NCBI RefSeq assembly: GCF_023195695.1
Contig: NZ_JALPQG010000005.1
Location: 124,001-188,000 of the forward strand
Source: Aliiroseovarius sp. S1339
GTDB lineage: Bacteria > Pseudomonadota > Alphaproteobacteria > Rhodobacterales > Rhodobacteraceae
Direction: 5' to 3'
DNA: 64,000 nucleotides
Position numbers and translations under genes: made by a program. The notes under the pieces were generated by a model, which searched no databases, was not told the DNA's origin, and saw only the letters and a list, made by a program, of their open reading frames with translations. Below, piece by piece: positions 1-64,000 of this stretch (positions within the stretch are counted from its first letter, which is position 1; every line of letters begins with the position of its first letter).

Positions 1-834
1 ATTTCCGGAGCGCGCCACCGGTTGACGCGGGTTCAGGCGAATAACGACATTTGCGCCGACAGTATCGCCTGCCAGATAGAAGGCGTTGACGTGAATGGCA
101 GGTGACACCTGATAGTCGACGGCGAAGTTAAACGGCGACTTATGTTCCATCACACCGGCCGCAACTTCTTGCACGTATGCGTCCGAGCTGTATTCCGCCT
201 TCAGCGTCAGCTTGTCGTTGACCTTGTAAGACACACCGGCAAATGGCGCGAAATCGCCCTTGAACCACTGGCTCGCATTCAGGGTGCCGCCCTGACCAAA
301 GTTCCATTCGGGACGCCCGCCGCCGATGGTGCCAATCGGTTCATAGCTGCCCATCCGGCCCCAGCCCAGACCGCCGGTCACACGCAGCCGGTCGCCGATT
401 GACTTGGTCGCAACGATATACTCGCTGGAATAAATGCCGGTGCCGATGAAATCGCGAATACCTACGGACACGGCCGGGAAATACTTGCTTTCGTTCAGCA
501 CGCGATAACGGACATCAAAGCTTCGGTCAAAATAGTCGCCAACGACCGGGTGAAAATCGGCGATCTTCGAATAGCGGAAGCTGCCTGACAGGCGGGGCGT
601 GATTTGAAAGCTCAGCGTGCCGTTCGCGTTGGGCCCGAACTGCGAATAGGTGAACGCCAATTCGCTGTCGGCCGCAGCCTCGGCCGTCGGCATCGCGATC
701 AGACCAGGCGTCCCGTAGATGGTGTAACTTGTTGTTAGCGTGCCAACTTCTGCCACAGCCGGCGTAGCTATCGCCGCCGTCAGACCAAAGACTGCCAGTT
801 TACAAAAATCCACCCGAGAAATGCTCACTGCCAT
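1..834 (-). CDS. YjbH-domain outer-membrane protein, C-terminus beyond window
   Basis: Reading from an ATG at 834 towards the left edge gives 278 open codons with no stop, so the gene is partial. The first about 25 residues are a signal peptide (basic start, hydrophobic core, cleavage near A-V-A-E). The mature part begins with the short motif YGTPGLIAMPTAE, typical of YjbH/DUF940 proteins, followed by alternating aromatic/polar strands expected of an outer-membrane beta-barrel. Family members are tied to exopolysaccharide export and surface polymer biosynthesis in other bacteria; that role is inferred here. The RBS-like GGAG lies immediately upstream of the ATG. The gene is divergent from the acyl-CoA dehydrogenase at 1043. 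Family call rests on the motif seen by eye. Confidence 0.72.
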   Translation of the reverse strand, partial: MAVSISRVDFCKLAVFGLTAAIATPAVAEVGTLTTSYTIYGTPGLIAMPTAEAAADSELAFTYSQFGPNANGTLSFQITPRLSGSFRYSKIADFHPVVGDYFDRSFDVRYRVLNESKYFPAVSVGIRDFIGTGIYSSEYIVATKSIGDRLRVTGGLGWGRMGSYEPIGTIGGGRPEWNFGQGGTLNASQWFKGDFAPFAGVSYKVNDKLTLKAEYSSDAYVQEVAAGVMEHKSPFNFAVDYQVSPAIHVNAFYLAGDTVGANVVIRLNPRQPVARSGN

Positions 835-1005
835 CTCCGTTCAACATCTTTTTTTGTTCAAATACGCGATCCTTACGGACAAATCACGTAAAACCGACAA
901 GGATCAGCGGTTTGCAGTGGATTGTCGCGCAAATGCACGAATAGCCTCGCAGTTCCTCTAACCTTTGTAACGCCACGTTACCAGCCTTAACGAAATCCGG
1001 TCGGC

Positions 1006-1011
1006 TATACT
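1006..1011 (+). promoter_or_regulatory. possible -10 box before the acyl-CoA dehydrogenase gene
   Basis: TATACT matches a sigma70 -10 hexamer and lies 31 bases before the chosen ATG. No convincing -35 box stands 16-18 bases upstream, so this is a weak call. Confidence 0.25.
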
Positions 1012-1042
1012 TAACAAAAGCCCTTTTATGTCGGAGCCGATC

Positions 1043-2200
1043 ATGAGCCTTTTCACACCATCCGCCGCGTGGGTCAGCGACGAACACCGTATGTTCGCCG
1101 ACATGACCAACCGGTTCTTTGCCGAGAAGCTGACACCGAACATCGAACGTTGGGTCGATGAGGGGATCGTTGACCGCGACTTCTGGCGCACAGCCGGTCA
1201 AGCCGGGATCATGGGCGGCGCCATTCCCGAAGACTTCGGTGGCGCAGGTGGCGATATGGGCTTTGAAAGCGTTGTTATCTATGAACAAACCCGAACGGGC
1301 GATTGTGGCTGGGGCTATGGCATCCAGTCAATCGTGGTTCACTATATCACTGCCTATGGCACTGACGAACAGAAGGCACGCTGGCTGCCCGGTCTGGCGT
1401 CGGGCGAAATCGTCGGCGCGATTGCCATGACCGAGCCAGGAACCGGGTCCGACCTTCAGGCTGTGCGCACCCGTGCCGAGAAGGACGGCAATCAATACAA
1501 AATCAATGGGTCAAAGATCTTCATCACCAATGGGCAGGCTGCCGATCTAATCATCACGGTCTGCAAAACCGACCCGGACGCCGGATCGAAAGGTATTTCA
1601 TTGATCGTCGTCGAGCCGGATCAGTGCGACGGCTTCAAGCGCGGCCAGAACCTGAAAAAGCTGGGCATGAAGGCCAATGACACATCCGAGCTGTTCTATG
1701 AAGATGTGAAAGTCCCCCAGACCAACCTGCTTGGGTCCGAGGAAGGCCAAGGCTTCTATCAACTAATGAAACAACTGCCGTGGGAGCGGCTGTTGATCGC
1801 GATCCAAGCCCTTGGTGCGATTGATTTCGCGCTGGAACAAACCATCGCGTACACGCAGGATCGCAAAGCGTTCGGACAACGTGTGATGGATTTTCAGAAC
1901 ACGCGCTTCAAGCTGGCCGAATGCAAGACCAAAGCCGAGGTGCTGCGCAGCTTCGTCAATGACGGGATTGCACGGCTTATTGACGGCACGCTTGATGCGC
2001 CCACGGCCTCGATGGCGAAATACTGGGGCAGCGAAGTGCAGAACGAGGTCATGCACGAATGCCTGCAACTGTTCGGTGGCTATGGCTACATGATGGAATA
2101 CCCGATCGCGCGCCTTTACGCGGATGCGCGCGTTCAAATGATCTATGGCGGGACCAACGAGATCATGAAAGAGCTGATCGCCCGGTCGATTGATGTCTGA
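1043..2200 (+). CDS. acyl-CoA dehydrogenase, LCAD type
   Basis: A 385-residue flavoprotein of the acyl-CoA dehydrogenase family, which catalyses FAD-dependent alpha,beta-desaturation of acyl-CoA in the cytoplasm and passes electrons to ETF. Visible family signatures are the substrate/FAD segment A-M-T-E-P-G-T-G-S-D and the C-terminal I-Y-G-G-T-N-E-I-M-K-E. The Glu normally found in the YEGT motif of medium/short-chain enzymes is Gly here. Glu248, in L-P-W-E-R-L-L-I-A, matches the alternative catalytic Glu of long-chain and isovaleryl-type enzymes. I start at ATG 1043 because GGAG lies six bases upstream; an in-frame ATG at 1028 lacks this. It overlaps the next gene by 8 bases, so the two are probably cotranscribed. 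Chain-length specificity cannot be read from sequence. Confidence 0.9.
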   Translation: MSLFTPSAAWVSDEHRMFADMTNRFFAEKLTPNIERWVDEGIVDRDFWRTAGQAGIMGGAIPEDFGGAGGDMGFESVVIYEQTRTGDCGWGYGIQSIVVHYITAYGTDEQKARWLPGLASGEIVGAIAMTEPGTGSDLQAVRTRAEKDGNQYKINGSKIFITNGQAADLIITVCKTDPDAGSKGISLIVVEPDQCDGFKRGQNLKKLGMKANDTSELFYEDVKVPQTNLLGSEEGQGFYQLMKQLPWERLLIAIQALGAIDFALEQTIAYTQDRKAFGQRVMDFQNTRFKLAECKTKAEVLRSFVNDGIARLIDGTLDAPTASMAKYWGSEVQNEVMHECLQLFGGYGYMMEYPIARLYADARVQMIYGGTNEIMKELIARSIDV

Positions 2201-3293
2201 AAAAAAACGCGGACACGGCCCACTGCATGGCCTGAAGGTGGTCGAGGTTCAGGGCCTTGGCCCCACACCATTCGCCGCGATGTGGCTGGCGGATATGGGG
2301 GCAGACGTCGTCCGCATCCAGCGCCCCAACCTCAAACCACTTATCCCGCAGAAGATGGACGTGCTGAACCGAGGGCGCGGGTTTGTCGAGTTGGACCTAA
2401 AGGACAAAACCGACCGCGACACCGCCGGTGACCTGATCAACCATGCCGACATGCTGATCGAAGGCATGCGCCCCGGCGTGATGGAACGTCTTGGCCTAGG
2501 CCCCGAGGCGTTCACGCAAACCAACCCAAAGCTGATCTATGGGCGGATGACCGGTTGGGGACAATCCGGGCCACTGGCGCAGGCAGCAGGGCATGACATC
2601 AACTATATCTCGATCACCGGCGCGCTTCACGCAATTGGGGGCGACGCGCCGGTGCCACCATTGAACCTTCTGGGCGATTTCGGCGGCGGCGGGATGTATC
2701 TGGTGGCCGGGATGCTCGCCGCCCTTCATGCTGCGCGCGAAGCGGGCCAGGGGTCAGTTGTCGACGCCGCAATCACCGACGGCACCGCGCATCTGATGGC
2801 AATGATCTATTCGATGCATGGTGCGCATCTTTGGGCGGATCAACGCGAAGCAAACCTGCTGGATGGCGGCGCGCCCTTCTATCGCGTCTATGAATGCGCC
2901 TGCGGCGGCCACATGTCCGTCGGCGCACTGGAGGCCAAGTTTTACACCGAGCTTCTGTCGCGATTGGGGTTGAACAGTGACGATCTGCCCGAACAAATGG
3001 ATGTTGAAGGCTGGCCCACACTGCGAGGCGCCATCGCCGAACGCTTCAAGCAAAAGTCACGCGATGAATGGGCAGCATTGCTCGAAGGCACAGACGCCTG
3101 CTGTGCACCTGTCCTGTCGCTTGCAGAAGCGCCCAACCACCCCCACAACAAAGCCCGCAATGCTTTCACCACGATCAGTGGCGTCGTCCAACCAGAGGCC
3201 GCGCCAAAGCTGTCAACGTCAGACGGACGGGCAGTCGCTGGGGAAGAACGGCAGCCAGAATCCGTGGAAGACGTGCTCGCCCGTTGGTCCTAA
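2193..3293 (+). CDS. alpha-methylacyl-CoA racemase / CaiB-BaiF family enzyme
   Basis: A 366-residue member of the class III CoA-transferase fold. The start L-H-G-L-K-V-V-E-V-Q-G-L-G-P-T-P-F-A is characteristic of the AMACR branch. His134 in G-H-D-I-N-Y and Asp162 in L-L-G-D-F-G-G-G match the racemase His/Asp pair, favouring epimerisation of 2-methylacyl-CoA over CoA transfer. Next to an LCAD-type dehydrogenase this suggests oxidation of methyl-branched acyl-CoAs: the racemase supplies the S isomer that the dehydrogenase needs. The ATG at 2193 lies inside the end of the upstream gene (8-base overlap), implying translational coupling; a TTG three bases earlier is less likely. No terminator is obvious before the tRNA gene. 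Confidence 0.85.
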   Translation: MSEKKRGHGPLHGLKVVEVQGLGPTPFAAMWLADMGADVVRIQRPNLKPLIPQKMDVLNRGRGFVELDLKDKTDRDTAGDLINHADMLIEGMRPGVMERLGLGPEAFTQTNPKLIYGRMTGWGQSGPLAQAAGHDINYISITGALHAIGGDAPVPPLNLLGDFGGGGMYLVAGMLAALHAAREAGQGSVVDAAITDGTAHLMAMIYSMHGAHLWADQREANLLDGGAPFYRVYECACGGHMSVGALEAKFYTELLSRLGLNSDDLPEQMDVEGWPTLRGAIAERFKQKSRDEWAALLEGTDACCAPVLSLAEAPNHPHNKARNAFTTISGVVQPEAAPKLSTSDGRAVAGEERQPESVEDVLARWS

Positions 3294-3453
3294 TCCGCAT
3301 TTGGGCGCGCGCGAAAGGCAGGCATTCCGGCGGGCAACATGACCGAGCACCCATGTCTTCGCCATGGCCCCTGCACTCTCCGTAAAAGACATCCCGATTT
3401 CCCAATTTGCCCTTGCAAACCCCGCGCGGGACCGCTAAATCCCCGCCTACCGC

Positions 3454-3530
3454 GCTCTGGTAGCTCAGCTGGATAGAGTACTTGACTACGAATCAAGGGG
3501 TCGGGGGTTCGAATCCTCCCCAGAGCGCCA
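3454..3530 (+). tRNA. tRNA-Arg(ACG)
   Basis: A 77-base cloverleaf is visible. The acceptor GCTCTGG (3454-3460) pairs with CCAGAGC (3520-3526), followed by discriminator G and an encoded CCA. The D stem is GCTC/GAGT. The anticodon stem CTTGA/TCAAG encloses loop CTACGAA with anticodon ACG at 3488-3490. The T arm carries GGTTCGAATCC. It reads arginine CGU codons, and CGC after A-to-I editing. Its 3' side borders decayed non-coding DNA and the putative iodate-reductase locus, a common position for island insertion. Confidence 0.96.
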
Positions 3531-3547
3531 TTTTCTATTTTGTAGGA

Positions 3548-3588
3548 CGTCAGACGAAATTGACCTTTGCGTCATAAACTGACCCAAT
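3548..3588 (-). repeat. transposon-end-like repeat, left flank of idr locus
   Basis: Read on the minus strand this stretch has ATTGGGTCA, then ATGACG, then AGGTCA, then TGACG. The same order and similar spacing occur at both ends of the 13235-13392 element on the other side of the idr locus. Such multi-box ends with TTGGGTCA/ATGAC units resemble IS21-type termini; that family assignment is an inference. No transposase gene is attached. Confidence 0.45.
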
Positions 3589-4318
3589 TCACCACGAACC
3601 GGATGTTTGTGGTCAAACCGCGGATATCCGGTTCGAACCCTTTATTTGAGTTCGCACGAAGTCCCCGTGGCGGTGATGCTCAGTAGAGTACGATCGGCTG
3701 TCAACATCTGAATGATGTGATGTGGTCTTGTCTTCTGACCGAGAAAACCCGCGGAGAATGAATCGCGTGACTTGATGCTGGGCGGCGCATTCGCACCGCC
3801 CGGTTTGTCACCAATGAATCTGTGTGGCCATGAAGGATAGCTCACGTCAAGTGGCGGCGAGTAGCCCACTCAACCTGCGGTCGGTTCACATAACACCCCT
3901 TAGACGTCGTTCACGCTTTGTTATACCGCCGCCGATCACCCACCGGTTGCGAAACCTGCCATTCGAGACGCCATTCTACGACGACCGCAATGCGGGACAA
4001 ACCAGACTTGTGCCGGTGCAGCTATTGCTGACGCAGAGAACACTCGCAATTGCAGCATCGCATATTTGGAAGCACAGTACGTTTCACCAAACCGGTCGTT
4101 CACACGCGCCGATCTCGGCAGATCTCAAACTGGCTTTCGCTACGGTCTGCCCAAACAGTCGAGACGCGGACAAAGCACCCTTTCGCTGCGACGGCATTGG
4201 CCAATAGCAAGAGCCAACATTCGTAGCAGAGCTTTAGAAACCGCGGCTTGGGTCTTCGTCCGTGAGTGTGACACTCAATTCCGTTCGCTGAACGTAAGAT
4301 AAGCCCAAGTGTCGCCAA

Positions 4319-4353
4319 TAAAAGACCACCGCCGCCGTAAACCCCGGCGGCGG
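4319..4353 (-). terminator. rho-independent terminator of the idr operon
   Basis: A 9-bp perfect stem (4329-4337 with 4345-4353, CCGCCGCCG/CGGCGGCGG) encloses a 7-base loop. On the minus strand it is followed by TGGTCTTTTATT. It begins 10 bases beyond the idrA stop, as expected for the end of the P-P-B-A transcript. Confidence 0.8.
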
Positions 4354-4362
4354 CGCGATCAT

Positions 4363-7026
4363 TCAGCTGATAGGACGTGGCTTGAGCGACATTTCAAGGA
4401 AGTTGTCCTTGTAGGCACTCTCGCCGATCTTACGCAGCACACCGCGGCCCAGCTTGTAACGATAGTTGCCAGAAACAGGGTCTGGCACTGCGTGGCAAAC
4501 AGAGTTTGCCATAGACCCCGGGTAGTTGAACGCAGCCTTGGCAACGCCCGGGCGCATCTCGTCCGAGACGATGGCGACGGCGACGAACTGGCCTGTTGTG
4601 GTCTTGATGTGGCCGTTTTCCATGAGCTTGGAAAAGCTCAGGTCGTCCGACTTAACCCCGACCGGTTCGCCCGATTGGACATAGACCGTGTCGTTGAAAC
4701 CTTCGACCAAATCGCCCGACTCGATGCCCGCTGGGGCTGCGTCGTCAGGGTGGATTACGATGTGCGGCCATGGCCAGCGCTTCGCCAGATATGGTTTGCG
4801 CAGGTCGTCGAAGCCAGATTGCCAGGTCTCGTTCACACGACCATTGGTAATCCATATCTCGCCCTTTTCGGCGCGGGGCTTGATCGCCTCGTAGAAATCG
4901 GACCAGCTGTCATTTTCCCACGGGGTTTTCAGCATGTTGGCTTTCCCGGTGTGCGTGCCGAACGCATACAGCCACTTCTGGTCGTATGTATCGCCTTCAA
5001 CCTCACCCCAATCATTGGACGCATCATGCAGGCGTTTCGTGCCGACCATTTCACCGTCAATAAGTCTGATCGGCGTCTGGATACCAGTGGTGCCCAACTC
5101 GCGCAGTTTTTCATGCGCCTTCTTGCCTTCTTTCTTCGCTTCTTGCGCCAGCACATGATAGCTGAGCACGCCGCCGCGCGAATGGCGCGAGGCTTCTTCG
5201 AAGATGTCGTTTGACTCTTTCCAGTCAAACCCGGCAAAGCCCATTTTTTGCGCAAACAGGCCGATCGCCCACCAATCGGGTTTCGCCTCGCCCGGTGCGT
5301 CATTGAACTTGGCATACAGGCGCAGGCGACGCTCGGCGTTACAGCGCGCGAAGTCCACTTCGCCCCAGCCGGCAGCCGGCAGAACGATATCGGCATATTG
5401 CGTGTTAAGCGGATCAACAGGGTAGATATCGCTATCCACCAGCATCATGCCGCCACTGTCAGCGCGCGCTTTGAAGACTTCAATCAGGTGATCGCGGTCA
5501 ACCGAGCGGGGCTGATGTTCATTGCGCACCGTGAGGTCTGCAACACGGCTGGCCAGTTCTTGGCTTGCCAGCATGGCCGCGAACCATGTGCACCCGATGG
5601 TCCAGAAAAACTTCACTTTGCCGTCCATCACCCAGCGGTCCACATTCAGCGCCTTCTTGCGCCGCCCGGGGTGTTTTTCGGGCGAAAGGAAGCCTTTGCC
5701 TCCGCCGGGGTTCATCCCGCCGCGCTGGTGTCCGCCGCCACGGCTGATCACTTGGCCGGGGCGGTTGCCCGCGCCGCATATCAGGCCAACAGAGGCCAGC
5801 GATGCCGTGTTCATGTAGTTGTTAGACCAGTAGTTGCCCTTCTCCAGCATGAACGAGGTTTTAGGCCGTGTGCCGTCTTCGCGTGGTTTGGCGATCATCT
5901 CGGCTGCTTGCTGGATCAACTCGGCGTCAATGCCTGTGATCCGCGAAGCCTCGGCCAGTTCTGCGGCGGGCTCGTTCGCTATGAATTTCTGGAAATCTTC
6001 CCAGTCGGACTGCCAACGCCCCCATGTGGTGCGCCACTGCCAGCGGGTGTTGCGCGTGCCACGGCCAAAGCCGCTTTCGATTTCCCACTTCGTGTTCACC
6101 CAATTGTCGATGAACTCCTGATCCTGCCAGCCATTGTCGATGATGATCTTGGCAAGCGCCAGATGCAGCACCGTGTCTGTACCGGGAATGATGGGAAGCC
6201 AAAGACCACCGTTCTTGAGGCCGTATTCAACGCCCATCGTCTTGTGCGGGGTGACGAAGATCATCGTCTTGTCCGGGTTTTCGCCTTGCATCATCCATTC
6301 GGTGAACAGCACCGTTTTGGTTTCATACGGGTCGACGCCAGACAGGAACGCCACATCGCATTTCCCCCAATCATCATAGGAGGCCGCGAACGAGTTTATA
6401 CCAGCATCGTCAAGCCCTGCGGCGTCTTCTGCATTTTGTGGTTTGTCGTGCGGCGCATAGACAGGTGTGCCAATGGCGCGGTCTACCAGTTTGCGAATGG
6501 CGAAGGTGTTCTCAAAATACTCATAGCTGTAGGTTTTCATCCCCCACGCATGTTCACCATGTTTTTCAAGCACGTGTTTGGACACTTCCGCCATCACATC
6601 GGTGGCGAGATCCCAGCTGACCGGCGTCAGAACACCGCCAATGCGGATCATCGGGTATTTAAGACGGTCGCGTGTTGGCGTTTCTGGATTATAGATCTTT
6701 TGTGCCAGCGTTCCGCCGCGCACCGAATGGTTGCCGTCGCGATTGACCACTTCTGCATCCGGATCCGCGATCACCACAAAATGGTGTTGGCGACCTTCGT
6801 GCATACCGATGTTGTGCTGCGATTCCGCGATCCAAGGCACACCGCCGCTTGGAAAATCGACGCCAAAGACGTTTTGGTCGGCGTTTGTCCCACCTTCTGA
6901 GCCAACTGGCCAGCGGTAGACTTTATAGGAGCACGCAACGATGCAATAGCTGCACGCAGTCGTGATCACCTCAGCATTGGGAGGAGGCAGCGGAACGGAA
7001 TTTCTGTTTTGTACATTGCTAGTCAT
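4363..7026 (-). CDS. idrA: AioA-like molybdoenzyme, putative iodate reductase catalytic subunit
   Basis: An 887-residue DMSO-reductase-family protein of the arsenite oxidase (AioA) type, expected to bind Mo-bis-MGD and a 3Fe-4S cluster. Cluster ligands are visible as C25-x2-C28-x3-C32. Ser101, in N-H-S-V-R-G-G, stands where other family members have a fourth Cys, the AioA hallmark. R429-G-G-G-H433 and H193 resemble residues that form the arsenite pocket of AioA. There is no signal peptide, so export probably relies on the Tat signal of the Rieske partner. Two di-haem peroxidase genes in the same operon are the signature of dissimilatory iodate reductase (IdrABP1P2), not arsenite oxidase. Automatic tools would likely call it arsenite oxidase large subunit. 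GGAG precedes the ATG, 15 bases after the idrB stop. Confidence 0.85.
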   Translation of the reverse strand: MTSNVQNRNSVPLPPPNAEVITTACSYCIVACSYKVYRWPVGSEGGTNADQNVFGVDFPSGGVPWIAESQHNIGMHEGRQHHFVVIADPDAEVVNRDGNHSVRGGTLAQKIYNPETPTRDRLKYPMIRIGGVLTPVSWDLATDVMAEVSKHVLEKHGEHAWGMKTYSYEYFENTFAIRKLVDRAIGTPVYAPHDKPQNAEDAAGLDDAGINSFAASYDDWGKCDVAFLSGVDPYETKTVLFTEWMMQGENPDKTMIFVTPHKTMGVEYGLKNGGLWLPIIPGTDTVLHLALAKIIIDNGWQDQEFIDNWVNTKWEIESGFGRGTRNTRWQWRTTWGRWQSDWEDFQKFIANEPAAELAEASRITGIDAELIQQAAEMIAKPREDGTRPKTSFMLEKGNYWSNNYMNTASLASVGLICGAGNRPGQVISRGGGHQRGGMNPGGGKGFLSPEKHPGRRKKALNVDRWVMDGKVKFFWTIGCTWFAAMLASQELASRVADLTVRNEHQPRSVDRDHLIEVFKARADSGGMMLVDSDIYPVDPLNTQYADIVLPAAGWGEVDFARCNAERRLRLYAKFNDAPGEAKPDWWAIGLFAQKMGFAGFDWKESNDIFEEASRHSRGGVLSYHVLAQEAKKEGKKAHEKLRELGTTGIQTPIRLIDGEMVGTKRLHDASNDWGEVEGDTYDQKWLYAFGTHTGKANMLKTPWENDSWSDFYEAIKPRAEKGEIWITNGRVNETWQSGFDDLRKPYLAKRWPWPHIVIHPDDAAPAGIESGDLVEGFNDTVYVQSGEPVGVKSDDLSFSKLMENGHIKTTTGQFVAVAIVSDEMRPGVAKAAFNYPGSMANSVCHAVPDPVSGNYRYKLGRGVLRKIGESAYKDNFLEMSLKPRPIS

Positions 7027-7041
7027 TTTTGTCTCCTTGCC

Positions 7042-7593
7042 TCAAGCGCCCGAGGGGTTTTGGCTGTAGCCGTAAAACAGACCCATCACGCCTGTTGCGA
7101 CGATATCGTCACCGTCAATTTCCAAGATGATTTGCGGCAGGCTGGCCGAAGAGTGACCCGAAACGATCATCCCGTGACGCGAAAGATCGAACGTCGACAA
7201 GTGCAAGGGGCACGGCCCCAGCACAGAGTGCTGCGACTTGAACTCAGCCTCGCCCATGTAGCCGCCCATATGTGGACAGATGGTGTTGAAGGCGACAATG
7301 TTGCGCGCCTCACCCACGCCCCCGCCGGCTTCTTCTTCCAGCATCATCACGAGGTTTTCGATATCATCGGTCGGGTAGTTGAAAGAAATCGCCTTGCCCT
7401 TTTCAAGCGCGGACACTTTGCCAATAACCTTGCGCGTATAAGACGATGAGACGAGCTCTTGCGCCTCAGCGCCGCGGCCCACCGTGGCCAGCACGGTTAC
7501 AGATGCGCCGCCAAGGATCAGGAAGTTTCTGCGGCTAATGGATTGGCAGGCGTGGTTTAGGCCTGCGCCTTTGGCTTCTACTGGCTTGTTCAT
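7042..7593 (-). CDS. idrB: Rieske iron-sulfur subunit of the idr complex
   Basis: A 183-residue AioB-like Rieske protein, the electron-transfer partner of IdrA in the periplasm. A twin-arginine signal (S-R-R-N-F-L, Arg21-Arg22, then a hydrophobic stretch and A-E-A cleavage) should export the folded heterodimer. The 2Fe-2S ligands are C106-P-H108 and C128-P-L-H131. Both cysteines that form the usual Rieske disulfide are missing: box 1 reads C-P-H-M-G-G and box 2 C-P-L-H-L-S. That is known for some AioB proteins and affects redox potential. The ATG overlaps the stop of the upstream peroxidase gene in ATGA, so translation is coupled. An upstream in-frame start would sit inside that gene and is less likely. 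Confidence 0.87.
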   Translation of the reverse strand: MNKPVEAKGAGLNHACQSISRRNFLILGGASVTVLATVGRGAEAQELVSSSYTRKVIGKVSALEKGKAISFNYPTDDIENLVMMLEEEAGGGVGEARNIVAFNTICPHMGGYMGEAEFKSQHSVLGPCPLHLSTFDLSRHGMIVSGHSSASLPQIILEIDGDDIVATGVMGLFYGYSQNPSGA

Positions 7594-8708
7594 TTTGCAA
7601 ACTCCGCCCATGTATTGGTTTCGGGAAGCTCTGGTTCATCAAGAAGCAGAGGCTCATCCATTGACAGCGCCTCTAGGAAAGCGACCAGGTCCGCTTCCTC
7701 TTCACTGCTAAGGCCAAGCGGTGTCAGACCTGCTGTCTGACCTTCGCCGCCACCTGCGTTATAGAAGGCGACCACATCGGCCAGCGTCTCTAAGCCACCG
7801 TTGTGCATGAAGGGTTCTGTCCAGCGCAGCTCGCGCAAGGACGGCGTGCGGAACTTGTGCTTGTCATCCGGCCGTTTGGTCTGGTGATAAAGTCCCAGAT
7901 CGTCGGCTCCGGTTTTGTAGTCCTCATGCCGCCCGCCCTTCTGGTAGAGCTCCCAACGCAGGGTGATCTGATACAGCGGGTCTTCTTCGAATTCCGCCGC
8001 CGCTGGGACGCCTATGTTATAAAACTTCTGGTCTGAAACCAGCGCACCGTTGTGGCACGAGATGCAGTTTGCCTTACCGTTGAAAAGCTCCATCCCACGT
8101 TTGGCTTCATCGCTCATTGCCGTTTCATCGCCCGCAAGGAAACGGTCGAAAGGCACCTTTGTGGCGTCGGTGACAATCGTGCGCTCATAGGCGGCAATTG
8201 CCATCCACGCCGCGGAAATGTGCGGCACCGTGCCGAACACCTCTTTGAAGGCCGCAACATACTCCGGAACGAAACGCAGACGCATTTCCATCATCGAGCC
8301 GTCACCGTTGCCAGCAACTCCGCCGCCAGCCGCGGCCTTGGCTTGCAACTCGAGGCTGCGACTTGCGCCATCCCAGAACAGCTTGTTGTAATACGCCGAA
8401 TTCACGATCGTCTGGCTGTTGCGCCAGTGCTGCGTGCCCGGATAGCCGAACGATATCGGAGTAGCAGTGCCCCAGCCCGCATCCGGCAGGTGGCAGGCCG
8501 AACAGGGCATCGCGCCGTTGCCAGACAGGCGCCCATCCCAGAACAGTTTTTCGCCCAAGGCGATCTTTTCTGGGGTCATCGGGTTATCGGCAGGAATCGG
8601 CGCCGGGCCGAGGGTTGCCAGCGGCGGGACGTCTTGCGCCATCGCGGCTGTGCTGACGAACGAGATCAGGGCGACCTGCCCCAGCAGTTGCTTTGCTTTA
8701 TTTTTCAT
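7590..8708 (-). CDS. idrP: di-haem cytochrome c peroxidase / MauG-like protein of idr operon
   Basis: A 372-residue secreted protein with a Sec signal peptide (cleavage near A-M-A-Q, residue 24). Two haem-c motifs, C69-S-A-C-H73 and C215-I-S-C-H219, are spaced as in bacterial di-haem cytochrome c peroxidases. In iodate reducers such proteins are proposed to remove peroxide or hypoiodous acid formed beside IdrAB; I infer the same role. Start at ATG 8708 is set by the signal peptide and by GGAGG eight bases upstream; longer frames overlap the previous gene. It lies 13 bases after that gene and shares ATGA with idrB. I cannot say whether it corresponds to P1 or P2. Confidence 0.87.
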   Translation of the reverse strand: MKNKAKQLLGQVALISFVSTAAMAQDVPPLATLGPAPIPADNPMTPEKIALGEKLFWDGRLSGNGAMPCSACHLPDAGWGTATPISFGYPGTQHWRNSQTIVNSAYYNKLFWDGASRSLELQAKAAAGGGVAGNGDGSMMEMRLRFVPEYVAAFKEVFGTVPHISAAWMAIAAYERTIVTDATKVPFDRFLAGDETAMSDEAKRGMELFNGKANCISCHNGALVSDQKFYNIGVPAAAEFEEDPLYQITLRWELYQKGGRHEDYKTGADDLGLYHQTKRPDDKHKFRTPSLRELRWTEPFMHNGGLETLADVVAFYNAGGGEGQTAGLTPLGLSSEEEADLVAFLEALSMDEPLLLDEPELPETNTWAEFAK

Positions 8709-8721
8709 ATCGGGCACCTCC

Positions 8722-9813
8722 TCAATTCTCGCCGACAACGCGCATGGCGTAGTCCGGCAGTTCTGGAACGGCGACATTCGGCGCGTCACCTGTCAGGCTT
8801 TCAAGGAAGGCGACAAGATCGGCCGCCTCTTCGTTGGTGAGGTCCAGCGCGGGCAGTTGCTCGTTCCCTGCGTTATAGAAATCAACAACATCAGCCAGTG
8901 TGGCGTGGACGCCGGAATGCATGTAGGGCGCAGTTTGGCCCACATCCCAGAGCGAGGGCGTCGCGAATTTACCGTCGTCGCCATCATCTTTTGTGACCGC
9001 ATAGTGCCCTGCATCTTCACGCAAGTTCATGTAGTTCGGCGTGCCAAGGGTGGCGAAGAAGCGCAGCATAATGATCTGGCGCTCTGCATCCTCTTGCAGC
9101 TCGGTGTTGCCGGGAACGCCCGTGGCGTGAACACCACCATCCGAGAGCGTTGGGCCATTGTGGCATTCGATGCAGCCTGCTTTGCCAGCGAACAAATCCA
9201 TGCCGCGCGTTGCTGCTTCAGAAAGCGCAGCCTGGTCGCCATTCAGATAGGCATCAAAGGGCGCGCCTTCGGTTCGAATGGTTTTGAGATACTCGCCAAG
9301 CGCGCTGTAAATCTTGCCACCGTAAGGATCACCTCCAAAGGCTTCCTCGAACATTTCAACATATTCCGGCACTTGCTTCAGCCGTTCCTGTGCAAGGCGG
9401 CTGTCCATGTGCATGGTGTGACTCTCAGTCATCATATCGCGCGAGACGGTGCTCATGTCGGCGCCGTCAAGGCGGCCGTCCCACATCAGCACGTTGCTGA
9501 ACGAGGTGTTGAACAGGGATTTCGCGTTGCGAAAGTGCACGCCGCCTGCATAGGCGTCAGACAGCGCCTGACCGTCGCCCCAGCCATTGACAGGGTCGTG
9601 ACAGGACGAACATGAATTGCCGACATCGCCAGAAAGGCGGTCATCAAAGAACAGCATCTCGCCCAGTTTTGCTTTGGCTTGGTTGACCTCATTGGGTGCG
9701 GGTAAAGGCGCAAAATCTGCGGCCCGACCTGTTGCAGGGGCTGACGCAAGAACAAGCAGCAAAGCCGCGGTTCCTTTCAACATCTGATATCTCGTAAAGT
9801 GCCTGCTTCGCAT
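8722..9813 (-). CDS. idrP: second di-haem cytochrome c peroxidase-like protein, first gene of idr operon
   Basis: A 363-residue periplasmic di-haem protein with a signal peptide ending near G-R-A-A-D. Haem motifs are C68-S-S-C-H72 and C214-I-E-C-H218. It is a clear but divergent paralogue of the next gene, sharing the C-terminal pattern H-N/S-G-x-x-A/E-T-L-A-D-V-V-x-F-Y-N-A-G. A pair of distinct peroxidases with a Rieske/molybdoenzyme pair matches the IdrP1/P2 arrangement. Start ATG 9813 has GGAGG eight bases upstream. About 185 bases separate it from the upstream kinase gene on the same strand. The tandem-repeat operator candidate lies in that gap. Confidence 0.87.
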   Translation of the reverse strand: MRSRHFTRYQMLKGTAALLLVLASAPATGRAADFAPLPAPNEVNQAKAKLGEMLFFDDRLSGDVGNSCSSCHDPVNGWGDGQALSDAYAGGVHFRNAKSLFNTSFSNVLMWDGRLDGADMSTVSRDMMTESHTMHMDSRLAQERLKQVPEYVEMFEEAFGGDPYGGKIYSALGEYLKTIRTEGAPFDAYLNGDQAALSEAATRGMDLFAGKAGCIECHNGPTLSDGGVHATGVPGNTELQEDAERQIIMLRFFATLGTPNYMNLREDAGHYAVTKDDGDDGKFATPSLWDVGQTAPYMHSGVHATLADVVDFYNAGNEQLPALDLTNEEAADLVAFLESLTGDAPNVAVPELPDYAMRVVGEN

Positions 9814-9939
9814 TGCAAAGACCTCCCAGTTGATGCGGCTCAAGAGCGATCAAGGGCGTTCAAACACATGTCCTGAGACGCAGATCACCCCTGATTGCTC
9901 CCAAAAGCATAGGCAGGCACTTGCGCTGATTTGTTTCGG

Positions 9940-9979
9940 GCAGAGTTACAATTTGCGATATTTTGTGACATTTTGTGAC
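9940..9979 (-). promoter_or_regulatory. tandem 10-bp direct repeats, candidate response-regulator site
   Basis: On the minus strand GTCACAAAAT occurs twice back to back (9979-9960). A 7/10 match (ATCGCAAATT) follows, then a weak fourth unit starting GTAAC. Ten-bp phasing places each unit on the same DNA face, as OmpR/PhoB-family dimers require. It lies about 147 bases upstream of the first idr gene and 20 bases past the kinase stop. Binding by the regulator at 12273 is inferred. Confidence 0.5.
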
Positions 9980-9998
9980 GGCGCGTTTTGGGCGACTG

Positions 9999-12188
9999 TC
10001 AGGCTGTTTGCAGCATCTCTTTGATGCGCTGTGCAAGCTGTGAGGGTTCGACAGGCTTATTTAGGAAGCCGGGCTTTGGACCATGTAAGTCCAGATCGCT
10101 TTTGCGATAGGCAGAACAGAACAAGATGGGGCATTGCGGGCGCAGCGCGCGGATTTCAGCGGCCACTTCATCACCCGACATTTCCGGCATCACCAGATCA
10201 AGGATGACCAGATCGTAACGATCCGAGTTGTCGCGGAACCTTGCAAGGCCCGATGTGGCATGGCTGAAAGCTTCAACCTGATAGCCAAGACGCTGCAGAA
10301 GGCGCCGGAAAATCGACGCGACTTCGACTTCGTCATCAATGATCAGGATCTGGCCGCGACCGCGTGGCAGGGCTTCGGCTTGTGGGACTTTGGCCAGCGC
10401 CAATTGACCAGCCGCTGGCAACCACAGGATAAAGCGCGCGCCCTGCCCTTGCTTGCTGTCGACCGTGATCTGCCCGCCCATCTCCTGAACAAGCCCTTGA
10501 ACAACAGCCAGGCCCAGACCTGTCCCCTTGCCGATTGGCTTGGTTGTGAAAAACGGCGCGAAAATGCTTTCCAAAGTAGACTGTGACATGCCTTGGCCAT
10601 CATCTTCGACGGTAAGTCTGACCCAGCCGTCGTTGCGCGCAGCCAGCCCCGGCGGCTCTGTCTCTGGTGGGCTGACCGAAATTTTGATCAATCCGGATTT
10701 ACCGCCAATGGCTTCAGCGGCATTGGAACATAAGTTCATAAGGATCTGGTGCAGGTGGGTCGGGTCCGCCAGAACAGAGCTTGGACAGTCGCGATCTGGC
10801 GTTTCAATAACAATCGTGGGCGGCATGGCGGCGCGCAGCAAGCGGGCAACTTCGCCAATTACGGCGCAAAGATCGGTGGCAACAGCAACGCCCGGTTCGC
10901 GGCGGGCAAATGTCAGAAGCTGGCGCACAAGACTTTGCGCCCGCCGGGCGGCGATGTCGATCTGTTCAACTTCGCCAGCGAGGTCACTGCCCTCTTCCGC
11001 ATCCAGGGAGGCCATATGCGCCGCGCCAATGATTGTTGTCAGGATGTTGTTGAAGTCATGTGCGATACCGCCTGCCATAAGGCCCACGGCCTCCATCTTC
11101 TGGGCACGGGTCACTTGCTCCTGAGCGCGGCGCTTTTCGGTGATATCCTCTCCGATGCCAATGAAATTACGCACCATGCCGTCTGCGCCCTTGAGCGGTA
11201 AGATCGTGGTTTCCGCCCAATAGCTGCCGCCTGATTTTCGCAAGTTGCGAAACACACCGTGCCACGGCTCGCCACGCATCAGGTTCTTGCGTATATCGCC
11301 ATAGGTCGTGTCCGGTGTATCGCCGGACTGGAGCATTCTGGGGGTTTTGCCCGTCAACTCGTTCAGGCTCCAACCGGTAACTTCAATGAATTTCGGATTG
11401 GCGTATTCGATATGGCCATCGGTATCCGTGATCAAGATTGTTGCGGGGCTTTGCTCGACCGTCTCTGCCAACAGCTTTTGTGACTGTTCAAGGCGGCGTC
11501 TGTGGACCAACTCTTCCGACAAGTTGTCCATCGCTTGCCGCATATCGCGCAGAAGCAGCATCATGAGAAATCCCAGCGACAGGGCAACCGTCACAAGCGC
11601 GAACATCGACACGAAGCCAACACCAATAAGAGTTTGCCCGGTGGAAACCGCCGCGGCGACACGTTTGGTGCTCAGATCACGGTTTTGCTGCCAAATCTGC
11701 TCCAACTTGCTAAGCGCAAAGATTGCGGCGCTGTCATCGACGCGGACCAGCGCATCTGTTTGTGCAGCAGGCCAACCCTCGCGCGCGGCCTTGGTTGCTA
11801 TTGGCAGTTTCGCCTCATACTGCGCGATTGTGGCGGCTATGGCGGTCAGGGCAAGGCGTTCTTCGTCCGGCAAAGGTTCAGCAAGGTAGTTACTGAGCAC
11901 AGCGTCGAATTGTTCCAGTTGAACAACAACGCGGCTTCGATAGACCTCTTCCCCTCGTAGCACGTAGTTTTTGAAATTATGAATGATACCGCCATAGCCA
12001 AGGTAACCCCGCAGCGAGCTGATCCAGTCACCCTTCTTGGCGGTTTCATCGGTGTATCCGGCCCAACTGGCGGCAACTTCCTTGAATTGAGCCCGGGTTT
12101 GCATGCCAAGAAACAGACCCGTTACAACAGTAGAGATGAGCAGAATAGACGCGGCCAAGCCGATTAATCTGCTCCGTGTAATAGGCAT
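9999..12188 (-). CDS. membrane hybrid sensor histidine kinase (PAS-HisKA-HATPase-REC)
   Basis: A 729-residue sensor. Transmembrane helices at about 8-28 and 186-213 flank a helical periplasmic domain of about 155 residues. A PAS domain (about 240-352), a phospho-acceptor helix with His377 in G-G-I-A-H-D-F-N-N, an ATPase domain with D-D-G-Q-G-M and G-T-G-L-G-L-A, and a C-terminal receiver domain with V-I-L-D-L-V-M-P-E follow. The stimulus is unknown; the genomic position suggests it governs the idr operon. ATG 12188 is chosen because it opens a classic positively charged start; a GTG 33 bases upstream is possible. It is divergent from the response regulator with 84 bases between them. Confidence 0.9.
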
Positions 12189-12272
12189 CGTCTTCTTCCC
12201 GATCAGGCGAACCGGTTGCACTGCCGGTGTATTTGAGCGACATCAAGAAGGACTGAAAGAGGGGTGAGGTCA

Positions 12273-12995
12273 ATGGCTGAGAGAATTCTTGTCGTCGATG
12301 ACGACCGGCAGCTGACATCTTTTTTGGATCGTTTTCTGAGCAAGCAAGGCTATCGGGTCACAACCGCCGGGACGGCAAGTCAGATGGGACTTGCTATGGA
12401 ACATCAGGAGTTTAACCTGATTGTTCTCGACATCGGTTTGCCGGATGGTGACGGGTTCGAACTCACGCGGGAATTTCGAAAACACTCTAACTTGCCGATC
12501 ATTGTTCTGACGGCGCGCGATGATGTTTTTGACAGGGTTATTGGGCTGGAGCTGGGGGCGGACGACTATATCACCAAGCCGTTCGAGCCCCGCGAATTGC
12601 TGGCACGCGTCAAATCAGTTCTGCGCAGAAGCGGCGCGGATGATGCCCCCGTTCTCGAAGGCGCCCCGGAACGGTATCGCGATTTTTCCGGCTTCCGGAT
12701 AGACTTGGTGTCTCGCATGCTCAGCCTGAGAGACGACGGCACCGAGATCAACGTGACGTCAACGGAATACGCCTTGTTGCTGGCGTTGACGGACACCCCG
12801 GGGAAAGTTCTGGCGCGTTCGGAGATCCTTGAGGCGCTCTACGGCAACTCCACCGCCGTCACCGATCGCGCGATCGACGCTCACATGGTGCGTCTGCGCC
12901 GCAAGCTGGGCCAAGGGGACGGTGAAGCGCCCTTGATCCGCACAGTCCACGGCGTGGGCTATACGATTGCAGCAAGTATTTTAAACGTCTCCTAA
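12273..12995 (+). CDS. OmpR/PhoB-family response regulator
   Basis: A 240-residue two-domain regulator. The receiver domain has acidic D10-D11, phosphorylation site Asp53 in V-L-D-I-G-L-P-D-G-D, and the conserved Lys in T-K-P-F-E-P. The C-terminal winged helix ends in the usual R-A-I-D-A-H-M-V-R-L-R-R-K-L and R-T-V-H-G-V-G-Y. It probably pairs with the divergent kinase. ATG 12273 is preferred over an in-frame alternative at 12264, with purine-rich GAGGGGTGAGG just upstream. The tandem repeats at 9940-9979 are its most plausible site in this window. Confidence 0.92.
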   Translation: MAERILVVDDDRQLTSFLDRFLSKQGYRVTTAGTASQMGLAMEHQEFNLIVLDIGLPDGDGFELTREFRKHSNLPIIVLTARDDVFDRVIGLELGADDYITKPFEPRELLARVKSVLRRSGADDAPVLEGAPERYRDFSGFRIDLVSRMLSLRDDGTEINVTSTEYALLLALTDTPGKVLARSEILEALYGNSTAVTDRAIDAHMVRLRRKLGQGDGEAPLIRTVHGVGYTIAASILNVS

Positions 12996-13137
12996 GCGCT
13001 CCTCACAGAGGATTCATGCAACCTTCTACTTTTAATTGAGCGAGGCTATCTTGGTTTGAGGCAAACCGTCCTAACATCATGAAATGCCACCGACTGTCGC
13101 CCTTATGCCCGCGCGGATGATCATACATCTGCCGCTT

Positions 13138-13169
13138 TTTTCTCGCTGCGAACGCGCGCAGCGAGAAAA
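13138..13169. repeat. 13-bp perfect inverted repeat
   Basis: TTTTCTCGCTGCG (13138-13150) and CGCAGCGAGAAAA (13157-13169) flank a 6-base loop. The T-run is on the left and the A-run on the right, so on neither strand does a T-tract follow the stem. It is therefore not a standard terminator. Confidence 0.7.
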
Positions 13170-13234
13170 TCGAATTCACACTCTGGGCTCGTTCCTGACC
13201 TTCGCCGCGCTCTGCACTAAGGGCCGCTTTTCGT

Positions 13235-13392
13235 ATTGGGTCAGAATTGCTTGACGTTTGGGTCAATATTGAATGACGTGATTTTCTTGTTTCCTGAGGT
13301 TTTGGGCGCCAAAAGAGTCAAAGGTTCGTGACGTTCCACATATTTGTGGAATGTCATACGAACCTGACCCAAGTGTCATAGCGTGACCCAAT
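13235..13392. mobile_element. small repeat-bounded element, MITE or deleted IS remnant
   Basis: The left end reads ATTGGGTCA, TTGACG, TTGGGTCA, ATGACG. The right end read inward on the other strand gives ATTGGGTCA, ATGACA, TTGGGTCA, ATGACA, so the two ends are multi-box inverted repeats. Between them lies an imperfect hairpin centred near 13343 with arms GGTTCGT...TTCCACA and TGTGGAA...ACGAACC. There is no coding capacity. The architecture suggests a non-autonomous or internally deleted insertion sequence, perhaps IS21-like. Confidence 0.5.
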
Positions 13393-14016
13393 CCCCTCAT
13401 TTGCCCGCTTGGCCTGTTGCGTTGATCTGACTTCCTTTTTAAAAAAAAGCAGGGCTGATTTGCAGGACAGACGGCGAAGCCGCCTGTTCCTGCTGATCTG
13501 CCACGTGGCGAACGCGGATGGGGGCGTGGCAATGCTATTCGACAAAAGTGGTGCGGCCCGCAGCGCAGCGAGGACACGGCCTTGTCTAATGGGGTTGCCC
13601 GAGGGGGAAGGCCGCGCCTTCACCCTGACGCGACGACGGGACATTCGGTTTAGCCCGAACCCCTAGGAGCCAGAATTCCTCAGGTATGGCAGGGCGTCGG
13701 CCTGCCTCGATAGGGGTTTCGCAGGAGCCTGCCGGTAAGCTGTAGCCTTCGGCCCATAACCCTCTGGGTCGGCAGTGGCGTATTTCCGACCACGCGGCTT
13801 ACAGAGCTTCACAGCGGAAACCACCATTCATTCATCGGCTGTGAAAGCGCACTTCGTCTCGCATCGCCGCTGTTCGTAGATGAGATGCTGCGCGATGCAG
13901 GAATGGACGCTACCTGATTGGTGTTCTCACAGTCATCGTCAACGGCCATTCGCAGAATGGACATCAACCAGTTGTTGCCATGTAACTAAAAGGTTGAAGC
14001 AGCGTTTGCTTTTTGA

Positions 14017-14580
14017 TCAGAAAAACCGCCGAACCGCTTGGCGATATTCGCGGAATTGTTCCCCGTATTCCCGCGCAAGCCAACGTTCCTCTATGAATAT
14101 GGCAACCAAATAGATCAGTGCCCAAATCATCAACGTTGCGATTGCAAATGAAACAGGGATGAGCAAAGCCCACCCGGCAAGGCCGAACCAAGTAGCAATA
14201 TAAATTGGATTACGTGAGTATCGAAATAACCCGTCGGTGCGCAGCCCTTCTTTCGACCCAAATGCGTTAGCCCAACCAAGCGCTATCGTTGCGCCAAATG
14301 CAATGGCGAAGCCGCAAGCAAACAACAGGATGGCCAGAAACTTTGCTGGCGCAGAAACAGGCAACCCGATGCGCCAAACATAGAGTATCGAGAAAATGAT
14401 TGACCCGTAGACCACGATCCGAAACAGGGTCATAAACACTATCTTTTTTCTTGGTTGGCCTTCAGGAGGCGGCCAAAATCTGAAATTCGGATTGATGAGT
14501 TGATATGTAACAAGCGCCAAAAGAATGGAGCTTGATATGAACGTCAGAATGGGAAGCGTGCTAAGCAGGAGATCAATCAT
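14017..14580 (-). CDS. isoprenylcysteine-methyltransferase-like membrane methyltransferase
   Basis: A 187-residue integral membrane protein with about five hydrophobic helices. It carries the conserved core of the ICMT/PEMT-like family near the C-terminus: F-R-Y-S-R-N-P-I-Y-I-A-T, then E-E-R-W-L-A-R-E-Y-G-E-Q-F-R-E-Y. Family members transfer a methyl group from S-adenosylmethionine to a lipid or prenyl substrate; the substrate here is unknown. No strong ribosome-binding site precedes ATG 14580. The gene is more AT-rich than its neighbours and stands alone between remnant DNA segments, so lateral acquisition is possible. Confidence 0.78.
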   Translation of the reverse strand: MIDLLLSTLPILTFISSSILLALVTYQLINPNFRFWPPPEGQPRKKIVFMTLFRIVVYGSIIFSILYVWRIGLPVSAPAKFLAILLFACGFAIAFGATIALGWANAFGSKEGLRTDGLFRYSRNPIYIATWFGLAGWALLIPVSFAIATLMIWALIYLVAIFIEERWLAREYGEQFREYRQAVRRFF

Positions 14581-14767
14581 ACGCGCATCTTAGATAGGCA
14601 GTTTGCCTTGGCAACTGGATCATGGGAATGAATGACCCATTGGTCCGCACTGCCGTCATTCTGGAAATGGAAATGCTGCACGATGGATGATTGGCCAGTC
14701 TGGGGAAGCCGCGCCGCAGAGATGGACGCTTAGCCCAATGTCCAGTCAGGACCGTGAGCCCTGCGCC

Positions 14768-15214
14768 ATGATCGGCCGGATTTCTGCGGGAGCGTTGGGG
14801 GCCGGGCTGCCCCCGCGCGATCATTTGGTTTCGCGACAGCACCAGAAGCTTGTGCGTTCGCAAATCGTTAAACGGGTGTTTGCTGTGCAGGACGTTTTCG
14901 TACCGGCGATAAAGCTTACGGATCTGCCGAACATTTTCGTCGATGACACAATTCGCTCGGTCACATATTTCCACATGCTTTTCGACCAACACGAGGTCAT
15001 CTTTGCAGAAGGCGCACCAACCGAAAGCCTGCTTACTGGACCCGACGCGCTAAGGGCGCTCGGCTCTGAAGCGCGAGACGATATCCTGACCCTTTTTCCG
15101 GAAGTCACCGAAGTGGATCATGTCCCGGTGCCAGCCCGTCGCATCCCGCCAGATGAGTTGCAGAAACAGCTCATCGAACGCCATTTGAAAATCCACAAAC
15201 CTAGTGTGGAATGA
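14768..15214 (+). pseudogene. truncated Hint-domain protein (C-terminal half)
   Basis: Residues from R-I-S-A-G-A-L-G-A-G-L-P-P-R-D through V-S-R-Q-H, V-P-A-I-K-L-T and L-F-D-Q-H-E-V-I-F-A-E-G-A-P-T-E-S match the second half of the Hint_2 proteins that are multicopy in Rhodobacteraceae. The first half, with the catalytic cysteine region and the N-terminal calcium-binding or secretory part, is missing upstream, where the sequence is non-coding. About 148 codons remain open. I treat it as a decayed fragment; expression as a short protein cannot be excluded. Confidence 0.7.
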
Positions 15215-15247
15215 GCGAGCGCAACTTTTCAGAGAGCCAATGCTTTT

Positions 15248-16423
15248 CTAAGGACAATACTTCGACAACCATCCGTTAAGAACGTTTAGCTCCTCGGTGT
15301 AAGCGCCCGCCTCATCATTGGCTTGATTTACGGGATCAGCAGACCAGGCGGCATATCCCGATACTGGAAGACGTACGCCTTCGTGACGAACGTCGCCCAG
15401 AGTGTCCTTGTCTTTGATCCAGTCATACAGCGTCCCATCAGGCGCTTTGTAAGTGGTCACAGAATGAAGCGCTTCGCACGTCGCCTGGTGTTGGCTTTCA
15501 TGTTCGTAAGCAGCCGTCAGAACGATGTCTGGAATGCATTCAGCAGCGGCTGAAGCAGCCGATGGCAAAGTAATCTTGCAGCTGCGAACATCCGTTTCTG
15601 CGAGGGAGTTCGGCTGCATGGTTCGAGTCGAGTAATCGGCGGCATTCGCGGTACTTTGCGCGCTGGTGTCACTTGATACCGAGACCGTTCCATCCGGTGC
15701 GACCGTGACCGTGCCGTCTACTACTCCGGTCACAAGGTCGGCAAATGACAATGCCTGATTGCCCGCTGCCTTGTGAAGCCGCCGTTGACTGTCCATCCAA
15801 AACCCGGTCCTTTCATCCGCCCCATTCATCCCAGTGGCTTGCGCGTGAGCAATCAGCGATAAATCGGTGTTGGCGGCGATGTAACTTTCGACATGTTGTT
15901 TTTCCAATTCGACCAACCGGCAAAGGCACGGCGCAGCTTTTCCAGATTCAGCAACAACGTTCACGGTCCGATCGGCCTTTCCGATTGCGTGTAATTTGGG
16001 TGGCAATTTCAGCGTGACAGCAGCCATGTCCGAGGCCGAAAATGATCCGGGAAACTGGCTCATCGATGCAATCGGTGACAGCTCCCAGATAATATCGCCC
16101 ATGTTCTTGGGCATGGTCTCTTTGCCAGTCCACTTCTGGGTCGACTTATCGCAGGTCAGAATGATGTTTGGATCGGGTCCGCCTGGCCGGGTCGTTGTTA
16201 TCCGAATTTGCGTAGGACAAGAATTTGCGGTGCCGCTTACAAAAGACAACTGCATCGGCGAGGGACCATTATAGGTGCCTTCCAGCGGAAGTGGGTTGCA
16301 TCCGCACATGTCAGACTGGGCCGTAACGCTGTTATTGCCGATGCCATGCGCGCGCAACGGGTCCATTGTTCCAAGTAAGAGCCCGCCCGTGAACGAGACA
16401 AAAAGAGCTATTCGGGTCAACAT
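15248..16423 (-). CDS. secreted protein with HExxH motif, possible metalloprotease
   Basis: A 391-residue protein with an N-terminal signal peptide (cleavage near L-R-A-H). I do not recognise the family. Near the C-terminus A-Y-E-H-E-S-Q-H contains a perfect HExxH zinc motif (His308, Glu309, His312). A downstream acidic segment, N-D-E-A-G-A-Y-T-E-E (Glu371 onward), could give the third ligand of a gluzincin-type site. Several cysteines (C-G-C, C-L-C and others) suggest disulfides in the exported protein. Start ATG 16423 is preferred because six G residues lie six bases upstream; an ATG at 16429 directly abuts them. The protease role is inferred only from the motif. Confidence 0.7.
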   Translation of the reverse strand: MLTRIALFVSFTGGLLLGTMDPLRAHGIGNNSVTAQSDMCGCNPLPLEGTYNGPSPMQLSFVSGTANSCPTQIRITTTRPGGPDPNIILTCDKSTQKWTGKETMPKNMGDIIWELSPIASMSQFPGSFSASDMAAVTLKLPPKLHAIGKADRTVNVVAESGKAAPCLCRLVELEKQHVESYIAANTDLSLIAHAQATGMNGADERTGFWMDSQRRLHKAAGNQALSFADLVTGVVDGTVTVAPDGTVSVSSDTSAQSTANAADYSTRTMQPNSLAETDVRSCKITLPSAASAAAECIPDIVLTAAYEHESQHQATCEALHSVTTYKAPDGTLYDWIKDKDTLGDVRHEGVRLPVSGYAAWSADPVNQANDEAGAYTEELNVLNGWLSKYCP

Positions 16424-16571
16424 TTGCATCCCCCCAACATTTCTCCAATGACAATTCTTACCACCAATTGAAGCTCAGAACAAAAATCGGGCGAAGGCAA
16501 ACAAATCGCAGGCCTAGATCGAAAGGCGTTTCAAACCCGACGCAAGACGTCTTGGACCATGCGTTTAGATA

Positions 16572-19337
16572 TCACTGCAGGGTCACGGGACGTCTACCGA
16601 TCGAGCTCTGATCTTGGCCAGAAATGTAGTGCAAGATGTATTCACCAGGATCGCTTGGCAATTGCAGCACGGCGGGGTTTCCGCTGGCTGTCGTCGCTGT
16701 CACTTCGGCTGTTTCGGAGCCAATTTTGGTGATCGCGATGGAATCCCCGTCCGCATCTGGCCCGACCCAGAAGACCTCAAGCTGACCTCCGGCCGTTGCG
16801 GTATCGGCGGCCTCAAGCACTGCGGTTTCCGTCACAACTTCGCTGGCCTGAACGACCTTCAACGAGCGGCGCGCCAGCACTTTTTGCGGGTTGCCGTGGG
16901 CAATATAACGGATCAGATAAGTGCCTGTTTCATCGGGCACGGTCAGCCTGACGGGGTTGCCACGTTCAGTGTATTGATAATTTAAGTATTCGCCGGGTTT
17001 TGACCCAATCGCGGCGACCGAGATATAGTCATTCTTATTGTTTGGGCCGACATAGGACACGTCAACCTCTGTGCCGAGGACAGCAGATTCTGGGGCGTCC
17101 AGAACCACATTCACCGCAACGATGTTGATATCACGCGCTGCAAGGATACGTTGTGGGTTGCCATGGGCAATATAGCGCAGTTGATACTGCCCCGGTTCTA
17201 GCGGCATCTTGAGCTTCGTCGGGTTGCCGCGTGTGGTGTAAGTGTAATGCGCATATTTATTGGGCTGCTGATCTGGTGTTGCGATTGCGATGTAGTCATT
17301 TTTGTTGTCGGGTCCATCCCAACTGACGTCAATCGTCGCCCCAGCATCAGCGCTACTTGGCGCGTCAAGCGAAACCTGCGCGGCCACGACGCTGATATCG
17401 CGGGTCGCCAGTATTTTGTCGGGATTGCCGCTGGCGATATATCTGATCTGATAGTCACCCGGCTCCAGCGGCATTTTCACTGACGCGGGGTTTCCTCGGG
17501 TCGTATAAGCGTAGTTTTCGTATTTGTGAGGTGCCTGATCCACCGCCGCGACCGAGATGTAATCGTTCTTATTGTCCGGCCCTACCCATGCGACATCGAC
17601 TGGCGAGCCGGCGATTGCTTCAGCTTGTGCGTCCAGTGTGACCTGCGCTGCGACCACCACGATTGGACGCGTTGCGATCACCTTGGCCGGGTTGCCAGCC
17701 GCGACATAGCGCAATTCATACGTGCCGGGTTCGAGCGGCATTTTAACCGATGCAGGGTTTCCACGCGTGGTATAGGCATAATTGGTGTATTTGTGGGGCT
17801 GCTGATCTAACGCCGCGACCGAGATATAGTCGTTCTTGTTGTCCGGCCCATTCCATTCGACATTGGTTGCATTGCCCGCCACGACTTCATCAGGTGCATC
17901 TAGGGTCGCGGTCACTGCGACAACCGTTAAGGGGCGGCGTGCCAATACCCGTGCTGGATTGCCCTGCGCCACATAGCGCACTTCGTAAGATCCGGGTTCT
18001 ATGGGTGACGTCACCTGAGCGGGGTTGCCACGCACGGTGTAGGCATATTTTTCGTAAGCGGTGTCCTTGGCATCTAGGGCCGCAATCGCGATGTAGTCGT
18101 TTTCGTAGTCGGGGCCATCCCATGTCACATCCAACTCGGACCCGGCAGCAATCTCGTCCGCCGCATCTAACGTGACCGCTAGGTCGGTGATGGTGATTGC
18201 GCGCGTGGCCGATACGCTTTGCTTGCCGGGGACACTGCGGATGTAGCGTAGCTCATACGCACCGGACTCCAGCGGCATGCGTACCGCAACGGGGTTACCT
18301 TCAGAGATATAGGCATAGTCCAGGTATTTCCCTAGTTTGGCGTCAGGCGGCACAACCGTCACATAGTCCTGTTCACCGATTTCGGCATCCCAAGCGACGT
18401 TGATTGTTGCACCAATGGGCGCGGTCTCGGCGGCCTCCAGCGACGCTTGGTAGCTTATTTCTGGCAGTTCGAGTGTGATGGTTTTCGCCTGCCCGGCGAC
18501 TGTGAAATCTGCCGTTGCTGTCGCTTCGTCTTCCAAGCGCAACACCGACGCCGAATAAGCTCCCGGCAACAAATCCAGACCCGTTTCGCCCAGCGGGTCA
18601 GTTTGATTGCCGGTGCCGTCAGGAGCGAAAGACCAAACCAGCCCTTCGTTGATGACTGGTCCGCCTTTTCCCAACGTGGCCCGGAAGGTGATCGCGACCG
18701 GCATCGGCTCGGGTTCGGGTGCGGCGGCGATTTCAACCAAAGCTGCGCCCAATTCGCTCGCGTCATCGGCCGATCGGAAGGTCCCGCCGGTTTCAGCGGC
18801 TAGGCATTGCATCTGGGCAACCGCATCCGGGTCGTTGATGTCGAACCCAACAACATGTGCGGTAAAGTCGACCCCTGCTTCTTCCAAGGCACGGGCGGCG
18901 GCACAAGGATCAGGATGACAGGTTTCGATCCCGTCTGACACAAGGATCACCGTTGCCTTTTCTTCGGTGTAGCGCAGCGATTGCGCGGCGGCGATCACAG
19001 CGTCAGTCATCGGGGTTTTCCCCTTTGGCTTGATCGCATTCACAGCACTGGAAATTGCCCCTTGGTTGCCGTTAGCCGCTGGCACCAGCGTTTCAATGTC
19101 AGAGCAATCCCCTTTGCGCCGATGTCCATAGACCGTCAATCCAAGCATCTGATCTTGCGGAATGGTCTGTAGTAAATCGCCGATAACTTCCTGTGCGATG
19201 GTGATTTTTGCTGTGCCGTCTATCTGCCCCCACATCGACCCTGAGCCGTCCAAGATCAAGATAGTCGAGGCGCGATCTTGGGCTGTTGCTGGAAATGACA
19301 GGAAAATCGACAGAAAGAATGCTGCAACGAAACGCAT
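16572..19337 (-). CDS. large secreted von Willebrand-A protein with seven tandem repeats
   Basis: A 921-residue protein. The signal peptide (1-19) is followed by a vWA domain (about 23-205) with an intact metal-binding motif, D30-G-S-G-S34-M, and a linker rich in Pro-Glu. From about 290 to the end come seven beta-rich repeats of about 85-95 residues. Most share G-P-D-N-K-N-D-Y-I-S-V-A, a short Lys-Tyr segment, R-G-N-P, P-L-E-P-G-x-Y-x-L-R-Y-I and A-R-R. The middle repeats are the most alike, implying recent duplication; the first and last are degenerate. vWA proteins bind ligands through divalent metal. The repeats may form a rigid surface or periplasmic stalk. No neighbouring secretion genes point to a partner. 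Confidence 0.85.
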   Translation of the reverse strand: MRFVAAFFLSIFLSFPATAQDRASTILILDGSGSMWGQIDGTAKITIAQEVIGDLLQTIPQDQMLGLTVYGHRRKGDCSDIETLVPAANGNQGAISSAVNAIKPKGKTPMTDAVIAAAQSLRYTEEKATVILVSDGIETCHPDPCAAARALEEAGVDFTAHVVGFDINDPDAVAQMQCLAAETGGTFRSADDASELGAALVEIAAAPEPEPMPVAITFRATLGKGGPVINEGLVWSFAPDGTGNQTDPLGETGLDLLPGAYSASVLRLEDEATATADFTVAGQAKTITLELPEISYQASLEAAETAPIGATINVAWDAEIGEQDYVTVVPPDAKLGKYLDYAYISEGNPVAVRMPLESGAYELRYIRSVPGKQSVSATRAITITDLAVTLDAADEIAAGSELDVTWDGPDYENDYIAIAALDAKDTAYEKYAYTVRGNPAQVTSPIEPGSYEVRYVAQGNPARVLARRPLTVVAVTATLDAPDEVVAGNATNVEWNGPDNKNDYISVAALDQQPHKYTNYAYTTRGNPASVKMPLEPGTYELRYVAAGNPAKVIATRPIVVVAAQVTLDAQAEAIAGSPVDVAWVGPDNKNDYISVAAVDQAPHKYENYAYTTRGNPASVKMPLEPGDYQIRYIASGNPDKILATRDISVVAAQVSLDAPSSADAGATIDVSWDGPDNKNDYIAIATPDQQPNKYAHYTYTTRGNPTKLKMPLEPGQYQLRYIAHGNPQRILAARDINIVAVNVVLDAPESAVLGTEVDVSYVGPNNKNDYISVAAIGSKPGEYLNYQYTERGNPVRLTVPDETGTYLIRYIAHGNPQKVLARRSLKVVQASEVVTETAVLEAADTATAGGQLEVFWVGPDADGDSIAITKIGSETAEVTATTASGNPAVLQLPSDPGEYILHYISGQDQSSIGRRPVTLQ

Positions 19338-19516
19338 GAGATAGCCCCTTCTTTAACGTGTAAATGGAAGCAGATTATGGGCCAAATATCCAGATGGTAT
19401 TGGGTTGGGCGCTAAAAAGTTGGTTCTTGAGGGCAAACCAAAAGGCACCCGGACCACCGAATGCAGCCCAAATCTGCCAGTCAGCCACGTTGTCGCTGGC
19501 CGCGTTGAACCCGGAC

Positions 19517-19894
19517 CTACCGCTCTACAAAAGCACGGCTTGAAATAGACACTGAATTTTTCGCAGGGTCTTTGGTATTGGCAAAGCAGTAACCGTCAGC
19601 ACGATGAATAGATCCGAATGGCAACCCTCGTTCTTTTGAAACACGGCAGAAACCCTCAACGTCTTCTACATCAAACACCAGCTTAACAAGCGTTTGGCCT
19701 TCCTTCCGGCCTTCCGACATAGGGTGCAAAAGAATACTCGCTCCGGCCCCTTTGGGGACTAGTTCAACGATCCGATCACCGTCCAGCCGACGCACCTCAA
19801 AACCAAAATGCTGGCAATAGAATGCCACCAGCTCCTCAGTCCTCTTCGTGTAGATAATGATACGTCCAAGTTGCGCAGACACATTGAACTCCAC
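19517..19894 (-). CDS. VOC/glyoxalase-family protein
   Basis: A 125-residue single-domain protein of the vicinal-oxygen-chelate fold: L-G-R-I-I-I-Y-T-K at the start, F-Y-x-x-H-F-G-F-E-V-R-R, E-L-V-P-K-G, and a C-terminal F-A-N-T-K-D-P-A-x-N. Substrate unknown. The frame starts with GTG at 19894; another in-frame GTG lies at 19882, and the frame stays open upstream, so the true start is uncertain. The gene stands alone. Confidence 0.75.
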   Translation of the reverse strand: MEFNVSAQLGRIIIYTKRTEELVAFYCQHFGFEVRRLDGDRIVELVPKGAGASILLHPMSEGRKEGQTLVKLVFDVEDVEGFCRVSKERGLPFGSIHRADGYCFANTKDPAKNSVSISSRAFVER

Positions 19895-20223
19895 TTCATT
19901 CGGGTGGGCGTCATATACCGGAATTTCAGTGCGCGACCAATTGCGGCTTTGTCCCGCACAGCCAAAGTTCGGATAGTTAGCAACTGCTCTATCGGCCGCT
20001 GCTACAATCCCTGCTCGTCCAGAAACCTCCCCGCCTCAGATTGAAACATTCGGGTTGGTTATGCGGGATGTGCGACGTCCAGGTGCGAGCGCGGGTGACC
20101 ACATTTTCTACCTGAATTGAGTGGAGACGCCGTTTGGGCGGGGTTGCGACCGCGCGGCCTGTCGAAATCCCGACCACCCAGTCCGCCTGCGCGAACAGAA
20201 GCAGCCTGCCCGAGGTTACGAAA
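19895..20223. other. intergenic stretch without recognised gene
   Basis: About 330 bases between the VOC gene and the creatinase terminator. Short frames on both strands lack ribosome-binding sites and family motifs; I see nothing functional in it. Confidence 0.5.
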
Positions 20224-20249
20224 GCCCCGGCCGCTTGCGAGGCCGAGGC
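20220..20249 (-). terminator. terminator of the creatinase gene
   Basis: The stem 20224-20232 with 20241-20249 (nine pairs, one G-T) closes an 8-base loop. On the minus strand it is followed by TTTCG. It begins 26 bases past the creatinase stop. Confidence 0.6.
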
Positions 20250-20274
20250 ATTGGTCTTGGTCTTGGTTCTGTTG

Positions 20275-21498
20275 TTAGTTTTTAACGATCAGGTGGTCTG
20301 GGCCGTACGCAAAACCGGTAATGTTGCGATTGCCCGTGTTGTTGTCGTCGGTAATGACCAGGATGTCATGCTCGCGGTAACCACCGGCGCCGGGCAAGTG
20401 GTTTGGAATGGTGATCATCGGCTCCATTGAAATGACCATCCCCGGCTCAAGCACCGTGTCGCAATCTTCGCGCAGTTCCAGTCCGGCCTCGCGACCGTAG
20501 TAGTGGCACAGAACGCCGAACGAGTGGCCGTAGCCGAAGCTGCGATATTGCAGCAGGTCTTTTTCTGCGTACATGGCGTTCAGTTCTTTGGCGATGTCCG
20601 AGCATTTCGCGCCCGGTACCAAAAGCTCCTTGCCCCGGTCGTGGACCGCGCAGTTGACTTCCCACATCGCGATGTGGGCGTCGCTGGCCTCTTCGGCAAA
20701 CAGGGTGCGTTCAAGGGCCACGTAATAGCCTGCGACCATCGGGAAGCAGTTCAGCGACAGGATATCACCTTTTTCGATCTTACGGCTGGTCACAGGGTTA
20801 TGCGCCCCATCGGTGTTCAGACCGGATTGGAACCATGTCCATGTGTCCAACAGCTCTCCATCCGGCCAGACGTTCGCGATTTCGCGCACCATCGTCGCGG
20901 TGGAATGCAAAGCGACCTCATGTTCTGGCACGCCGACGGCTGTTGCTTCGACACATGCCGCGCCGCCAATGTCTGCAATACGCGTCATCTTTTCGATGTG
21001 AGCGATCTCTTCAGCTGATTTAATCATCCGCAGGCGCATCGAAGCTGCGGCAATGTCAACGAATTCCATGTTCGGGAATTCAGATTTCAGCAGGTTCAGT
21101 GTATCGATGTTGATGTGGTCAAACTCGATTCCCAAACGTTTGACACCACCGGTCAGCTTGCGGATAGCTTGAAAATAATTGTCTTTTTGCCAATCGGTAT
21201 AGGTGATGTTTTTGCCACCAAAGGTCCGACGCCAAGGCTGCCCGCCGTCAATCCCGGCGCTGATTGTCGTTGCGATGTTATGATCGACCAGCAAGCCATA
21301 GCGGCGACCGAAGTAGCAGTACAGAAAGTCGGAATAATAGTTGATGCAGTGATACGATGAGAACAGTGCAGCATCTATGTTCTGCTCGCTCATGTAGCCG
21401 CGTATGTCGTCCAGACGCCGCTGCATTTCTGCGGCAGAAAACGTCTGCGGCGCAGCGGTGCCATTGTTGGTGTAGTCTTGAAATCTCTCGCGCTTCAT
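20275..21498 (-). CDS. creatinase (creatine amidinohydrolase)
   Basis: A 407-residue cytoplasmic enzyme that hydrolyses creatine to sarcosine and urea. It has the M24 pita-bread fold but no metal site. Extended agreement with Pseudomonas creatinase is visible: S-S-Y-H-C-I-N-Y-Y-S-D-F-L-Y-C, A-G-I-D-G-G-Q-P-W-R-R-T, T-W-F-Q-S-G-L-N-T-D, G-Y-G-H-S-F-G-V-L and the C-terminal P-G-A-G-G-Y-R-E-H-D-I-L. His233, in G-A-H-N-P-V, matches the catalytic base His232. Length equals the family norm. ATG 21498 follows a G-rich ribosome-binding site. It is divergent from a LysR regulator with overlapping dyads between them. No sarcosine oxidase, urease or creatininase gene is adjacent. Confidence 0.92.
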   Translation of the reverse strand: MKRERFQDYTNNGTAAPQTFSAAEMQRRLDDIRGYMSEQNIDAALFSSYHCINYYSDFLYCYFGRRYGLLVDHNIATTISAGIDGGQPWRRTFGGKNITYTDWQKDNYFQAIRKLTGGVKRLGIEFDHINIDTLNLLKSEFPNMEFVDIAAASMRLRMIKSAEEIAHIEKMTRIADIGGAACVEATAVGVPEHEVALHSTATMVREIANVWPDGELLDTWTWFQSGLNTDGAHNPVTSRKIEKGDILSLNCFPMVAGYYVALERTLFAEEASDAHIAMWEVNCAVHDRGKELLVPGAKCSDIAKELNAMYAEKDLLQYRSFGYGHSFGVLCHYYGREAGLELREDCDTVLEPGMVISMEPMITIPNHLPGAGGYREHDILVITDDNNTGNRNITGFAYGPDHLIVKN

Positions 21499-21529
21499 GG
21501 AACCCCCTATGCTGTTATGGCCCATCCAG

Positions 21530-21594
21530 GACCAGTGATACGTGAAGATTGACCCAATTATGCAGCACTGGTCAAAGGATGGTTTTTCACGTAT
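21530..21594. promoter_or_regulatory. overlapping dyads in the creatinase-LysR divergent promoter
   Basis: Two perfect inverted repeats share this region: GACCAGTG (21530-21537) with CACTGGTC (21566-21573), and ATACGTGAA (21538-21546) with TTCACGTAT (21586-21594). Their position between the two divergent starts suggests LysR binding; this is inferred. Confidence 0.5.
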
Positions 21595-21626
21595 AGGGTG
21601 AGGAAAACTTATGCTGAGGGCGTCAT

Positions 21627-22535
21627 ATGTCCACGACTCCACTAAACGCGCTGCGAGTTTTTGAGGCCGTCGCGAGGCTGGGTTCGTTTCGCGCCGCTGC
21701 TGACCACCTTTGTGTGACCCAATCAGCGGTCAGCCATCAGGTCCGCCATCTTGAAGATTGGCTTGGCGCCCCGCTTTTTGAGCGGCAGGGCAATCGCACC
21801 CAACTATTGCCGCATGCCTTGGAACTTTCGGGATCACTTTCATCGTCGTTGGCTGAAATTGATGCTGCCTGTCACCGCGCCAGCGTGTCGCGCGCGCAAA
21901 TGCCCTTGGTCATCGCGGCGATTCCTTCCGTTGCCATGTGCTGGCTGATCCCGCGACTGATGAAATTCAAAGAGCTGCATCCCACGGTTGCCACGCGCAT
22001 GATCTATGCAATGCATGGTCAGGATATCGACTTTCGTGAAACCCATGTGGCTTTCGTTTTTTCTGCAACCCCTCCTGAAATAGCTGGTGTAGAGGTTATG
22101 CCTTTTCTGCCCGGGACAAGCGTGCCTGTCTGCAGCCCCGATTTGCTGCAGAAATCTGGTCGTCGTAAGCTGAAGCCTGCGGAAATACGCAAATTCGGCC
22201 TCTTACATGACCGCGATGAAACAGGTTGGCGATCTTGGCTCGAAAACAAGGGGATACGCGAAACGACAGCCCTTGGCGGTCCAGTTTTTGAGGACTTCAA
22301 TCTTCTGCGCGGCGCCGCCTTATCCGGCCAAGGCGTCGCACTTTGCGCTACCGTCATGATCAGGTCCGATCTGGAATCGGGCCAGCTGGTGCAAGTCTCT
22401 GACACTGCATTGCTGGACGACCATGATTATTATCTACTGATCGGCCCGCAAGCGCGGGCAAACATGATAGACGAGGTTTTGGCGTTTAGGGATTGGGCTT
22501 TGGCTGAACGAGACATTCAGCTTCAAAGTCTCTGA
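21627..22535 (+). CDS. LysR-family regulator (GcvA-like)
   Basis: A 302-residue regulator. The N-terminal winged helix has L-N-A-L-R-V-F-E-A-V-A-R-L-G-S-F-R-A-A-A and V-T-Q-S-A-V-S-H-Q-V-R-H-L-E, typical of the GcvA subgroup. A periplasmic-binding-like effector domain follows from about residue 90. It is divergent from creatinase (128 bases apart) and so likely controls it and itself. The effector may be creatine or a product, which is inference. The hydrolase at 22687 follows on the same strand after 151 bases. Confidence 0.88.
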   Translation: MSTTPLNALRVFEAVARLGSFRAAADHLCVTQSAVSHQVRHLEDWLGAPLFERQGNRTQLLPHALELSGSLSSSLAEIDAACHRASVSRAQMPLVIAAIPSVAMCWLIPRLMKFKELHPTVATRMIYAMHGQDIDFRETHVAFVFSATPPEIAGVEVMPFLPGTSVPVCSPDLLQKSGRRKLKPAEIRKFGLLHDRDETGWRSWLENKGIRETTALGGPVFEDFNLLRGAALSGQGVALCATVMIRSDLESGQLVQVSDTALLDDHDYYLLIGPQARANMIDEVLAFRDWALAERDIQLQSL

Positions 22536-22686
22536 CGCGCAAATTCCGTTCATTTGACCTTCAGAATGAAAGTGACGCCAATCTAAAAAGACAGGCAATC
22601 GAACTTGGTTCTTCATCGGTCGACAATGCCCCGCGCGTGCAACACAATGCCGGCGACGAGATTACCCCAAACGAAAGGCAGACGCG

Positions 22687-24684
22687 ATGGGCACCGAAAT
22701 ACTGGAGCATGTTTGGATCACCCTGTCCGACGGCTGCCGCTTGGGCGCACGCATCTGGCTGCCCGAAGGCGCGCTGGATGAACCGGTGCCTGCGGTGCTG
22801 GAATACATCCCCTATCGCAAACGCGACGGCACCCGCGTGCGGGACGAGCCGATGCACGGCTATTTTGCAGAACATGGTTACGCCTCGGTGCGGGTTGATA
22901 TGCGCGGGTCGGGCGACTCCGACGGTCACATGGCCGACGAATATCTACCGCAAGAACAGGACGACGCGCTTGAGGTGCTGTCCTGGATCGCCGCGCAGGA
23001 CTGGTGCAGCGGCAATATCGGCATGATGGGCAAAAGCTGGGGCGGCTTCAACTGCCTGCAAGTCGCCGCCTGCCGCCCGCCGGAACTGAAGGCCGTGATC
23101 CCGGTCTATTTCACCGACGACCGGTTCCGCGACGACATTCACTTCATGGGCGGTTGCCTTTTGAACGACAACCAGTGGTGGGGCTCGATCATGCTGGCTT
23201 ATCAGGCTCGCCCTCTTGACCCTGAAATCGTCGGCGAAAGCTGGCGCGAAGATTGGCTGAAACGCATCGACGACCTGCCCTTCTTCCCCGCCATCTGGGC
23301 CGAACATCAACGCTATGACGCCTATTGGAAACATGGCTCGGTGCAGGAAGATTCCGCTGCCATCACCTGCCCCGTTCTGGCCTTCGGGGGCTGGGCTGAC
23401 AGCTATACCAACTCCGTCCCGCGGATGTTGGAAAACCTCTCGGTCCCCTGTCGCGGCATCATCGGCCCGTGGGGCCATGTCTATCCCCATGACGGCATCC
23501 CCGGCCCCGCGATGGGCTGGCTGCAAGAGGCCGTGCGCTGGTGGGATCACTGGCTCAAGGGCATCGACACCGGCGTGATGGATGAGCCCAAGCTGCGCGC
23601 CTATGTGAACGACGCCACCCTGCCCGATGGCAGCCGCCCCATGCAACCCGGCCGTTGGGTCGGCGAGGCGGAATGGCCCTCAAACAAGGTCACGCCAATG
23701 CCCCTGTGGCTGACCAAATCGGGGCTTGCAGACGCACCCGGCGCGGGCGAGGTCTCGATCCGATCGCCGCAAAGCCACGGCAAGGCGGCGGGTGAATGGA
23801 TGGCCGCCGGTGTGCCCGGTGAAATGCCGACGGATCAGCGGCTTGACGATGGCGGGTCGCTGAATTTCGACACCGAGATCCTGACCGAAGAGGTCGAGGT
23901 TCTGGGCCGCCCCCATCTTGACCTGACGCTGACATCAGACAGCCCGGTGGCGCAAATCGCGGTGCGCCTGTGCGACGTTCTGCCAAGCGGAGAGGTCTTG
24001 CGCGTCAGCTATCAGGTCCTGAACCTGACCCATCGCGACGGGCACGAAACCCCGCAACCGCTGGAGCCCGGCAAGCCCATCAAGGTCCGTGTCGCGCTGA
24101 ATATCTGCGGTCACCGGTTCGCGCCGGGGCACAGGATCAGGGTCTCGGTCGGCACCGCCTATTGGCCCATCGTCTGGCCCGCGCCCTATGCCGCGACACT
24201 GACCGTCGCGCTGGAAGATGCATGCCTGTCCCTGCCCCGCCGCGCAGGTGGCGACGTGCACCAGATGACCTTCCCTGACCCCGCGCACGGGCCGCTTACA
24301 CCTGTTACCCAGCTTGATCCCGGCTCCATCGCCCGCACCAGTCTGCAGGATCACATGACGGGCGAAACGGTCTATGTCACCGATGGCGTCGGCGGCGTGT
24401 TCGGCGAAGGCGTCCTGCGTTTTGACGATATCGGCACCCATACCGCCCACTCCCTTCGGCGGGAACAGCGCATCCGGGACGACGACCCGCTGTCAGCCCG
24501 CTCGATCATCGACCAGAGCTATGACACCGTCCGCGACGGCTGGAACATCCGCACCGAAACCCGGCTTGAACTGTCATCAACCGAGACAGAATTTCACCTC
24601 GACGGCACATTGCGCGTGCTGGAAAACGGCGAGGAACTGCGCAAACGCACATGGCGCAGGGTCATCCCCCGCGACCTGATCTGA
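22687..24684 (+). CDS. CocE/NonD-family serine hydrolase (peptidase S15-like)
   Basis: A 665-residue alpha/beta hydrolase with a C-terminal jelly-roll domain. The nucleophile Ser118 lies in G-K-S-W-G-G. The acid is probably the Asp of G-G-W-A-D-S-Y and the base the His of G-P-W-G-H-V-Y-P. The C-terminal third has the X-Pro dipeptidyl-peptidase C-terminal pattern (H-L-D-L-T-L-T-S-D, G-H-R-I-R-V-S-V). The family includes cocaine esterase, glutaryl-amidases and aminopeptidases acting on amide or ester bonds; the substrate is unknown. Third-position GC is clearly higher than in the flanking genes. Possible links are creatinase/LysR upstream or the SnoaL cluster downstream. Confidence 0.85.
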   Translation: MGTEILEHVWITLSDGCRLGARIWLPEGALDEPVPAVLEYIPYRKRDGTRVRDEPMHGYFAEHGYASVRVDMRGSGDSDGHMADEYLPQEQDDALEVLSWIAAQDWCSGNIGMMGKSWGGFNCLQVAACRPPELKAVIPVYFTDDRFRDDIHFMGGCLLNDNQWWGSIMLAYQARPLDPEIVGESWREDWLKRIDDLPFFPAIWAEHQRYDAYWKHGSVQEDSAAITCPVLAFGGWADSYTNSVPRMLENLSVPCRGIIGPWGHVYPHDGIPGPAMGWLQEAVRWWDHWLKGIDTGVMDEPKLRAYVNDATLPDGSRPMQPGRWVGEAEWPSNKVTPMPLWLTKSGLADAPGAGEVSIRSPQSHGKAAGEWMAAGVPGEMPTDQRLDDGGSLNFDTEILTEEVEVLGRPHLDLTLTSDSPVAQIAVRLCDVLPSGEVLRVSYQVLNLTHRDGHETPQPLEPGKPIKVRVALNICGHRFAPGHRIRVSVGTAYWPIVWPAPYAATLTVALEDACLSLPRRAGGDVHQMTFPDPAHGPLTPVTQLDPGSIARTSLQDHMTGETVYVTDGVGGVFGEGVLRFDDIGTHTAHSLRREQRIRDDDPLSARSIIDQSYDTVRDGWNIRTETRLELSSTETEFHLDGTLRVLENGEELRKRTWRRVIPRDLI

Positions 24685-24891
24685 CTCTTTTTTGGCCGAC
24701 GGCGCGGTCAGGGCGCTTTGATGGCTAAGGCAACCGACTGATTGCTCATCATCCTTGCGCAAAATCCGCGATACAAGGAGAGGGCGCAACACCGCTCGCC
24801 TTTTCCGCGCTTGGGTTCACTCACGCCGCTTTTTTTGGACGCTGCCTTGCCCGCGAATAATCAAAGAAACCTATGGCGATAGCAGCGATAC

Positions 24892-24905
24892 TGCAAACGC
24901 TTGCA
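24892..24905. promoter_or_regulatory. LacI-type palindrome
   Basis: TGCAAACGCTTGCA has perfect 5-base arms about a central ACGC, the form of a LacI/PurR-family operator with central CG. It lies 12 bases beyond the SnoaL-like gene stop, an unusual position. A weaker partial match, TTGCAAGCGTATTCA, occurs at 26038-26052 upstream of the ABC operon. The LacI regulator at 33055 is the obvious candidate, but this is untested. Confidence 0.4.
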
Positions 24906-24916
24906 AGGATCTAATA

Positions 24917-25996
24917 CTAACTTACACGGCGAAACTGGCTTTGCATCCGGTCAAGCACGTCGACGCCCATCTGCAACAGCAGGTCCAGCACATCGAGCGG
25001 CACCCAGTTCTCGCGTATCAACCCCTCGTGGTGCAGGTAAAAGTCCATCACCCGCATGGTTACGGCGCGACCCGTCGGCCCCACACCAAGAAAGTCATTC
25101 CCGACGTGGTTTGCGAAAACGCTTGGCCAGCCGCCCGTCACGGAATACGGGCCGTCGCCTACGCGGATGTAGTGCCCGCCGCCATGCTTGGCTTTCATCT
25201 CGGCAATCTCGTCCCACTGGCCGCCGCCCATGCGCTTTGGGAATGCCTTGCGGAAGGGCAGCTGGTGGTAGTCGACGAAGCCCTGCAGCCCGCGTGTCGT
25301 GCCGATGCCAGAGGGTCCATACCACATCATTTTCGGGTGCCAGTGGTCCTTCTGCGGCATGTTCAGAAGTCCTTCGCGCCCCTCGCTTTTCAGGTCGTCA
25401 TAAGCACCAAGCGTGTCGTGCATCGCCAACGTTTGGGCGATACTCGCCTGTGATTGCTGACTATCCTGCACTGAAAGCAGCAGCCCGTCGGCGGTCAGCG
25501 GGCCGGGCCACATGCCCTCGGTCCCAAGGCTTGGGGCCAGCGGCCAGAAACCGGCCTGCCGGAACACGTCCAGAACATCCCACAGGCAGTTGGATTGCAC
25601 GATCTTTCCGTCGCGCAGTTCATGCACCTCGCCATAACGCAGATAGATCGGGCGACCGGTCGCGGGGATGGTCAGCCAGTCGCGGCGAAAAGTTCCGCAG
25701 TAATGCCCGGTCATGGCGACGTATTCGCGCCCCTCAAAGCTGCCGCCCATTACGATCTGGTCGCGGCGTTCAAGGTCAGGAAGTGCCGTCATAAGTGGCG
25801 TCCACAGCGTGGTTATCAACGAATCGGCACCATGCGATTCGTTCATTGGATGCGACGCACGCAGGTGAATGTCGGGGTGATAAAGCGCACTGATGTTGTT
25901 CGTCAGGCCGGCAACGCCAGCTTCAGCAAGGCGGCCTAACCCAACGTAAACTGCGGTTTTATTGTTCAGATTTCTATCTGGCACGGTGTTCCTCAT
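24917..25996 (-). CDS. two-domain SnoaL-like (NTF2-fold) protein
   Basis: A 359-residue protein made of two SnoaL/NTF2-like halves. The first carries H-Y-C-G-T-F-x-R-D-W-L-x-I-P-A-T-G-R-P-I-Y-L-R-Y-G-E-V-H. The second has a parallel H-Y-I-R-V-G-D-G-P-Y and T-G-R-A-V-T-M-R-V-M-D-F-Y pattern. It resembles the tandem SnoaL genes at 34072 and 35079 in design. SnoaL proteins are cyclases or related small-molecule isomerases or hydrolases. It is divergent from the ABC operon (171 bases) and probably serves the same pathway. ATG 25996 is preferred; an in-frame ATG at 26056 would eat into the shared promoter. Confidence 0.75.
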   Translation of the reverse strand: MRNTVPDRNLNNKTAVYVGLGRLAEAGVAGLTNNISALYHPDIHLRASHPMNESHGADSLITTLWTPLMTALPDLERRDQIVMGGSFEGREYVAMTGHYCGTFRRDWLTIPATGRPIYLRYGEVHELRDGKIVQSNCLWDVLDVFRQAGFWPLAPSLGTEGMWPGPLTADGLLLSVQDSQQSQASIAQTLAMHDTLGAYDDLKSEGREGLLNMPQKDHWHPKMMWYGPSGIGTTRGLQGFVDYHQLPFRKAFPKRMGGGQWDEIAEMKAKHGGGHYIRVGDGPYSVTGGWPSVFANHVGNDFLGVGPTGRAVTMRVMDFYLHHEGLIRENWVPLDVLDLLLQMGVDVLDRMQSQFRRVS

Positions 25997-26112
25997 CTGC
26001 CTGTGGACGTGGCTATTGATGCTTGGAATGAAAAATATTGCAAGCGTATTCATCAACCGCTACCGTTGAAGGATCAAGGCTGCCCAGAAAGCCTGATCAA
26101 CTAAAAATTGTC

Positions 26113-26150
26113 TTGGCGGTGCCTCTTGGACGGCATGGGAATACCGCCAA
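26113..26150 (+). promoter_or_regulatory. leader hairpin before the ABC binding-protein gene
   Basis: TTGGCGGT (26113-26120) pairs perfectly with ACCGCCAA (26143-26150) across 22 bases, ending just before the ribosome-binding site GGGAG. It could stabilise the messenger or gate translation. No riboswitch class is recognised. Confidence 0.45.
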
Positions 26151-26167
26151 CAACGGGAGAAATCGGA

Positions 26168-27403
26168 ATGAACATCACTTTGAAATCGACGGTCGCTGCC
26201 AGCGCTCTGGTCGTCGCTGCCGGGGCCGCGACGGCCGAATGCAGCATCGACGGCGGTCGCGTCAACATCATCGGCAATGAATTTCCTGCGATCCAAACCA
26301 TCGCCAGCGCTGCCGCTGAATGCGCGGGCGTCAAAGTCGAGTCGAACCTGACTGCGGATCACCAGACGCTGAACGTTGCTGGCATGTCGGGCAACCCCGC
26401 TGAATATACCAGCGCGGTTGTTGCAAATTCATCCATCGTGGCGCTGATCAATGAAGATGTCATCCAACCGTTGGACGCACTTGTCGCGGAATACGGGCAA
26501 GACATCCCCAAGCGTCAGCTGATCACCGTTGACGGAAAAGTCATGGCTGTCGCATTCATGGCGAACGCGCAGACGCTGGCCTATCGTGCCGACGTTCTGG
26601 AGGAAGTCGGTATGGACGTGCCCACGACCTATGAGGGCGTACTGGAAGCCGCCGAAGCGATCCGCGCCGCTGGCATCATGGAGCATCCCGTTGGTGGACC
26701 CTACGCGGCTGGTTGGAACCTCGCGCAAGAATTCAACAACATGTATCTGGGCCACGGCGGCGAGTTTTTCGAGCCCGGCACAGCCAATGTTGCGATCAAC
26801 AACCCGCAAGGCGTTGCGACGCTTGAAATGATGAAAGCGCTGACCAAATACATGAACCCCGACTATCTGACCCACGATTCCAACGGCACGCAGGCCGAGT
26901 GGGAAGCAGGCAACGTCGCGCTGATGCACATGTGGGGCAGCCGGATGCAGATTCTCATGGATGACGAAGGTTCCGAGCCGCAGGTCTATGAGAACACCAA
27001 GGTTGCAGGCCCGCTTTTGGTCGGCGACAGCGGTGTGCCCGCGTCCACCCTGTGGTGGGACGGCTGGACCGTCGCCAAGAACATCAGCGACGAGGATGCC
27101 GCGGCGACCTTCCAAGCCCTGACCTATGCTGTTTCGCCTGCGATCCTGAATGATACCACAATGGATCAGGCCGTTTGGCTGATCGACGGATACGAGCCCG
27201 CGCCTGTATCCGAAGGCGTTCTGGCGGCTGTCGCTGCAGGCACGAAACCTTACCCGATGCTGCCCTATATGGGTTTGTTGCACACGGCTGCGGGTGACAA
27301 CATCGCCGACTTCCTGACCGATAAGGAAAGTGCCGAGCAGACGCTGGCGGATATCGAAGCGGCCTATACGGCTGCTGCCAAAGAACAAGGCTACGTCAAC
27401 TAA
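26168..27403 (+). CDS. ABC transporter substrate-binding protein, sugar (CUT1) type
   Basis: A 411-residue periplasmic binding protein with a signal peptide (cleavage A-T-A-E at about 23). It shows family-1 binding-protein features: an aromatic, acidic ligand cleft region, W-E-A-G-N-V-A-L-M-H-M-W-G-S, and a conserved hinge. It is the first gene of the 14-gene cluster and captures the pathway's substrate, which is not identifiable from sequence. ATG 26168 has GGAG eight bases upstream. The hairpin at 27417-27456 after its stop should keep its level above that of the permeases. Confidence 0.87.
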   Translation: MNITLKSTVAASALVVAAGAATAECSIDGGRVNIIGNEFPAIQTIASAAAECAGVKVESNLTADHQTLNVAGMSGNPAEYTSAVVANSSIVALINEDVIQPLDALVAEYGQDIPKRQLITVDGKVMAVAFMANAQTLAYRADVLEEVGMDVPTTYEGVLEAAEAIRAAGIMEHPVGGPYAAGWNLAQEFNNMYLGHGGEFFEPGTANVAINNPQGVATLEMMKALTKYMNPDYLTHDSNGTQAEWEAGNVALMHMWGSRMQILMDDEGSEPQVYENTKVAGPLLVGDSGVPASTLWWDGWTVAKNISDEDAAATFQALTYAVSPAILNDTTMDQAVWLIDGYEPAPVSEGVLAAVAAGTKPYPMLPYMGLLHTAAGDNIADFLTDKESAEQTLADIEAAYTAAAKEQGYVN

Positions 27404-27416
27404 GCCTGACTTTCAG

Positions 27417-27458
27417 AAGGGCGCGTCGATCCGTCGGTGGAAGCCGTCGCGCCCTTTT
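27417..27458 (+). terminator. intercistronic hairpin with T-run after the binding-protein gene
   Basis: AAGGGCGCG (27417-27425) pairs with CGCGCCCTT (27448-27456), with TTTT at 27455-27458. Such partial terminators or stabilising stems follow binding-protein genes in many ABC operons and explain unequal expression. Confidence 0.6.
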
Positions 27459-27490
27459 CACTGCCCCCATTCACAACAGGCAGCTTCGCT

Positions 27491-28513
27491 ATGAAACACA
27501 GTTCTTTTTTCTGGTTCGTTCTTCCGTCCTCGTTGTTGATGTTGGCATTCATTGCCTTTCCGATTGTGTCGGTCGTGACCCAGTCATTCTACAGCGCGCA
27601 CGAGCAGGTCGTTGTTGAGGTGGAAAATTGCGGGCCCTTTGGCTGCAAGATGGAAACCTCGGTCGACCAGGTCGCCACCGCCGCCATTCGCGAAGCCGAA
27701 CCGATGGGCAAGTTCGCGGGATTGAGTATTTACACAGACCGCAACCACCTTGCCTTCGGCGAAGTCGCCGCGGCTTGGGTCAGAGCGGACGGGTTGCCCG
27801 ATTTCGGTCGCAGCCTGATGAACCTGCCATTTTACAAGGCGCTCGGCTTTACCCTGACCTACACGGCCGTCGTCACACCGCTGACGATCATCCTGGGCTT
27901 CTTCATTGCCATCGCGGTCAATTCTGTCGCCGTCGCCCTTAAGGGCCCGACGATCTTTTTCTCGCTGCTGCCGATGATTGTGACGCCGCTTGTTGGCTCT
28001 TTGATCCTTTTTTGGATGGTCGATGCCCGCGGGATTCTGGGGACCGGTTTGCAGTGGCTGACGGACGATCCGACCCTGTCGGTCAAGGCGTCAACGGGGC
28101 TGATGTGGATCATGCTGATGGTCTATGGCATCTGGCACGCGGCACCCTTCGCGTTCGTCGTTTTCTATGCTGGCCTGCAGACGGTCAACACCGACACGCT
28201 TGAATCCGCGATGGTCGACGGCGCGACCCGGTGGGAACGTATCCGCTTTGTCGTCCTGCCGCACTTGTTGCCGCTGGTCACCTTCGTTGCACTGATACAA
28301 TTGATGGACAACTTCCGTGTGTTCGAGCCGATTGTGAGTTTCCAGGCCTCCGCACATGCCACTTCGCTGTCCTACGCGATCTTTAACGACCTGGGAGGCG
28401 AGACGCGCTTGTTGTCCTCGGCTGCTGCAACATCGGTGCTGACCATCATCGGCATCGCCATTCTTTTGTCGCCCGTCCTTGTTCGGACATGGCGCGACTT
28501 CGACCGCAAGTAA
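27491..28513 (+). CDS. ABC transporter permease, MalF-like
   Basis: A 340-residue inner-membrane permease with a first helix at about 7-27, then about 85 residues that probably lie outside, then five more helices. The ATPase-coupling loop reads E-S-A-M-V-D-G-A-T-R-W-E-R-I-R-F-V-V-L-P. Its partner is the next gene. ATG 27491 fits the first helix; a longer frame beginning at 27437 would overlap the hairpin region. Confidence 0.88.
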   Translation: MKHSSFFWFVLPSSLLMLAFIAFPIVSVVTQSFYSAHEQVVVEVENCGPFGCKMETSVDQVATAAIREAEPMGKFAGLSIYTDRNHLAFGEVAAAWVRADGLPDFGRSLMNLPFYKALGFTLTYTAVVTPLTIILGFFIAIAVNSVAVALKGPTIFFSLLPMIVTPLVGSLILFWMVDARGILGTGLQWLTDDPTLSVKASTGLMWIMLMVYGIWHAAPFAFVVFYAGLQTVNTDTLESAMVDGATRWERIRFVVLPHLLPLVTFVALIQLMDNFRVFEPIVSFQASAHATSLSYAIFNDLGGETRLLSSAAATSVLTIIGIAILLSPVLVRTWRDFDRK

Positions 28514-28527
28514 GAGGACGTAAGCCC

Positions 28528-29406
28528 ATGTCAAAAGCTAATCGTCAGCCGCCCTCGGTTCGGATCATGGCCACCTCGTTTTTGGTGATCTGGTTGGTGA
28601 TCGCGGCATTCCCGTTTCTTTGGACTCTTTGGGGGTCGTTCAAGGTCGAAGGTGACTTCTTTTCCAAAGCGAACTGGGCCAACGCTCTGTTCGGAACCAT
28701 GACGCAAATCGAAACAGGCGGCAGCTTCACCGGCGCGGGCTATCACGGTGCTTGGATACAGGAAGAATTCTGGCGCGCGGCGCTTAACACCACGCTTGTG
28801 TGCCTGTTCGTGGTTACCGTTTCACTGACCTGCGGCACGCTGGGGGGCTATGCTCTTGCGCGTTCGACCCACCGCTATGCCTTCTGGTTCCTGCTGTTCG
28901 CGCTGATATTCCGTGCGATGCCGCCGATCACGTTGGTTTCGGGCTATCTGCTGCCGTTCTTTGAATGGAACCTTTGGGGGCATCTTTATACCACGGTGAT
29001 CGTTCTTGTGGCTCTCAACCAGCCCTTTACCTTGTGGATGCTGCATTCGTTCTTCAAGAACATCCCACAGGATCTGGACGAAAGTGCGATGGTCGACGGC
29101 TGCACTCGCTTTCAAGCGTTCCGACACGTGATCATTCCGGTGATGTGGCCGGGGGTTATCACAACGGGTCTGTTCAGCTTCCTGCTGGCTTACAATGACT
29201 TCGCTGTCACCACGATGCTGCTGAGCAAGGAAAACCAGACAATGGTGCCCAAGATTGCCAGCTTCCTCGGGACCACTCAAACCAAGGGCAACGTCATGTT
29301 CGCCGTGTCGGCCGTTGTCTCGGCCACGGCACCGCTGTTCGTGATGGTAATGTTCTTTCAACGTCAAATCGTGAGCGGCCTGACCGCTGGCGCCGTCAAA
29401 GGATAG
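28528..29406 (+). CDS. ABC transporter permease, MalG-like
   Basis: A 292-residue permease with about six helices. The EAA coupling loop reads E-S-A-M-V-D-G-C-T-R-F-Q-A-F-R-H-V-I-I-P. It forms the channel with the preceding gene, 14 bases upstream. GAGG precedes ATG 28528. Confidence 0.88.
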   Translation: MSKANRQPPSVRIMATSFLVIWLVIAAFPFLWTLWGSFKVEGDFFSKANWANALFGTMTQIETGGSFTGAGYHGAWIQEEFWRAALNTTLVCLFVVTVSLTCGTLGGYALARSTHRYAFWFLLFALIFRAMPPITLVSGYLLPFFEWNLWGHLYTTVIVLVALNQPFTLWMLHSFFKNIPQDLDESAMVDGCTRFQAFRHVIIPVMWPGVITTGLFSFLLAYNDFAVTTMLLSKENQTMVPKIASFLGTTQTKGNVMFAVSAVVSATAPLFVMVMFFQRQIVSGLTAGAVKG

Positions 29407-29416
29407 GGGCTTAGAT

Positions 29417-30469
29417 ATGGCCAGACTTCAACTCAAGAACGTCAACAAGCGTTGGGGCGCCTTTGTCGGTGTCGACAACTTCAATCTCGACATCGCGGAC
29501 GAGGAGTTTCTTGTGCTGCTGGGGCCATCCGGCTGCGGCAAATCAACAACCATGCGGATGATTGCAGGACTTGAAGATGTCACCGAGGGCGAGATCATTT
29601 TGGGCGACCGTGTCGTCAATGATCTGGAGCCGAAGGATCGCGACATCAGCATGGTGTTCCAATCCTATGGCCTTTACCCCAACCTGACGGTTTATGAAAA
29701 CATCCGCTTTCCGCTGCGCGTCCGTAAGGTGCCCAAGGAAAAGCATGATGAGATGGTGATGAAAGCCGTTCGCATGACCGAGCTTGAGGATTTCATGCAC
29801 CGCCGCCCTGCCGAGCTTTCGGGCGGCCAGCGCCAGCGTGTCGCCCTTGGTCGCGCCATCGTGCGTAAGCCCACGGTGTTTTTGATGGACGAGCCGCTGT
29901 CCAACCTTGATGCAAAGCTGCGGGTCAGCACACGCGCGCAGATTAAAAACCTGCAATCGAAGCTGAAAACCACCACTGTTTATGTGACCCACGACCAGAT
30001 CGAGGCCATGACCTTGGCCGACCGCGTCGTCGTGATGAATGCGGGTAAGATTCAGCAAGTTGGCACGCCGACGGACATTTATGACACCCCGTCCAACACC
30101 TTTGTCGCCAGCTTCATCGGCTCGCCTGCAATGAACCTTGTCGAAGGCACGCTGGACGGCGGCACCTTCGCCGGCGACGGTATCAGGGTCGAAGGCCTTC
30201 CCACTGGCCCGTCGGGCAACGTCACGCTGGGCTTTCGCGCTGAGGATGCCGAAATCGTCGACACAGGCGGCCAAATCTCTGCGCCGATGTATTCCATCGA
30301 ATTGCTGGGCGAAGCGTCAATGATCTCGTGGCGGCTCGGTGGCGCTTTGGTGTCGGTCAAGACCAACAAAGAATATCGCGCAGAAATCGATGAAATCGTG
30401 CAGGCCAGCATTCCGGCCAGTATTTGCCACCTGTTCGACACGGACTCTGGTGAAAGGATTGCCCTGTGA
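29417..30469 (+). CDS. ABC transporter ATPase, UgpC/MalK type
   Basis: A 350-residue ATPase. Walker A is G-P-S-G-C-G-K-S-T, the signature L-S-G-G-Q-R-Q-R-V-A-L, Walker B V-F-L-M-D-E-P, and the switch His lies in V-T-H-D-Q. The C-terminal third (about 235-350) is the MalK-type OB/TOBE regulatory domain. It energises the importer encoded just upstream. Its stop overlaps the next ATG by one base (TGATG). Confidence 0.92.
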   Translation: MARLQLKNVNKRWGAFVGVDNFNLDIADEEFLVLLGPSGCGKSTTMRMIAGLEDVTEGEIILGDRVVNDLEPKDRDISMVFQSYGLYPNLTVYENIRFPLRVRKVPKEKHDEMVMKAVRMTELEDFMHRRPAELSGGQRQRVALGRAIVRKPTVFLMDEPLSNLDAKLRVSTRAQIKNLQSKLKTTTVYVTHDQIEAMTLADRVVVMNAGKIQQVGTPTDIYDTPSNTFVASFIGSPAMNLVEGTLDGGTFAGDGIRVEGLPTGPSGNVTLGFRAEDAEIVDTGGQISAPMYSIELLGEASMISWRLGGALVSVKTNKEYRAEIDEIVQASIPASICHLFDTDSGERIAL

Positions 30470-30954
30470 TGACACCGACCGAGCAGGCGGAAGCGACCCG
30501 TCAGGTTATCTTGCGGATGGAGGCGGCGTTGGCCGCCAACTCGAACGATATGGCCGCCCATTTCCATGAAGATTTTCGCTGGATGGGCAACCAGGGCTGC
30601 GGTACCAAGCCGGACCTCGCGGCCTTTCGTAACAACTGGCAACTGCCCATACGCGCCGCCTTCACCGAACGCGATTACAAGACCGAAAAGTTCGTCTGCG
30701 AAGGCGAATGGGCCTCGTGCTTCGGTCATATCGAAGCGACGCATAGCGGCACCTTCATGGGGATCAAAGCGACCGGTAAGCGCGTGAAAATCCCGTATAT
30801 GGATTTCTGGAAGGTCGAAGACGGGCGGATCAAGGACAATTGGGTCTCGGTCGATTTTCCATCGGTTCTCGCCCAGCTTGGCCGCGACGTGTTCGATGGC
30901 CATGGCTGGGAGCATTACGACGACGGCACGGCAACGCCGCAACATCCCGCATAA
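30469..30954 (+). CDS. SnoaL/NTF2-like protein
   Basis: A 161-residue single NTF2-like domain with F-H-E-D-F-R-W-M-G-N near the start and F-W-K-V-E-D-G-R-I-K-D-N-W at the C-terminal strand, as in SnoaL-like cyclases and hydrolases. Acidic and His residues are present in the cavity segments, but no exact active site can be assigned. It is translationally coupled to the transporter ATPase, implying a first step on the imported substrate. Confidence 0.75.
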   Translation: MTPTEQAEATRQVILRMEAALAANSNDMAAHFHEDFRWMGNQGCGTKPDLAAFRNNWQLPIRAAFTERDYKTEKFVCEGEWASCFGHIEATHSGTFMGIKATGKRVKIPYMDFWKVEDGRIKDNWVSVDFPSVLAQLGRDVFDGHGWEHYDDGTATPQHPA

Positions 30955-30965
30955 GGACGCAATAA

Positions 30966-32294
30966 ATGACCATTCGCCACCTGAAAACCGCCCGTTCCGA
31001 AGCTGCCCGCGCCGAGGATGATGCCAAGGTTCGTGCCATCGTCGAAGACGGGTTGAAGGCGATCGAAGCCCGTGGCGACGCAGCCGTGCGTGAAATGGCC
31101 GAAAAGTTCGACAACTATAGCCCCGCAAGCTATCGCCTGTCGGACGATGACATTCAGTCTATCATCGCCAAGGTCTCGGACCGGGACATGGCCGATATAC
31201 GCTTTGCCCAAGATCAAGTCCGCAACTTCGCGCAGGCGCAGCGGGATTCCATGCTTGATATCGAGGTGGAGCCGTTGCCCGGCGTGATCCTTGGCCACAA
31301 GAATATCCCAGTGCAATCGGTGGGCTGCTACGTGCCCGGCGGCAAGTTTCCCATGGTGGCATCCGCCCATATGTCGGTCGCCACCGCCAGCGTCGCCAAG
31401 GTGCCGCGCATCGTCGCCTGCACCCCGCCGTTCAAGGGCGAGCCGAACCCAGCGGTAATCGCCGCGATGCATATGGGTGGCGCGCATGAAATTTATGTTT
31501 TGGGCGGCATTCAGGCTGTCGGCGCGATGGCGATTGGCACCGAAACGATCGAGCCGGTGCATATGCTCGTCGGCCCCGGCAACGCCTTCGTCGCCGAGGC
31601 AAAGCGCCAACTGTTTGGCCGCGTTGGTATCGACCTGTTCGCGGGCCCGACCGAGACCATGGTGATCGCTGATGATACCGTCGACGGGGAGTTGTGTGCG
31701 ACTGATTTGCTGGGCCAGGCCGAGCACGGCTACAACTCACCTGCAGTCCTGCTAACCAATTCTGAAAAGCTGGCGAAAGACACCTTGTCCGAAATTGACC
31801 GCTTGCTGAAGATCATTCCCACCGCCGACACTGCATCAAAAAGCTGGGAAGATTACGGCGAGGTGATCCTGTGCGACACTTATGACGAAATGCTGGCCGT
31901 CGCCGACGATATCGCCAGCGAGCATGTGCAAGTCATGACCGACCGCGACGATTGGTTCCTTGAACATATGACCTGCTACGGCGCGCTGTTCCTTGGGCCG
32001 CGCACCAATGTCGCCAATGGTGACAAGGTGATCGGCACCAATCACACGCTGCCGACCAAAAAAGCGGGGCGGTATACGGGCGGGTTGTGGGTCGGTAAGT
32101 ATCTGAAAACGCATAGCTATCAGAAGATCACCACTGACGCTGCCGCCGCCGAAATTGGCGCCTATGGCTCGCGCCTCTGCCTTCTGGAAGGGTTCGTCGG
32201 CCATGCCGAACAGTGCAACGTCCGCGTGCGTCGTTACGGTGGCGTTAACGTGCCGTATGGCGGAGCCGCACCTTATAAGGACGCCGCAGAATGA
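30966..32294 (+). CDS. histidinol-dehydrogenase-family oxidoreductase, HpsN-like paralogue
   Basis: A 442-residue NAD- and zinc-dependent dehydrogenase of the HisD fold. Metal ligands expected from HisD are present: Gln251 and His254 (G-Q-A-E-H-G-Y), Asp353 (N-G-D-K) and His413. The catalytic pair is Glu319-His320. The family oxidises alcohols to acids in two steps; outside histidine synthesis it includes sulfopropanediol dehydrogenase HpsN. It is distinct from the closer HpsN match at 55808 and lies in a sugar-type catabolic cluster, so it probably oxidises the primary alcohol of an unknown substrate. Its stop overlaps the SDR start (ATGA). Confidence 0.85.
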
Positions 32295-33055
32295 GCCTGC
32301 CCAAGACTCCATCTTTCAATCTATCTGGCAAACGCGCATTGGTCACGGGGGCATCCTCGGGTATTGGTTTGGCGTGCGCAGTCGCGTTGGCCGAAGCCGG
32401 GGCGGACATCACGCTGGCCGCGCGGTCAGTCGGCAAGTTGGAAACGACGGCGCAAGAGATGCAAAACGCCGGGTTCAACGTCAGTATTCTGCCGCTGGAC
32501 GTGTCGGACGTAGCAACCCTGCAAGCGGCGGTGGCCAAGGCAGGGCCGTTCGACATTCTGGTGAACTCTGCCGGACTTGCCATCCACAGCCCTGCTTTGG
32601 ACACCCAAGAGACTGATTTCGACGCTGTGTCGGACCTGAACTTCAAAGGTGCGTATTTCCTGACGACGGCCGTGGCCAAGGGCTTGGTCGCAGCGGGTAG
32701 GCCCGGATCTTTGATCAACATTACCAGCCAAATGGCGCATGTCGGCGGCATCGACCGTGCCGTCTATTGTGGCACGAAACATGCGGTGGAAGGCTTCACC
32801 AAGTCGATGGCGATTGAATGGGGGCCGTTGGGCATCCGCGTCAATACGATCTGCCCGACTTTCATTCGCACGCCGCTGACCGAAGCGACGTTTGAAAACC
32901 CCCAACGGGTCCGCTGGATAGAAGAAAAAATCAAGCTTGGGCGCGTGGGCGAGGTCACTGACATCATGGGGCCGGTGGTCTATCTGGCGTCGGATGCGTC
33001 CGCCTTGATGACTGGCACCCATATGCTGATCGACGGCGGATGGACGGCAGATTGA
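32291..33055 (+). CDS. short-chain dehydrogenase/reductase
   Basis: A 254-residue classical SDR. The dinucleotide motif is T-G-A-S-S-G-I-G (19-26), followed by N-S-A-G, catalytic Ser146, Tyr159 and Lys163 (Y-C-G-T-K). It ends in the common I-D-G-G-W-T-A-D. It probably oxidises or reduces a hydroxyl intermediate. It is coupled to both neighbours: ATGA with the upstream gene and TGATG with the LacI gene. Confidence 0.9.
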
Positions 33056-34068
33056 TGGCGCGCAAAATCACCTCTCTTCAGGTCGCTGAACGCGCAGGGG
33101 TCAGCCAATCGGCCGTCAGCCGGGTGTTTACCCGTGGCGCATCGGCGTCACCTGCGACCGTGGCAAAGGTGAAAAAAGCTGCCGCCGAGTTAGGCTACCG
33201 TCCCAACGCAATGGCGCGCGCAATGATCACCGGCAAAAGTCGGATGATCGGGCTGGTGGTCGCCTATCTGGAAAATCAATTCTATCCTGAAGCGGTGGAG
33301 CGGCTGTCCAACGCGCTGCAAGAGCTTGGCTATCACGTGCTGATCTTCATGGCGTCGCCTACGGCGGGGGATGGGGTGCAATCGGTGATGGAGGAGATCC
33401 TTGATTATCAAGTCGAAGGGATCGTGCTTGCCTCAGTCTCCATGTCCTCCAGCCTCAGCTCCCGCTGCGCTGAACACGGCATTCCTGTCGTTCTGTTCAA
33501 CCGCGAACAAGACGACCTGCGCATGTCTGCGGTCACCACCGACAACTATGGCGGCGGGTTTGCAATCGGCACCCATTTCGCCCAGCAGGGTCACAAACGC
33601 ATCGGCTATATCGCAGGCCATGAAGAGGCGTCGACCCAGCGTGACCGCGAGCAGGGGTTTCGCGACGGGCTGGCCGCATCCGGGCTGGATCTTTCCATGC
33701 GCGAGGTTGGCAACTTCCTGTATGATACCGCCCGCGCCGCCACGCTTGAGATGTGCGCGGGCAAAGATCGCCCCGACGCGATTTTCGTCTGCAATGACCA
33801 CATGGCCTTCGCCGTGATGGACGCCTTGCGCTTCAAGCTGGGCTTGCGGGTGGCAGAAGACATCAGCGTCGCAGGGTTCGACGACGTGCCGATTGCCGCC
33901 TGGCCTGCTTACGATCTGACCAGCTATCGCCAGCCGATCAACCGCATGGTGGCTGAAACGGTCGAGGCGTTGATGCAGCGCATTGAAGACCCGACGCGCC
34001 CCGCGCATCGGGCGAAACTTGAAGGGGTGTTGGTCCTGCGCGGGTCGACCGCTTCGGCGAAGGGATAG
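33055..34068 (+). CDS. LacI-family transcriptional regulator
   Basis: A 337-residue regulator. The N-terminal helix-turn-helix reads S-L-Q-V-A-E-R-A-G-V-S-Q-S-A-V-S-R-V-F and the hinge A-A-A-E-L-G-Y-R-P-N-A. A sugar-binding-protein-like effector domain follows. Its position inside the operon, coupled to the SDR gene by TGATG, suggests it regulates the cluster in response to a pathway metabolite. ATG 33055 is chosen over an upstream in-frame start at 33040 that lies within the SDR gene. Confidence 0.92.
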   Translation: MARKITSLQVAERAGVSQSAVSRVFTRGASASPATVAKVKKAAAELGYRPNAMARAMITGKSRMIGLVVAYLENQFYPEAVERLSNALQELGYHVLIFMASPTAGDGVQSVMEEILDYQVEGIVLASVSMSSSLSSRCAEHGIPVVLFNREQDDLRMSAVTTDNYGGGFAIGTHFAQQGHKRIGYIAGHEEASTQRDREQGFRDGLAASGLDLSMREVGNFLYDTARAATLEMCAGKDRPDAIFVCNDHMAFAVMDALRFKLGLRVAEDISVAGFDDVPIAAWPAYDLTSYRQPINRMVAETVEALMQRIEDPTRPAHRAKLEGVLVLRGSTASAKG

Positions 34069-34071
34069 GAT

Positions 34072-35082
34072 ATGCGGGGCTTTGACAGCAAATGGCGTGA
34101 CGTGCCCGGTTTTATCATCGGGATCACCAAGGAGATTTGGGAAGACCGCGAAATCGGCTCCCTGCGCAAACGCTATGCAGATGGGCTGATTGTGCGTTCC
34201 CCGGCATCGGTGGTGGTCGACAATTCGAACGTGATTGCAGCGACCATGGCGACGCTGGCCGAGTTTCCTGACCGCGAGTTGCTGGGCGAGGACGTGATCT
34301 GGTGTGACGACCCTGACGGTGCGACGAAAACCTCGGACGCTTACCTGTCCTCGCATCGCTTGTTTTGCACCGCGACGCACACCCATCCGGGTATGTATGG
34401 CGCGCCCACAGGGCGGCGGCTCGCCTATCGCATTTTGGCGGATTGTGCGATCCGCGACGACGCGGTGTATGACGAATGGTTGGTGCGCGACCAGTCGGCC
34501 ATCGTGCACCAGATGGGTGCGGATCTTGTCGACTGGACCCGCGATCTTATCGCGCGCGAAGGTGGGCCTCAGCGTTGTGTGCAACCGATGACCCCCGCCA
34601 ATGACGTGGCAGGGCCTTATACGCGGCGGGGCAATGACAACGAATGGGGCCAGCGTTACGCTGACACGCTGCGCGCGATCATGGCCGCCGACATGCAAGT
34701 TATTGCGCACCGTTATGACCGTGCCTGCGCGCTGCATTACCCCGCCGGGCACGACGCGATGGGTTGGGCCGAAGCAGACCACTTTTGGATGAGCCTGCGC
34801 GCGGCATTTCCTGATGCGGATTTTACCATCGACCACGTGATCGGGCGAGACGATCCGCTGATGGCGCCACGTGCGGCTGTCCGCTGGTCGTTGCACGGCA
34901 AGCATTCAGGCTGGGGCCGCTTTGGCACACCAACGGGTGCCGAGGTCTATATCATGGGGATCAGTCACGCCGATTTCGGCCCCTTCGGCACCGGCGATCC
35001 AACCATCCGCCGCGAACACACACTGATCGACGAAACCGCGATCTGGAAACAGATATTGCTTCAAACAGGGCTGCACGAATGA
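34072..35082 (+). CDS. SnoaL-like two-domain protein, tandem copy 1
   Basis: A 336-residue protein with two SnoaL-like halves, paralogous to the next gene. Shared landmarks include I-T-K-E-I-W-E-D-R, T-L-A-E-F-P-D-R-x-L-L-G-E-D-V-I-W, L-S-S-H-R, P-Y-T-x-R-G-N-D-N-E-W-G and W-S-L-x-G-K-H-S-G. It starts three bases after the LacI stop and overlaps the paralogue by ATGA. The two copies may form a heteromer or act on successive intermediates. The reaction is unknown; cyclisation, ring opening or isomerisation are plausible from the fold. Confidence 0.78.
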   Translation: MRGFDSKWRDVPGFIIGITKEIWEDREIGSLRKRYADGLIVRSPASVVVDNSNVIAATMATLAEFPDRELLGEDVIWCDDPDGATKTSDAYLSSHRLFCTATHTHPGMYGAPTGRRLAYRILADCAIRDDAVYDEWLVRDQSAIVHQMGADLVDWTRDLIAREGGPQRCVQPMTPANDVAGPYTRRGNDNEWGQRYADTLRAIMAADMQVIAHRYDRACALHYPAGHDAMGWAEADHFWMSLRAAFPDADFTIDHVIGRDDPLMAPRAAVRWSLHGKHSGWGRFGTPTGAEVYIMGISHADFGPFGTGDPTIRREHTLIDETAIWKQILLQTGLHE

Positions 35083-36050
35083 AGGGTTTTTCAAACCAGT
35101 TCAATGACTTGCCGGACTATATCCTGAAGATCACCAAAGAGATTTGGGAAGATCGCGGCTTGGCAACTTTGCACCACTATTATGGCAAGGACATCCCGAT
35201 GCGCTTTCCCTCGGGGCTTGTGACGGGGAACGCCAGCGTGATCGACGGAACGCTCGCGACACTGGCCGAATTTCCCGACCGTTACCTGCTGGGCGAGGAT
35301 GTGATTTGGTCGCAAGAGGGCGATCGATATCTGTCGTCTCACCGGATCGTAACGGGCGGCACGCATACGGGCCACGGGGCGTTCGGGCCGCCGACGGGCA
35401 AGGCGTTTCAGGTCCGCACCATCGCCGATTGCGCGGCCAAGGACGACGTGATCGACGATGAATGGCTGATACGCGATGTGGGCGGCGTTGCGCGCCAGCT
35501 GGGGTGGGACCCCAAGGATTATGCCGCGTGGCAGATTGAACAGGAAGGCGGGCCGGACAAGTGCACACGGCCCTTTCACCCATCCCATGACGTGACTGGA
35601 CCTTACACGGGGCGGGGAAACGATAACGAATGGGGTGGGAAGCTGGCCGATATCCTGCAACGGATTATGGCCAAGGACTTCACCGTCATCCGCAGCGAAT
35701 ATGACCGCGCGGTCTGCACCGAACATTGGGGTGCGCGCAACGGCTGGTCGTGGGACTTCTCAGAGACGGACTGGATGCGCCTGCGGTCGTCCTTCCCTAC
35801 CGCGACCTTCGAAATTCATCACCAGATTGGTCGCAGCGATCCGGGCACGCCCAACCGCGCCGCCGTGCGCTGGTCGCTGACTGGCAAGCACAGCGGCCCG
35901 GGCTTTTTCGGCGCGCCCACGGGAGCCGAGGTGCATGTGATGGGCATCACCCACGCCGAATGGGGCGAATGGGGCCTGCGCCGCGAATTCACGCTGATCG
36001 ACGAAGTGGCGATCTGGAAGCAGATATTGCTGCACATGGGGGAAAGTTGA
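35079..36050 (+). CDS. SnoaL-like two-domain protein, tandem copy 2
   Basis: A 323-residue paralogue of the preceding gene with the same landmarks (I-T-K-E-I-W-E-D-R-G-L, F-P-D-R-Y-L-L-G-E-D-V-I-W, G-P-Y-T-G-R-G-N-D-N-E-W-G, W-S-L-T-G-K-H-S-G-P-G). It lacks a short insertion of copy 1 after the D-V-I-W segment. Retention of both copies in one operon argues for distinct roles. A 142-base gap without a gene follows. Confidence 0.78.
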   Translation: MKGFSNQFNDLPDYILKITKEIWEDRGLATLHHYYGKDIPMRFPSGLVTGNASVIDGTLATLAEFPDRYLLGEDVIWSQEGDRYLSSHRIVTGGTHTGHGAFGPPTGKAFQVRTIADCAAKDDVIDDEWLIRDVGGVARQLGWDPKDYAAWQIEQEGGPDKCTRPFHPSHDVTGPYTGRGNDNEWGGKLADILQRIMAKDFTVIRSEYDRAVCTEHWGARNGWSWDFSETDWMRLRSSFPTATFEIHHQIGRSDPGTPNRAAVRWSLTGKHSGPGFFGAPTGAEVHVMGITHAEWGEWGLRREFTLIDEVAIWKQILLHMGES

Positions 36051-36192
36051 TGCAACGTCGCGCGCGCACTCTTCGGCGCAGGCACGAGTACCTGGCCAGC
36101 CGCCGTGCGCGCAGACTGAACCTGCGACCACCAAGCAGATTGGACGGCGACATAAACCTATCCCCACAGAATTTCAGTCAGGAACACATCAA

Positions 36193-37158
36193 ATGACACC
36201 TCAAGACATGGAAGCTCGCATTGTTCGTTACGGCGATCTGCAACCGTGCAAAACCGCCTTCATCGACGCCCATACGCCGGGCAGCGACCAGAAGGAAAAC
36301 TTCACTATTATCGGCGGCGGGGTCTCTGAATCCCCCGACCAGCACGTGCATATCGCGATCCCGCACGGGTTCAACATCGGCGCGGCGGGTCAACCGCCCA
36401 AGTGTCGCAACTCCTTACATGACCACCACACAGCCGAGGTGTTTTTCGTGCTCAAAGGCCGCTGGCGCTTTTTCTGGGGTCGCTGGGGCGATGCGGGCGA
36501 AGTGACGTTGGAAGAGGGCGACATCTTCAACATCCCCACCGCCATCTTCCGCGGGTTCGAGAATATCGGAACAGACTATGGGATGATCATGGCGATCCTT
36601 GGCGGCGACGATGCCGGTGGCGGTGTCATGTGGGCGCCGCAAGTGATCGAAGACGCCGCTGGCCACGGGTTGGTGCTGGGCGAAAACGGCAAGCTTTATG
36701 ACGGCAAGAAGGGGCAAACTCTGCCCGATGGTGTGAAACCGATGCCGCTGATGTCGGCGGCTGAACTGGCCAAGCGGCCTGAACCCACCACCGCTGAGGT
36801 GCTGCCCAACCACGTCGCTCGTTATCTGGATATGATGGCGCTGGCGGACAAGAAACCCGTAAAGGTGATTGGGGAAACCGGTCTGCTGCGCGACAAGCCG
36901 GGCTTTGAGGTGGACTTGATCACCCGTAGCTCTGCCAGCGAGACGATGCATCAACATGATAAGCCGTCAGTGTTGATGGCGATGCGTGGGCATTGGCGGG
37001 TCAATTGGGACGGAGGCTCTGCCACGCTTGCCCCCGGTGACACGATGAGCGTGCCGGAAAACCTGCCACATAACGCGCTGCCGTCGATGAGCGGCGAAGC
37101 ATCACTGTATCACGTGGTCGCCACAGGTGATCCCGCCGGGCTGACCTGGACAGGCTAA
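36193..37158 (+). CDS. two-domain cupin (bicupin)
   Basis: A 321-residue protein with two cupin domains. The first has L-H-D-H-H-T-A-E-V-F-F-V-L-K-G-R-W-R-F-F-W-G with metal-ligand histidines and Glu. The second, shorter motif is M-H-Q-H-D-K-P-S-V-L-M-A-M-R-G-H-W. The first domain looks able to bind iron or manganese. The family covers dioxygenases, isomerases and sugar epimerases, so the reaction is open. Within this cluster an isomerase or a ring-opening oxygenase would fit. Confidence 0.8.
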   Translation: MTPQDMEARIVRYGDLQPCKTAFIDAHTPGSDQKENFTIIGGGVSESPDQHVHIAIPHGFNIGAAGQPPKCRNSLHDHHTAEVFFVLKGRWRFFWGRWGDAGEVTLEEGDIFNIPTAIFRGFENIGTDYGMIMAILGGDDAGGGVMWAPQVIEDAAGHGLVLGENGKLYDGKKGQTLPDGVKPMPLMSAAELAKRPEPTTAEVLPNHVARYLDMMALADKKPVKVIGETGLLRDKPGFEVDLITRSSASETMHQHDKPSVLMAMRGHWRVNWDGGSATLAPGDTMSVPENLPHNALPSMSGEASLYHVVATGDPAGLTWTG

Positions 37159-37164
37159 CAGATT

Positions 37165-37192
37165 GCATCGACCCTGAACGTGGGGTCGATGC
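37165..37192 (+). repeat. intercistronic hairpin between bicupin and MetE-like genes
   Basis: A 10-bp perfect stem, GCATCGACCC (37165-37174) with GGGTCGATGC (37183-37192), closes an 8-base loop in the 63-base gap. No T-run follows, so it more likely affects messenger processing or stability than termination. Confidence 0.6.
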
Positions 37193-37221
37193 GCACGCAA
37201 TAGACCGTTGAAAGGGCAATC

Positions 37222-38346
37222 ATGAGCAAAGTTCTAACAACCCATGTGGGATCGCTGCCGCGCACGCAAAATGTGGTGGACTATATCTTCGCCCGCGAAA
37301 ACGGCGTGGATTATGACCCGAAAGCGTTCGACGCGGCGATGGCCGATGCGGTCAGCGACACCGTGGCCAAGCAAAAGGCGGCGGGCGTGGATATCGTCTC
37401 GGACGGCGAGACGTCGAAGATCAGCTATGCCACCTATGTCAAGGACCGCTATACCGGGTTTGACGGGGACAGCCCGCGCAACGCGCCTGCGGACCTGAAA
37501 CAATTCCCGAGCTTCCTGAAGCGGCTGGCCGACGATGGGGGCACGCCGCAATATGCGCGGCCCATGTGCGTCGGCGAGGTGAAGTCCAAGGGGCAGGGAG
37601 AGCTGGAAAAGGACATCGCGAACCTCAAGGCTGCGATGGCGGAACATGGCGTCGAGCGCGGGTTCATGAACGCGGCGTCGCCGGGGGTCATTTCACTGTT
37701 CCTGCAAAACGATCACTACCAAACACGCGAGGCTTATCTGGCAGCGCTCGCCGATGCGATGAAGGCAGAATACGAGACGATCGTGGCGTCCGGCCTTGAT
37801 CTGCAACTGGACTGCCCCGACTTGGCGTTGTCGCGGCATATGCTGTTCAACGACCTGTCGGATGACGAGTTTCTGAAGGTTGCGGCCAGCCATGTCGAGG
37901 CGCTGAACCACGCGCTGCAAGACGTGCCTGCTGACAAGGTGCGCGTGCATATCTGCTGGGGCAACTACGAAGGCCCGCATGTTTGCGACATCCCGATGGC
38001 GAAGATGTTCGACACGCTTATGGCAACCAAGTCGCGCTATGTTCTATTCGAAACGTCCAACCCACGCCATGGGCATGAATGGTCCGTGTTCCGCGACCGC
38101 AAGGCGGATATTCCTGATGACAAGGTGCTGGTGCCCGGTGTGGTGGACACGACGACGAACTTCGTCGAACACCCCGATCTGGTGGCTGAGCGTATCGGGC
38201 GGTTCGTGGATATCGTCGGGGCGGATCGTGTGATCGCGGGCTCGGATTGCGGCTTTGGCACCTTCGCGGGCTTTGGTGCGGTGGACCCTGACATTGCCTA
38301 TGCCAAGTTGGGCGCTTTGGCCGAAGGGGCGGCGTTGGTCCGATGA
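37222..38346 (+). CDS. MetE C-terminal-like zinc enzyme (methyl/alkyl transferase)
   Basis: A 374-residue single barrel related to the catalytic domain of cobalamin-independent methionine synthase, without MetE's N-terminal domain. The zinc ligands are all present: His243 and Cys245 (V-H-I-C-W-G), Glu277 (L-F-E-T-S-N) and Cys343 (G-S-D-C-G-F-G). The opening T-T-H-V-G-S-L-P-R is also diagnostic. Stand-alone relatives include epoxyalkane:CoM transferase and other thiol alkyl transferases. In a catabolic operon a demethylation or thiol-transfer step is more likely than methionine synthesis. It overlaps the next gene by ATGA. Confidence 0.85.
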   Translation: MSKVLTTHVGSLPRTQNVVDYIFARENGVDYDPKAFDAAMADAVSDTVAKQKAAGVDIVSDGETSKISYATYVKDRYTGFDGDSPRNAPADLKQFPSFLKRLADDGGTPQYARPMCVGEVKSKGQGELEKDIANLKAAMAEHGVERGFMNAASPGVISLFLQNDHYQTREAYLAALADAMKAEYETIVASGLDLQLDCPDLALSRHMLFNDLSDDEFLKVAASHVEALNHALQDVPADKVRVHICWGNYEGPHVCDIPMAKMFDTLMATKSRYVLFETSNPRHGHEWSVFRDRKADIPDDKVLVPGVVDTTTNFVEHPDLVAERIGRFVDIVGADRVIAGSDCGFGTFAGFGAVDPDIAYAKLGALAEGAALVR

Positions 38347-39038
38347 CGCCGCTGGTTCTTTTGCCCGGAATGATGTGTGACGCACGGCTGTTTGCGCCAC
38401 AGATCGCTGCGTTCTCAAGCGCGCGGGCGGTGCAGGTTGCGCCGATTGGCGCGTCGGATAACATGGCCGACCTGGCGGCAGAAGTTTTGGCCCACGCGCC
38501 GCCGCGCTTCGCACTGGCCGGGCTGTCGATGGGCGGGATTGTCGCGATGGAGGTGTTTCGCCAAGCGCCCGACCGGATCGACCGGATCGCATTTCTGGAT
38601 ACCAACCCCAAGGCCGAGGACGCCGCCATCGCCAAAGGTCGCGAGCCGCAGATCGCGCGTGCCAAGGCAGGTGAATTGCGCACGATCATGCGTGACGAGA
38701 TGAAGCCGCGTTATCTGGCGGCTGGGCCCGGGCGGGACGCGATCCTTGATCTGTGCATGGACATGGCCGAAGCGCTTGGGCCGGATGTGTTCGTGCGCCA
38801 GTCACGCGCGCTGCAAACGCGGCCTGACCAACAGGATACTTTGCGCGCGATCAAGGTTCCGACACTAGCGCTGTGCGGGCGGGAAGACACTTTGTGTCCG
38901 ATCCATCGCCACGAACTCATCTGCTCGCTTGTGCCGGGCGCGACGCTTGAGATCATCGAAGGTGCCGGCCATCTGCCGACCCTAGAGCAACCCCAAGCAA
39001 CCAACGCGGCCTTGAGCCGCTGGCTGGAGGCACCATGA
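38343..39038 (+). CDS. alpha/beta hydrolase
   Basis: A 231-residue hydrolase. The nucleophile Ser62 lies in G-L-S-M-G-G, the acid is probably the Asp in G-R-E-D-T-L-C-P, and the base is the His in G-A-G-H-L-P. No lid domain is obvious. It may hydrolyse an ester, lactone or thioester made earlier in the pathway. It is coupled at both ends by ATGA overlaps. Confidence 0.88.
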   Translation: MTPLVLLPGMMCDARLFAPQIAAFSSARAVQVAPIGASDNMADLAAEVLAHAPPRFALAGLSMGGIVAMEVFRQAPDRIDRIAFLDTNPKAEDAAIAKGREPQIARAKAGELRTIMRDEMKPRYLAAGPGRDAILDLCMDMAEALGPDVFVRQSRALQTRPDQQDTLRAIKVPTLALCGREDTLCPIHRHELICSLVPGATLEIIEGAGHLPTLEQPQATNAALSRWLEAP

Positions 39039-39727
39039 AGGACAGTTTGCTTACCCTATTGCGCCGCGTCGACACACCGACGGTTTGCAACGCGATTGAA
39101 GTCGCCCAAGGCCAACGGGGCTTTGATGGGTTCACCCGTGGAACGATGCTAATCAACGAGCCGACAGGCGTGGTCGTAGGCTATGCCAGCACCGCAAAAA
39201 TCGCCGCTGTGTCACCGCCCAGCGAGCCGCCAGAGGTCATCAAGGCGCGCCGGATGGCGTATTACAAACAGATGGCAGACGCCCCTGCCCCTTCGGTCTG
39301 CGTGATCGAGGACGAGGATTTCCCCAATGCCATCGGCGCATATTGGGGCGAGGTGAACACCACCATCCACAAAGGGTTTGGCATGTCCGGCACGCTGACC
39401 AACGGGGTCATGCGTGATCTGGGTGATATGGCGGCAGACTATCCGGTGGTAGCGGGCAGCGTCGGGCCAAGCCACGGTTTCGTGCACGTTACCGCATTGG
39501 ACGTGCCGGTAACGGTGTTTGGGCTGACAGTGCGCCCGGGCGATCTGGTTCACGCCGACCGCCACGGTGCTGTGGTTGTGCCGCCAGAGGTGGTGGACCA
39601 CCTCGAAAGCGCGATCGTCAAGATGCAGGACACGGAACATCTGGTGCTTGGTCCCGCCCGCAAGGAAGGTTTTGACTTCGCGGCGTTCGAGGCAGCTTGG
39701 GCAGCGTTCGAGAAGGCGCGGACGTGA
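39035..39727 (+). CDS. RraA/HMG-aldolase-like protein
   Basis: A 230-residue protein of the RraA fold shared by 4-hydroxy-4-methyl-2-oxoglutarate aldolase and oxaloacetate decarboxylase. The key segment is G-A-Y-W-G-E-V-N followed by T-N-G-V-M-R-D-L-G-D, where Arg and Asp bind the metal and pyruvate enolate. As last gene of the cluster it probably releases pyruvate or a small acid by retro-aldol cleavage or decarboxylation. An RNase E inhibitor role is unlikely given the context. Confidence 0.84.
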   Translation: MKDSLLTLLRRVDTPTVCNAIEVAQGQRGFDGFTRGTMLINEPTGVVVGYASTAKIAAVSPPSEPPEVIKARRMAYYKQMADAPAPSVCVIEDEDFPNAIGAYWGEVNTTIHKGFGMSGTLTNGVMRDLGDMAADYPVVAGSVGPSHGFVHVTALDVPVTVFGLTVRPGDLVHADRHGAVVVPPEVVDHLESAIVKMQDTEHLVLGPARKEGFDFAAFEAAWAAFEKART

Positions 39728-39855
39728 CGGTGATTTGAAGTGCCGTTGCGTCATATATCATCGCGCATGTCGTCTGGCTTTATGTCTGTTTCCATTTGAG
39801 CCTGCCCGACGTTGGGGTGATGCGGCCGCACTTAGAGCCGCTTGTCCTCGTAATG

Positions 39856-40605
39856 CTATTGCAGGACACCCGGCAGCGAAAGGTCGCCCGAGGCGATGTC
39901 AAATACATCCGTGACGCACAGAAGCGGGGCGTGGATATTGGCGTTGACGCGCAATGCAGCGGTCACTCCGTCATAGGTCGCGCCAGCCAGTTCGACATCG
40001 CTGGAAAAGCCGACGGTTAGTTTGATTTCTGGCCCGTCGAAAAGCGGGGTGAAGCCGGGGCTGTCCAGAAAGATCGGCAGGCCGGGCCACGTCGCTGGCA
40101 TTTTCGGGGTTTCGCCTTCAGCGATATCGCGCACGGCCAGCGCTCCCGGTCCACAGTTTTCCGTTGGCGTCAGCACGACCCAGTGAGAGTGCCAGATCAG
40201 GCCGTCATTGGCAGGGTCGCCGTCCTGATTTTCGTCGACAAGTGGGGTGTCGTCAAAGTCGGGGTGACTTGTTGCGGCAAGAGCAAGGATGCCGGTTTCG
40301 CCTTCAAACCCGACAGCGGCCGGATCAAGGGAAGTTGGCCAGACATAGGAATGCACAGGCGCATCACCAAGCGCGCCGACCGGTTCTGGCGTGTCTGCAC
40401 CCGCGACGCCATTCGTGGTCATTTGAAAGGTTACCTGATTGGCCGCGCGATGTGCGTGGGCGGCAAGGATGTCGAACGAAGCGACGACAGCCTCGTCAGG
40501 TTGTGACAGCACTGCACCATCTTGATGGACCGCGTGATCACCATCGGCGAAGGCTGCTGAAGCGGTCACGGACAGCGCAAGGATCGGAAGAAGGGTTCTG
40601 GTCAT
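39856..40605 (-). CDS. secreted protein of unknown function
   Basis: A 249-residue protein with a clear signal peptide (A-F-A-D near residue 20). Not a family I recognise. It is rich in Asp, His and Pro, has few cysteines, and includes H-S-Y-V-W-P-T-S, a D-E-N-Q-D-G-D-P acidic loop that could bind calcium, and L-I-W-H-S-H-W-V-V-L. Start ATG 40605 follows GGAG. It is divergent from the MarR gene and shares its palindromic promoter region, so it is probably under MarR control. Confidence 0.75.
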   Translation of the reverse strand: MTRTLLPILALSVTASAAFADGDHAVHQDGAVLSQPDEAVVASFDILAAHAHRAANQVTFQMTTNGVAGADTPEPVGALGDAPVHSYVWPTSLDPAAVGFEGETGILALAATSHPDFDDTPLVDENQDGDPANDGLIWHSHWVVLTPTENCGPGALAVRDIAEGETPKMPATWPGLPIFLDSPGFTPLFDGPEIKLTVGFSSDVELAGATYDGVTAALRVNANIHAPLLCVTDVFDIASGDLSLPGVLQ

Positions 40606-40643
40606 GGTCTAGGCTCCTGTGTTGGATTGTGTCAGCATTATAG

Positions 40644-40684
40644 TAGCGAGTCGCTATTATTGCAATGATGATATCGACTCGCTA
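40644..40684. promoter_or_regulatory. paired palindromes, candidate MarR operator
   Basis: Site 1 (40644-40656) is TAGCGA-G-TCGCTA, a perfect 6+1+6 palindrome. Site 2 (40672-40684) is TATCGA-C-TCGCTA, one change from perfect. Centres are 28 bases apart. They lie between the secreted-protein and MarR starts, ten bases before the MarR ATG. This fits autoregulation and control of both genes. Confidence 0.65.
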
Positions 40685-40693
40685 TAAAAGGTC

Positions 40694-41236
40694 ATGAAAT
40701 CAAATGAACAGATACGCGCACTGATCAATCGGCTGAGTCGTTTGGACGCGGCACAGAACTGGGATGGCGCGCTTAATCCCGCGCAGCGCGCGGCAGTTGA
40801 CTATCTTGCCCGGGCCAATCGCTTTTCGCGGTCGCCTTCGCATGTTGCTGACTTTCTGGGAACCACGCGGGGGACAACGTCGCAAACGTTGAAAGCGCTG
40901 ATGCGCAAAGGGTTTGTTTCCGAAGAGCGGTCCAGCACAGACAAGCGGTCAACCAGCTATCATTTGACGGATATGGGCCGCAGCGTGGGTGGAACCGGAT
41001 CGCTTTTGCTCGCCGCCCTGGAAAAACTGCCCCAGAACGATCTTGCAAACATCGAGGCGTCGATGCGGCGCTTGCTGAACGCGGCTGTGCGTGAGAATGG
41101 GTTAAAACCGTTCGGCATCTGTCGCACCTGCCTGCACTTCAAGCCCATGGAAACCGGCGGATACTGCACGCTTTTGCGTGTGGCGCTAAACGATGCAGAG
41201 ACCGAACAAATATGCCATGAGCAAGTGCCCGCATGA
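40694..41236 (+). CDS. MarR-family regulator with four-cysteine C-terminal extension
   Basis: A 180-residue protein. The winged helix spans about 25-100 (S-P-S-H-V-A-D-F-L-G-T-T-R-G-T-T-S-Q-T-L-K-A-L, then S-S-T-D-K-R-S-T-S-Y as the wing). The C-terminus adds C143-x2-C146-x11-C158-x15-C174, absent from typical MarR proteins and suggestive of a metal or Fe-S site or a redox switch. It overlaps the MOSC gene by ATGA. The paired palindromes upstream are its probable operator. Confidence 0.86.
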   Translation: MKSNEQIRALINRLSRLDAAQNWDGALNPAQRAAVDYLARANRFSRSPSHVADFLGTTRGTTSQTLKALMRKGFVSEERSSTDKRSTSYHLTDMGRSVGGTGSLLLAALEKLPQNDLANIEASMRRLLNAAVRENGLKPFGICRTCLHFKPMETGGYCTLLRVALNDAETEQICHEQVPA

Positions 41237-41922
41237 TGACCACGATTGACACATACGCGATTGAAGGGCTGTTCGTGGGTCCGGCCCGGAACCGTTGGCC
41301 GGGTAAACCTGCCTCGGCCATCGCCAAGACCGCCATCAAGGGTCCGCAGTCCTTGACCCTGACCGGGTTCAAGAAGGATCAACAGGCAGACTTGGCAGTG
41401 CATGGCGGACCAGAAAAGGCCGTGCATCACTACGCCGCCGATCACTACGCGGATTGGCAGGCGGAAGGTTTGATTGCCCCAAACACCCGCCCCGCAGCGT
41501 TCGGCGAAAACATCTCAACCACGGGATTGCGGGAAGATAGCGCCTTTATCGGCGACATCTTCCGTCTTGGAACAGCAATCGTTCAGATAAGCCAAGGACG
41601 GCAGCCTTGTTGGAAACTGAACCTGCACACGGGCCAGGACCGGATGGCCCACCTGTTCCAGAAAACCCTTCGCACCGGATGGTATTACCGAGTTCTGGAG
41701 GCGGGTCATGTCTGTCAAGGAGATCAAATTCAGCTGATCGAACGGGTGCAACCGAAATGGACAGTTGCCGCGGTGACCGATGCGCGATTGACCAAACATA
41801 TTGCCCAAAACGATGCAAAGGAACTGGCGGAGCTGTCAGAGTTGGCATTAGGCTGGCGCAAGGCATTTTCAAGAATGGCAGACGGAAACCTAGCGGAAGA
41901 TACATCCAAGAGGCTGGGCTGA
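41233..41922 (+). CDS. MOSC-domain protein (YiiM-like)
   Basis: A 229-residue protein of the YiiM-type MOSC family. Landmarks are V-H-G-G-P-E-K-A-V-H-H-Y, F-G-E-N-I-S-T-T-G-L and Cys126 in R-Q-P-C-W-K-L, the expected molybdenum-cofactor thiolate. Relatives reduce N-hydroxylated compounds. It is coupled to the MarR gene, so its expression may respond to the same redox or toxic signal. An ATG three bases later is an equally possible start. Confidence 0.88.
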   Translation: MMTTIDTYAIEGLFVGPARNRWPGKPASAIAKTAIKGPQSLTLTGFKKDQQADLAVHGGPEKAVHHYAADHYADWQAEGLIAPNTRPAAFGENISTTGLREDSAFIGDIFRLGTAIVQISQGRQPCWKLNLHTGQDRMAHLFQKTLRTGWYYRVLEAGHVCQGDQIQLIERVQPKWTVAAVTDARLTKHIAQNDAKELAELSELALGWRKAFSRMADGNLAEDTSKRLG

Positions 41923-41999
41923 CCGTGCCTGCTGGCTGAAGTTCAGATGATGTCCAGCTATCGCCGCGACGACTCGGGCTTTACCGGTGAGCACAATTT

Positions 42000-43550
42000 T
42001 CACAACAGCCACTCTATCGGCAACACTCCGATCAACACCATGGCGATCTGCTGGAACCATGTCGCGCCAGGTTCTTCCTGATAGATCACCGTCTTGCTGT
42101 CGCGTATGTGCTCTTGCCATACCATCTTGGCTTCGGGTGTCAGTTCCGGTTGATACGTCACTGTTTGAAGCGGACCATCGAAGCCGTCACTGACCCGCTT
42201 TGCAAGGGTTGGGCTGTCGATAAGGAAGCCCATCTCGCAATTTAGCGTGGCCGAGCGTGGATCGAAATTAAACGATCCGATGAAAATACGTGTCCCGTCC
42301 ATGGCAAAAGTCTTTGCATGCAAGCTTGCCCCTGACAGGCCGAAGGGCTTGATCTGAAGTTCAGCCTCTGGCGTCATCTCGCCGCGCAGCTTCAATTCAT
42401 AGAGACTGACGCCCGCCTCCAGAAGCTCGCGGCGATACTTGGAATACCCGGCGTGCACCATAAGCACATCGGTGGTGTTCAGAGCATTGGTCAGGATGTG
42501 CACGTCTTTCCCAGCGCGGGCAAGGTTTGCAAAATACTCCGTGCCGGGCTTTCCGGGAACAAAGTAGGCGGAAACGAGATCAAGCCGATGTTCAACCTCT
42601 CCTAGGATTTCACCCAATCGTGTGATCATCAGTTGGTCACGTGTGGCGATACCAAGGCCCTTGACCGGATCATCTGCCACGAGTTGTACGTTTGTCCACT
42701 CCATCGCGGCGGCGCCTTGTGCATAGCGGTCCAAACTGCTTTGCACGACCTCGTTGAAGTTGGCCGCTTCGGCGCTTGCTGTCACGTCAGCAACGCGCGC
42801 CTGAAACGCGGCCAGATCATCGGAGCCGCCGATGATATGTTCCACTTCGAAGACCGATTCGCTGTTCCAATACTCATCGAAGACCGCCGCCGTTTGCGGA
42901 ACAATCGCACCCGTCGCCAAGACGTCCATATCGACATAGAAGACATCGTCACCGACCTGAAAATACTCGTTCCCTATGTTGCGCCCGCCGATAATCGCGG
43001 TGGCACCGTCGGCGATGAACGACTTGTTGTGCATGCGGCGGTTCATGCGAAGAAAGTCGAATGTGTATCCCAGCATCTTAGGGCTGCGCACAGTGGATGG
43101 GTTGAACAGGCGAACCTCAAAATTGTCGTGCGCGTTTAGCGTTGTCACGAAGCTATCAAGACCGGGGATGCCATTGTCGTCCAGCAGCAGCCGCACCCTT
43201 ACACCGCGCTCTGCCGCCTGACGCAAAGCTTCAAGAAGCAATATACCCGACGTGTCATCATGCCAGATATAGTATTGCGCATCTATCGAGCGCTTGGCCG
43301 TCGCGGCCAGAGCCAGTCTGCTGGCCAGAGCGTCAGTTCCGTCCTGCAGCGGGATGACGCCGGACTGGCCGGGGTGTTCGACGGCACCGCCAACCATCAG
43401 CCGTCCAAGCAGGGTATTGGGGTCAGCCGGGATCGCAAGACTGTCAGCGCGCCCAGAGATGTCGGGCAGCGGAAAAGCAAGTCGCGCCGCGAAAACCGCG
43501 ATGGCGAGGACGGCAACGAGTGCTGTGAGAAGTTTTAAAATACGTTTCAT
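42000..43550 (-). CDS. phospholipase-D-like / cardiolipin-synthase-family protein
   Basis: A 516-residue PLD-superfamily protein with an N-terminal hydrophobic anchor or signal (about 5-25). It has two HKD motifs: H174-N-K176-x4-D181 followed by I-I-G-G-R-N, and H411-A-K413-x4-D418 followed by I-G-S-F-N. Both halves of the active site are intact. It probably hydrolyses or transfers phosphatidyl groups at the membrane. A C-terminal hydrophobic stretch is also present. Monocistronic as far as visible. Confidence 0.88.
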   Translation of the reverse strand: MKRILKLLTALVAVLAIAVFAARLAFPLPDISGRADSLAIPADPNTLLGRLMVGGAVEHPGQSGVIPLQDGTDALASRLALAATAKRSIDAQYYIWHDDTSGILLLEALRQAAERGVRVRLLLDDNGIPGLDSFVTTLNAHDNFEVRLFNPSTVRSPKMLGYTFDFLRMNRRMHNKSFIADGATAIIGGRNIGNEYFQVGDDVFYVDMDVLATGAIVPQTAAVFDEYWNSESVFEVEHIIGGSDDLAAFQARVADVTASAEAANFNEVVQSSLDRYAQGAAAMEWTNVQLVADDPVKGLGIATRDQLMITRLGEILGEVEHRLDLVSAYFVPGKPGTEYFANLARAGKDVHILTNALNTTDVLMVHAGYSKYRRELLEAGVSLYELKLRGEMTPEAELQIKPFGLSGASLHAKTFAMDGTRIFIGSFNFDPRSATLNCEMGFLIDSPTLAKRVSDGFDGPLQTVTYQPELTPEAKMVWQEHIRDSKTVIYQEEPGATWFQQIAMVLIGVLPIEWLL

Positions 43551-43750
43551 ACTGGCATGTTAGCGACAAGGACGCTGCACACCAAGAACCGCGATGTGTC
43601 TGAGCCGAATATGGTCGGGCTTTAGAAAGCATGCGCCTTAGTCTGCAAGCCGGAAGTTTCGATAAGGCGCAGTGGTCGTAATCCGTCGACACGTTCAAGA
43701 CATCATGGCATCCCGCGACCGCAGGATCTTTGTTCTTGGCGCTGGCTGCG

Positions 43751-45478
43751 TCAATACTGGATATTTGCTGATCGAATATTGCCGTAAGCTGGGGTGAGTT
43801 TCAGGCCAGAGGCCACCATTTTTCGTTCCATCGCGTCAATAAGCGCTGTCCAGGCCACCGGCTCAACCCCGAAGCTCGTCTTGAAGTGGGCCGGCAAACC
43901 GTAGAACTGTCCAAGCATGGCAAAGGCAAGGCCATCACCCTTGTCGGCAGATTGAATCTGTTTGGTAATTTCCTTGACCGCCATTTCGATCTGCTTGCGC
44001 GCTCTCTCTCTTCTGGCGGGGTTTTTCACCAGTGACCCAAAGTGCTGGTATGCAACCACCACGGCCAACGCGAGAGAGACTGGCTGCTGCGAATACCGCT
44101 CTGATACAGCCTCTGCGAAACCGTCACCAGATTTCAAATGCTCCTCTATTAAGGTGAAAACTTCGCTGATGGCATCGCCCCAAGATCGACCCGCAGCAGC
44201 CTTCTCCAAAGCTTCACGCCCTCCATGACTTTCAGCGATCCACGAAGAGAGTATCAACACCGACGCCAATCGTTTTCGCTCTTGCCAAAAGGCTTCAAGC
44301 AGGTCGGCGAACCGCTCCGCGTTGATCGGTGCAAGCGACATCGCTTCTATGAAATGGATATGCCGCAACGTGTCCGGATCACGCCCTGCGGCCGCCAATT
44401 TCGCAGAACCGTCAACCAAATCAAGTTCATGTACGAAAGCTTCGTAGTCGCCATCACATAGGGCTGCGAGCGCTTTGACTGATGCCGCCTCTGCGACGCT
44501 GTCCATCTTGTCGGCTTCTGCGCAGGCCCGCGCGTTGCGGCCCGCCGTCAAGAAATACAAAGCGCGGTTGAACCGATCATCGTCGTCTCGTTTGTAAGTG
44601 ATGCTTGACCACAATGCGCGGATGGGTGTGACAACGACAAACGTTGAGAGGAAGGCGTCGAGTGATCCGAGCCATGTGATCCCTGCCGCCGCCGCGGATA
44701 CTTCGCTTGTAAACGCATCCCAGGTTTCGGACTTGCGCAGAACATCGACAATATCGAACAGGTCTTCGTTGATCGCGAGCGCCCGCACGGCCCGAAACAA
44801 CTCCTCGCCGTTAACGGTAGGTGCGCTTGCGCCAAATGCAATGGCGGCAACGATCCGCACCATCGCCGCCGCCCCAATCGCCAATACCGTGTTGGCCGCG
44901 ACATAGGCAGAAGGTGACAGGCCGGATGTCGAGAAGTTCTTCATAAACTTCCGCTGGGCCAAAAAATGCAGACCAAGCGCGACAAATCCCGCGATCTGGA
45001 TCGCAACCGCCGCTTTGAAAGCGACACTGGTCTGCGTCGCTGGTGAATATTGCGCAGTCAGAAACCACGCCTGAAGGCCATGCGCCGCCAATGAAAGCAG
45101 CGGAGGGGGACAACGGAACCCGACATAATAGATTGTTCGTTCCCGCGTCATATTGTTGCGAGCCGGGGTCAGAAGAAGAACGACCAGGCCAAAAAAGATA
45201 TTGAGCAATTCCACAAATGGCCAAGCGGCGGCTTCTGAAACGCGCGTCAGGCCGAATTGCGCGAAGAACCGGCGAGGCTCATTGCTTTGCACATAAGCAA
45301 CAGACGCTTCTCGTAAGCCTGGATCACCGGTAACGCCTTTGGCAATCATGGACGTCTGATATCCGATAGTGATCAAGCGTAAAGCTGCACCAATAACGAA
45401 CGCCCAAATCGACGTTTCCTGCCAGCCAATCGCCCAAAAAACGGTCATCGCCAAACCCAGGATGATCGTCCCAACCAT
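43751..45478 (-). CDS. large membrane protein of unknown function
   Basis: A 575-residue protein with about six to seven hydrophobic helices in residues 1-235 and a soluble, alpha-helical C-terminal part of about 330 residues. I recognise no family or catalytic motif. The soluble part is rich in Ala, Glu and Leu helices that could be TPR-like. ATG 45478 is chosen because AAGGA lies eight bases upstream; an upstream GTG at 45508 in frame is possible. It stands alone between a phospholipase-D gene and xylB. Confidence 0.72.
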   Translation of the reverse strand: MVGTIILGLAMTVFWAIGWQETSIWAFVIGAALRLITIGYQTSMIAKGVTGDPGLREASVAYVQSNEPRRFFAQFGLTRVSEAAAWPFVELLNIFFGLVVLLLTPARNNMTRERTIYYVGFRCPPPLLSLAAHGLQAWFLTAQYSPATQTSVAFKAAVAIQIAGFVALGLHFLAQRKFMKNFSTSGLSPSAYVAANTVLAIGAAAMVRIVAAIAFGASAPTVNGEELFRAVRALAINEDLFDIVDVLRKSETWDAFTSEVSAAAAGITWLGSLDAFLSTFVVVTPIRALWSSITYKRDDDDRFNRALYFLTAGRNARACAEADKMDSVAEAASVKALAALCDGDYEAFVHELDLVDGSAKLAAAGRDPDTLRHIHFIEAMSLAPINAERFADLLEAFWQERKRLASVLILSSWIAESHGGREALEKAAAGRSWGDAISEVFTLIEEHLKSGDGFAEAVSERYSQQPVSLALAVVVAYQHFGSLVKNPARRERARKQIEMAVKEITKQIQSADKGDGLAFAMLGQFYGLPAHFKTSFGVEPVAWTALIDAMERKMVASGLKLTPAYGNIRSANIQY

Positions 45479-45802
45479 AATCGGATCCTTCCCCTGCTTT
45501 GCTGGCACTTTCGCTCTTCAGTGGAATTATCGGGTGTCGGAGTTACCCCAGTCAAGCGTGGCTAAACCTGCAGGATTTCACGACCTTGCACGGAAAACCG
45601 ACCAGGCGGCAAAATGTCGAAGTTGACCGGTGGCATGATCATATCTCGGATCGTCGCGTTTCGTCCAAGGTTGAGGCGAATATCAAAGCTTCCGTGGCCT
45701 CGCTCGGTTCGATCTGTGAACCGTTCTCTTGAAATGCGGTTTGGTGATATTGACGAAAACGGCTTAGAAATAGTGACCCAACAACACTTGAAAGGTGTTT
45801 GA
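45479..45802. other. intergenic region before xylB
   Basis: About 320 bases between the divergent membrane-protein and xylB genes. Short frames show no family features. It presumably holds both promoters, but I see no convincing consensus box or dyad. Confidence 0.4.
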
Positions 45803-47254
45803 ATGACGTTTCTCGGTATTGACCTTGGAACCTCTGGTTTGCGGGCATTGCTCGTGGATGCAGACGGCGCGCCGATCGGCGCAACGGAACGTCACTATGG
45901 TGTTGAGCACCCGCACCCGGGTTGGTCCGAACAGGATCCGGCGAACTGGATTGCTGCTTTGGGTGCTGCCGTCGATGAAATGCGCGAAACCTACCCTTCG
46001 TTTGCTGACCTGCGCGGGATTGGAGTTGCGGGCCATATGCACGGTGCCACGCTCTTGGGCGAGGCCGGAGAGGTATTGCGGCCGTGTATTCTGTGGAATG
46101 ACACACGCTCTCATGCCGAGGCAACAGAACTGGATCAAGCGGACGGTGTGCGTGCGCTTTCGGGCAATATCGTCTTTCCGGGTTTTACCGCCCCGAAACT
46201 GCAATGGGTGCGCAACAACGAACCCGACATCTTTAGGAAAATCGCCAAGGTTCTGCTGCCCGCAGCTTATCTGAATTACTATCTGACCGGCGATTACGTT
46301 GCCGACATGTCCGATAGTGCCGGCACATCCTGGTTGGATGTCGGAAAGCGGGCTTGGTCGGACCGACTGTTAGAGGCAAGCCACATGCGGCGCGACCAGA
46401 TGCCCCGCCTTGTGGAAGGGTCGGACGCGGCGGGCACACTGCGCAATGAACTGGCACAGCAATGGGGGCTGAGCAATGCCGTCACAGTCGCGGGCGGCGC
46501 TGGTGACAACGCGGCAGCGGCCTGCGGCATTGGCGCGCTGGATGAAGGGCAGGGTTTCGTGTCGCTTGGCACCTCTGGTGTGCTGCTGGCTGCACGCGAT
46601 GGATATCGGCCCGCACCCGAGACGGCAGTGCACACTTTCTGTCATGCCATCCCCGACCGCTGGTATCAGATGGGTGTGATGCTTTCGGCGACGGACAGCC
46701 TCAACTGGCTCGCCCGTATTATCGGCAAGACCCCGTCCGAACTAACGGCGGCGCTTGGGGACAGTGTTCATGCTCCGGGGAAGGTGCGCTTTCTACCTTA
46801 TCTTTCGGGCGAAAGGACGCCGCATAATGACGCCGAAATCCGCGGCGGTTTTACCGGGCTGTCTACCGGCACCACACAAGAAGATCTGACCCGTGCCGTT
46901 CTTGAAGGCGTGGCATTTGGCTTGCGTGATAGCTTCGACGCGCTCGCGGCGACAGGCGCGAAGATGGAAAAGATCATAGCGATCGGCGGCGGAAGTGCTT
47001 CACGATATTGGTTGCAGTTGATTTCGACAACTCTTGGTGTGCCGCTTGAATTACCGGGCTCGGGAGAGTTCGGCGCCGCACTTGGATCGGCGCGGTTGGG
47101 TATGATTGCATCCACTGGTGCCGCGTCGGAAAGCGTTATCTCGCCGCCAGACATTCATGATGAAGTGCGCCCCGACAAAGAACAAAGCGCCGCATTTGAA
47201 GGGGCGTATCACGCGTTCCGCGCGGCCTATCCGGGGATCAAAGCCATTCAGTAA
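45803..47254 (+). CDS. xylB: xylulokinase
   Basis: A 483-residue FGGY-family kinase that phosphorylates D-xylulose with ATP. Key segments are G-I-D-L-G-T-S-G-L-R-A at the start, G-H-M-H-G-A-T-L-L, I-L-W-N-D-T-R-S, catalytic Asp in G-A-G-D-N-A-A, and F-L-P-Y-L-S-G-E-R-T-P-H. Length is typical. Xylose isomerase does not follow, and no pentose genes adjoin it. The polyol transporter about 14 kb downstream could supply sugar alcohols that are oxidised to xylulose. Confidence 0.93.
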   Translation: MTFLGIDLGTSGLRALLVDADGAPIGATERHYGVEHPHPGWSEQDPANWIAALGAAVDEMRETYPSFADLRGIGVAGHMHGATLLGEAGEVLRPCILWNDTRSHAEATELDQADGVRALSGNIVFPGFTAPKLQWVRNNEPDIFRKIAKVLLPAAYLNYYLTGDYVADMSDSAGTSWLDVGKRAWSDRLLEASHMRRDQMPRLVEGSDAAGTLRNELAQQWGLSNAVTVAGGAGDNAAAACGIGALDEGQGFVSLGTSGVLLAARDGYRPAPETAVHTFCHAIPDRWYQMGVMLSATDSLNWLARIIGKTPSELTAALGDSVHAPGKVRFLPYLSGERTPHNDAEIRGGFTGLSTGTTQEDLTRAVLEGVAFGLRDSFDALAATGAKMEKIIAIGGGSASRYWLQLISTTLGVPLELPGSGEFGAALGSARLGMIASTGAASESVISPPDIHDEVRPDKEQSAAFEGAYHAFRAAYPGIKAIQ

Positions 47255-47330
47255 ACAGGAGCCCAACGCGCGTGCGTACAGACCGTCTCAACGCGACGAG
47301 GGCGTGCCTGCGGTTTTCTAAGCGCCGAGC

Positions 47331-47501
47331 TTACGCGGGGGCTGTTTTGGGAATGCTCTTTCGCGAAACCAAGTTACGCAGAAAGGACAGGCCGGTTTTG
47401 AAAGCTTGCGCGATATACTCGCTGCGCATCTGACGGGCCTTAATGATGTATCTGTCGGCATCAATCTGTGCCGGGGATACCAGGGATATGCGCGAACTCA
47501 T
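47331..47501 (-). CDS. small basic protein, possibly RSP_7527/DUF1127-like
   Basis: A 56-residue frame with M-S-S-R-I-S at the start, I-x-K-A-R-x-M-R-S-E-Y-I-A in the middle and a basic tail. The size and D-x-x-Y-I-x-x-A-R-x-M-R pattern recall small conserved Rhodobacteraceae proteins of unknown function. GAGAG lies about eight bases before ATG 47501. The family link is tentative. Confidence 0.45.
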   Translation of the reverse strand: MSSRISLVSPAQIDADRYIIKARQMRSEYIAQAFKTGLSFLRNLVSRKSIPKTAPA

Positions 47502-47705
47502 GGTCTTTACTCTCATTTTGCACGGCAACATCGCCGATCCCGATACATGAGGCGGTGCAACGCAAACTTCAAATCATAACCGTTATGCACGCCATACATG
47601 GGGTTCCGGACGGGTGCGCTAGCCAGAAACCGCGCTAAGTTACGGCCTGCCAGCCCGGTCAGAAGACAAGCCCGTCATAGAAATCGTCAAGCTGAAGACA
47701 ATTCC

Positions 47706-48173
47706 TTAATTGCGGGTAGCCATCGCCGCAAAACAACCCTGTTTTGCATTGTGAATATGGACGAACTCTATCTCGGTATTTTCGAATAACTTGTTCAAGC
47801 TCTGGGCAAGGTCGTCGCCATTCACAACGTCCGCATCAACCATCATTTTTTGCTTGTTGAACCCACGAACGGAAAGGACACGCCGCGCAAGAACTGCGGG
47901 AACTTCGTCAATGTCGACATGGGCTTGTGTTGCATCCTTTCTGACATAAATCGCGTGCGTGGCAGCAAAGGGTGTGCTGCCACCGAGATGTTGATAACTC
48001 AGCAAAAATAATTCCTCACCGATCTTTGCGTCTTGCAGACTTACGCGACAGGGGAAACCCGGCTGAGAATCCGCCGTTACTTTCAAGATATTCCTTGTTT
48101 TGAGGTCGGCGTCTGACAGTGAGAACAGGTCTTCGAAATACGCTTTGGGAAGTGGATGAATTTGAAAGGTCAT
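47706..48173 (-). CDS. DUF1203-family protein
   Basis: A 155-residue protein. The sequence Q-P-G-F-P-C-R-V-S-L-Q-D-A-x-I-G-E-E-L-F-L-L-S-Y-Q-H-L then T-P-F-A-A-T-H-A-I-Y-V matches the DUF1203 pattern. Function is unknown. Start ATG 48173 is set by GGAG six bases upstream. It is slightly more AT-rich than the operons around it. Confidence 0.8.
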   Translation of the reverse strand: MTFQIHPLPKAYFEDLFSLSDADLKTRNILKVTADSQPGFPCRVSLQDAKIGEELFLLSYQHLGGSTPFAATHAIYVRKDATQAHVDIDEVPAVLARRVLSVRGFNKQKMMVDADVVNGDDLAQSLNKLFENTEIEFVHIHNAKQGCFAAMATRN

Positions 48174-48673
48174 CGGGAACTCCAATGTTAAGGTCGCAAG
48201 TATAATATGACTGTTTGCAAAACGTTCCGACCCGAACCCTGCGCAAAAAGAAGCCGACCCATGGAACTCTCGAGGGTCGGCGTTGGGATACATAGGTGCC
48301 CGGCGCGTCGCCCAGCGGCACGGGGTATGGTGGTTATCGGGCGGGTGCTCTTCTCAAAGTCTGGCAAGACCCTTTATTGCAAAGGCTTACGCTGTCAAAG
48401 ATCGAAGAGGGCCAGCAGCCACGTGGGCCCCGCAAACAGGTCAGACACGCATCTGCATTGGGCCAGTGCCAAAATCAGCTTCAAGAATGTCTTGCGATGT
48501 AGAAGTCATCCACACAGGCCGTTTGAACCGAACAGCGTTGAGGGTCTGGCGGACGGATCCTTCAACCAGTCGCCATGGGCGGGTCGGTATATAGCTTACT
48601 GCTGGTGGCAATTCGAGGGTCTCGGCAACCAAAGTTATTTGCCCGATTTCGTTCGATGGAATGCTCGTTTTCG
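48174..48673. other. gene-poor stretch, possible coding remnant
   Basis: About 500 bases with no gene I can support. A minus-strand frame over about 48441-48670 gives protein-like sequence (I-P-T-R-P-W-R-L-V-E-G-S-V-R, then F-K-R-P-V-W-M) but has no start of its own and is stop-interrupted further on. It may be the remnant of an unidentified gene downstream of the transporter operon. Confidence 0.35.
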
Positions 48674-49948
48674 TCAGCTTCGGCCCTTCCAAGGCACCAG
48701 AAGGTTTTCGGCCTTGCTCATTAGGATGTCGATGGCAAAGCCAATGACACCGATAAGGATGATCCCCATTAACACGATATCGGTCAGTTGGAATTTTGAG
48801 GCGACCATGATCATCATACCCGCACCTTCCGATGCAGCGACAAGCTCGGCGGCCACGACGGTGCCCCAACACACACCCATTGCCACGCGCGCGCCTGTGA
48901 AAATCTCGGGCAGTGAATTGGGCATGATCACGTAGCGCATGATCTGAAACTTGCTTGCACCAAGCGAATAGGCCGCGTGAACCTTTGAGATATTCACCCC
49001 TGACACTCCTGCACGAGCTGAAATCGCCATGATCCAGAGCGAGGCCAGGAACAACAGGATAATCTTTCCGGACTCACCGATACCGAACCAAATGATAACC
49101 AGTGGGATCAGGGCGAGTGGAGGAACCGGACGCATGAATTCTACGATCGGTTCGAACCAGCCGCGGAACCAATTGGACAATCCCATCGCGTATCCCAGCG
49201 GGATGCCCAAGAGCGCACCAAAGAAGAAACCAGCGATCACCCGAAATAGCGAATAGCCAAGGTGCTTCCACAATGTGCTGTCGCGATAGCCCTCATTTGA
49301 GATTTCGATCGCGCGGCCCACCACAGCCTCGGGCGGCGGCAGCCAGATCGGCTCCATTTGCAGGCCTCTGGGCGGCGCAAAGCTGATTGCGCCCTTGTCG
49401 GTCAGGGCAAAACGGCCCGCCGCTGTTTTGATCGAGCCGCTGTCACCGATCTCGACTCCATCAATGGCCACCACACGCGCGCCTTCACTGCGTTTGACCT
49501 CGTCGTTTCTGTCAAACAAGATCGTGGTCGATCGCGAGGCGCTCATCGCCACCGCGTCGTTTTTGGCGATGCCTTCGCCCTCTTCAACCGTGAATTTCTC
49601 AGCCGTTTCGCCAAAATCGAAAACGCGGACCGACACGGTGGCATCGTCGCGTGCGCCGTCTTCGGTTTCCAGCGTGTAGGTGAAGGAGGTATCGCCCACA
49701 AACGGCCCCGGCGCATGCAGGAAACCGGGAACCCAATCAGAACCCGTAAACGACCCCCAGATCAGGAATATCGTCGCCACCGACACAATCGACGCGATCC
49801 GGTTCGAGGTCACAGCGCTTTCGTCGCCGAACGTCACGGTTTTCAACGATGTATAATCTTGAACCGAGCGTCGCAGGAAGAACCTGACCACCAAAAAAGA
49901 CACCGTGAAGATCGCCACATAGACTCCAAGGATAAGCAAACCAATCAT
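48674..49948 (-). CDS. ABC transporter permease, TauC/SsuC-like with large insertion
   Basis: A 424-residue permease; ordinary TauC/SsuC proteins are about 250-280. The extra length is N-terminal: two hydrophobic helices (about 3-25, 52-70) and a hydrophilic domain (about 75-210), probably periplasmic. The standard permease core follows with the coupling loop A-A-Y-S-L-G-A-S-K-F-Q-I-M-R-Y-V-I-M-P. The added domain might contact the binding protein or sense substrate. It overlaps the ATPase gene by four bases and is last in the operon. Confidence 0.87.
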   Translation of the reverse strand: MIGLLILGVYVAIFTVSFLVVRFFLRRSVQDYTSLKTVTFGDESAVTSNRIASIVSVATIFLIWGSFTGSDWVPGFLHAPGPFVGDTSFTYTLETEDGARDDATVSVRVFDFGETAEKFTVEEGEGIAKNDAVAMSASRSTTILFDRNDEVKRSEGARVVAIDGVEIGDSGSIKTAAGRFALTDKGAISFAPPRGLQMEPIWLPPPEAVVGRAIEISNEGYRDSTLWKHLGYSLFRVIAGFFFGALLGIPLGYAMGLSNWFRGWFEPIVEFMRPVPPLALIPLVIIWFGIGESGKIILLFLASLWIMAISARAGVSGVNISKVHAAYSLGASKFQIMRYVIMPNSLPEIFTGARVAMGVCWGTVVAAELVAASEGAGMMIMVASKFQLTDIVLMGIILIGVIGFAIDILMSKAENLLVPWKGRS

Positions 49949-50751
49949 TGCGTGTCCTCCGTGCGGCCCATGATTTCTTCTTCCATGTCCCAGATCATTT
50001 CGAGGATTTCTTCGCGGGTGTCAGCATAGCCTTCTGCATGTTTAACTTCGCGTAAATCTGCATCTACACCCATATCTGCAAAGGGCAGATTATATTCCTT
50101 GTGGATGCGGCCCGGGCGTGGGGCCATGACCAGAAGGCGTTCGCCCAACAACACTGCTTCTTCCACCGAATGGGTGATGAGGATGATGGTTTTGCCGGTT
50201 TCTTTCCAAAGTTTAAGAACAAGCCCTTGCATCTTTTCTCGCGTAAGCGCGTCAAGCGCACCAAGCGGTTCGTCCATCAAGATCACATCGGGGTCGTTGG
50301 CAAGACAGCGGGCAAGCGCCACGCGCTGCTGCATTCCGCCGGAAAGCTCATAGATCGCCTTGTCTTTGAAGTCCCCCAAACCGGTGACGTCAAGCAGGTG
50401 GTCGACATGTCCGGCCCACTCGGGTTCGGTTTGGCCTTTCATTCGCGGGCCGAAACTTACGTTGCCGCGAACGTCCATCCATTCGAACAGGGCACCTTGT
50501 TGAAACACCATCCCGCGTTCGGCATTCGGGCCAGTGACGACGTGTCCATTCAGTTCGATGCGCCCTTCCGTCGGCGCAAGAAATCCCGCGACAATGTTCA
50601 GCAATGTGGTCTTGCCGCAACCGGATGGCCCAAGAACGCTCAGCAATTCGCCTGTCTGCAACTCAAGCGAAACATCCTTAAGCGCCTGGACATGGGTGCC
50701 GTTTGGAAGGTCGAAACGCATAGAGATGTTTTCGATCGAAAGTGTGGCCAT
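49945..50751 (-). CDS. ABC transporter ATPase, TauB/SsuB-like
   Basis: A 268-residue ATPase. Walker A is G-P-S-G-C-G-K-T-T, the signature L-S-G-G-M-Q-Q-R-V-A-L-A-R, Walker B V-I-L-M-D-E-P, and the switch His lies in I-T-H-S-V-E-E-A. This form is typical of nitrate/sulfonate/taurine importers. ATG 50751 (M-A-T-L-S-I) is preferred over an upstream in-frame start at 50763. It lies between the binding-protein and permease genes. Confidence 0.92.
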   Translation of the reverse strand: MATLSIENISMRFDLPNGTHVQALKDVSLELQTGELLSVLGPSGCGKTTLLNIVAGFLAPTEGRIELNGHVVTGPNAERGMVFQQGALFEWMDVRGNVSFGPRMKGQTEPEWAGHVDHLLDVTGLGDFKDKAIYELSGGMQQRVALARCLANDPDVILMDEPLGALDALTREKMQGLVLKLWKETGKTIILITHSVEEAVLLGERLLVMAPRPGRIHKEYNLPFADMGVDADLREVKHAEGYADTREEILEMIWDMEEEIMGRTEDTQ

Positions 50752-50825
50752 CGGACCCCTCAAGAACTCTTGTGAACAATGCGATGACGCGAGAGATTCT
50801 GCTCTCGCGTCATCGCGTTTTCTGC

Positions 50826-51830
50826 TTACATGCTGCCAGCGCCGGTCAGCGGACCGGTGTTTACGGCATTTTCGTAAGTCTCAAGCGCGCTGTCGATTGA
50901 CCCCGCTTCCACGAAGACGTCTGCGACTTCCTTCATGTAGCTCTGGGCCGTCCCACCAAGCCAACCTTCGCCCAACTGTTCTTCGATGCTCGGAAAGCTG
51001 AAGGTCGAGATCGTTTCCATCGTGGCTGCTTCATCCATCCCCGCGTCCTTAGCGATAAGAGGCAGCATCTCTGCATGGTTCGCCTCGTCCGCCCACATGG
51101 CGTTCGCGTCTGCTGTCACTTTCAGAAACTTTGCGACCATATCGCCATTCTCGGCGACCCAGCCTGCCGGGCCAGATGTGACATCAAAAACAAGAATGCC
51201 AAGCGCGGTCTTTTCATCACCGGATAGAAGCACGTTGCCATGTTCAAGCGCACGGCGCAGCGAACCGCCCCAGCCACAGAACATATCAATCGCGCCTTGG
51301 GCGATAGCAGCCGCACCATCCGGTGGATCCATATCGACGACGTCCATGCTGGCGACATCAACACCAAAATGGCTCATCTGCTTCAGAAACCCGTAATGCG
51401 CAGCTGTCCCGAGGGGTACCGCCACTCGTTTTCCGGCCAGTTCTGCGGCGTTTGAGGCGTCGATCTCAAGCTCGGACCGCACGACGCAGTTATCATTGTC
51501 TGCATAGCTGACCGCAACGTCGAGAATCTGAAGATCCTGCCCAGCCGAGGTGGCGACGACGAAGGGCGGCATACCCTGGCTGACTGACAGATGCACATCG
51601 CCCGACGCCATTGCGGCAGACATTTTGACGCCACTTTCGAAGCTGACCCAGTTGATGTCGACGCCGAGGGTTTCTTCGTAAGTACCCATCTGCTTGGCGT
51701 ATTCAAATGGCATTGGCCATTCGAGGAAATACGCGACGGTGATTTCTTCGGCCGCGGCCTGCGTGGCGCCAAGCATCGCGGCACCAGCTGACAGCGCAGC
51801 AATTACGGTGTTTATCGTCTTCGATTTCAT
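50826..51830 (-). CDS. TauA-like substrate-binding protein
   Basis: A 334-residue periplasmic protein with a signal peptide (A-A-A-E near residue 28). It has the taurine-binding-protein pattern: V-A-Y-F-L-E-W-P-M-P-F-E, S-G-D-V-H-L-S-V-S-Q-G-M-P-P-F-V, and D-M-F-C-G-W-G-G-S. Closest in type to TauA, so taurine or a related sulfonate is the likely ligand. The taurine enzymes tpa and xsc are not nearby. First gene of the operon, divergent from a LysR regulator. Confidence 0.86.
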   Translation of the reverse strand: MKSKTINTVIAALSAGAAMLGATQAAAEEITVAYFLEWPMPFEYAKQMGTYEETLGVDINWVSFESGVKMSAAMASGDVHLSVSQGMPPFVVATSAGQDLQILDVAVSYADNDNCVVRSELEIDASNAAELAGKRVAVPLGTAAHYGFLKQMSHFGVDVASMDVVDMDPPDGAAAIAQGAIDMFCGWGGSLRRALEHGNVLLSGDEKTALGILVFDVTSGPAGWVAENGDMVAKFLKVTADANAMWADEANHAEMLPLIAKDAGMDEAATMETISTFSFPSIEEQLGEGWLGGTAQSYMKEVADVFVEAGSIDSALETYENAVNTGPLTGAGSM

Positions 51831-52147
51831 ATCTAACTCCCTGTGGATATGTTGACCTTTCCACCTTGTTGGCGTTTAGGTCGCAGTCTTTTTTTGATCC
51901 AGCATCAACCACATTCTGGTCTTGCGAACATGAGGTCTCTTATCACGCGGCAATCAAACGTCTTTGGATGTGTGTCCACCTGTTGATTGTCGCTGCGCCC
52001 TTTCATGCTCGTATGCTTCGGGTTGGAACGCTTTCACAATTTGCCGGTTCCAGAGACGCATTTCTTCCAGTTTCGAATTATTGAGACTATTATTCTCATT
52101 AAATTTGAGAATCAGCCGCGCCGCTGGTAGACGTCAGGACTGTGACC
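51831..52147. other. divergent promoter region between tauA-like and LysR genes
   Basis: About 315 bases with no gene. Its LysR-proximal end holds the evenly spaced TGAGA/TCTCA array at 52082-52112. The rest shows AT-rich patches (a T-run near 51890) but no promoter box I would defend. Confidence 0.5.
52082..52112. promoter_or_regulatory. periodic TGAGA/TCTCA array, candidate LysR site
   Basis: TGAGA (52082-52086), TCTCA (52094-52098) and TGAGA (52106-52110) are separated by exactly 7 bases each, a 12-base period. The second pair extends to ATTCTCA/TGAGAAT. Two overlapping dyads like this resemble the recognition and activation half-sites of LysR regulators. It lies 36 bases before the LysR ATG. 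Confidence 0.55.
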
Positions 52148-53122
52148 ATGCCACGAAAACCCATTCGCAAAAATCTGAGCTTGAAATGGCTGGAGTTGTT
52201 CCAGATTTGCGCCCAAAAGGGCTCTTTGCAGGCGGCAGCCAAAGAAACCGGACTTACGGTCAGCACCGTCTCGCACCATCTGCGCAACCTCGAAGACCAT
52301 CTGGGCGTCGAGCTGCTCAACCACGCGCGCAGACCGATGGTTCTTACCCAAAAAGGGCACGTATTTCTGCGCAACATTGATGACGCTCTTTACTCCATTC
52401 GCAAAGCCGAGGCGGAAGCTTCGGCCGGAAGCATTTCCGAGGCGAGATATTTGCGACTGGGCGCGATCGAGGATTTCGACAGCGACATCATTCCTGACCT
52501 TGCTGTGTACCTGTCGACAAACATGCCGCACTGCGACTTCCTGTATCATACCGGTTCCAGCCATTCGATCATCGAGATGCTGCGCAACCGTCAGCTGGAC
52601 CTCGGCATTGCCAGCATTCCGACAGAGCGGTTTCGCGACCTGCAAGTCCTTCCGCTTCTGAATGATCCTTTTGTGATGGTTCTTCCGATAGACGCCGAGC
52701 AATCGCTTGCGGATGTCGTCGAGGGGCGCACAAAACTTCCGTTCCTGCGGTTTTCCGGCGATCTGGTCATCGCGGGCCAGATTGAAGCACATCTTCGCAG
52801 GCATGGCTTGTCATCGGCGAACAGGTTTGAGTGTGACAACAATCAGACGCTGATGGCGATGGTGGCTGCCGGTGCTGGCTGGACTATTTCCACCCCGCTT
52901 CTGTTTTCACGGGCCAAACGGTTCCAGCCAAAGCTGCGATTGCACCGCTTTCCCGGCAAGGGGTTTGCACGAACTTTGGCAATCGTGCTGACACCGGACT
53001 GTTCACGGTCGATGTGCGATCTTGTCGACAACAATGTGCGCACTCTTGTGAACACACATGCGATTGGCCCACTTCATCAAAGCGTTCCTTGGCTTGCAGA
53101 CAGCTTCAACCTCATCACCTGA
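52148..53122 (+). CDS. LysR-family regulator
   Basis: A 324-residue regulator. The N-terminal helix-turn-helix has W-L-E-L-F-Q-I-C-A-Q-K-G-S-L-Q-A-A-A and T-V-S-T-V-S-H-H-L-R-N-L-E. The effector domain follows to the C-terminus. It is divergent from the TauABC-like operon and precedes the flavoprotein and HpsN genes on its own strand, so it probably controls both arms. ATG 52148 is used; a GTG two codons earlier is possible. Confidence 0.88.
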   Translation: MPRKPIRKNLSLKWLELFQICAQKGSLQAAAKETGLTVSTVSHHLRNLEDHLGVELLNHARRPMVLTQKGHVFLRNIDDALYSIRKAEAEASAGSISEARYLRLGAIEDFDSDIIPDLAVYLSTNMPHCDFLYHTGSSHSIIEMLRNRQLDLGIASIPTERFRDLQVLPLLNDPFVMVLPIDAEQSLADVVEGRTKLPFLRFSGDLVIAGQIEAHLRRHGLSSANRFECDNNQTLMAMVAAGAGWTISTPLLFSRAKRFQPKLRLHRFPGKGFARTLAIVLTPDCSRSMCDLVDNNVRTLVNTHAIGPLHQSVPWLADSFNLIT

Positions 53123-53271
53123 AAGCGCCATGGCCGGTCGCGTCGCGATCCCTTTCAGTAGTGTGATTTTCTTTCATATAACTTTTGATTTTATCTGAAA
53201 GGCGCTGCCAAGATTGCGAACTGCGACAAGCCACGACCCTATCGTTGGAAACGCATGTTGGAGCCCCCTCA

Positions 53272-55707
53272 ATGAAATCCCGCACCAAAGTTGTTGTGAT
53301 AGGCGGCGGAATAGCTGGCTGTTCAACGCTTTATCACCTCACGCAGGAAGGGTGGAGCGATGTCGTGCTGGTGGAACGCAACGAGCTGACCAGCGGAACA
53401 ACTTGGCATTCGGCAGCACAGGTCACGAATTTTGGCATGAACCAGACCATGGTCGGCCTGAAGTCCCATTCGATCAACCTTTACAAAGAACTGGCCAGCG
53501 ATCCGGATTACCCGATCAATTACCATTATGGTGATGGGGGCATCCGGCTGGCCAACACCGAAGAACAGATGCAGGGCTATCGCCATTTTGCGTCGATGGC
53601 ACGCGGGATGGACGTCGATTTCGAAGTGATTGACGCCAAAGAATGTGCCCGTCGCCACCCTCTGATGTCCACGGACAACCTGATCGGTGGGCTGTGGGAT
53701 CCGCGCGATGGCGATATCGACCCCGCGCAACTGTGTCAGGCACTGGCGCGGCGCGCCCGCAACGCAGGCGCTGAGGTTTATCGCAACACACCAGTCACCG
53801 GATTGACGCAGCATAAGGACGACACGTGGACTGTGCACACCGAACACGGCGATATCGACTGTGACATCGTGGTAAACGCTGGTGGCTACCGTGTGAATGA
53901 AGTCGGTGCGATGATGGGGGTTCATCACCCCGTCGCGTCGATGGAGCATCAGTATTTCTTGACCGAAGAAATGCCTGCAATCAAAGAGGCTGGCCACCGG
54001 ATGCCACTTCTGCGTTGCCCTATCTCGGACTATTATTGTCGGCAGGAAAAAAACGGTCTGCTGGTCGGGTTCTATGAACAAGACTGCAAAACATGGGGCA
54101 TGGACGGGATTGATCCGAACTTCGTCAACGCGCTGTGCCCTGACGATTTGGATCGGGTGACCGATGTGCTTGAAGGCGCGTTCGAACGCATGCCGGCACT
54201 GACAGAGGTCGGCATCCACACGGTCGTCAATGGTCCGATCACATACACGATCGACGGCGCGCCTTTGGTCGGGCCAATCCCCGGCAAGCGAAACGCATTC
54301 TGTATCATCGGGCTGCGGGCCGGGCTTGGCGAAGGCGGCGGCCTTGGCTGGCTGTTGGCCCAGCAGATCGTGCATGGCGAGGCATGCTATGACACGTGGT
54401 GCATTGATCCCCGCCGCTTTACCGGGCATGCCAATGTCGAACTGACGGCTCTGAAGTCAATCGAGGATTATCAGAACGAGTTTCGTTTTCACTTCCCACA
54501 CGAACACCGCCCCGCCGGACGCCCGGCCAAGACGACGCCGCTGACACCTATACTTGCGGCCGAGGGGACCGAATTCACGGTCGTCAATGGCTGGGAAAGG
54601 GTGGACTACATCAAGCCAACGGATGATTTTCGCCCCAGGCTGTCCTTCCATTTTGACGAGACATTCGACGTCATCGCCGCCGAAGTGAAGAACGTCCAAG
54701 AGAATGTCGGCCTTTGTGAAGTCAACGGGTTCAACCGCTTCGAAATTTCCGGCGTGGATCGCCATGTGTTCCTTGACCGCATGTTCTGCGGCAATGTCAC
54801 CAAACGACCGGGACGCGTCGGGCTTGGGTATCTGCTGAACCATCAAGGCATGGTCAAAGGCGAAGCGACGGTGGCCAACTTGCCAGCCAGTGACCGAGGG
54901 GGTGACCGGGTATGGTATGGCTCGGCCGCAGCAAGCGAATTTCACGACATGGATTGGCTGACGGGGCATCTGCGAGACAATGAAAACGTTCAAATCCGTA
55001 GCCTGACCAACGACCAGACCATTCTGGTATTGGCCGGGCCAAAGGCACGCGACGTGCTGTCGGCTTGCGCCCGAGGCGACTGGTCGAAGGACGCCTTTCC
55101 GTGGCTAAGCGTGCGCGAGTGTTTCATCGGGTTTGCCCCCGCCACTGTGTTGGGCGTCAGCTTCTCGGGGGAACTCGCCTATGAAATCCACGTGCCGAAT
55201 GCGTCACTCTATGCCGCCTATCTGGCGCTGCGAAAGGCCGGAAAGACGCATGGGCTGAAACTGTTCGGCGCGCGTGCCGCAGATTCCATGCGAATGGAAA
55301 AAGGGTTCCTGCACTGGAAAGCGGACCTTCTTACCGAATTCGACCCATTTGAAACCGGGCTTGATCGGTTCGTGAAGCTGGACAAGGCCGAGTTTGTGGG
55401 CCGGCAACCACTGCGGAAACGTCAGGCTGCGGGACCGTCAAAAAGGCTTGTGACGCTAAAAATCGACGCGACGCATGCGCCGGCTCATGGCGGGGCATCG
55501 CTGATGCATGGCGACCGGGTGGCAGGCACGGTAACATCGGGCGAATGGGGCCATCGGGTCGGAATTAATCTGGCTTTTGGTTATGTTGACCCCGAATTGG
55601 CATGTGTTGGCAGAACCATGCATCTGGACCTGTGCGGCGATTTAGTAAACGCTGAGGTGATTGCCCCATCACCCTATGATCCAGACCATTCGCGGATCTG
55701 TGGTTAA
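53272..55707 (+). CDS. FAD-dependent dimethylglycine/sarcosine-dehydrogenase-like protein with GcvT domain
   Basis: An 811-residue two-part enzyme. The N-terminal amine-oxidase half (1-about 400) begins with G-G-G-I-A-G (11-16). His46 in S-G-T-T-W-H-S-A is the residue that covalently binds FAD in dimethylglycine and sarcosine dehydrogenases. The C-terminal half (about 430-811) is GcvT/aminomethyl-transferase-like and would pass the released one-carbon unit to tetrahydrofolate. Likely reaction: oxidative N-demethylation of a secondary or tertiary amine. Linked to a TauABC-type importer, an N-methylated sulfonate such as N-methyltaurine is a reasonable guess. GGAG lies eight bases before ATG 53272. 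Confidence 0.85.
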   Translation: MKSRTKVVVIGGGIAGCSTLYHLTQEGWSDVVLVERNELTSGTTWHSAAQVTNFGMNQTMVGLKSHSINLYKELASDPDYPINYHYGDGGIRLANTEEQMQGYRHFASMARGMDVDFEVIDAKECARRHPLMSTDNLIGGLWDPRDGDIDPAQLCQALARRARNAGAEVYRNTPVTGLTQHKDDTWTVHTEHGDIDCDIVVNAGGYRVNEVGAMMGVHHPVASMEHQYFLTEEMPAIKEAGHRMPLLRCPISDYYCRQEKNGLLVGFYEQDCKTWGMDGIDPNFVNALCPDDLDRVTDVLEGAFERMPALTEVGIHTVVNGPITYTIDGAPLVGPIPGKRNAFCIIGLRAGLGEGGGLGWLLAQQIVHGEACYDTWCIDPRRFTGHANVELTALKSIEDYQNEFRFHFPHEHRPAGRPAKTTPLTPILAAEGTEFTVVNGWERVDYIKPTDDFRPRLSFHFDETFDVIAAEVKNVQENVGLCEVNGFNRFEISGVDRHVFLDRMFCGNVTKRPGRVGLGYLLNHQGMVKGEATVANLPASDRGGDRVWYGSAAASEFHDMDWLTGHLRDNENVQIRSLTNDQTILVLAGPKARDVLSACARGDWSKDAFPWLSVRECFIGFAPATVLGVSFSGELAYEIHVPNASLYAAYLALRKAGKTHGLKLFGARAADSMRMEKGFLHWKADLLTEFDPFETGLDRFVKLDKAEFVGRQPLRKRQAAGPSKRLVTLKIDATHAPAHGGASLMHGDRVAGTVTSGEWGHRVGINLAFGYVDPELACVGRTMHLDLCGDLVNAEVIAPSPYDPDHSRICG

Positions 55708-55807
55708 GCGTGTGGTCTATAATATCTACGGCGCCGTATTGTCGTGGTGGTCGGCTTGCCTGACCGAGACTAACCATGACCATACCCTGAAGAATTGAGT
55801 AGATACT

Positions 55808-57073
55808 ATGGCGACAGCCTTTCTGAAAAAAGCAGAACCCCGCCCTCATGCAGAGAGCAACGATATCCGCGACACTGTCGCGATCATGTTGATCAACATT
55901 GAGCGCGAAGGTGAAGATGCTGTGCGCCGATACGGTCAAACGCTCGATCAGTGGTCCGGGGACATCGTCCTGTCAGATGCCGCGCGCAAGGCGGCCTGCG
56001 ACCGTGTTCCCGAAAGCCTCAAAAGTGATATTCAGTTTGCCCACGCCAACATAAAACGTTTCGCCGAAGCTCAAAAAGCCACAATGGGCGAATGCGAAAT
56101 CGAGGTCATACCGGGGCTGATCGCAGGACAGCGGCAAATCCCGGTGTCAAGTGCGGGCTGCTATGTTCCTGGCGGGCGTTACAGCCATGTCGCCAGCGCG
56201 CTGATGACCATCACCACCGCCAAAGTCGCGGGCGTGGCACACATCACGGCCGTATCACCACCGCGTCCCCAAACGGGCATTCCCGATGCGATTATCTATG
56301 CGATGGACCTTGGTGGCGCGGATCTGATTTTGAACCTTGGCGGCGTGCAGGGCGTCGCTGCCATGGCGCAAGGGCTGTTCGGTGCAAAGCCTGCTGACAT
56401 TCTGGTCGGGCCGGGCAATTCCTATGTGGCCGAAGCCAAACGGATGCTATTTGGCAATGTCGGTATCGACATGTTTGCGGGCCCCACCGACTCTCTGATC
56501 ATCGCGGATCAGACTGCCTCGGTCGAAACTGTGGCATGGGATTTGGTGAGCCAGGCCGAACATGGCGCGGACAGCCCCGTCTGGCTGGTTAGCACAGACA
56601 GGACACTCGCCGAAGGCGTCATGGCCCGTGTACCCGAGTTGATCGACTGCCTGCCAGAGCCTAATGCCTCGGCTGCGCGTATCGCTTGGGACGACCGCGC
56701 CGAGGTGGTCCTGTGTGACAGCCGTGAAGAAGCTGCGAACGTGGCCGACCAGTATGCACCCGAGCATCTTCAGGTGCAGGCTGACGATCTTGACTGGTGG
56801 CTAAGCCGACTGTCAGCTTATGGATCATTGTTCCTGGGCAAAGAAACAACAGTGTCATTTGGCGACAAGACCGCAGGGCCAAACCACGTTCTGCCAACCA
56901 GTGGCGCGGCCCGCTATACCGGTGGCTTGTCGGTGCATAAGTTTACCAAGACCGTTACATGGCAACGCTGCAATGAAGAGGCGTCCCACGAACTCGCGCT
57001 ACGAACCGCGCGCATCAGCCGGGTAGAGGGGATGGAAGGCCACGCCCGCGCCGCTGAATTGCGTCGAAGATAA
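55808..57073 (+). CDS. hpsN: sulfopropanediol 3-dehydrogenase, HpsN-like
   Basis: A 421-residue HisD-family enzyme very like HpsN of Ruegeria, which oxidises 2,3-dihydroxypropane-1-sulfonate to sulfolactate with NAD. Zinc ligands Gln249, His252 (S-Q-A-E-H-G), Asp353 (F-G-D-K) and His412 and catalytic Glu319-His320 (A-P-E-H) are intact. It shares I-P-G-L-I-A-G-Q, G-G-R-Y-S-H-V-A-S-A-L and L-P-T-S-G-A-A-R-Y-T-G-G-L-S-V-H-K with HpsN, in contrast to the looser paralogue at 30966. HpsO, HpsP and the sulfolactate genes are absent here. It follows the flavoprotein gene by 100 bases. Confidence 0.82.
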   Translation: MATAFLKKAEPRPHAESNDIRDTVAIMLINIEREGEDAVRRYGQTLDQWSGDIVLSDAARKAACDRVPESLKSDIQFAHANIKRFAEAQKATMGECEIEVIPGLIAGQRQIPVSSAGCYVPGGRYSHVASALMTITTAKVAGVAHITAVSPPRPQTGIPDAIIYAMDLGGADLILNLGGVQGVAAMAQGLFGAKPADILVGPGNSYVAEAKRMLFGNVGIDMFAGPTDSLIIADQTASVETVAWDLVSQAEHGADSPVWLVSTDRTLAEGVMARVPELIDCLPEPNASAARIAWDDRAEVVLCDSREEAANVADQYAPEHLQVQADDLDWWLSRLSAYGSLFLGKETTVSFGDKTAGPNHVLPTSGAARYTGGLSVHKFTKTVTWQRCNEEASHELALRTARISRVEGMEGHARAAELRRR

Positions 57074-57166
57074 AGGGCATTCCCCTTGCGCTCAGGCGGC
57101 GTTCTATTGGCATGCCATCTGGGGATCTATGGCACTGCGGTAGACTGTCAAAGATGATCCAGAACG

Positions 57167-58348
57167 CTACGCCATTCTTACGTTATTCATATGGTCCAGT
57201 CGCTTTCCGAACTCGTCTTCACTGATGCCTTCTGACAGGGCGCGCTGGAAGAACGCTGCTTGAGATTCTGGCGCCAGCCCATTCATCGGTGGATCCAGAT
57301 CAAGGTTTGTGGGGAATGCGTATCCCTCGGCGGTTGCAGCTACGGCAGCGGATAGTTCAGCCGGACTCAACCTGTTCTCGGCCCTGGCTTGAACAGCGTG
57401 CGGGAACAGCAGCTTGCACATCTTGTCCCGATCAATCGTTTCCATGGCGCGGCCGAAGGCTGACGAGATCTGCAACAGGTTGGCAAGCCGGTGAATGTCG
57501 TGGCTCGTATTCGCGCCGGCCGCATGAAACAGGGCGGGGTTGAAAAAGATTGCATCTCCTTTGGCAAGCGGCAACTGAACGTGGCGCTGTTCAAACAGAG
57601 CCCGGAAATCGTCCCTACGCCAAGCCGCATAACCCGGACGATAGGCCTGCGAGAAGGGCAGCAGTTTCGTTGGACCGCTTTCCAAGGGCATGTCGCAATG
57701 CGCGACGGCACCTTGAAGCGTCAGAATTGGCGAAACATCGTGGACATGTGCCGGGTAGGACGCACTGACATCAGCGGTTTGAAAACCCAGATGATAGTCG
57801 CGGTGAGCCTGTTGCGCTGCTCCACCCGGATGCACAAGGTTCACCTGCGCCGTCATCTGATAGTTCGGTCCAAGCCACGCCTCGCAGACGGCGGCGATGG
57901 CGGTATTGGCAAAATAATTCAAGAACACCTCGGGCGAGACTTCGCAGAGTTTCTGAAGTGAATTCCAGATTCGGTCATTAACACCCGAAGCCGCAAAATG
58001 ATCGCCTCCGCCGGCAGCTCCCTGCTTTTCTTCGCTGATGATGCGTTCATAGATCCGGGTCGCGTCATCCAGCACTGAGGTGTCGGCATAAGCCCGCCTG
58101 AGGGCGATGACCCCGGCACCAATGCGCAGAACTGTCGCCCATTCCGCCATAATCTGCTTGCGCGCCCGGTCATCTTCAAGAGCTGGACGCAGGTCCGCCA
58201 TATCATAGATGGGAATTTGCTTTTCGATTGCTGAGGCATGCGGCACGTCCTCGGCGCGTGTGGTTTGACCAATGAGTGAGGAGAACTCCTCAAGATCACA
58301 CGCGTCGGGATCGTAATAGGCGACGGTACTCCCGGTGACATTGTTCAT
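57167..58348 (-). CDS. phytanoyl-CoA-dioxygenase-family Fe(II)/2-oxoglutarate oxygenase
   Basis: A 393-residue PhyH-family protein. The iron facial triad is visible as His182-R-Asp184 and a distal His275 (P-A-L-F-H-A-A), with Arg287 placed to bind 2-oxoglutarate. The family hydroxylates diverse acids, amines and phosphonate- or sulfonate-like compounds, so its substrate may belong to the adjacent flavoprotein/HpsN cluster, though it is convergent with it. ATG 58348 is chosen because GGAGG lies about eight bases upstream; the frame stays open upstream without a better start. Confidence 0.83.
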   Translation of the reverse strand: MNNVTGSTVAYYDPDACDLEEFSSLIGQTTRAEDVPHASAIEKQIPIYDMADLRPALEDDRARKQIMAEWATVLRIGAGVIALRRAYADTSVLDDATRIYERIISEEKQGAAGGGDHFAASGVNDRIWNSLQKLCEVSPEVFLNYFANTAIAAVCEAWLGPNYQMTAQVNLVHPGGAAQQAHRDYHLGFQTADVSASYPAHVHDVSPILTLQGAVAHCDMPLESGPTKLLPFSQAYRPGYAAWRRDDFRALFEQRHVQLPLAKGDAIFFNPALFHAAGANTSHDIHRLANLLQISSAFGRAMETIDRDKMCKLLFPHAVQARAENRLSPAELSAAVAATAEGYAFPTNLDLDPPMNGLAPESQAAFFQRALSEGISEDEFGKRLDHMNNVRMA

Positions 58349-58772
58349 GGCGAATCCTCCCTGTTTCGCAACCACGATAACGCGGTTGCGATTGCAGTGA
58401 TCATTAAAACACTCCAAATGACGCTTGAGCATTACGGGCTTATGCCTGATGTGTTTGTGGCCCACGATCAAGATCAAGATAATCGAAGTCCGATTTTGGA
58501 TCAGAGGCTGGATTTCATCCTGCATCTCGATTTGCAATCAGACATAAATAGCGCGTTCATCGCATTCCTTACGTACCGTCAGTTCCTAACCAAACCCATG
58601 GACATGCTGATATCGACCGTTCAGGTGCTGACCCCGAAGAATGTCGCGCTGCAAATTCGGTCCGGCTGAAACCGCGCATTCAATGGAAAAGGGCGGACGT
58701 CGCCGACCTTGAAAACGCCTCGAAAGTCATCGCAATGTTCTGTCAAATGGAACCCGCGAAAGTGTTTAGCCA
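58349..58772. other. intergenic stretch without recognised gene
   Basis: About 420 bases upstream of both the dioxygenase and acetyltransferase genes. A 90-codon plus-strand frame at 58397 lacks a ribosome-binding site and family features. I see no strong dyads. Confidence 0.45.
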
Positions 58773-59234
58773 ATGATTGTTCGCCCTGCTCAAACAGATG
58801 ACGCCGTTGGTATTGCCGATGTTCTCAATGATCTTGTTAGGGCTGGCAAGCGGAGCAATAGAGATGACCCCGAATTTGCATTGAACAACTACATTGCTCG
58901 CCCCAATAGGATTGAGTGCCTTGTCGCCGACGATGAAGAAGGACGTATTTTGGGGTTTCAATCTTTAAAACTGGCGAAGATCGGAAATGAATATGGCGCG
59001 CCAGCAGGATGGGCGTTGATCGGAACCCATATCAGCCCGAACGCTGCGCGGCGTGGGATCGACAAAGCGCTATTCGCTTACACATTGCGAGCTGCACAAA
59101 AATCCGGTGTCCCCGCGATTGAGGCATTCATTGGTGCGACCAACACCGAGGGCCAAGCTTACTACGAAGCTATGGGCTTTTCCGACTACCGGCAAACGGA
59201 CGGCGCAATCTGCAAGGCGCTCCATCTGCGCTAA
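58773..59234 (+). CDS. GNAT-family N-acetyltransferase
   Basis: A 153-residue acetyltransferase. It opens with M-I-V-R-P-A-Q-T-D-D-A and has the acetyl-CoA-binding segment I-S-P-N-A-A-R-R-G-I-D-K-A-L, then A-F-I-G-A-T-N-T-E-G-Q-A-Y-Y-E-A-M-G-F, the typical C-terminal motif. Substrate unknown. The pyrophosphate loop has R-R-G-I-D where R-x-x-G-x-G/A is usual. Confidence 0.85.
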   Translation: MIVRPAQTDDAVGIADVLNDLVRAGKRSNRDDPEFALNNYIARPNRIECLVADDEEGRILGFQSLKLAKIGNEYGAPAGWALIGTHISPNAARRGIDKALFAYTLRAAQKSGVPAIEAFIGATNTEGQAYYEAMGFSDYRQTDGAICKALHLR

Positions 59235-59413
59235 GGCCACTGGCTTTTCTTGGAAAGTAAGCGGCGCTGTGCGGTTCACCTGGTATCGCCAAGCAGAGCC
59301 CGAACTGCGGGACGATGGCGCGAAGTGGGTGTCGGGCGACGTGTATCCAGTGCGATATTAAGTTCTGCATGTATCCTGCTGGGTGTTGCTTGCTCAAATA
59401 GATGTTTGATTTT

Positions 59414-59423
59414 TCGCGCGCGA
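59414..59423. promoter_or_regulatory. candidate LacI operator before the lacI-type gene
   Basis: TCGCGCGCGA is a perfect 10-base palindrome with a T-run on its left and ATAAG context on its right. A near copy, ACGCGCGT with the same T-run and TAAG context, lies at 60531-60538 before the binding-protein gene. The pair suggests the regulator controls itself and the transporter. Confidence 0.5.
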
Positions 59424-59463
59424 TAAGAAAATGTAAACTCCAGTAAAATTTTGAGGTGCCAGA

Positions 59464-60495
59464 ATGAGCAACCGGAAGATCCGAAACATGGAAGAGTTTG
59501 CGGCGATCAGCGGCATCTCTCGGCCGACTGTATCGAAGTATTTCAATGACCCGGACAGCGTGCGCCCATCGACCCGTGAAAAGATCGAAAAGTCGCTGAA
59601 GAAGCATAATTACCGTCCCAACATCTTTGCGATGAACCAAAATCGGAAGCTGACCAAGAATTTGGGCGTTGTGGTCCCCTATCTTGCGGACCCTTTTTTC
59701 GCTGAGATTGCGCGGCGCATTGAAACAATGGTTATCGCCGCCGGGTTTCGCCCGATATTGCTGAGCTCGCACGGTGATCCACATCTGGAAGTCGAAAATC
59801 TGGAATCCCTGTTGTCGATTAAACCGGCCGGCGTGTTGTTGGCCCCGCTGGGCCGCACGTCGGACAAGAAGGCAATTGAACGGTTCTGCGAAGACGTGCC
59901 GACCGTAAATTTCGACACCAATCTTGAAAGTGCTGGCGAAGCATTTGTTGGGCACAACAACGCCCAAGCAACAGAAATGATGTTGGAGTATTTGACAAGA
60001 ACGGGTGAACCGCCCGCGTTCTTTGAAATGAAGACGCCTCCGAACCCGAATGCCAGAAAGCGACGGACAGCCTATGTCGAGACGATGGAGCGTATGGGGC
60101 ATAGCCCACACATCATCCAAGCGGAAGGCGAGGGTTGGGAGTTCGAGGAGATCGGCTATCGAGAAGGCAAGCGGACCTTGTCAGAGGGGAATTTGCCGTC
60201 GCACACAGTGTTTTGCAGTAACGACAGGCTTGCCATCGGCTTTTTGGCAGCCGCTTACGAGTTGGGGCTGCGTGTTGGCTTGAGCGCCGATTGCTCGTTG
60301 CGCGTTGCCGGTCACGATAACCATCCGTTTTCGCGGTTTACCTGTCCAACACTGACGACCGTTTCACACAACTATACCGCCATCGCCACCAAGAGCGTCG
60401 AAACAATACTGGCCCTAATCGAATCGGGCGATCGAGCGCCAGAACGCAAATCGACCCTGTTTGACGGCGAACTGATAATGCGCGCTTCTGCTTAA
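59464..60495 (+). CDS. LacI-family regulator of the polyol transporter
   Basis: A 343-residue LacI regulator. The helix-turn-helix reads M-E-E-F-A-A-I-S-G-I-S-R-P-T-V-S-K-Y-F-N and the hinge K-K-H-N-Y-R-P-N. The C-terminal effector domain is sugar-binding-protein-like. It directly precedes and faces the same way as a sorbitol/mannitol-type ABC operon, so a sugar alcohol is the probable inducer. Candidate operators with a CGCG core lie upstream of this gene and of the next. Confidence 0.92.
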   Translation: MSNRKIRNMEEFAAISGISRPTVSKYFNDPDSVRPSTREKIEKSLKKHNYRPNIFAMNQNRKLTKNLGVVVPYLADPFFAEIARRIETMVIAAGFRPILLSSHGDPHLEVENLESLLSIKPAGVLLAPLGRTSDKKAIERFCEDVPTVNFDTNLESAGEAFVGHNNAQATEMMLEYLTRTGEPPAFFEMKTPPNPNARKRRTAYVETMERMGHSPHIIQAEGEGWEFEEIGYREGKRTLSEGNLPSHTVFCSNDRLAIGFLAAAYELGLRVGLSADCSLRVAGHDNHPFSRFTCPTLTTVSHNYTAIATKSVETILALIESGDRAPERKSTLFDGELIMRASA

Positions 60496-60530
60496 GTTAT
60501 TGTTTTTGCCCGGTGCTATTTACTATTTTT

Positions 60531-60579
60531 ACGCGCGTTAAGTTTAAGATTGACGACGCGGAAGTCTTCCCCGTATGGT
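60531..60579 (+). promoter_or_regulatory. promoter and operator of the smoEFGK-like operon
   Basis: The -35 TTGACG (60550-60555) and -10 TATGGT (60574-60579) are 18 bases apart, giving a start about 28 bases before the ATG. The palindrome ACGCGCGT (60531-60538) lies just upstream of the -35 box and matches the site before the lacI-type gene. Confidence 0.55.
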
Positions 60580-60613
60580 CATAGGGTAACTTTCATTCCG
60601 TGGGAGGATAAGA

Positions 60614-61921
60614 ATGAAACTCGCAAATGTACTTCGTGCAGCAACAGCGATGTCGGTCATAACGACTTGCGCTGCGTATGCCGAAACACTCACTATCGCC
60701 ACTGTGAACAACGGCGATATGATCCGAATGCAAGGCTATACCGAAGACTTTACCGCCAAAACCGGGCACGAAGTCGAATGGGTAACGCTGGAAGAAAACG
60801 TCCTGCGCCAACGCGTGACTACAGACATCACCACCAAGGGCGGTGCGTTCGATATCATGACGATTGGAATGTATGAAACACCGATCTGGGGGGCAAATGG
60901 CTGGCTGGTCCCGCTTGATGATCTGTCTGCCGAATACGATGTGGACGACATCCTTCCCGCGATGCGCGCAGGTCTGAGCCACGAAGGAACACTTTTTGCC
61001 GCGCCTTTCTACGGCGAAAGCTCCATGATCATGTATCGCACCGACCTGATGGAAGCGGCCGGGCTGGAAATGCCCGATGCGCCGACCTGGCAGTTCATCC
61101 GCGAAGCCGCCGCCGCCATGACCGACCGTGACAACGAAATCAACGGCATCTGTCTGCGTGGCAAGGCCGGCTGGGGCGAAGGCGGTGCTTTCATCACAGT
61201 GACCGGAAACTCGTTCGGTGCACGTTGGTTCGACGAAGACTGGAACGCCCAGTTCGATCAGCCAGAATGGGCCGAAGCGCTTAACTTCTATGTTGGCATG
61301 ATGGAAGAATCTGGCCCTCCGGGATATGCGACCAACGGCTTTAACGAAAACCTGTCGCTGTTCCAGCAAGGCAAATGCGGCATGTGGATCGACGCAACCG
61401 TTGCAGCGTCATTCGTGACCAACCCGGACGATTCAACCGTGGCCGACAAGGTCGGTTTCGCACTGGCACCGAACAGCGAAGGTGTCGACAAGAAGTCGAA
61501 CTGGCTTTGGGCCTGGGCTTTGGCAATCCCTGCTGGCACGCAGAAAGCCGATGCCGCCAAGGAGTTCATCGAGTGGGCGACATCGAAAGAGTATATCGAG
61601 CTTGTCGCGGGCAATGAAGGCTGGGCCAACGTGCCTCCGGGTGCGCGCACATCTCTGTATGAGAACGAGAACTATCAGAGCGTTCCGTTTGCCAAGATGA
61701 CGCTGGATTCCATCCAGGCTGCTGATCCGACCAACCCGACCGTCAAGCCGGTCCCGTATGTCGGCATCCAGTTTGTCGCGATCCCTGAATTTGCCGGTAT
61801 TGCAACCGAAGTCAGCCAAGAATTCTCGGCAGCTTATGCAGGTCAGCAAAGCGTAGAAGAAGCGCTAGAAAAAGCGCAGGCGATCACAAACGACGCCATG
61901 GAGGCTGCGGGCTACCGCTAA
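60614..61921 (+). CDS. smoE: sorbitol/mannitol-type ABC substrate-binding protein
   Basis: A 435-residue periplasmic binding protein with a signal peptide (A-Y-A-E near residue 23). It has the polyol-binding family pattern: T-I-A-T-V-N-N-G-D-M-I-R-M-Q, G-A-F-D-I-M-T-I-G-M-Y-E, W-G-A-N-G-W, and G-K-C-G-M-W-I-D-A-T-V-A-A-S. Gene order E-F-G-K behind a LacI regulator matches the Rhodobacter smo operon. GGAGG lies seven bases before the ATG. The exact polyol is inferred. Confidence 0.88.
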   Translation: MKLANVLRAATAMSVITTCAAYAETLTIATVNNGDMIRMQGYTEDFTAKTGHEVEWVTLEENVLRQRVTTDITTKGGAFDIMTIGMYETPIWGANGWLVPLDDLSAEYDVDDILPAMRAGLSHEGTLFAAPFYGESSMIMYRTDLMEAAGLEMPDAPTWQFIREAAAAMTDRDNEINGICLRGKAGWGEGGAFITVTGNSFGARWFDEDWNAQFDQPEWAEALNFYVGMMEESGPPGYATNGFNENLSLFQQGKCGMWIDATVAASFVTNPDDSTVADKVGFALAPNSEGVDKKSNWLWAWALAIPAGTQKADAAKEFIEWATSKEYIELVAGNEGWANVPPGARTSLYENENYQSVPFAKMTLDSIQAADPTNPTVKPVPYVGIQFVAIPEFAGIATEVSQEFSAAYAGQQSVEEALEKAQAITNDAMEAAGYR

Positions 61922-61942
61922 GCATCCAAAGCTACGCCTACG

Positions 61943-61967
61943 GGGGGCGGCGATTAGGTCCGCCCCT
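61943..61967 (+). repeat. intercistronic hairpin after smoE
   Basis: GGGGCGG (61944-61950) pairs with CCGCCCC (61960-61966) across a 9-base loop, with a further G-T pair outside. No T-run follows. It probably protects the smoE messenger and lowers downstream expression. Confidence 0.5.
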
Positions 61968-62040
61968 CGACCCCAAGATCAAACCTCCATAATTTGACCT
62001 CGTTTCAGGCGGCATCGTCCGTCAACGAAGGAGATGTGTC

Positions 62041-62919
62041 ATGGCCACCCAGCACTCAAGATCCGCAGCCAGATTGATGATGGCACCTGCAGTGATCCTA
62101 CTACTCGGATGGATGCTGGTTCCGTTGACCATGACGCTGTTCTTTTCATTCAAGAAATACCTGCCACTGCGTGGCGACTCGATGGCTAACGGGCTGGAAT
62201 GGGTCGGCTTTGACAACTACGTTCGGTTTGTAAGCTCCAGTTCTTTCTGGCCCAGCATTCAAGCCACCTTGATCATCGTCGGTGGTGTTCTAGCAATCAC
62301 CATCGTCCTGGGCGTCCTGCTCGCGATCCTTCTGGACCAACCCATGTGGGGTCAGGGCATTGTCCGCATCCTTGTCATTGCCCCGTTCTTCGTCATGCCG
62401 ACCGTATCGGCGCTGGTGTGGAAGAACATGTTCATGGACCCGGTGAACGGCCTCCTTGCCCATCTTTGGCGGGCGTTTGGCGCCGAACCTGTCCAATGGC
62501 TCAGCCAGGCGTCACTGCCGTCGCTGATCATGATTGTCTCGTGGCAATGGCTGCCATTCGCGACCCTTATCCTGCTGACGGCCATCCAATCGCTGGACAG
62601 TGAACAACTGGAGGCGGCTGAAATGGACGGCGCGCCGGTGCTTAAACGGTTCTGGTTTATTGTATTGCCGCACCTGTCGCGTGCGATCACCATCGTGATC
62701 CTTATCCAGACCATTTTCCTGCTGGCTCTGTTTGCCGAGATTTTCGTGACAACAGGCGGTGCGTTCGGCACCAAGACACTGTCTTACCTGATCTTCCAGC
62801 GTGTGCTGGAAAGCCAAAACGTCGGATTGGGATCGGCGGGTGGTGTCTATGCAATCATTCTGGCCAATATCGTTGCCATCTTCCTGATGCGCATCGTTGG
62901 CAAAAACCTAGACGCATAG
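62041..62919 (+). CDS. smoF: polyol ABC transporter permease
   Basis: A 292-residue permease with six predicted helices, the first at about 14-35. The EAA loop reads L-E-A-A-E-M-D-G-A-P-V-L-K-R-F-W-F-I-V-L-P. GGAG precedes the ATG at 62041. It pairs with the next gene to form the channel. Confidence 0.89.
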   Translation: MATQHSRSAARLMMAPAVILLLGWMLVPLTMTLFFSFKKYLPLRGDSMANGLEWVGFDNYVRFVSSSSFWPSIQATLIIVGGVLAITIVLGVLLAILLDQPMWGQGIVRILVIAPFFVMPTVSALVWKNMFMDPVNGLLAHLWRAFGAEPVQWLSQASLPSLIMIVSWQWLPFATLILLTAIQSLDSEQLEAAEMDGAPVLKRFWFIVLPHLSRAITIVILIQTIFLLALFAEIFVTTGGAFGTKTLSYLIFQRVLESQNVGLGSAGGVYAIILANIVAIFLMRIVGKNLDA

Positions 62920-62931
62920 GGAGGGCACGAC

Positions 62932-63762
62932 ATGGCACGCGCAGCGACATCACAACGCAAAGTTCTGAACACGGCATTGGCATGGGCGGTCGGATTTCTG
63001 ATCTTCTTCCCGATCCTGTGGACGATCCTGACCAGCTTCAAGACCGAGGCACAGGCCATCGCAAGCCCGCCGATCTTTCTGAACTTTGACTGGACCTTAG
63101 AGAACTATGCAGTCGTTCAAGAACGGTCGAACTACATGCGGTTCTTGTGGAATTCGATCATCATTGCCGGTGGGTCGACCATCCTTGGCACCATCATTGC
63201 GATCCCGGCCGCCTGGTCCATGGCTTTTGTGCCTTCCAAGCGGACCAAAGACATTCTGTTGTGGATGCTGTCCACCAAGATGTTACCGGCGGTTGGTGTG
63301 CTTTACCCGATCTATTTGCTGTTCATCAAAATGGGGCTGCTGGACAGCCGCGCGGGGCTGGTCATCGTTCTGATGCTGATCAATCTGCCGATCATTGTCT
63401 GGATGCTGTACACTTATTTCCGCGAAATTCCGGGCGAGATTCTGGAAGCCGCACGGATGGACGGCGCGACCCTGAAAGATGAAATCCTGTATGTTCTGAC
63501 GCCCATGGCGATCCCGGGCATCGCATCCACCCTATTGTTGAACTTCATCTTGGCCTGGAACGAGGCGTTTTGGACGCTGAACCTGACGGCGGCAAATGCC
63601 GCCCCTCTGACCGCGTTCATCGCCAGTTATTCCAGCCCCGAGGGCTTGTTCTACGCGAAACTCAGCGCGGCCTCGACCATGGCCATTGCGCCGATCCTCA
63701 TCCTTGGCTGGTTCAGTCAGAAACAACTTGTCCGGGGTCTGACCTTCGGCGCAGTGAAATAA
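62932..63762 (+). CDS. smoG: polyol ABC transporter permease
   Basis: A 276-residue permease with about six helices. The coupling loop reads L-E-A-A-R-M-D-G-A-T-L-K-D-E-I. It starts 12 bases after smoF with GGGAGG in between. The C-terminal G-L-T-F-G-A-V-K is typical of MalG-type subunits. Confidence 0.89.
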   Translation: MARAATSQRKVLNTALAWAVGFLIFFPILWTILTSFKTEAQAIASPPIFLNFDWTLENYAVVQERSNYMRFLWNSIIIAGGSTILGTIIAIPAAWSMAFVPSKRTKDILLWMLSTKMLPAVGVLYPIYLLFIKMGLLDSRAGLVIVLMLINLPIIVWMLYTYFREIPGEILEAARMDGATLKDEILYVLTPMAIPGIASTLLLNFILAWNEAFWTLNLTAANAAPLTAFIASYSSPEGLFYAKLSAASTMAIAPILILGWFSQKQLVRGLTFGAVK

Positions 63763-63771
63763 GGAAAGATC

Positions 63772-64000
63772 ATGGGACGTATTGTACTCGATCAAGTGTC
63801 CAAAAGCTTCGGTGAGGTAGAGGTCATTCCACCACTGGACCTGACCATTGAAGATGGCGAGTTTACCGTTTTTGTCGGCCCCTCTGGCTGCGGGAAATCC
63901 ACACTTTTGCGTCTGATCGCAGGGCTCGAAGATAGCTCGGGTGGGCATATCCGTATCGATGGGGCGGACGCCACCAACGTGCCACCGGCCAAGCGCGGGT
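63772..64000 (+). CDS. smoK: polyol ABC transporter ATPase, cut by right edge
   Basis: The first 76 codons of a MalK/SmoK-type ATPase are present, with Walker [13 protein letters not shown] and the following I-A-G-L-E-D. The rest lies beyond the window. It starts nine bases after smoG, with AAGGAAAG before the ATG, completing the importer. Confidence 0.88.

Follow-up and report, generated by a model that had tools for sequence, protein, structure and literature searches.

What substrate does a molybdoenzyme operon of Aliiroseovarius sp. S1339 act on, what switches it on, and how did it come to lie where it does? We analysed the 64,000-nucleotide stretch that holds it (the window; G+C content 57.0%), in which it occupies positions 4363-9813. 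A sequence-only reading had proposed a dissimilatory iodate reductase that routine annotation would misname arsenite oxidase.

The operon and its assignment

All four genes lie on the reverse strand. The first, idrP2 (8722..9813), and the next, idrP1 (7590..8708), which adjoins idrB, encode di-haem peroxidases of the MauG/CcpA type that match Pfam CCP_MauG and are 64% and 78% identical to their Roseovarius azorensis counterparts, respectively; each has two CxxCH motifs (positions 68 and 214 in one, 69 and 215 in the other). Their naming follows the accession order given for Azoarcus sp. DN11 (PMC10149662). Pattern searches located a Tat signal (SRRNFL) and the CPH and CPLH motifs in the Rieske [2Fe-2S] subunit IdrB (7042..7593; Pfam Rieske), and C25-x2-C28-x3-C32 with Ser101 in the 887-residue molybdopterin and [3Fe-4S] catalytic subunit IdrA (4363..7026). 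By eye, no export signal was seen on IdrA; TatC is encoded in the genome. The gene content and motifs claimed beforehand were as described, and the junctions of 15 bases, a 4-base overlap and 13 bases were reproduced with the idrB ATG at 7593. The alternative start at 7611 would give 22 bases in place of the 4-base overlap, and the ribosome site of 7593 looks the better of the two by eye.

A likely intrinsic terminator follows idrA (4327..4355, reverse strand), with an 11-pair stem including 10 G-C pairs and a T-rich tail. It would correspond to the single terminator proposed earlier. Our scan returned 12 matches against 11.4 expected by chance and is no proof alone; this stem has the most G-C pairs among the 12. 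The order peroxidase-peroxidase-Rieske-IdrA is kept in 61 of 63 named loci (80 fetched, less 17 with under 3.2 kb of upstream DNA), which indicates that the arrangement is not due to chance. In one exception (L113) none of the three partner genes is found, and in the other (L116) a second, partial peroxidase match lies in between.

Standard models do point to arsenite oxidase. With NCBIfam arsenite_ox_L, which has a cut-off of 359, IdrA reaches 447 bits, and profile annotation would therefore name it accordingly; IdrB reaches 88 bits against the small-subunit model, just under the cut-off of 96, and the best PDB matches are solved arsenite oxidases. The expected misnaming is thus borne out, also by idr genes on an Azonexus plasmid annotated as "arsenate reductase (azurin)", and genomes like this one are mislabelled. 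Identities computed here run the other way: IdrA is 85% identical to that of R. azorensis, which mass spectrometry identified in a gel band with iodate-reducing activity (Kine 2024, PMC11445184), 76% to that of Notoacmeibacter marinus and 66% to that of Denitromonas iodatirespirans IR-12, iodate reduction being reported for all three organisms. Its identity to plasmid-borne arsenite oxidases is approximately 26-30%, and to full-length ones of the host family 31-34%. A large subunit branching inside the arsenite oxidases had been set beforehand as the result that would count against the iodate-reductase reading. In our tree of 109 rows (114 less five partial or duplicate ones) it nests within IdrA, together with R. 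azorensis (SH-aLRT 99 for an 8-row set and 99 for the 13-row set holding R. azorensis), while 13 AioA rows, including NT-26 AioA of known structure, fall on a separate side with support of 100.

The active site separates the two groups as well. Among the eight second-sphere residues of arsenite oxidase listed in PMC10448176, His199, Lys413, Arg447 and His451 (NT-26 numbering) are kept, and the other four are exchanged: Asp169, Arg201, Glu207 and Glu453 are Ser, Lys, Asp and Arg in the window. Across 100 IdrA-like rows this pattern is nearly uniform, and none of the 14 AioA-like rows shows it, the four residues being canonical throughout there; Ser for Asp169 and Arg for Glu453 offer a simple way to tell IdrA from AioA. 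Neighbours checked with Pfam are the kinase, the regulator and genes unrelated to arsenic, whereas three plasmid aio loci have aioXSR and ars genes. That the operon is an arsenite oxidase with peroxidases nearby by coincidence is, on the identities, tree, residues and neighbours together, highly improbable despite the profile and PDB matches.

We conclude that the operon very probably encodes the iodate reductase IdrABP1P2, a reading supported by tree, identities, synteny and residues. It is a further case of a known capability, not a new function; iodate reduction is known from papers on relatives, by analogy with which this strain would carry it out. The term "dissimilatory" in the original proposal is perhaps too strong: the assignment does not imply that the strain grows by respiring iodate, and three marine aerobes with idr are reported not to grow anaerobically on iodate (PMC11445184). 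It could also be argued that an IdrABP1P2-like enzyme acts naturally on a different oxyanion or oxidant (bromate, chlorate or peroxide-linked chemistry), with iodate reduction as a side activity, given that an idrA deletion is described, in the literature covered, only for D. iodatirespirans IR-12 (PMC8692401, PMC8801600). Against this, iodate concentrations of 0.1 micromolar upwards induce idrA in R. azorensis, a threshold lower than the 0.45 micromolar of total iodine that seawater contains (PMC11445184), and we regard a different natural substrate as very unlikely.

An adjacent kinase, a regulator and a predicted operator

The features of this and the next section go beyond the sequence-only reading. 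Upstream of the operon lies a hybrid sensor histidine kinase (9999..12188, reverse strand) with PAS, HisKA, HATPase and receiver domains and a membrane sensor region that has no Pfam match. Divergent from it is an OmpR-type response regulator (12273..12995, forward strand; Response_reg and Trans_reg_C; frame open from a GTG at 12264). A sigma-54 regulator of the betaproteobacterial style was considered and ruled out directly upstream, where Pfam identifies these two proteins. The receiver domain within the kinase bears on the phosphotransfer route to the regulator, and we counted it against the switch proposed below. An OmpR-type regulator occupies the same place in 9 of 80 named loci, and the kinase motif GYGGIIH[N/D]FKNYV is found in all nine aligned copies.

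By searching 388 host-family genomes, scoring only two candidates per genome, we identified relatives of the kinase (E<=1e-90) in 15, all of them IdrA-bearing. Eleven of the 15 lie directly upstream of idr on the same strand; three are just 40-43% identical and do not lie directly upstream. Six of the 21 host-family IdrA genomes counted in a 394-genome search are not among the kinase matches (perhaps not all six are within the 388). Among 385 genomes of the class, 11 outside the host family have IdrA of at least 49%, and at 1e-90 no full-length relative of the kinase is found in these 11; the class search gave two partial matches (one covering residues 189-726 and the other 227-720 of the 729), one of which is in an IdrA genome. 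The proposed switch is therefore a feature of some idr loci only.

Between kinase and operon we recognised a predicted operator (9944..9979, reverse strand) of four boxes, GTCACA, GTCACA, ATCGCA and GTAACT, with a 10-bp period. Of 21 idr loci in which the kinase is adjacent, 20 have the element (13/14 of those scored first and 7/7 further ones), and none of 21 tested loci without an adjacent kinase does (five of the host family and 16 betaproteobacterial). The scored stretches were unequal: 190 bases after the kinase and, where the kinase is absent, 900 or 440 bases ahead of the first peroxidase. The Fisher p of 8e-11 is overstated because the loci are related (L048 and L059 are nearly identical), and the first p-values were not blind because the boxes had been spotted by eye in the window. 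In the one exception, L094, the pair is present and the element weak (14/24, p 0.07). Totals at the 10-bp period were 271 and 133, against backgrounds at other periods of 168-182 and 86-95, respectively. The element scores 20/24 here and no other position in the window reaches 17/24. Elsewhere in the genome, the two-box pattern with one mismatch allowed has 12 matches, compared with seven for the reversed control; one of these 12 places scores 18/24 and two score 17/24. The regulator probably acts on this element, judging by its co-occurrence with the kinase.

What the kinase senses is a separate matter. In R. azorensis, static growth without iodate raised idr transcripts 5.7-12-fold, and iodate raised them 8.0-14-fold when cultures were shaken and 59-102-fold when they were static (PMC11445184), which shows some iodate-dependent control in that species. 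The first of these figures would suit a pair that answers redox or oxygen state and accompanies idr because these genes require such control, as would the absence of a Pfam match for the sensor region; the response to iodate and the co-occurrence of the kinase with idr speak against it, and we consider redox or oxygen sensing possible, if somewhat unlikely. For iodate as the signal, we put the chances at about even. No named regulator was found for idr loci of this type in the literature covered, though iodate induction is reported. To our knowledge, the kinase, if it does sense iodate, would be the first iodate sensor identified, and it could mark this kind of idr control. With kinase, regulator and element in hand, control of idr by iodate is now directly testable.

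An insert beside tRNA-Arg

Regulator, kinase, peroxidases, idrB and idrA lie together in an inserted block of approximately 9.75 kb (3589..13342), and the same site is found without the block in five of eight congeners examined. At its border is a tRNA-Arg gene (ACG; 3454..3530, forward strand; ARAGORN and Rfam). The boundaries computed here are marked by imperfect 50-bp direct repeats (3539..3588 and 13343..13392; 37/50 identical), the left copy just past the tRNA gene and not within it. Of the features of a tRNA-bordered island, the tRNA border, the direct repeats and the empty site in relatives are present; no integrase was recognised by eye in the ORFs of the block or in the six frames of 3589-4362 and 12996-13343, and a Pfam search at 0.1 gave no match for the three end ORFs. 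Horizontal acquisition is the best explanation for the block. That it is also a self-contained transferable unit with a dedicated sensor, in which the hybrid kinase and the OmpR-type regulator act on the GTCACA operator in answer to seawater-level iodate, is a proposal we hold as evenly balanced.

Proposed mechanism and comparison with known systems

In the mechanism we propose, the kinase and OmpR-type pair would switch transcription, the regulator acting on 9944-9979 in the presence of iodate at low oxygen; the low-oxygen dependence and iodate induction of iodate reduction come from work on relatives (PMC11445184). IdrAB would be exported via Tat on the IdrB signal; in the periplasm it would reduce iodate, a c-type cytochrome supplying the electrons. 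In some relatives a gene for a small cytochrome c separates the element from the operon. The window lacks this gene, so that the donor would have to be encoded elsewhere. The two peroxidases may clear peroxide or other oxidants that arise during the reaction, after which, in the published model, hypoiodous acid would disproportionate to iodide and iodate. The clearing of by-products suggested in the sequence-only reading matches this published hypothesis, but the function is not established. Where bacteria reduce iodate in oxygen-poor seawater, iodide is formed, and at the sea surface this iodide reacts with ozone (PMC11445184).

The AioAB systems of NT-26 and Sinorhizobium M14 pSinA share with the window the cofactor motifs, the Rieske partner and the four kept second-sphere residues, but they are only about 29% identical and differ in the other four; the two loci have no peroxidase genes and have AioXSR-type neighbours. 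Azoarcus sp. DN11 (PMC10149662) has the same four genes and an upstream two-component system; there, however, it is described as an AtoS kinase with a sigma-54-dependent AtoC regulator. The islands of IR-12 and Aromatoleum TC-10 also contain the four genes and are described as horizontally acquired and missing from near relatives (PMC8692401, PMC8801600). Unlike the window, IR-12 has an upstream kinase/receiver that matches at just 24-26%, and for TC-10 the authors report that neither inverted nor tandem repeats mark the site of insertion, where the window has tRNA-Arg and direct repeats. The closest matches of the window come from marine Roseovarius-type species. The R. azorensis locus (PMC11445184) differs in that a gene for a small cytochrome c lies downstream of the element and ahead of the operon, where the window has a gap only, and no tRNA was found within the 18.6 kb of that locus. 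It is like the window in gene set, gene order and IdrA; its kinase and regulator are 56-58% identical, the four-box element lies upstream, and its idr genes are reported to be induced by iodate.

Operon identity and second-sphere residues

Four consecutive genes on the minus strand, from 9813 down to 4363, encode a pair of di-haem peroxidases, a Rieske subunit bearing a Tat signal (IdrB) and a molybdoenzyme of 887 residues, the large subunit (IdrA). Their junctions are, in order, 13 bases, a 4-base overlap and 15 bases, and a terminator-like stem follows idrA (4355-4327, minus strand). The coordinates, gene order and motifs claimed in the sequence-only reading were confirmed by ORFs, Pfam and motif patterns. 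Its interpretation as an iodate reductase was right, the tree placing the large subunit with IdrA of Roseovarius azorensis and apart from the arsenite oxidase AioA, and so was its warning of misnaming: the large subunit exceeds the cut-off of the NCBIfam arsenite oxidase model (447 bits vs 359). The small subunit falls slightly below its NCBIfam threshold (88 bits vs 96).

Scanning one genome per species (84,980 species) gave 566 matching stretches, of which 512 encode relatives; the best 80 were retained. Among these 80, IdrA of the window is 85% identical to that of R. azorensis, 76% to that of Notoacmeibacter marinus and 66% to that of Denitromonas iodatirespirans IR-12. Identity is about 26-30% to plasmid arsenite oxidases and 31-34% to full-length AioA-like proteins of the window's family. 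R. azorensis and N. marinus are reported to reduce iodate in culture, and R. azorensis IdrA to be the top mass-spectrometry hit among 24 proteins identified in a band excised from a gel zone with iodate-reducing activity (excerpts of PMC11445184). Deletion of idrA reportedly abolished growth of IR-12 on iodate (excerpts of PMC8692401).

A search of 394 genomes of the family gave 53 with a match at 1e-30, and 21 were counted as IdrA-bearing (identity at least 49% over about at least 300 residues); the remaining matches are AioA-like or short pieces, with possible IdrA fragments in two genomes (G039, G340). The family IdrA form two groups, 83-88% and 50-55% identical to that of the window. Within the genus, 3 of 21 genomes carry IdrA.

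The tree holds 109 of 114 collected rows, five loci (L013, L085, L112, L032, L056) being left out as duplicate or partial. It was built by a quick search (LG+G4, SH-aLRT only), and 25 of its 106 inner branches are unresolved. All AioA fall on one side of a branch with support of 100, and the window belongs to an eight-row set with R. azorensis (support 99).

Eight conserved second-sphere residues have been named for NT-26 arsenite oxidase, and alanine mutants of Asp169 and Glu453 are given specific activities lowered by 30% and 65%, respectively (excerpts of PMC10448176). All eight are canonical in 14/14 AioA-like rows. His199, Lys413, Arg447 and His451 are conserved in 100/100 IdrA-like rows. 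In the same 100 rows, which include near-duplicates so that counts are not independent events, the Asp169 position holds Ser (99; one gap), Glu453 is Arg (99) or Cys (1), Arg201 is Lys (76), Thr (16) or others (8), and Glu207 is Asp (81), Ser (18) or Ala (1). We infer from these sequences that the less negative funnel charge in IdrA may be better suited to the anion iodate than to neutral arsenous acid. An arsenite oxidase identity was rejected on the residue exchanges, the separate side of the tree and the identity of only ~26-34% to AioA.

Three other loci were unusual. A planctomycete idrA homologue (L113, 53%) has no Rieske or peroxidase match in 8 kb upstream, alone among 63 in having none. 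L133 (genome G211) is a decaying idr locus: idrA is present only as a C-terminal piece (residues 488-887, 88% identical) midway along a long contig, and no peroxidase, Rieske or kinase gene was matched. L132, in congener G009, is an idr locus within the genus that belongs to the other IdrA group; its idrA matched piecewise in different frames, reflecting either assembly error or decay.

Kinase, regulator and a four-box element

Upstream of the operon, Pfam identifies a hybrid histidine kinase at 9999-12188 and an OmpR-type regulator, transcribed divergently from it, at 12273-12995. Of the 59 named loci whose upstream DNA exceeds 6 kb, 10 carry a kinase of more than 45% identity there. All ten, R. 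azorensis and N. marinus among them, belong to the IdrA clade holding the window; nine are named alphaproteobacterial taxa and one (L054) is named only Pseudomonadota. Among 388 family genomes the kinase gave 15 matches at 1e-90, all in IdrA genomes and 11 directly upstream of idr on the same strand. The others lie on a different contig from idr (G372; G265, 40% identity) or on its far side, less than 10 kb away (G089 and G023, 41-43%). In a class-wide sample of 385 genomes, the window's own kinase was the only full-length match, besides two partial ones. Since 11 other genomes of this sample, all outside the family, carry IdrA with no full-length kinase, the kinase/regulator pair accompanies only some idr loci. 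In L050, a metagenome-derived Roseovarius locus, the kinase frame is shifted past residue ~220.

The kinase-operon gap of the window reads GTCACAAAATGTCACAAAATATCGCAAATTGTAAC. Four GTCACA-type boxes at a 10-bp period (9944-9979, minus strand) were first spotted here by eye and then scored. Fourteen loci with an adjacent kinase were scored, including the window, L085 (kinase end only) and L132 (from the other IdrA group). The score stands out against 500 dinucleotide shuffles in 13 of them (p <=0.002), the exception being L094 (p 0.07). The period-10 total is 271, vs 168-182 for periods 7-9 and 11-14. The element recurs in 7/7 additional loci, all from the other IdrA group (16-22/24; p <=0.002 with a simpler two-base-block shuffle). 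Shuffle level was found in five family idr loci without an adjacent kinase (L131, L192-L195; 12-13) and in 16 hand-picked betaproteobacterial idr loci (11-13); in the L131 genome, a kinase relative (43%) lies at a distance of 9 kb.

Exact GTCACA-N4-GTCACA occurs twice in the whole genome, once in the element, and 12 times with up to one mismatch, vs 7 for the reversed control. Among these 12 places the other exact one scores 18/24 and two more score 17/24; therefore, sites comparable to the element exist elsewhere. Within the window, no further place reaches 17/24. Tandem 10-bp repeats fit regulators of the OmpR type, and the regulator probably acts at the four-box element, judging by sequence.

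By eye, a small cytochrome c gene precedes the peroxidases in L050, L052, L085 and L128, and the element precedes that gene. It may be dispensable, because the copy in L128 (congener G007) has an in-frame stop and the window lacks such a gene there.

A block beside tRNA-Arg

A tRNA-Arg (ACG) gene lies at 3454-3530, 832 bases past the idrA end. Its surroundings were compared in 8 of 20 congeners, picked by hand. In five (L157, L159, L160, L161, L164) the tRNA is followed, directly or after ~100 bases, by the sequence found in the window from 13343 or 13426 onward, so 3589-13342 is probably an insert; a loss common to the other congeners is less likely. The flank was missing from the stretch examined in the remaining three: the L162 contig ends there, and L158 and L163 hold other DNA. 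Since the site holds different DNA in the latter two congeners, it looks like an insertion hotspot.

Both block ends carry a 50-base imperfect repeat (3539-3588 and 13343-13392), identical at 37/50 positions vs a maximum of 28/50 over 60 shuffles. In the freshwater strain TC-10, by contrast, inverted or tandem repeats are absent from the insertion according to its authors (excerpts of PMC8801600). Block G+C is unremarkable (56.6% vs 57.0%), three ORFs at its ends have no Pfam match, and no integrase was recognised in it by eye. Congener G007 carries idr at another genomic place, not at this tRNA.

A 132-base stretch at the insert end (3871-4001) matches L159 DNA ~17 kb from the tRNA (80%) and is a possible mobile-element remnant. 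Just beyond the insert, Pfam places a Hint domain in a short ORF (14687-15214; Hint_2, 1.6e-24), and a long repetitive VWA protein is encoded at 16572-19337. Two regions farther on (26108-30469 and 60614-63762) look by eye like gene sets for sugar-type ABC transporters, with enzyme genes nearby.

Proposed function and known systems

Following the published work, a c-type cytochrome would pass electrons to IdrAB, which would convert iodate to hypoiodous acid; this would then disproportionate, and the peroxidases would handle oxidants. In static culture of R. azorensis, iodate is reported to raise idr transcripts 59-102-fold, idrA responding from 0.1 micromolar, and anaerobic growth with iodate was absent in the three marine strains tested (excerpts of PMC11445184). 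Because of that absence, we would expect, by analogy, a low-oxygen electron sink in the window strain rather than growth-supporting respiration.

The searches made of open-licence papers turned up no description of the kinase, regulator or element. The present analysis adds the insert boundaries, the putative kinase/regulator/element switch and the residue table; the operon itself is a further case of a known kind of iodate reductase and has a near counterpart in Roseovarius that was studied earlier.
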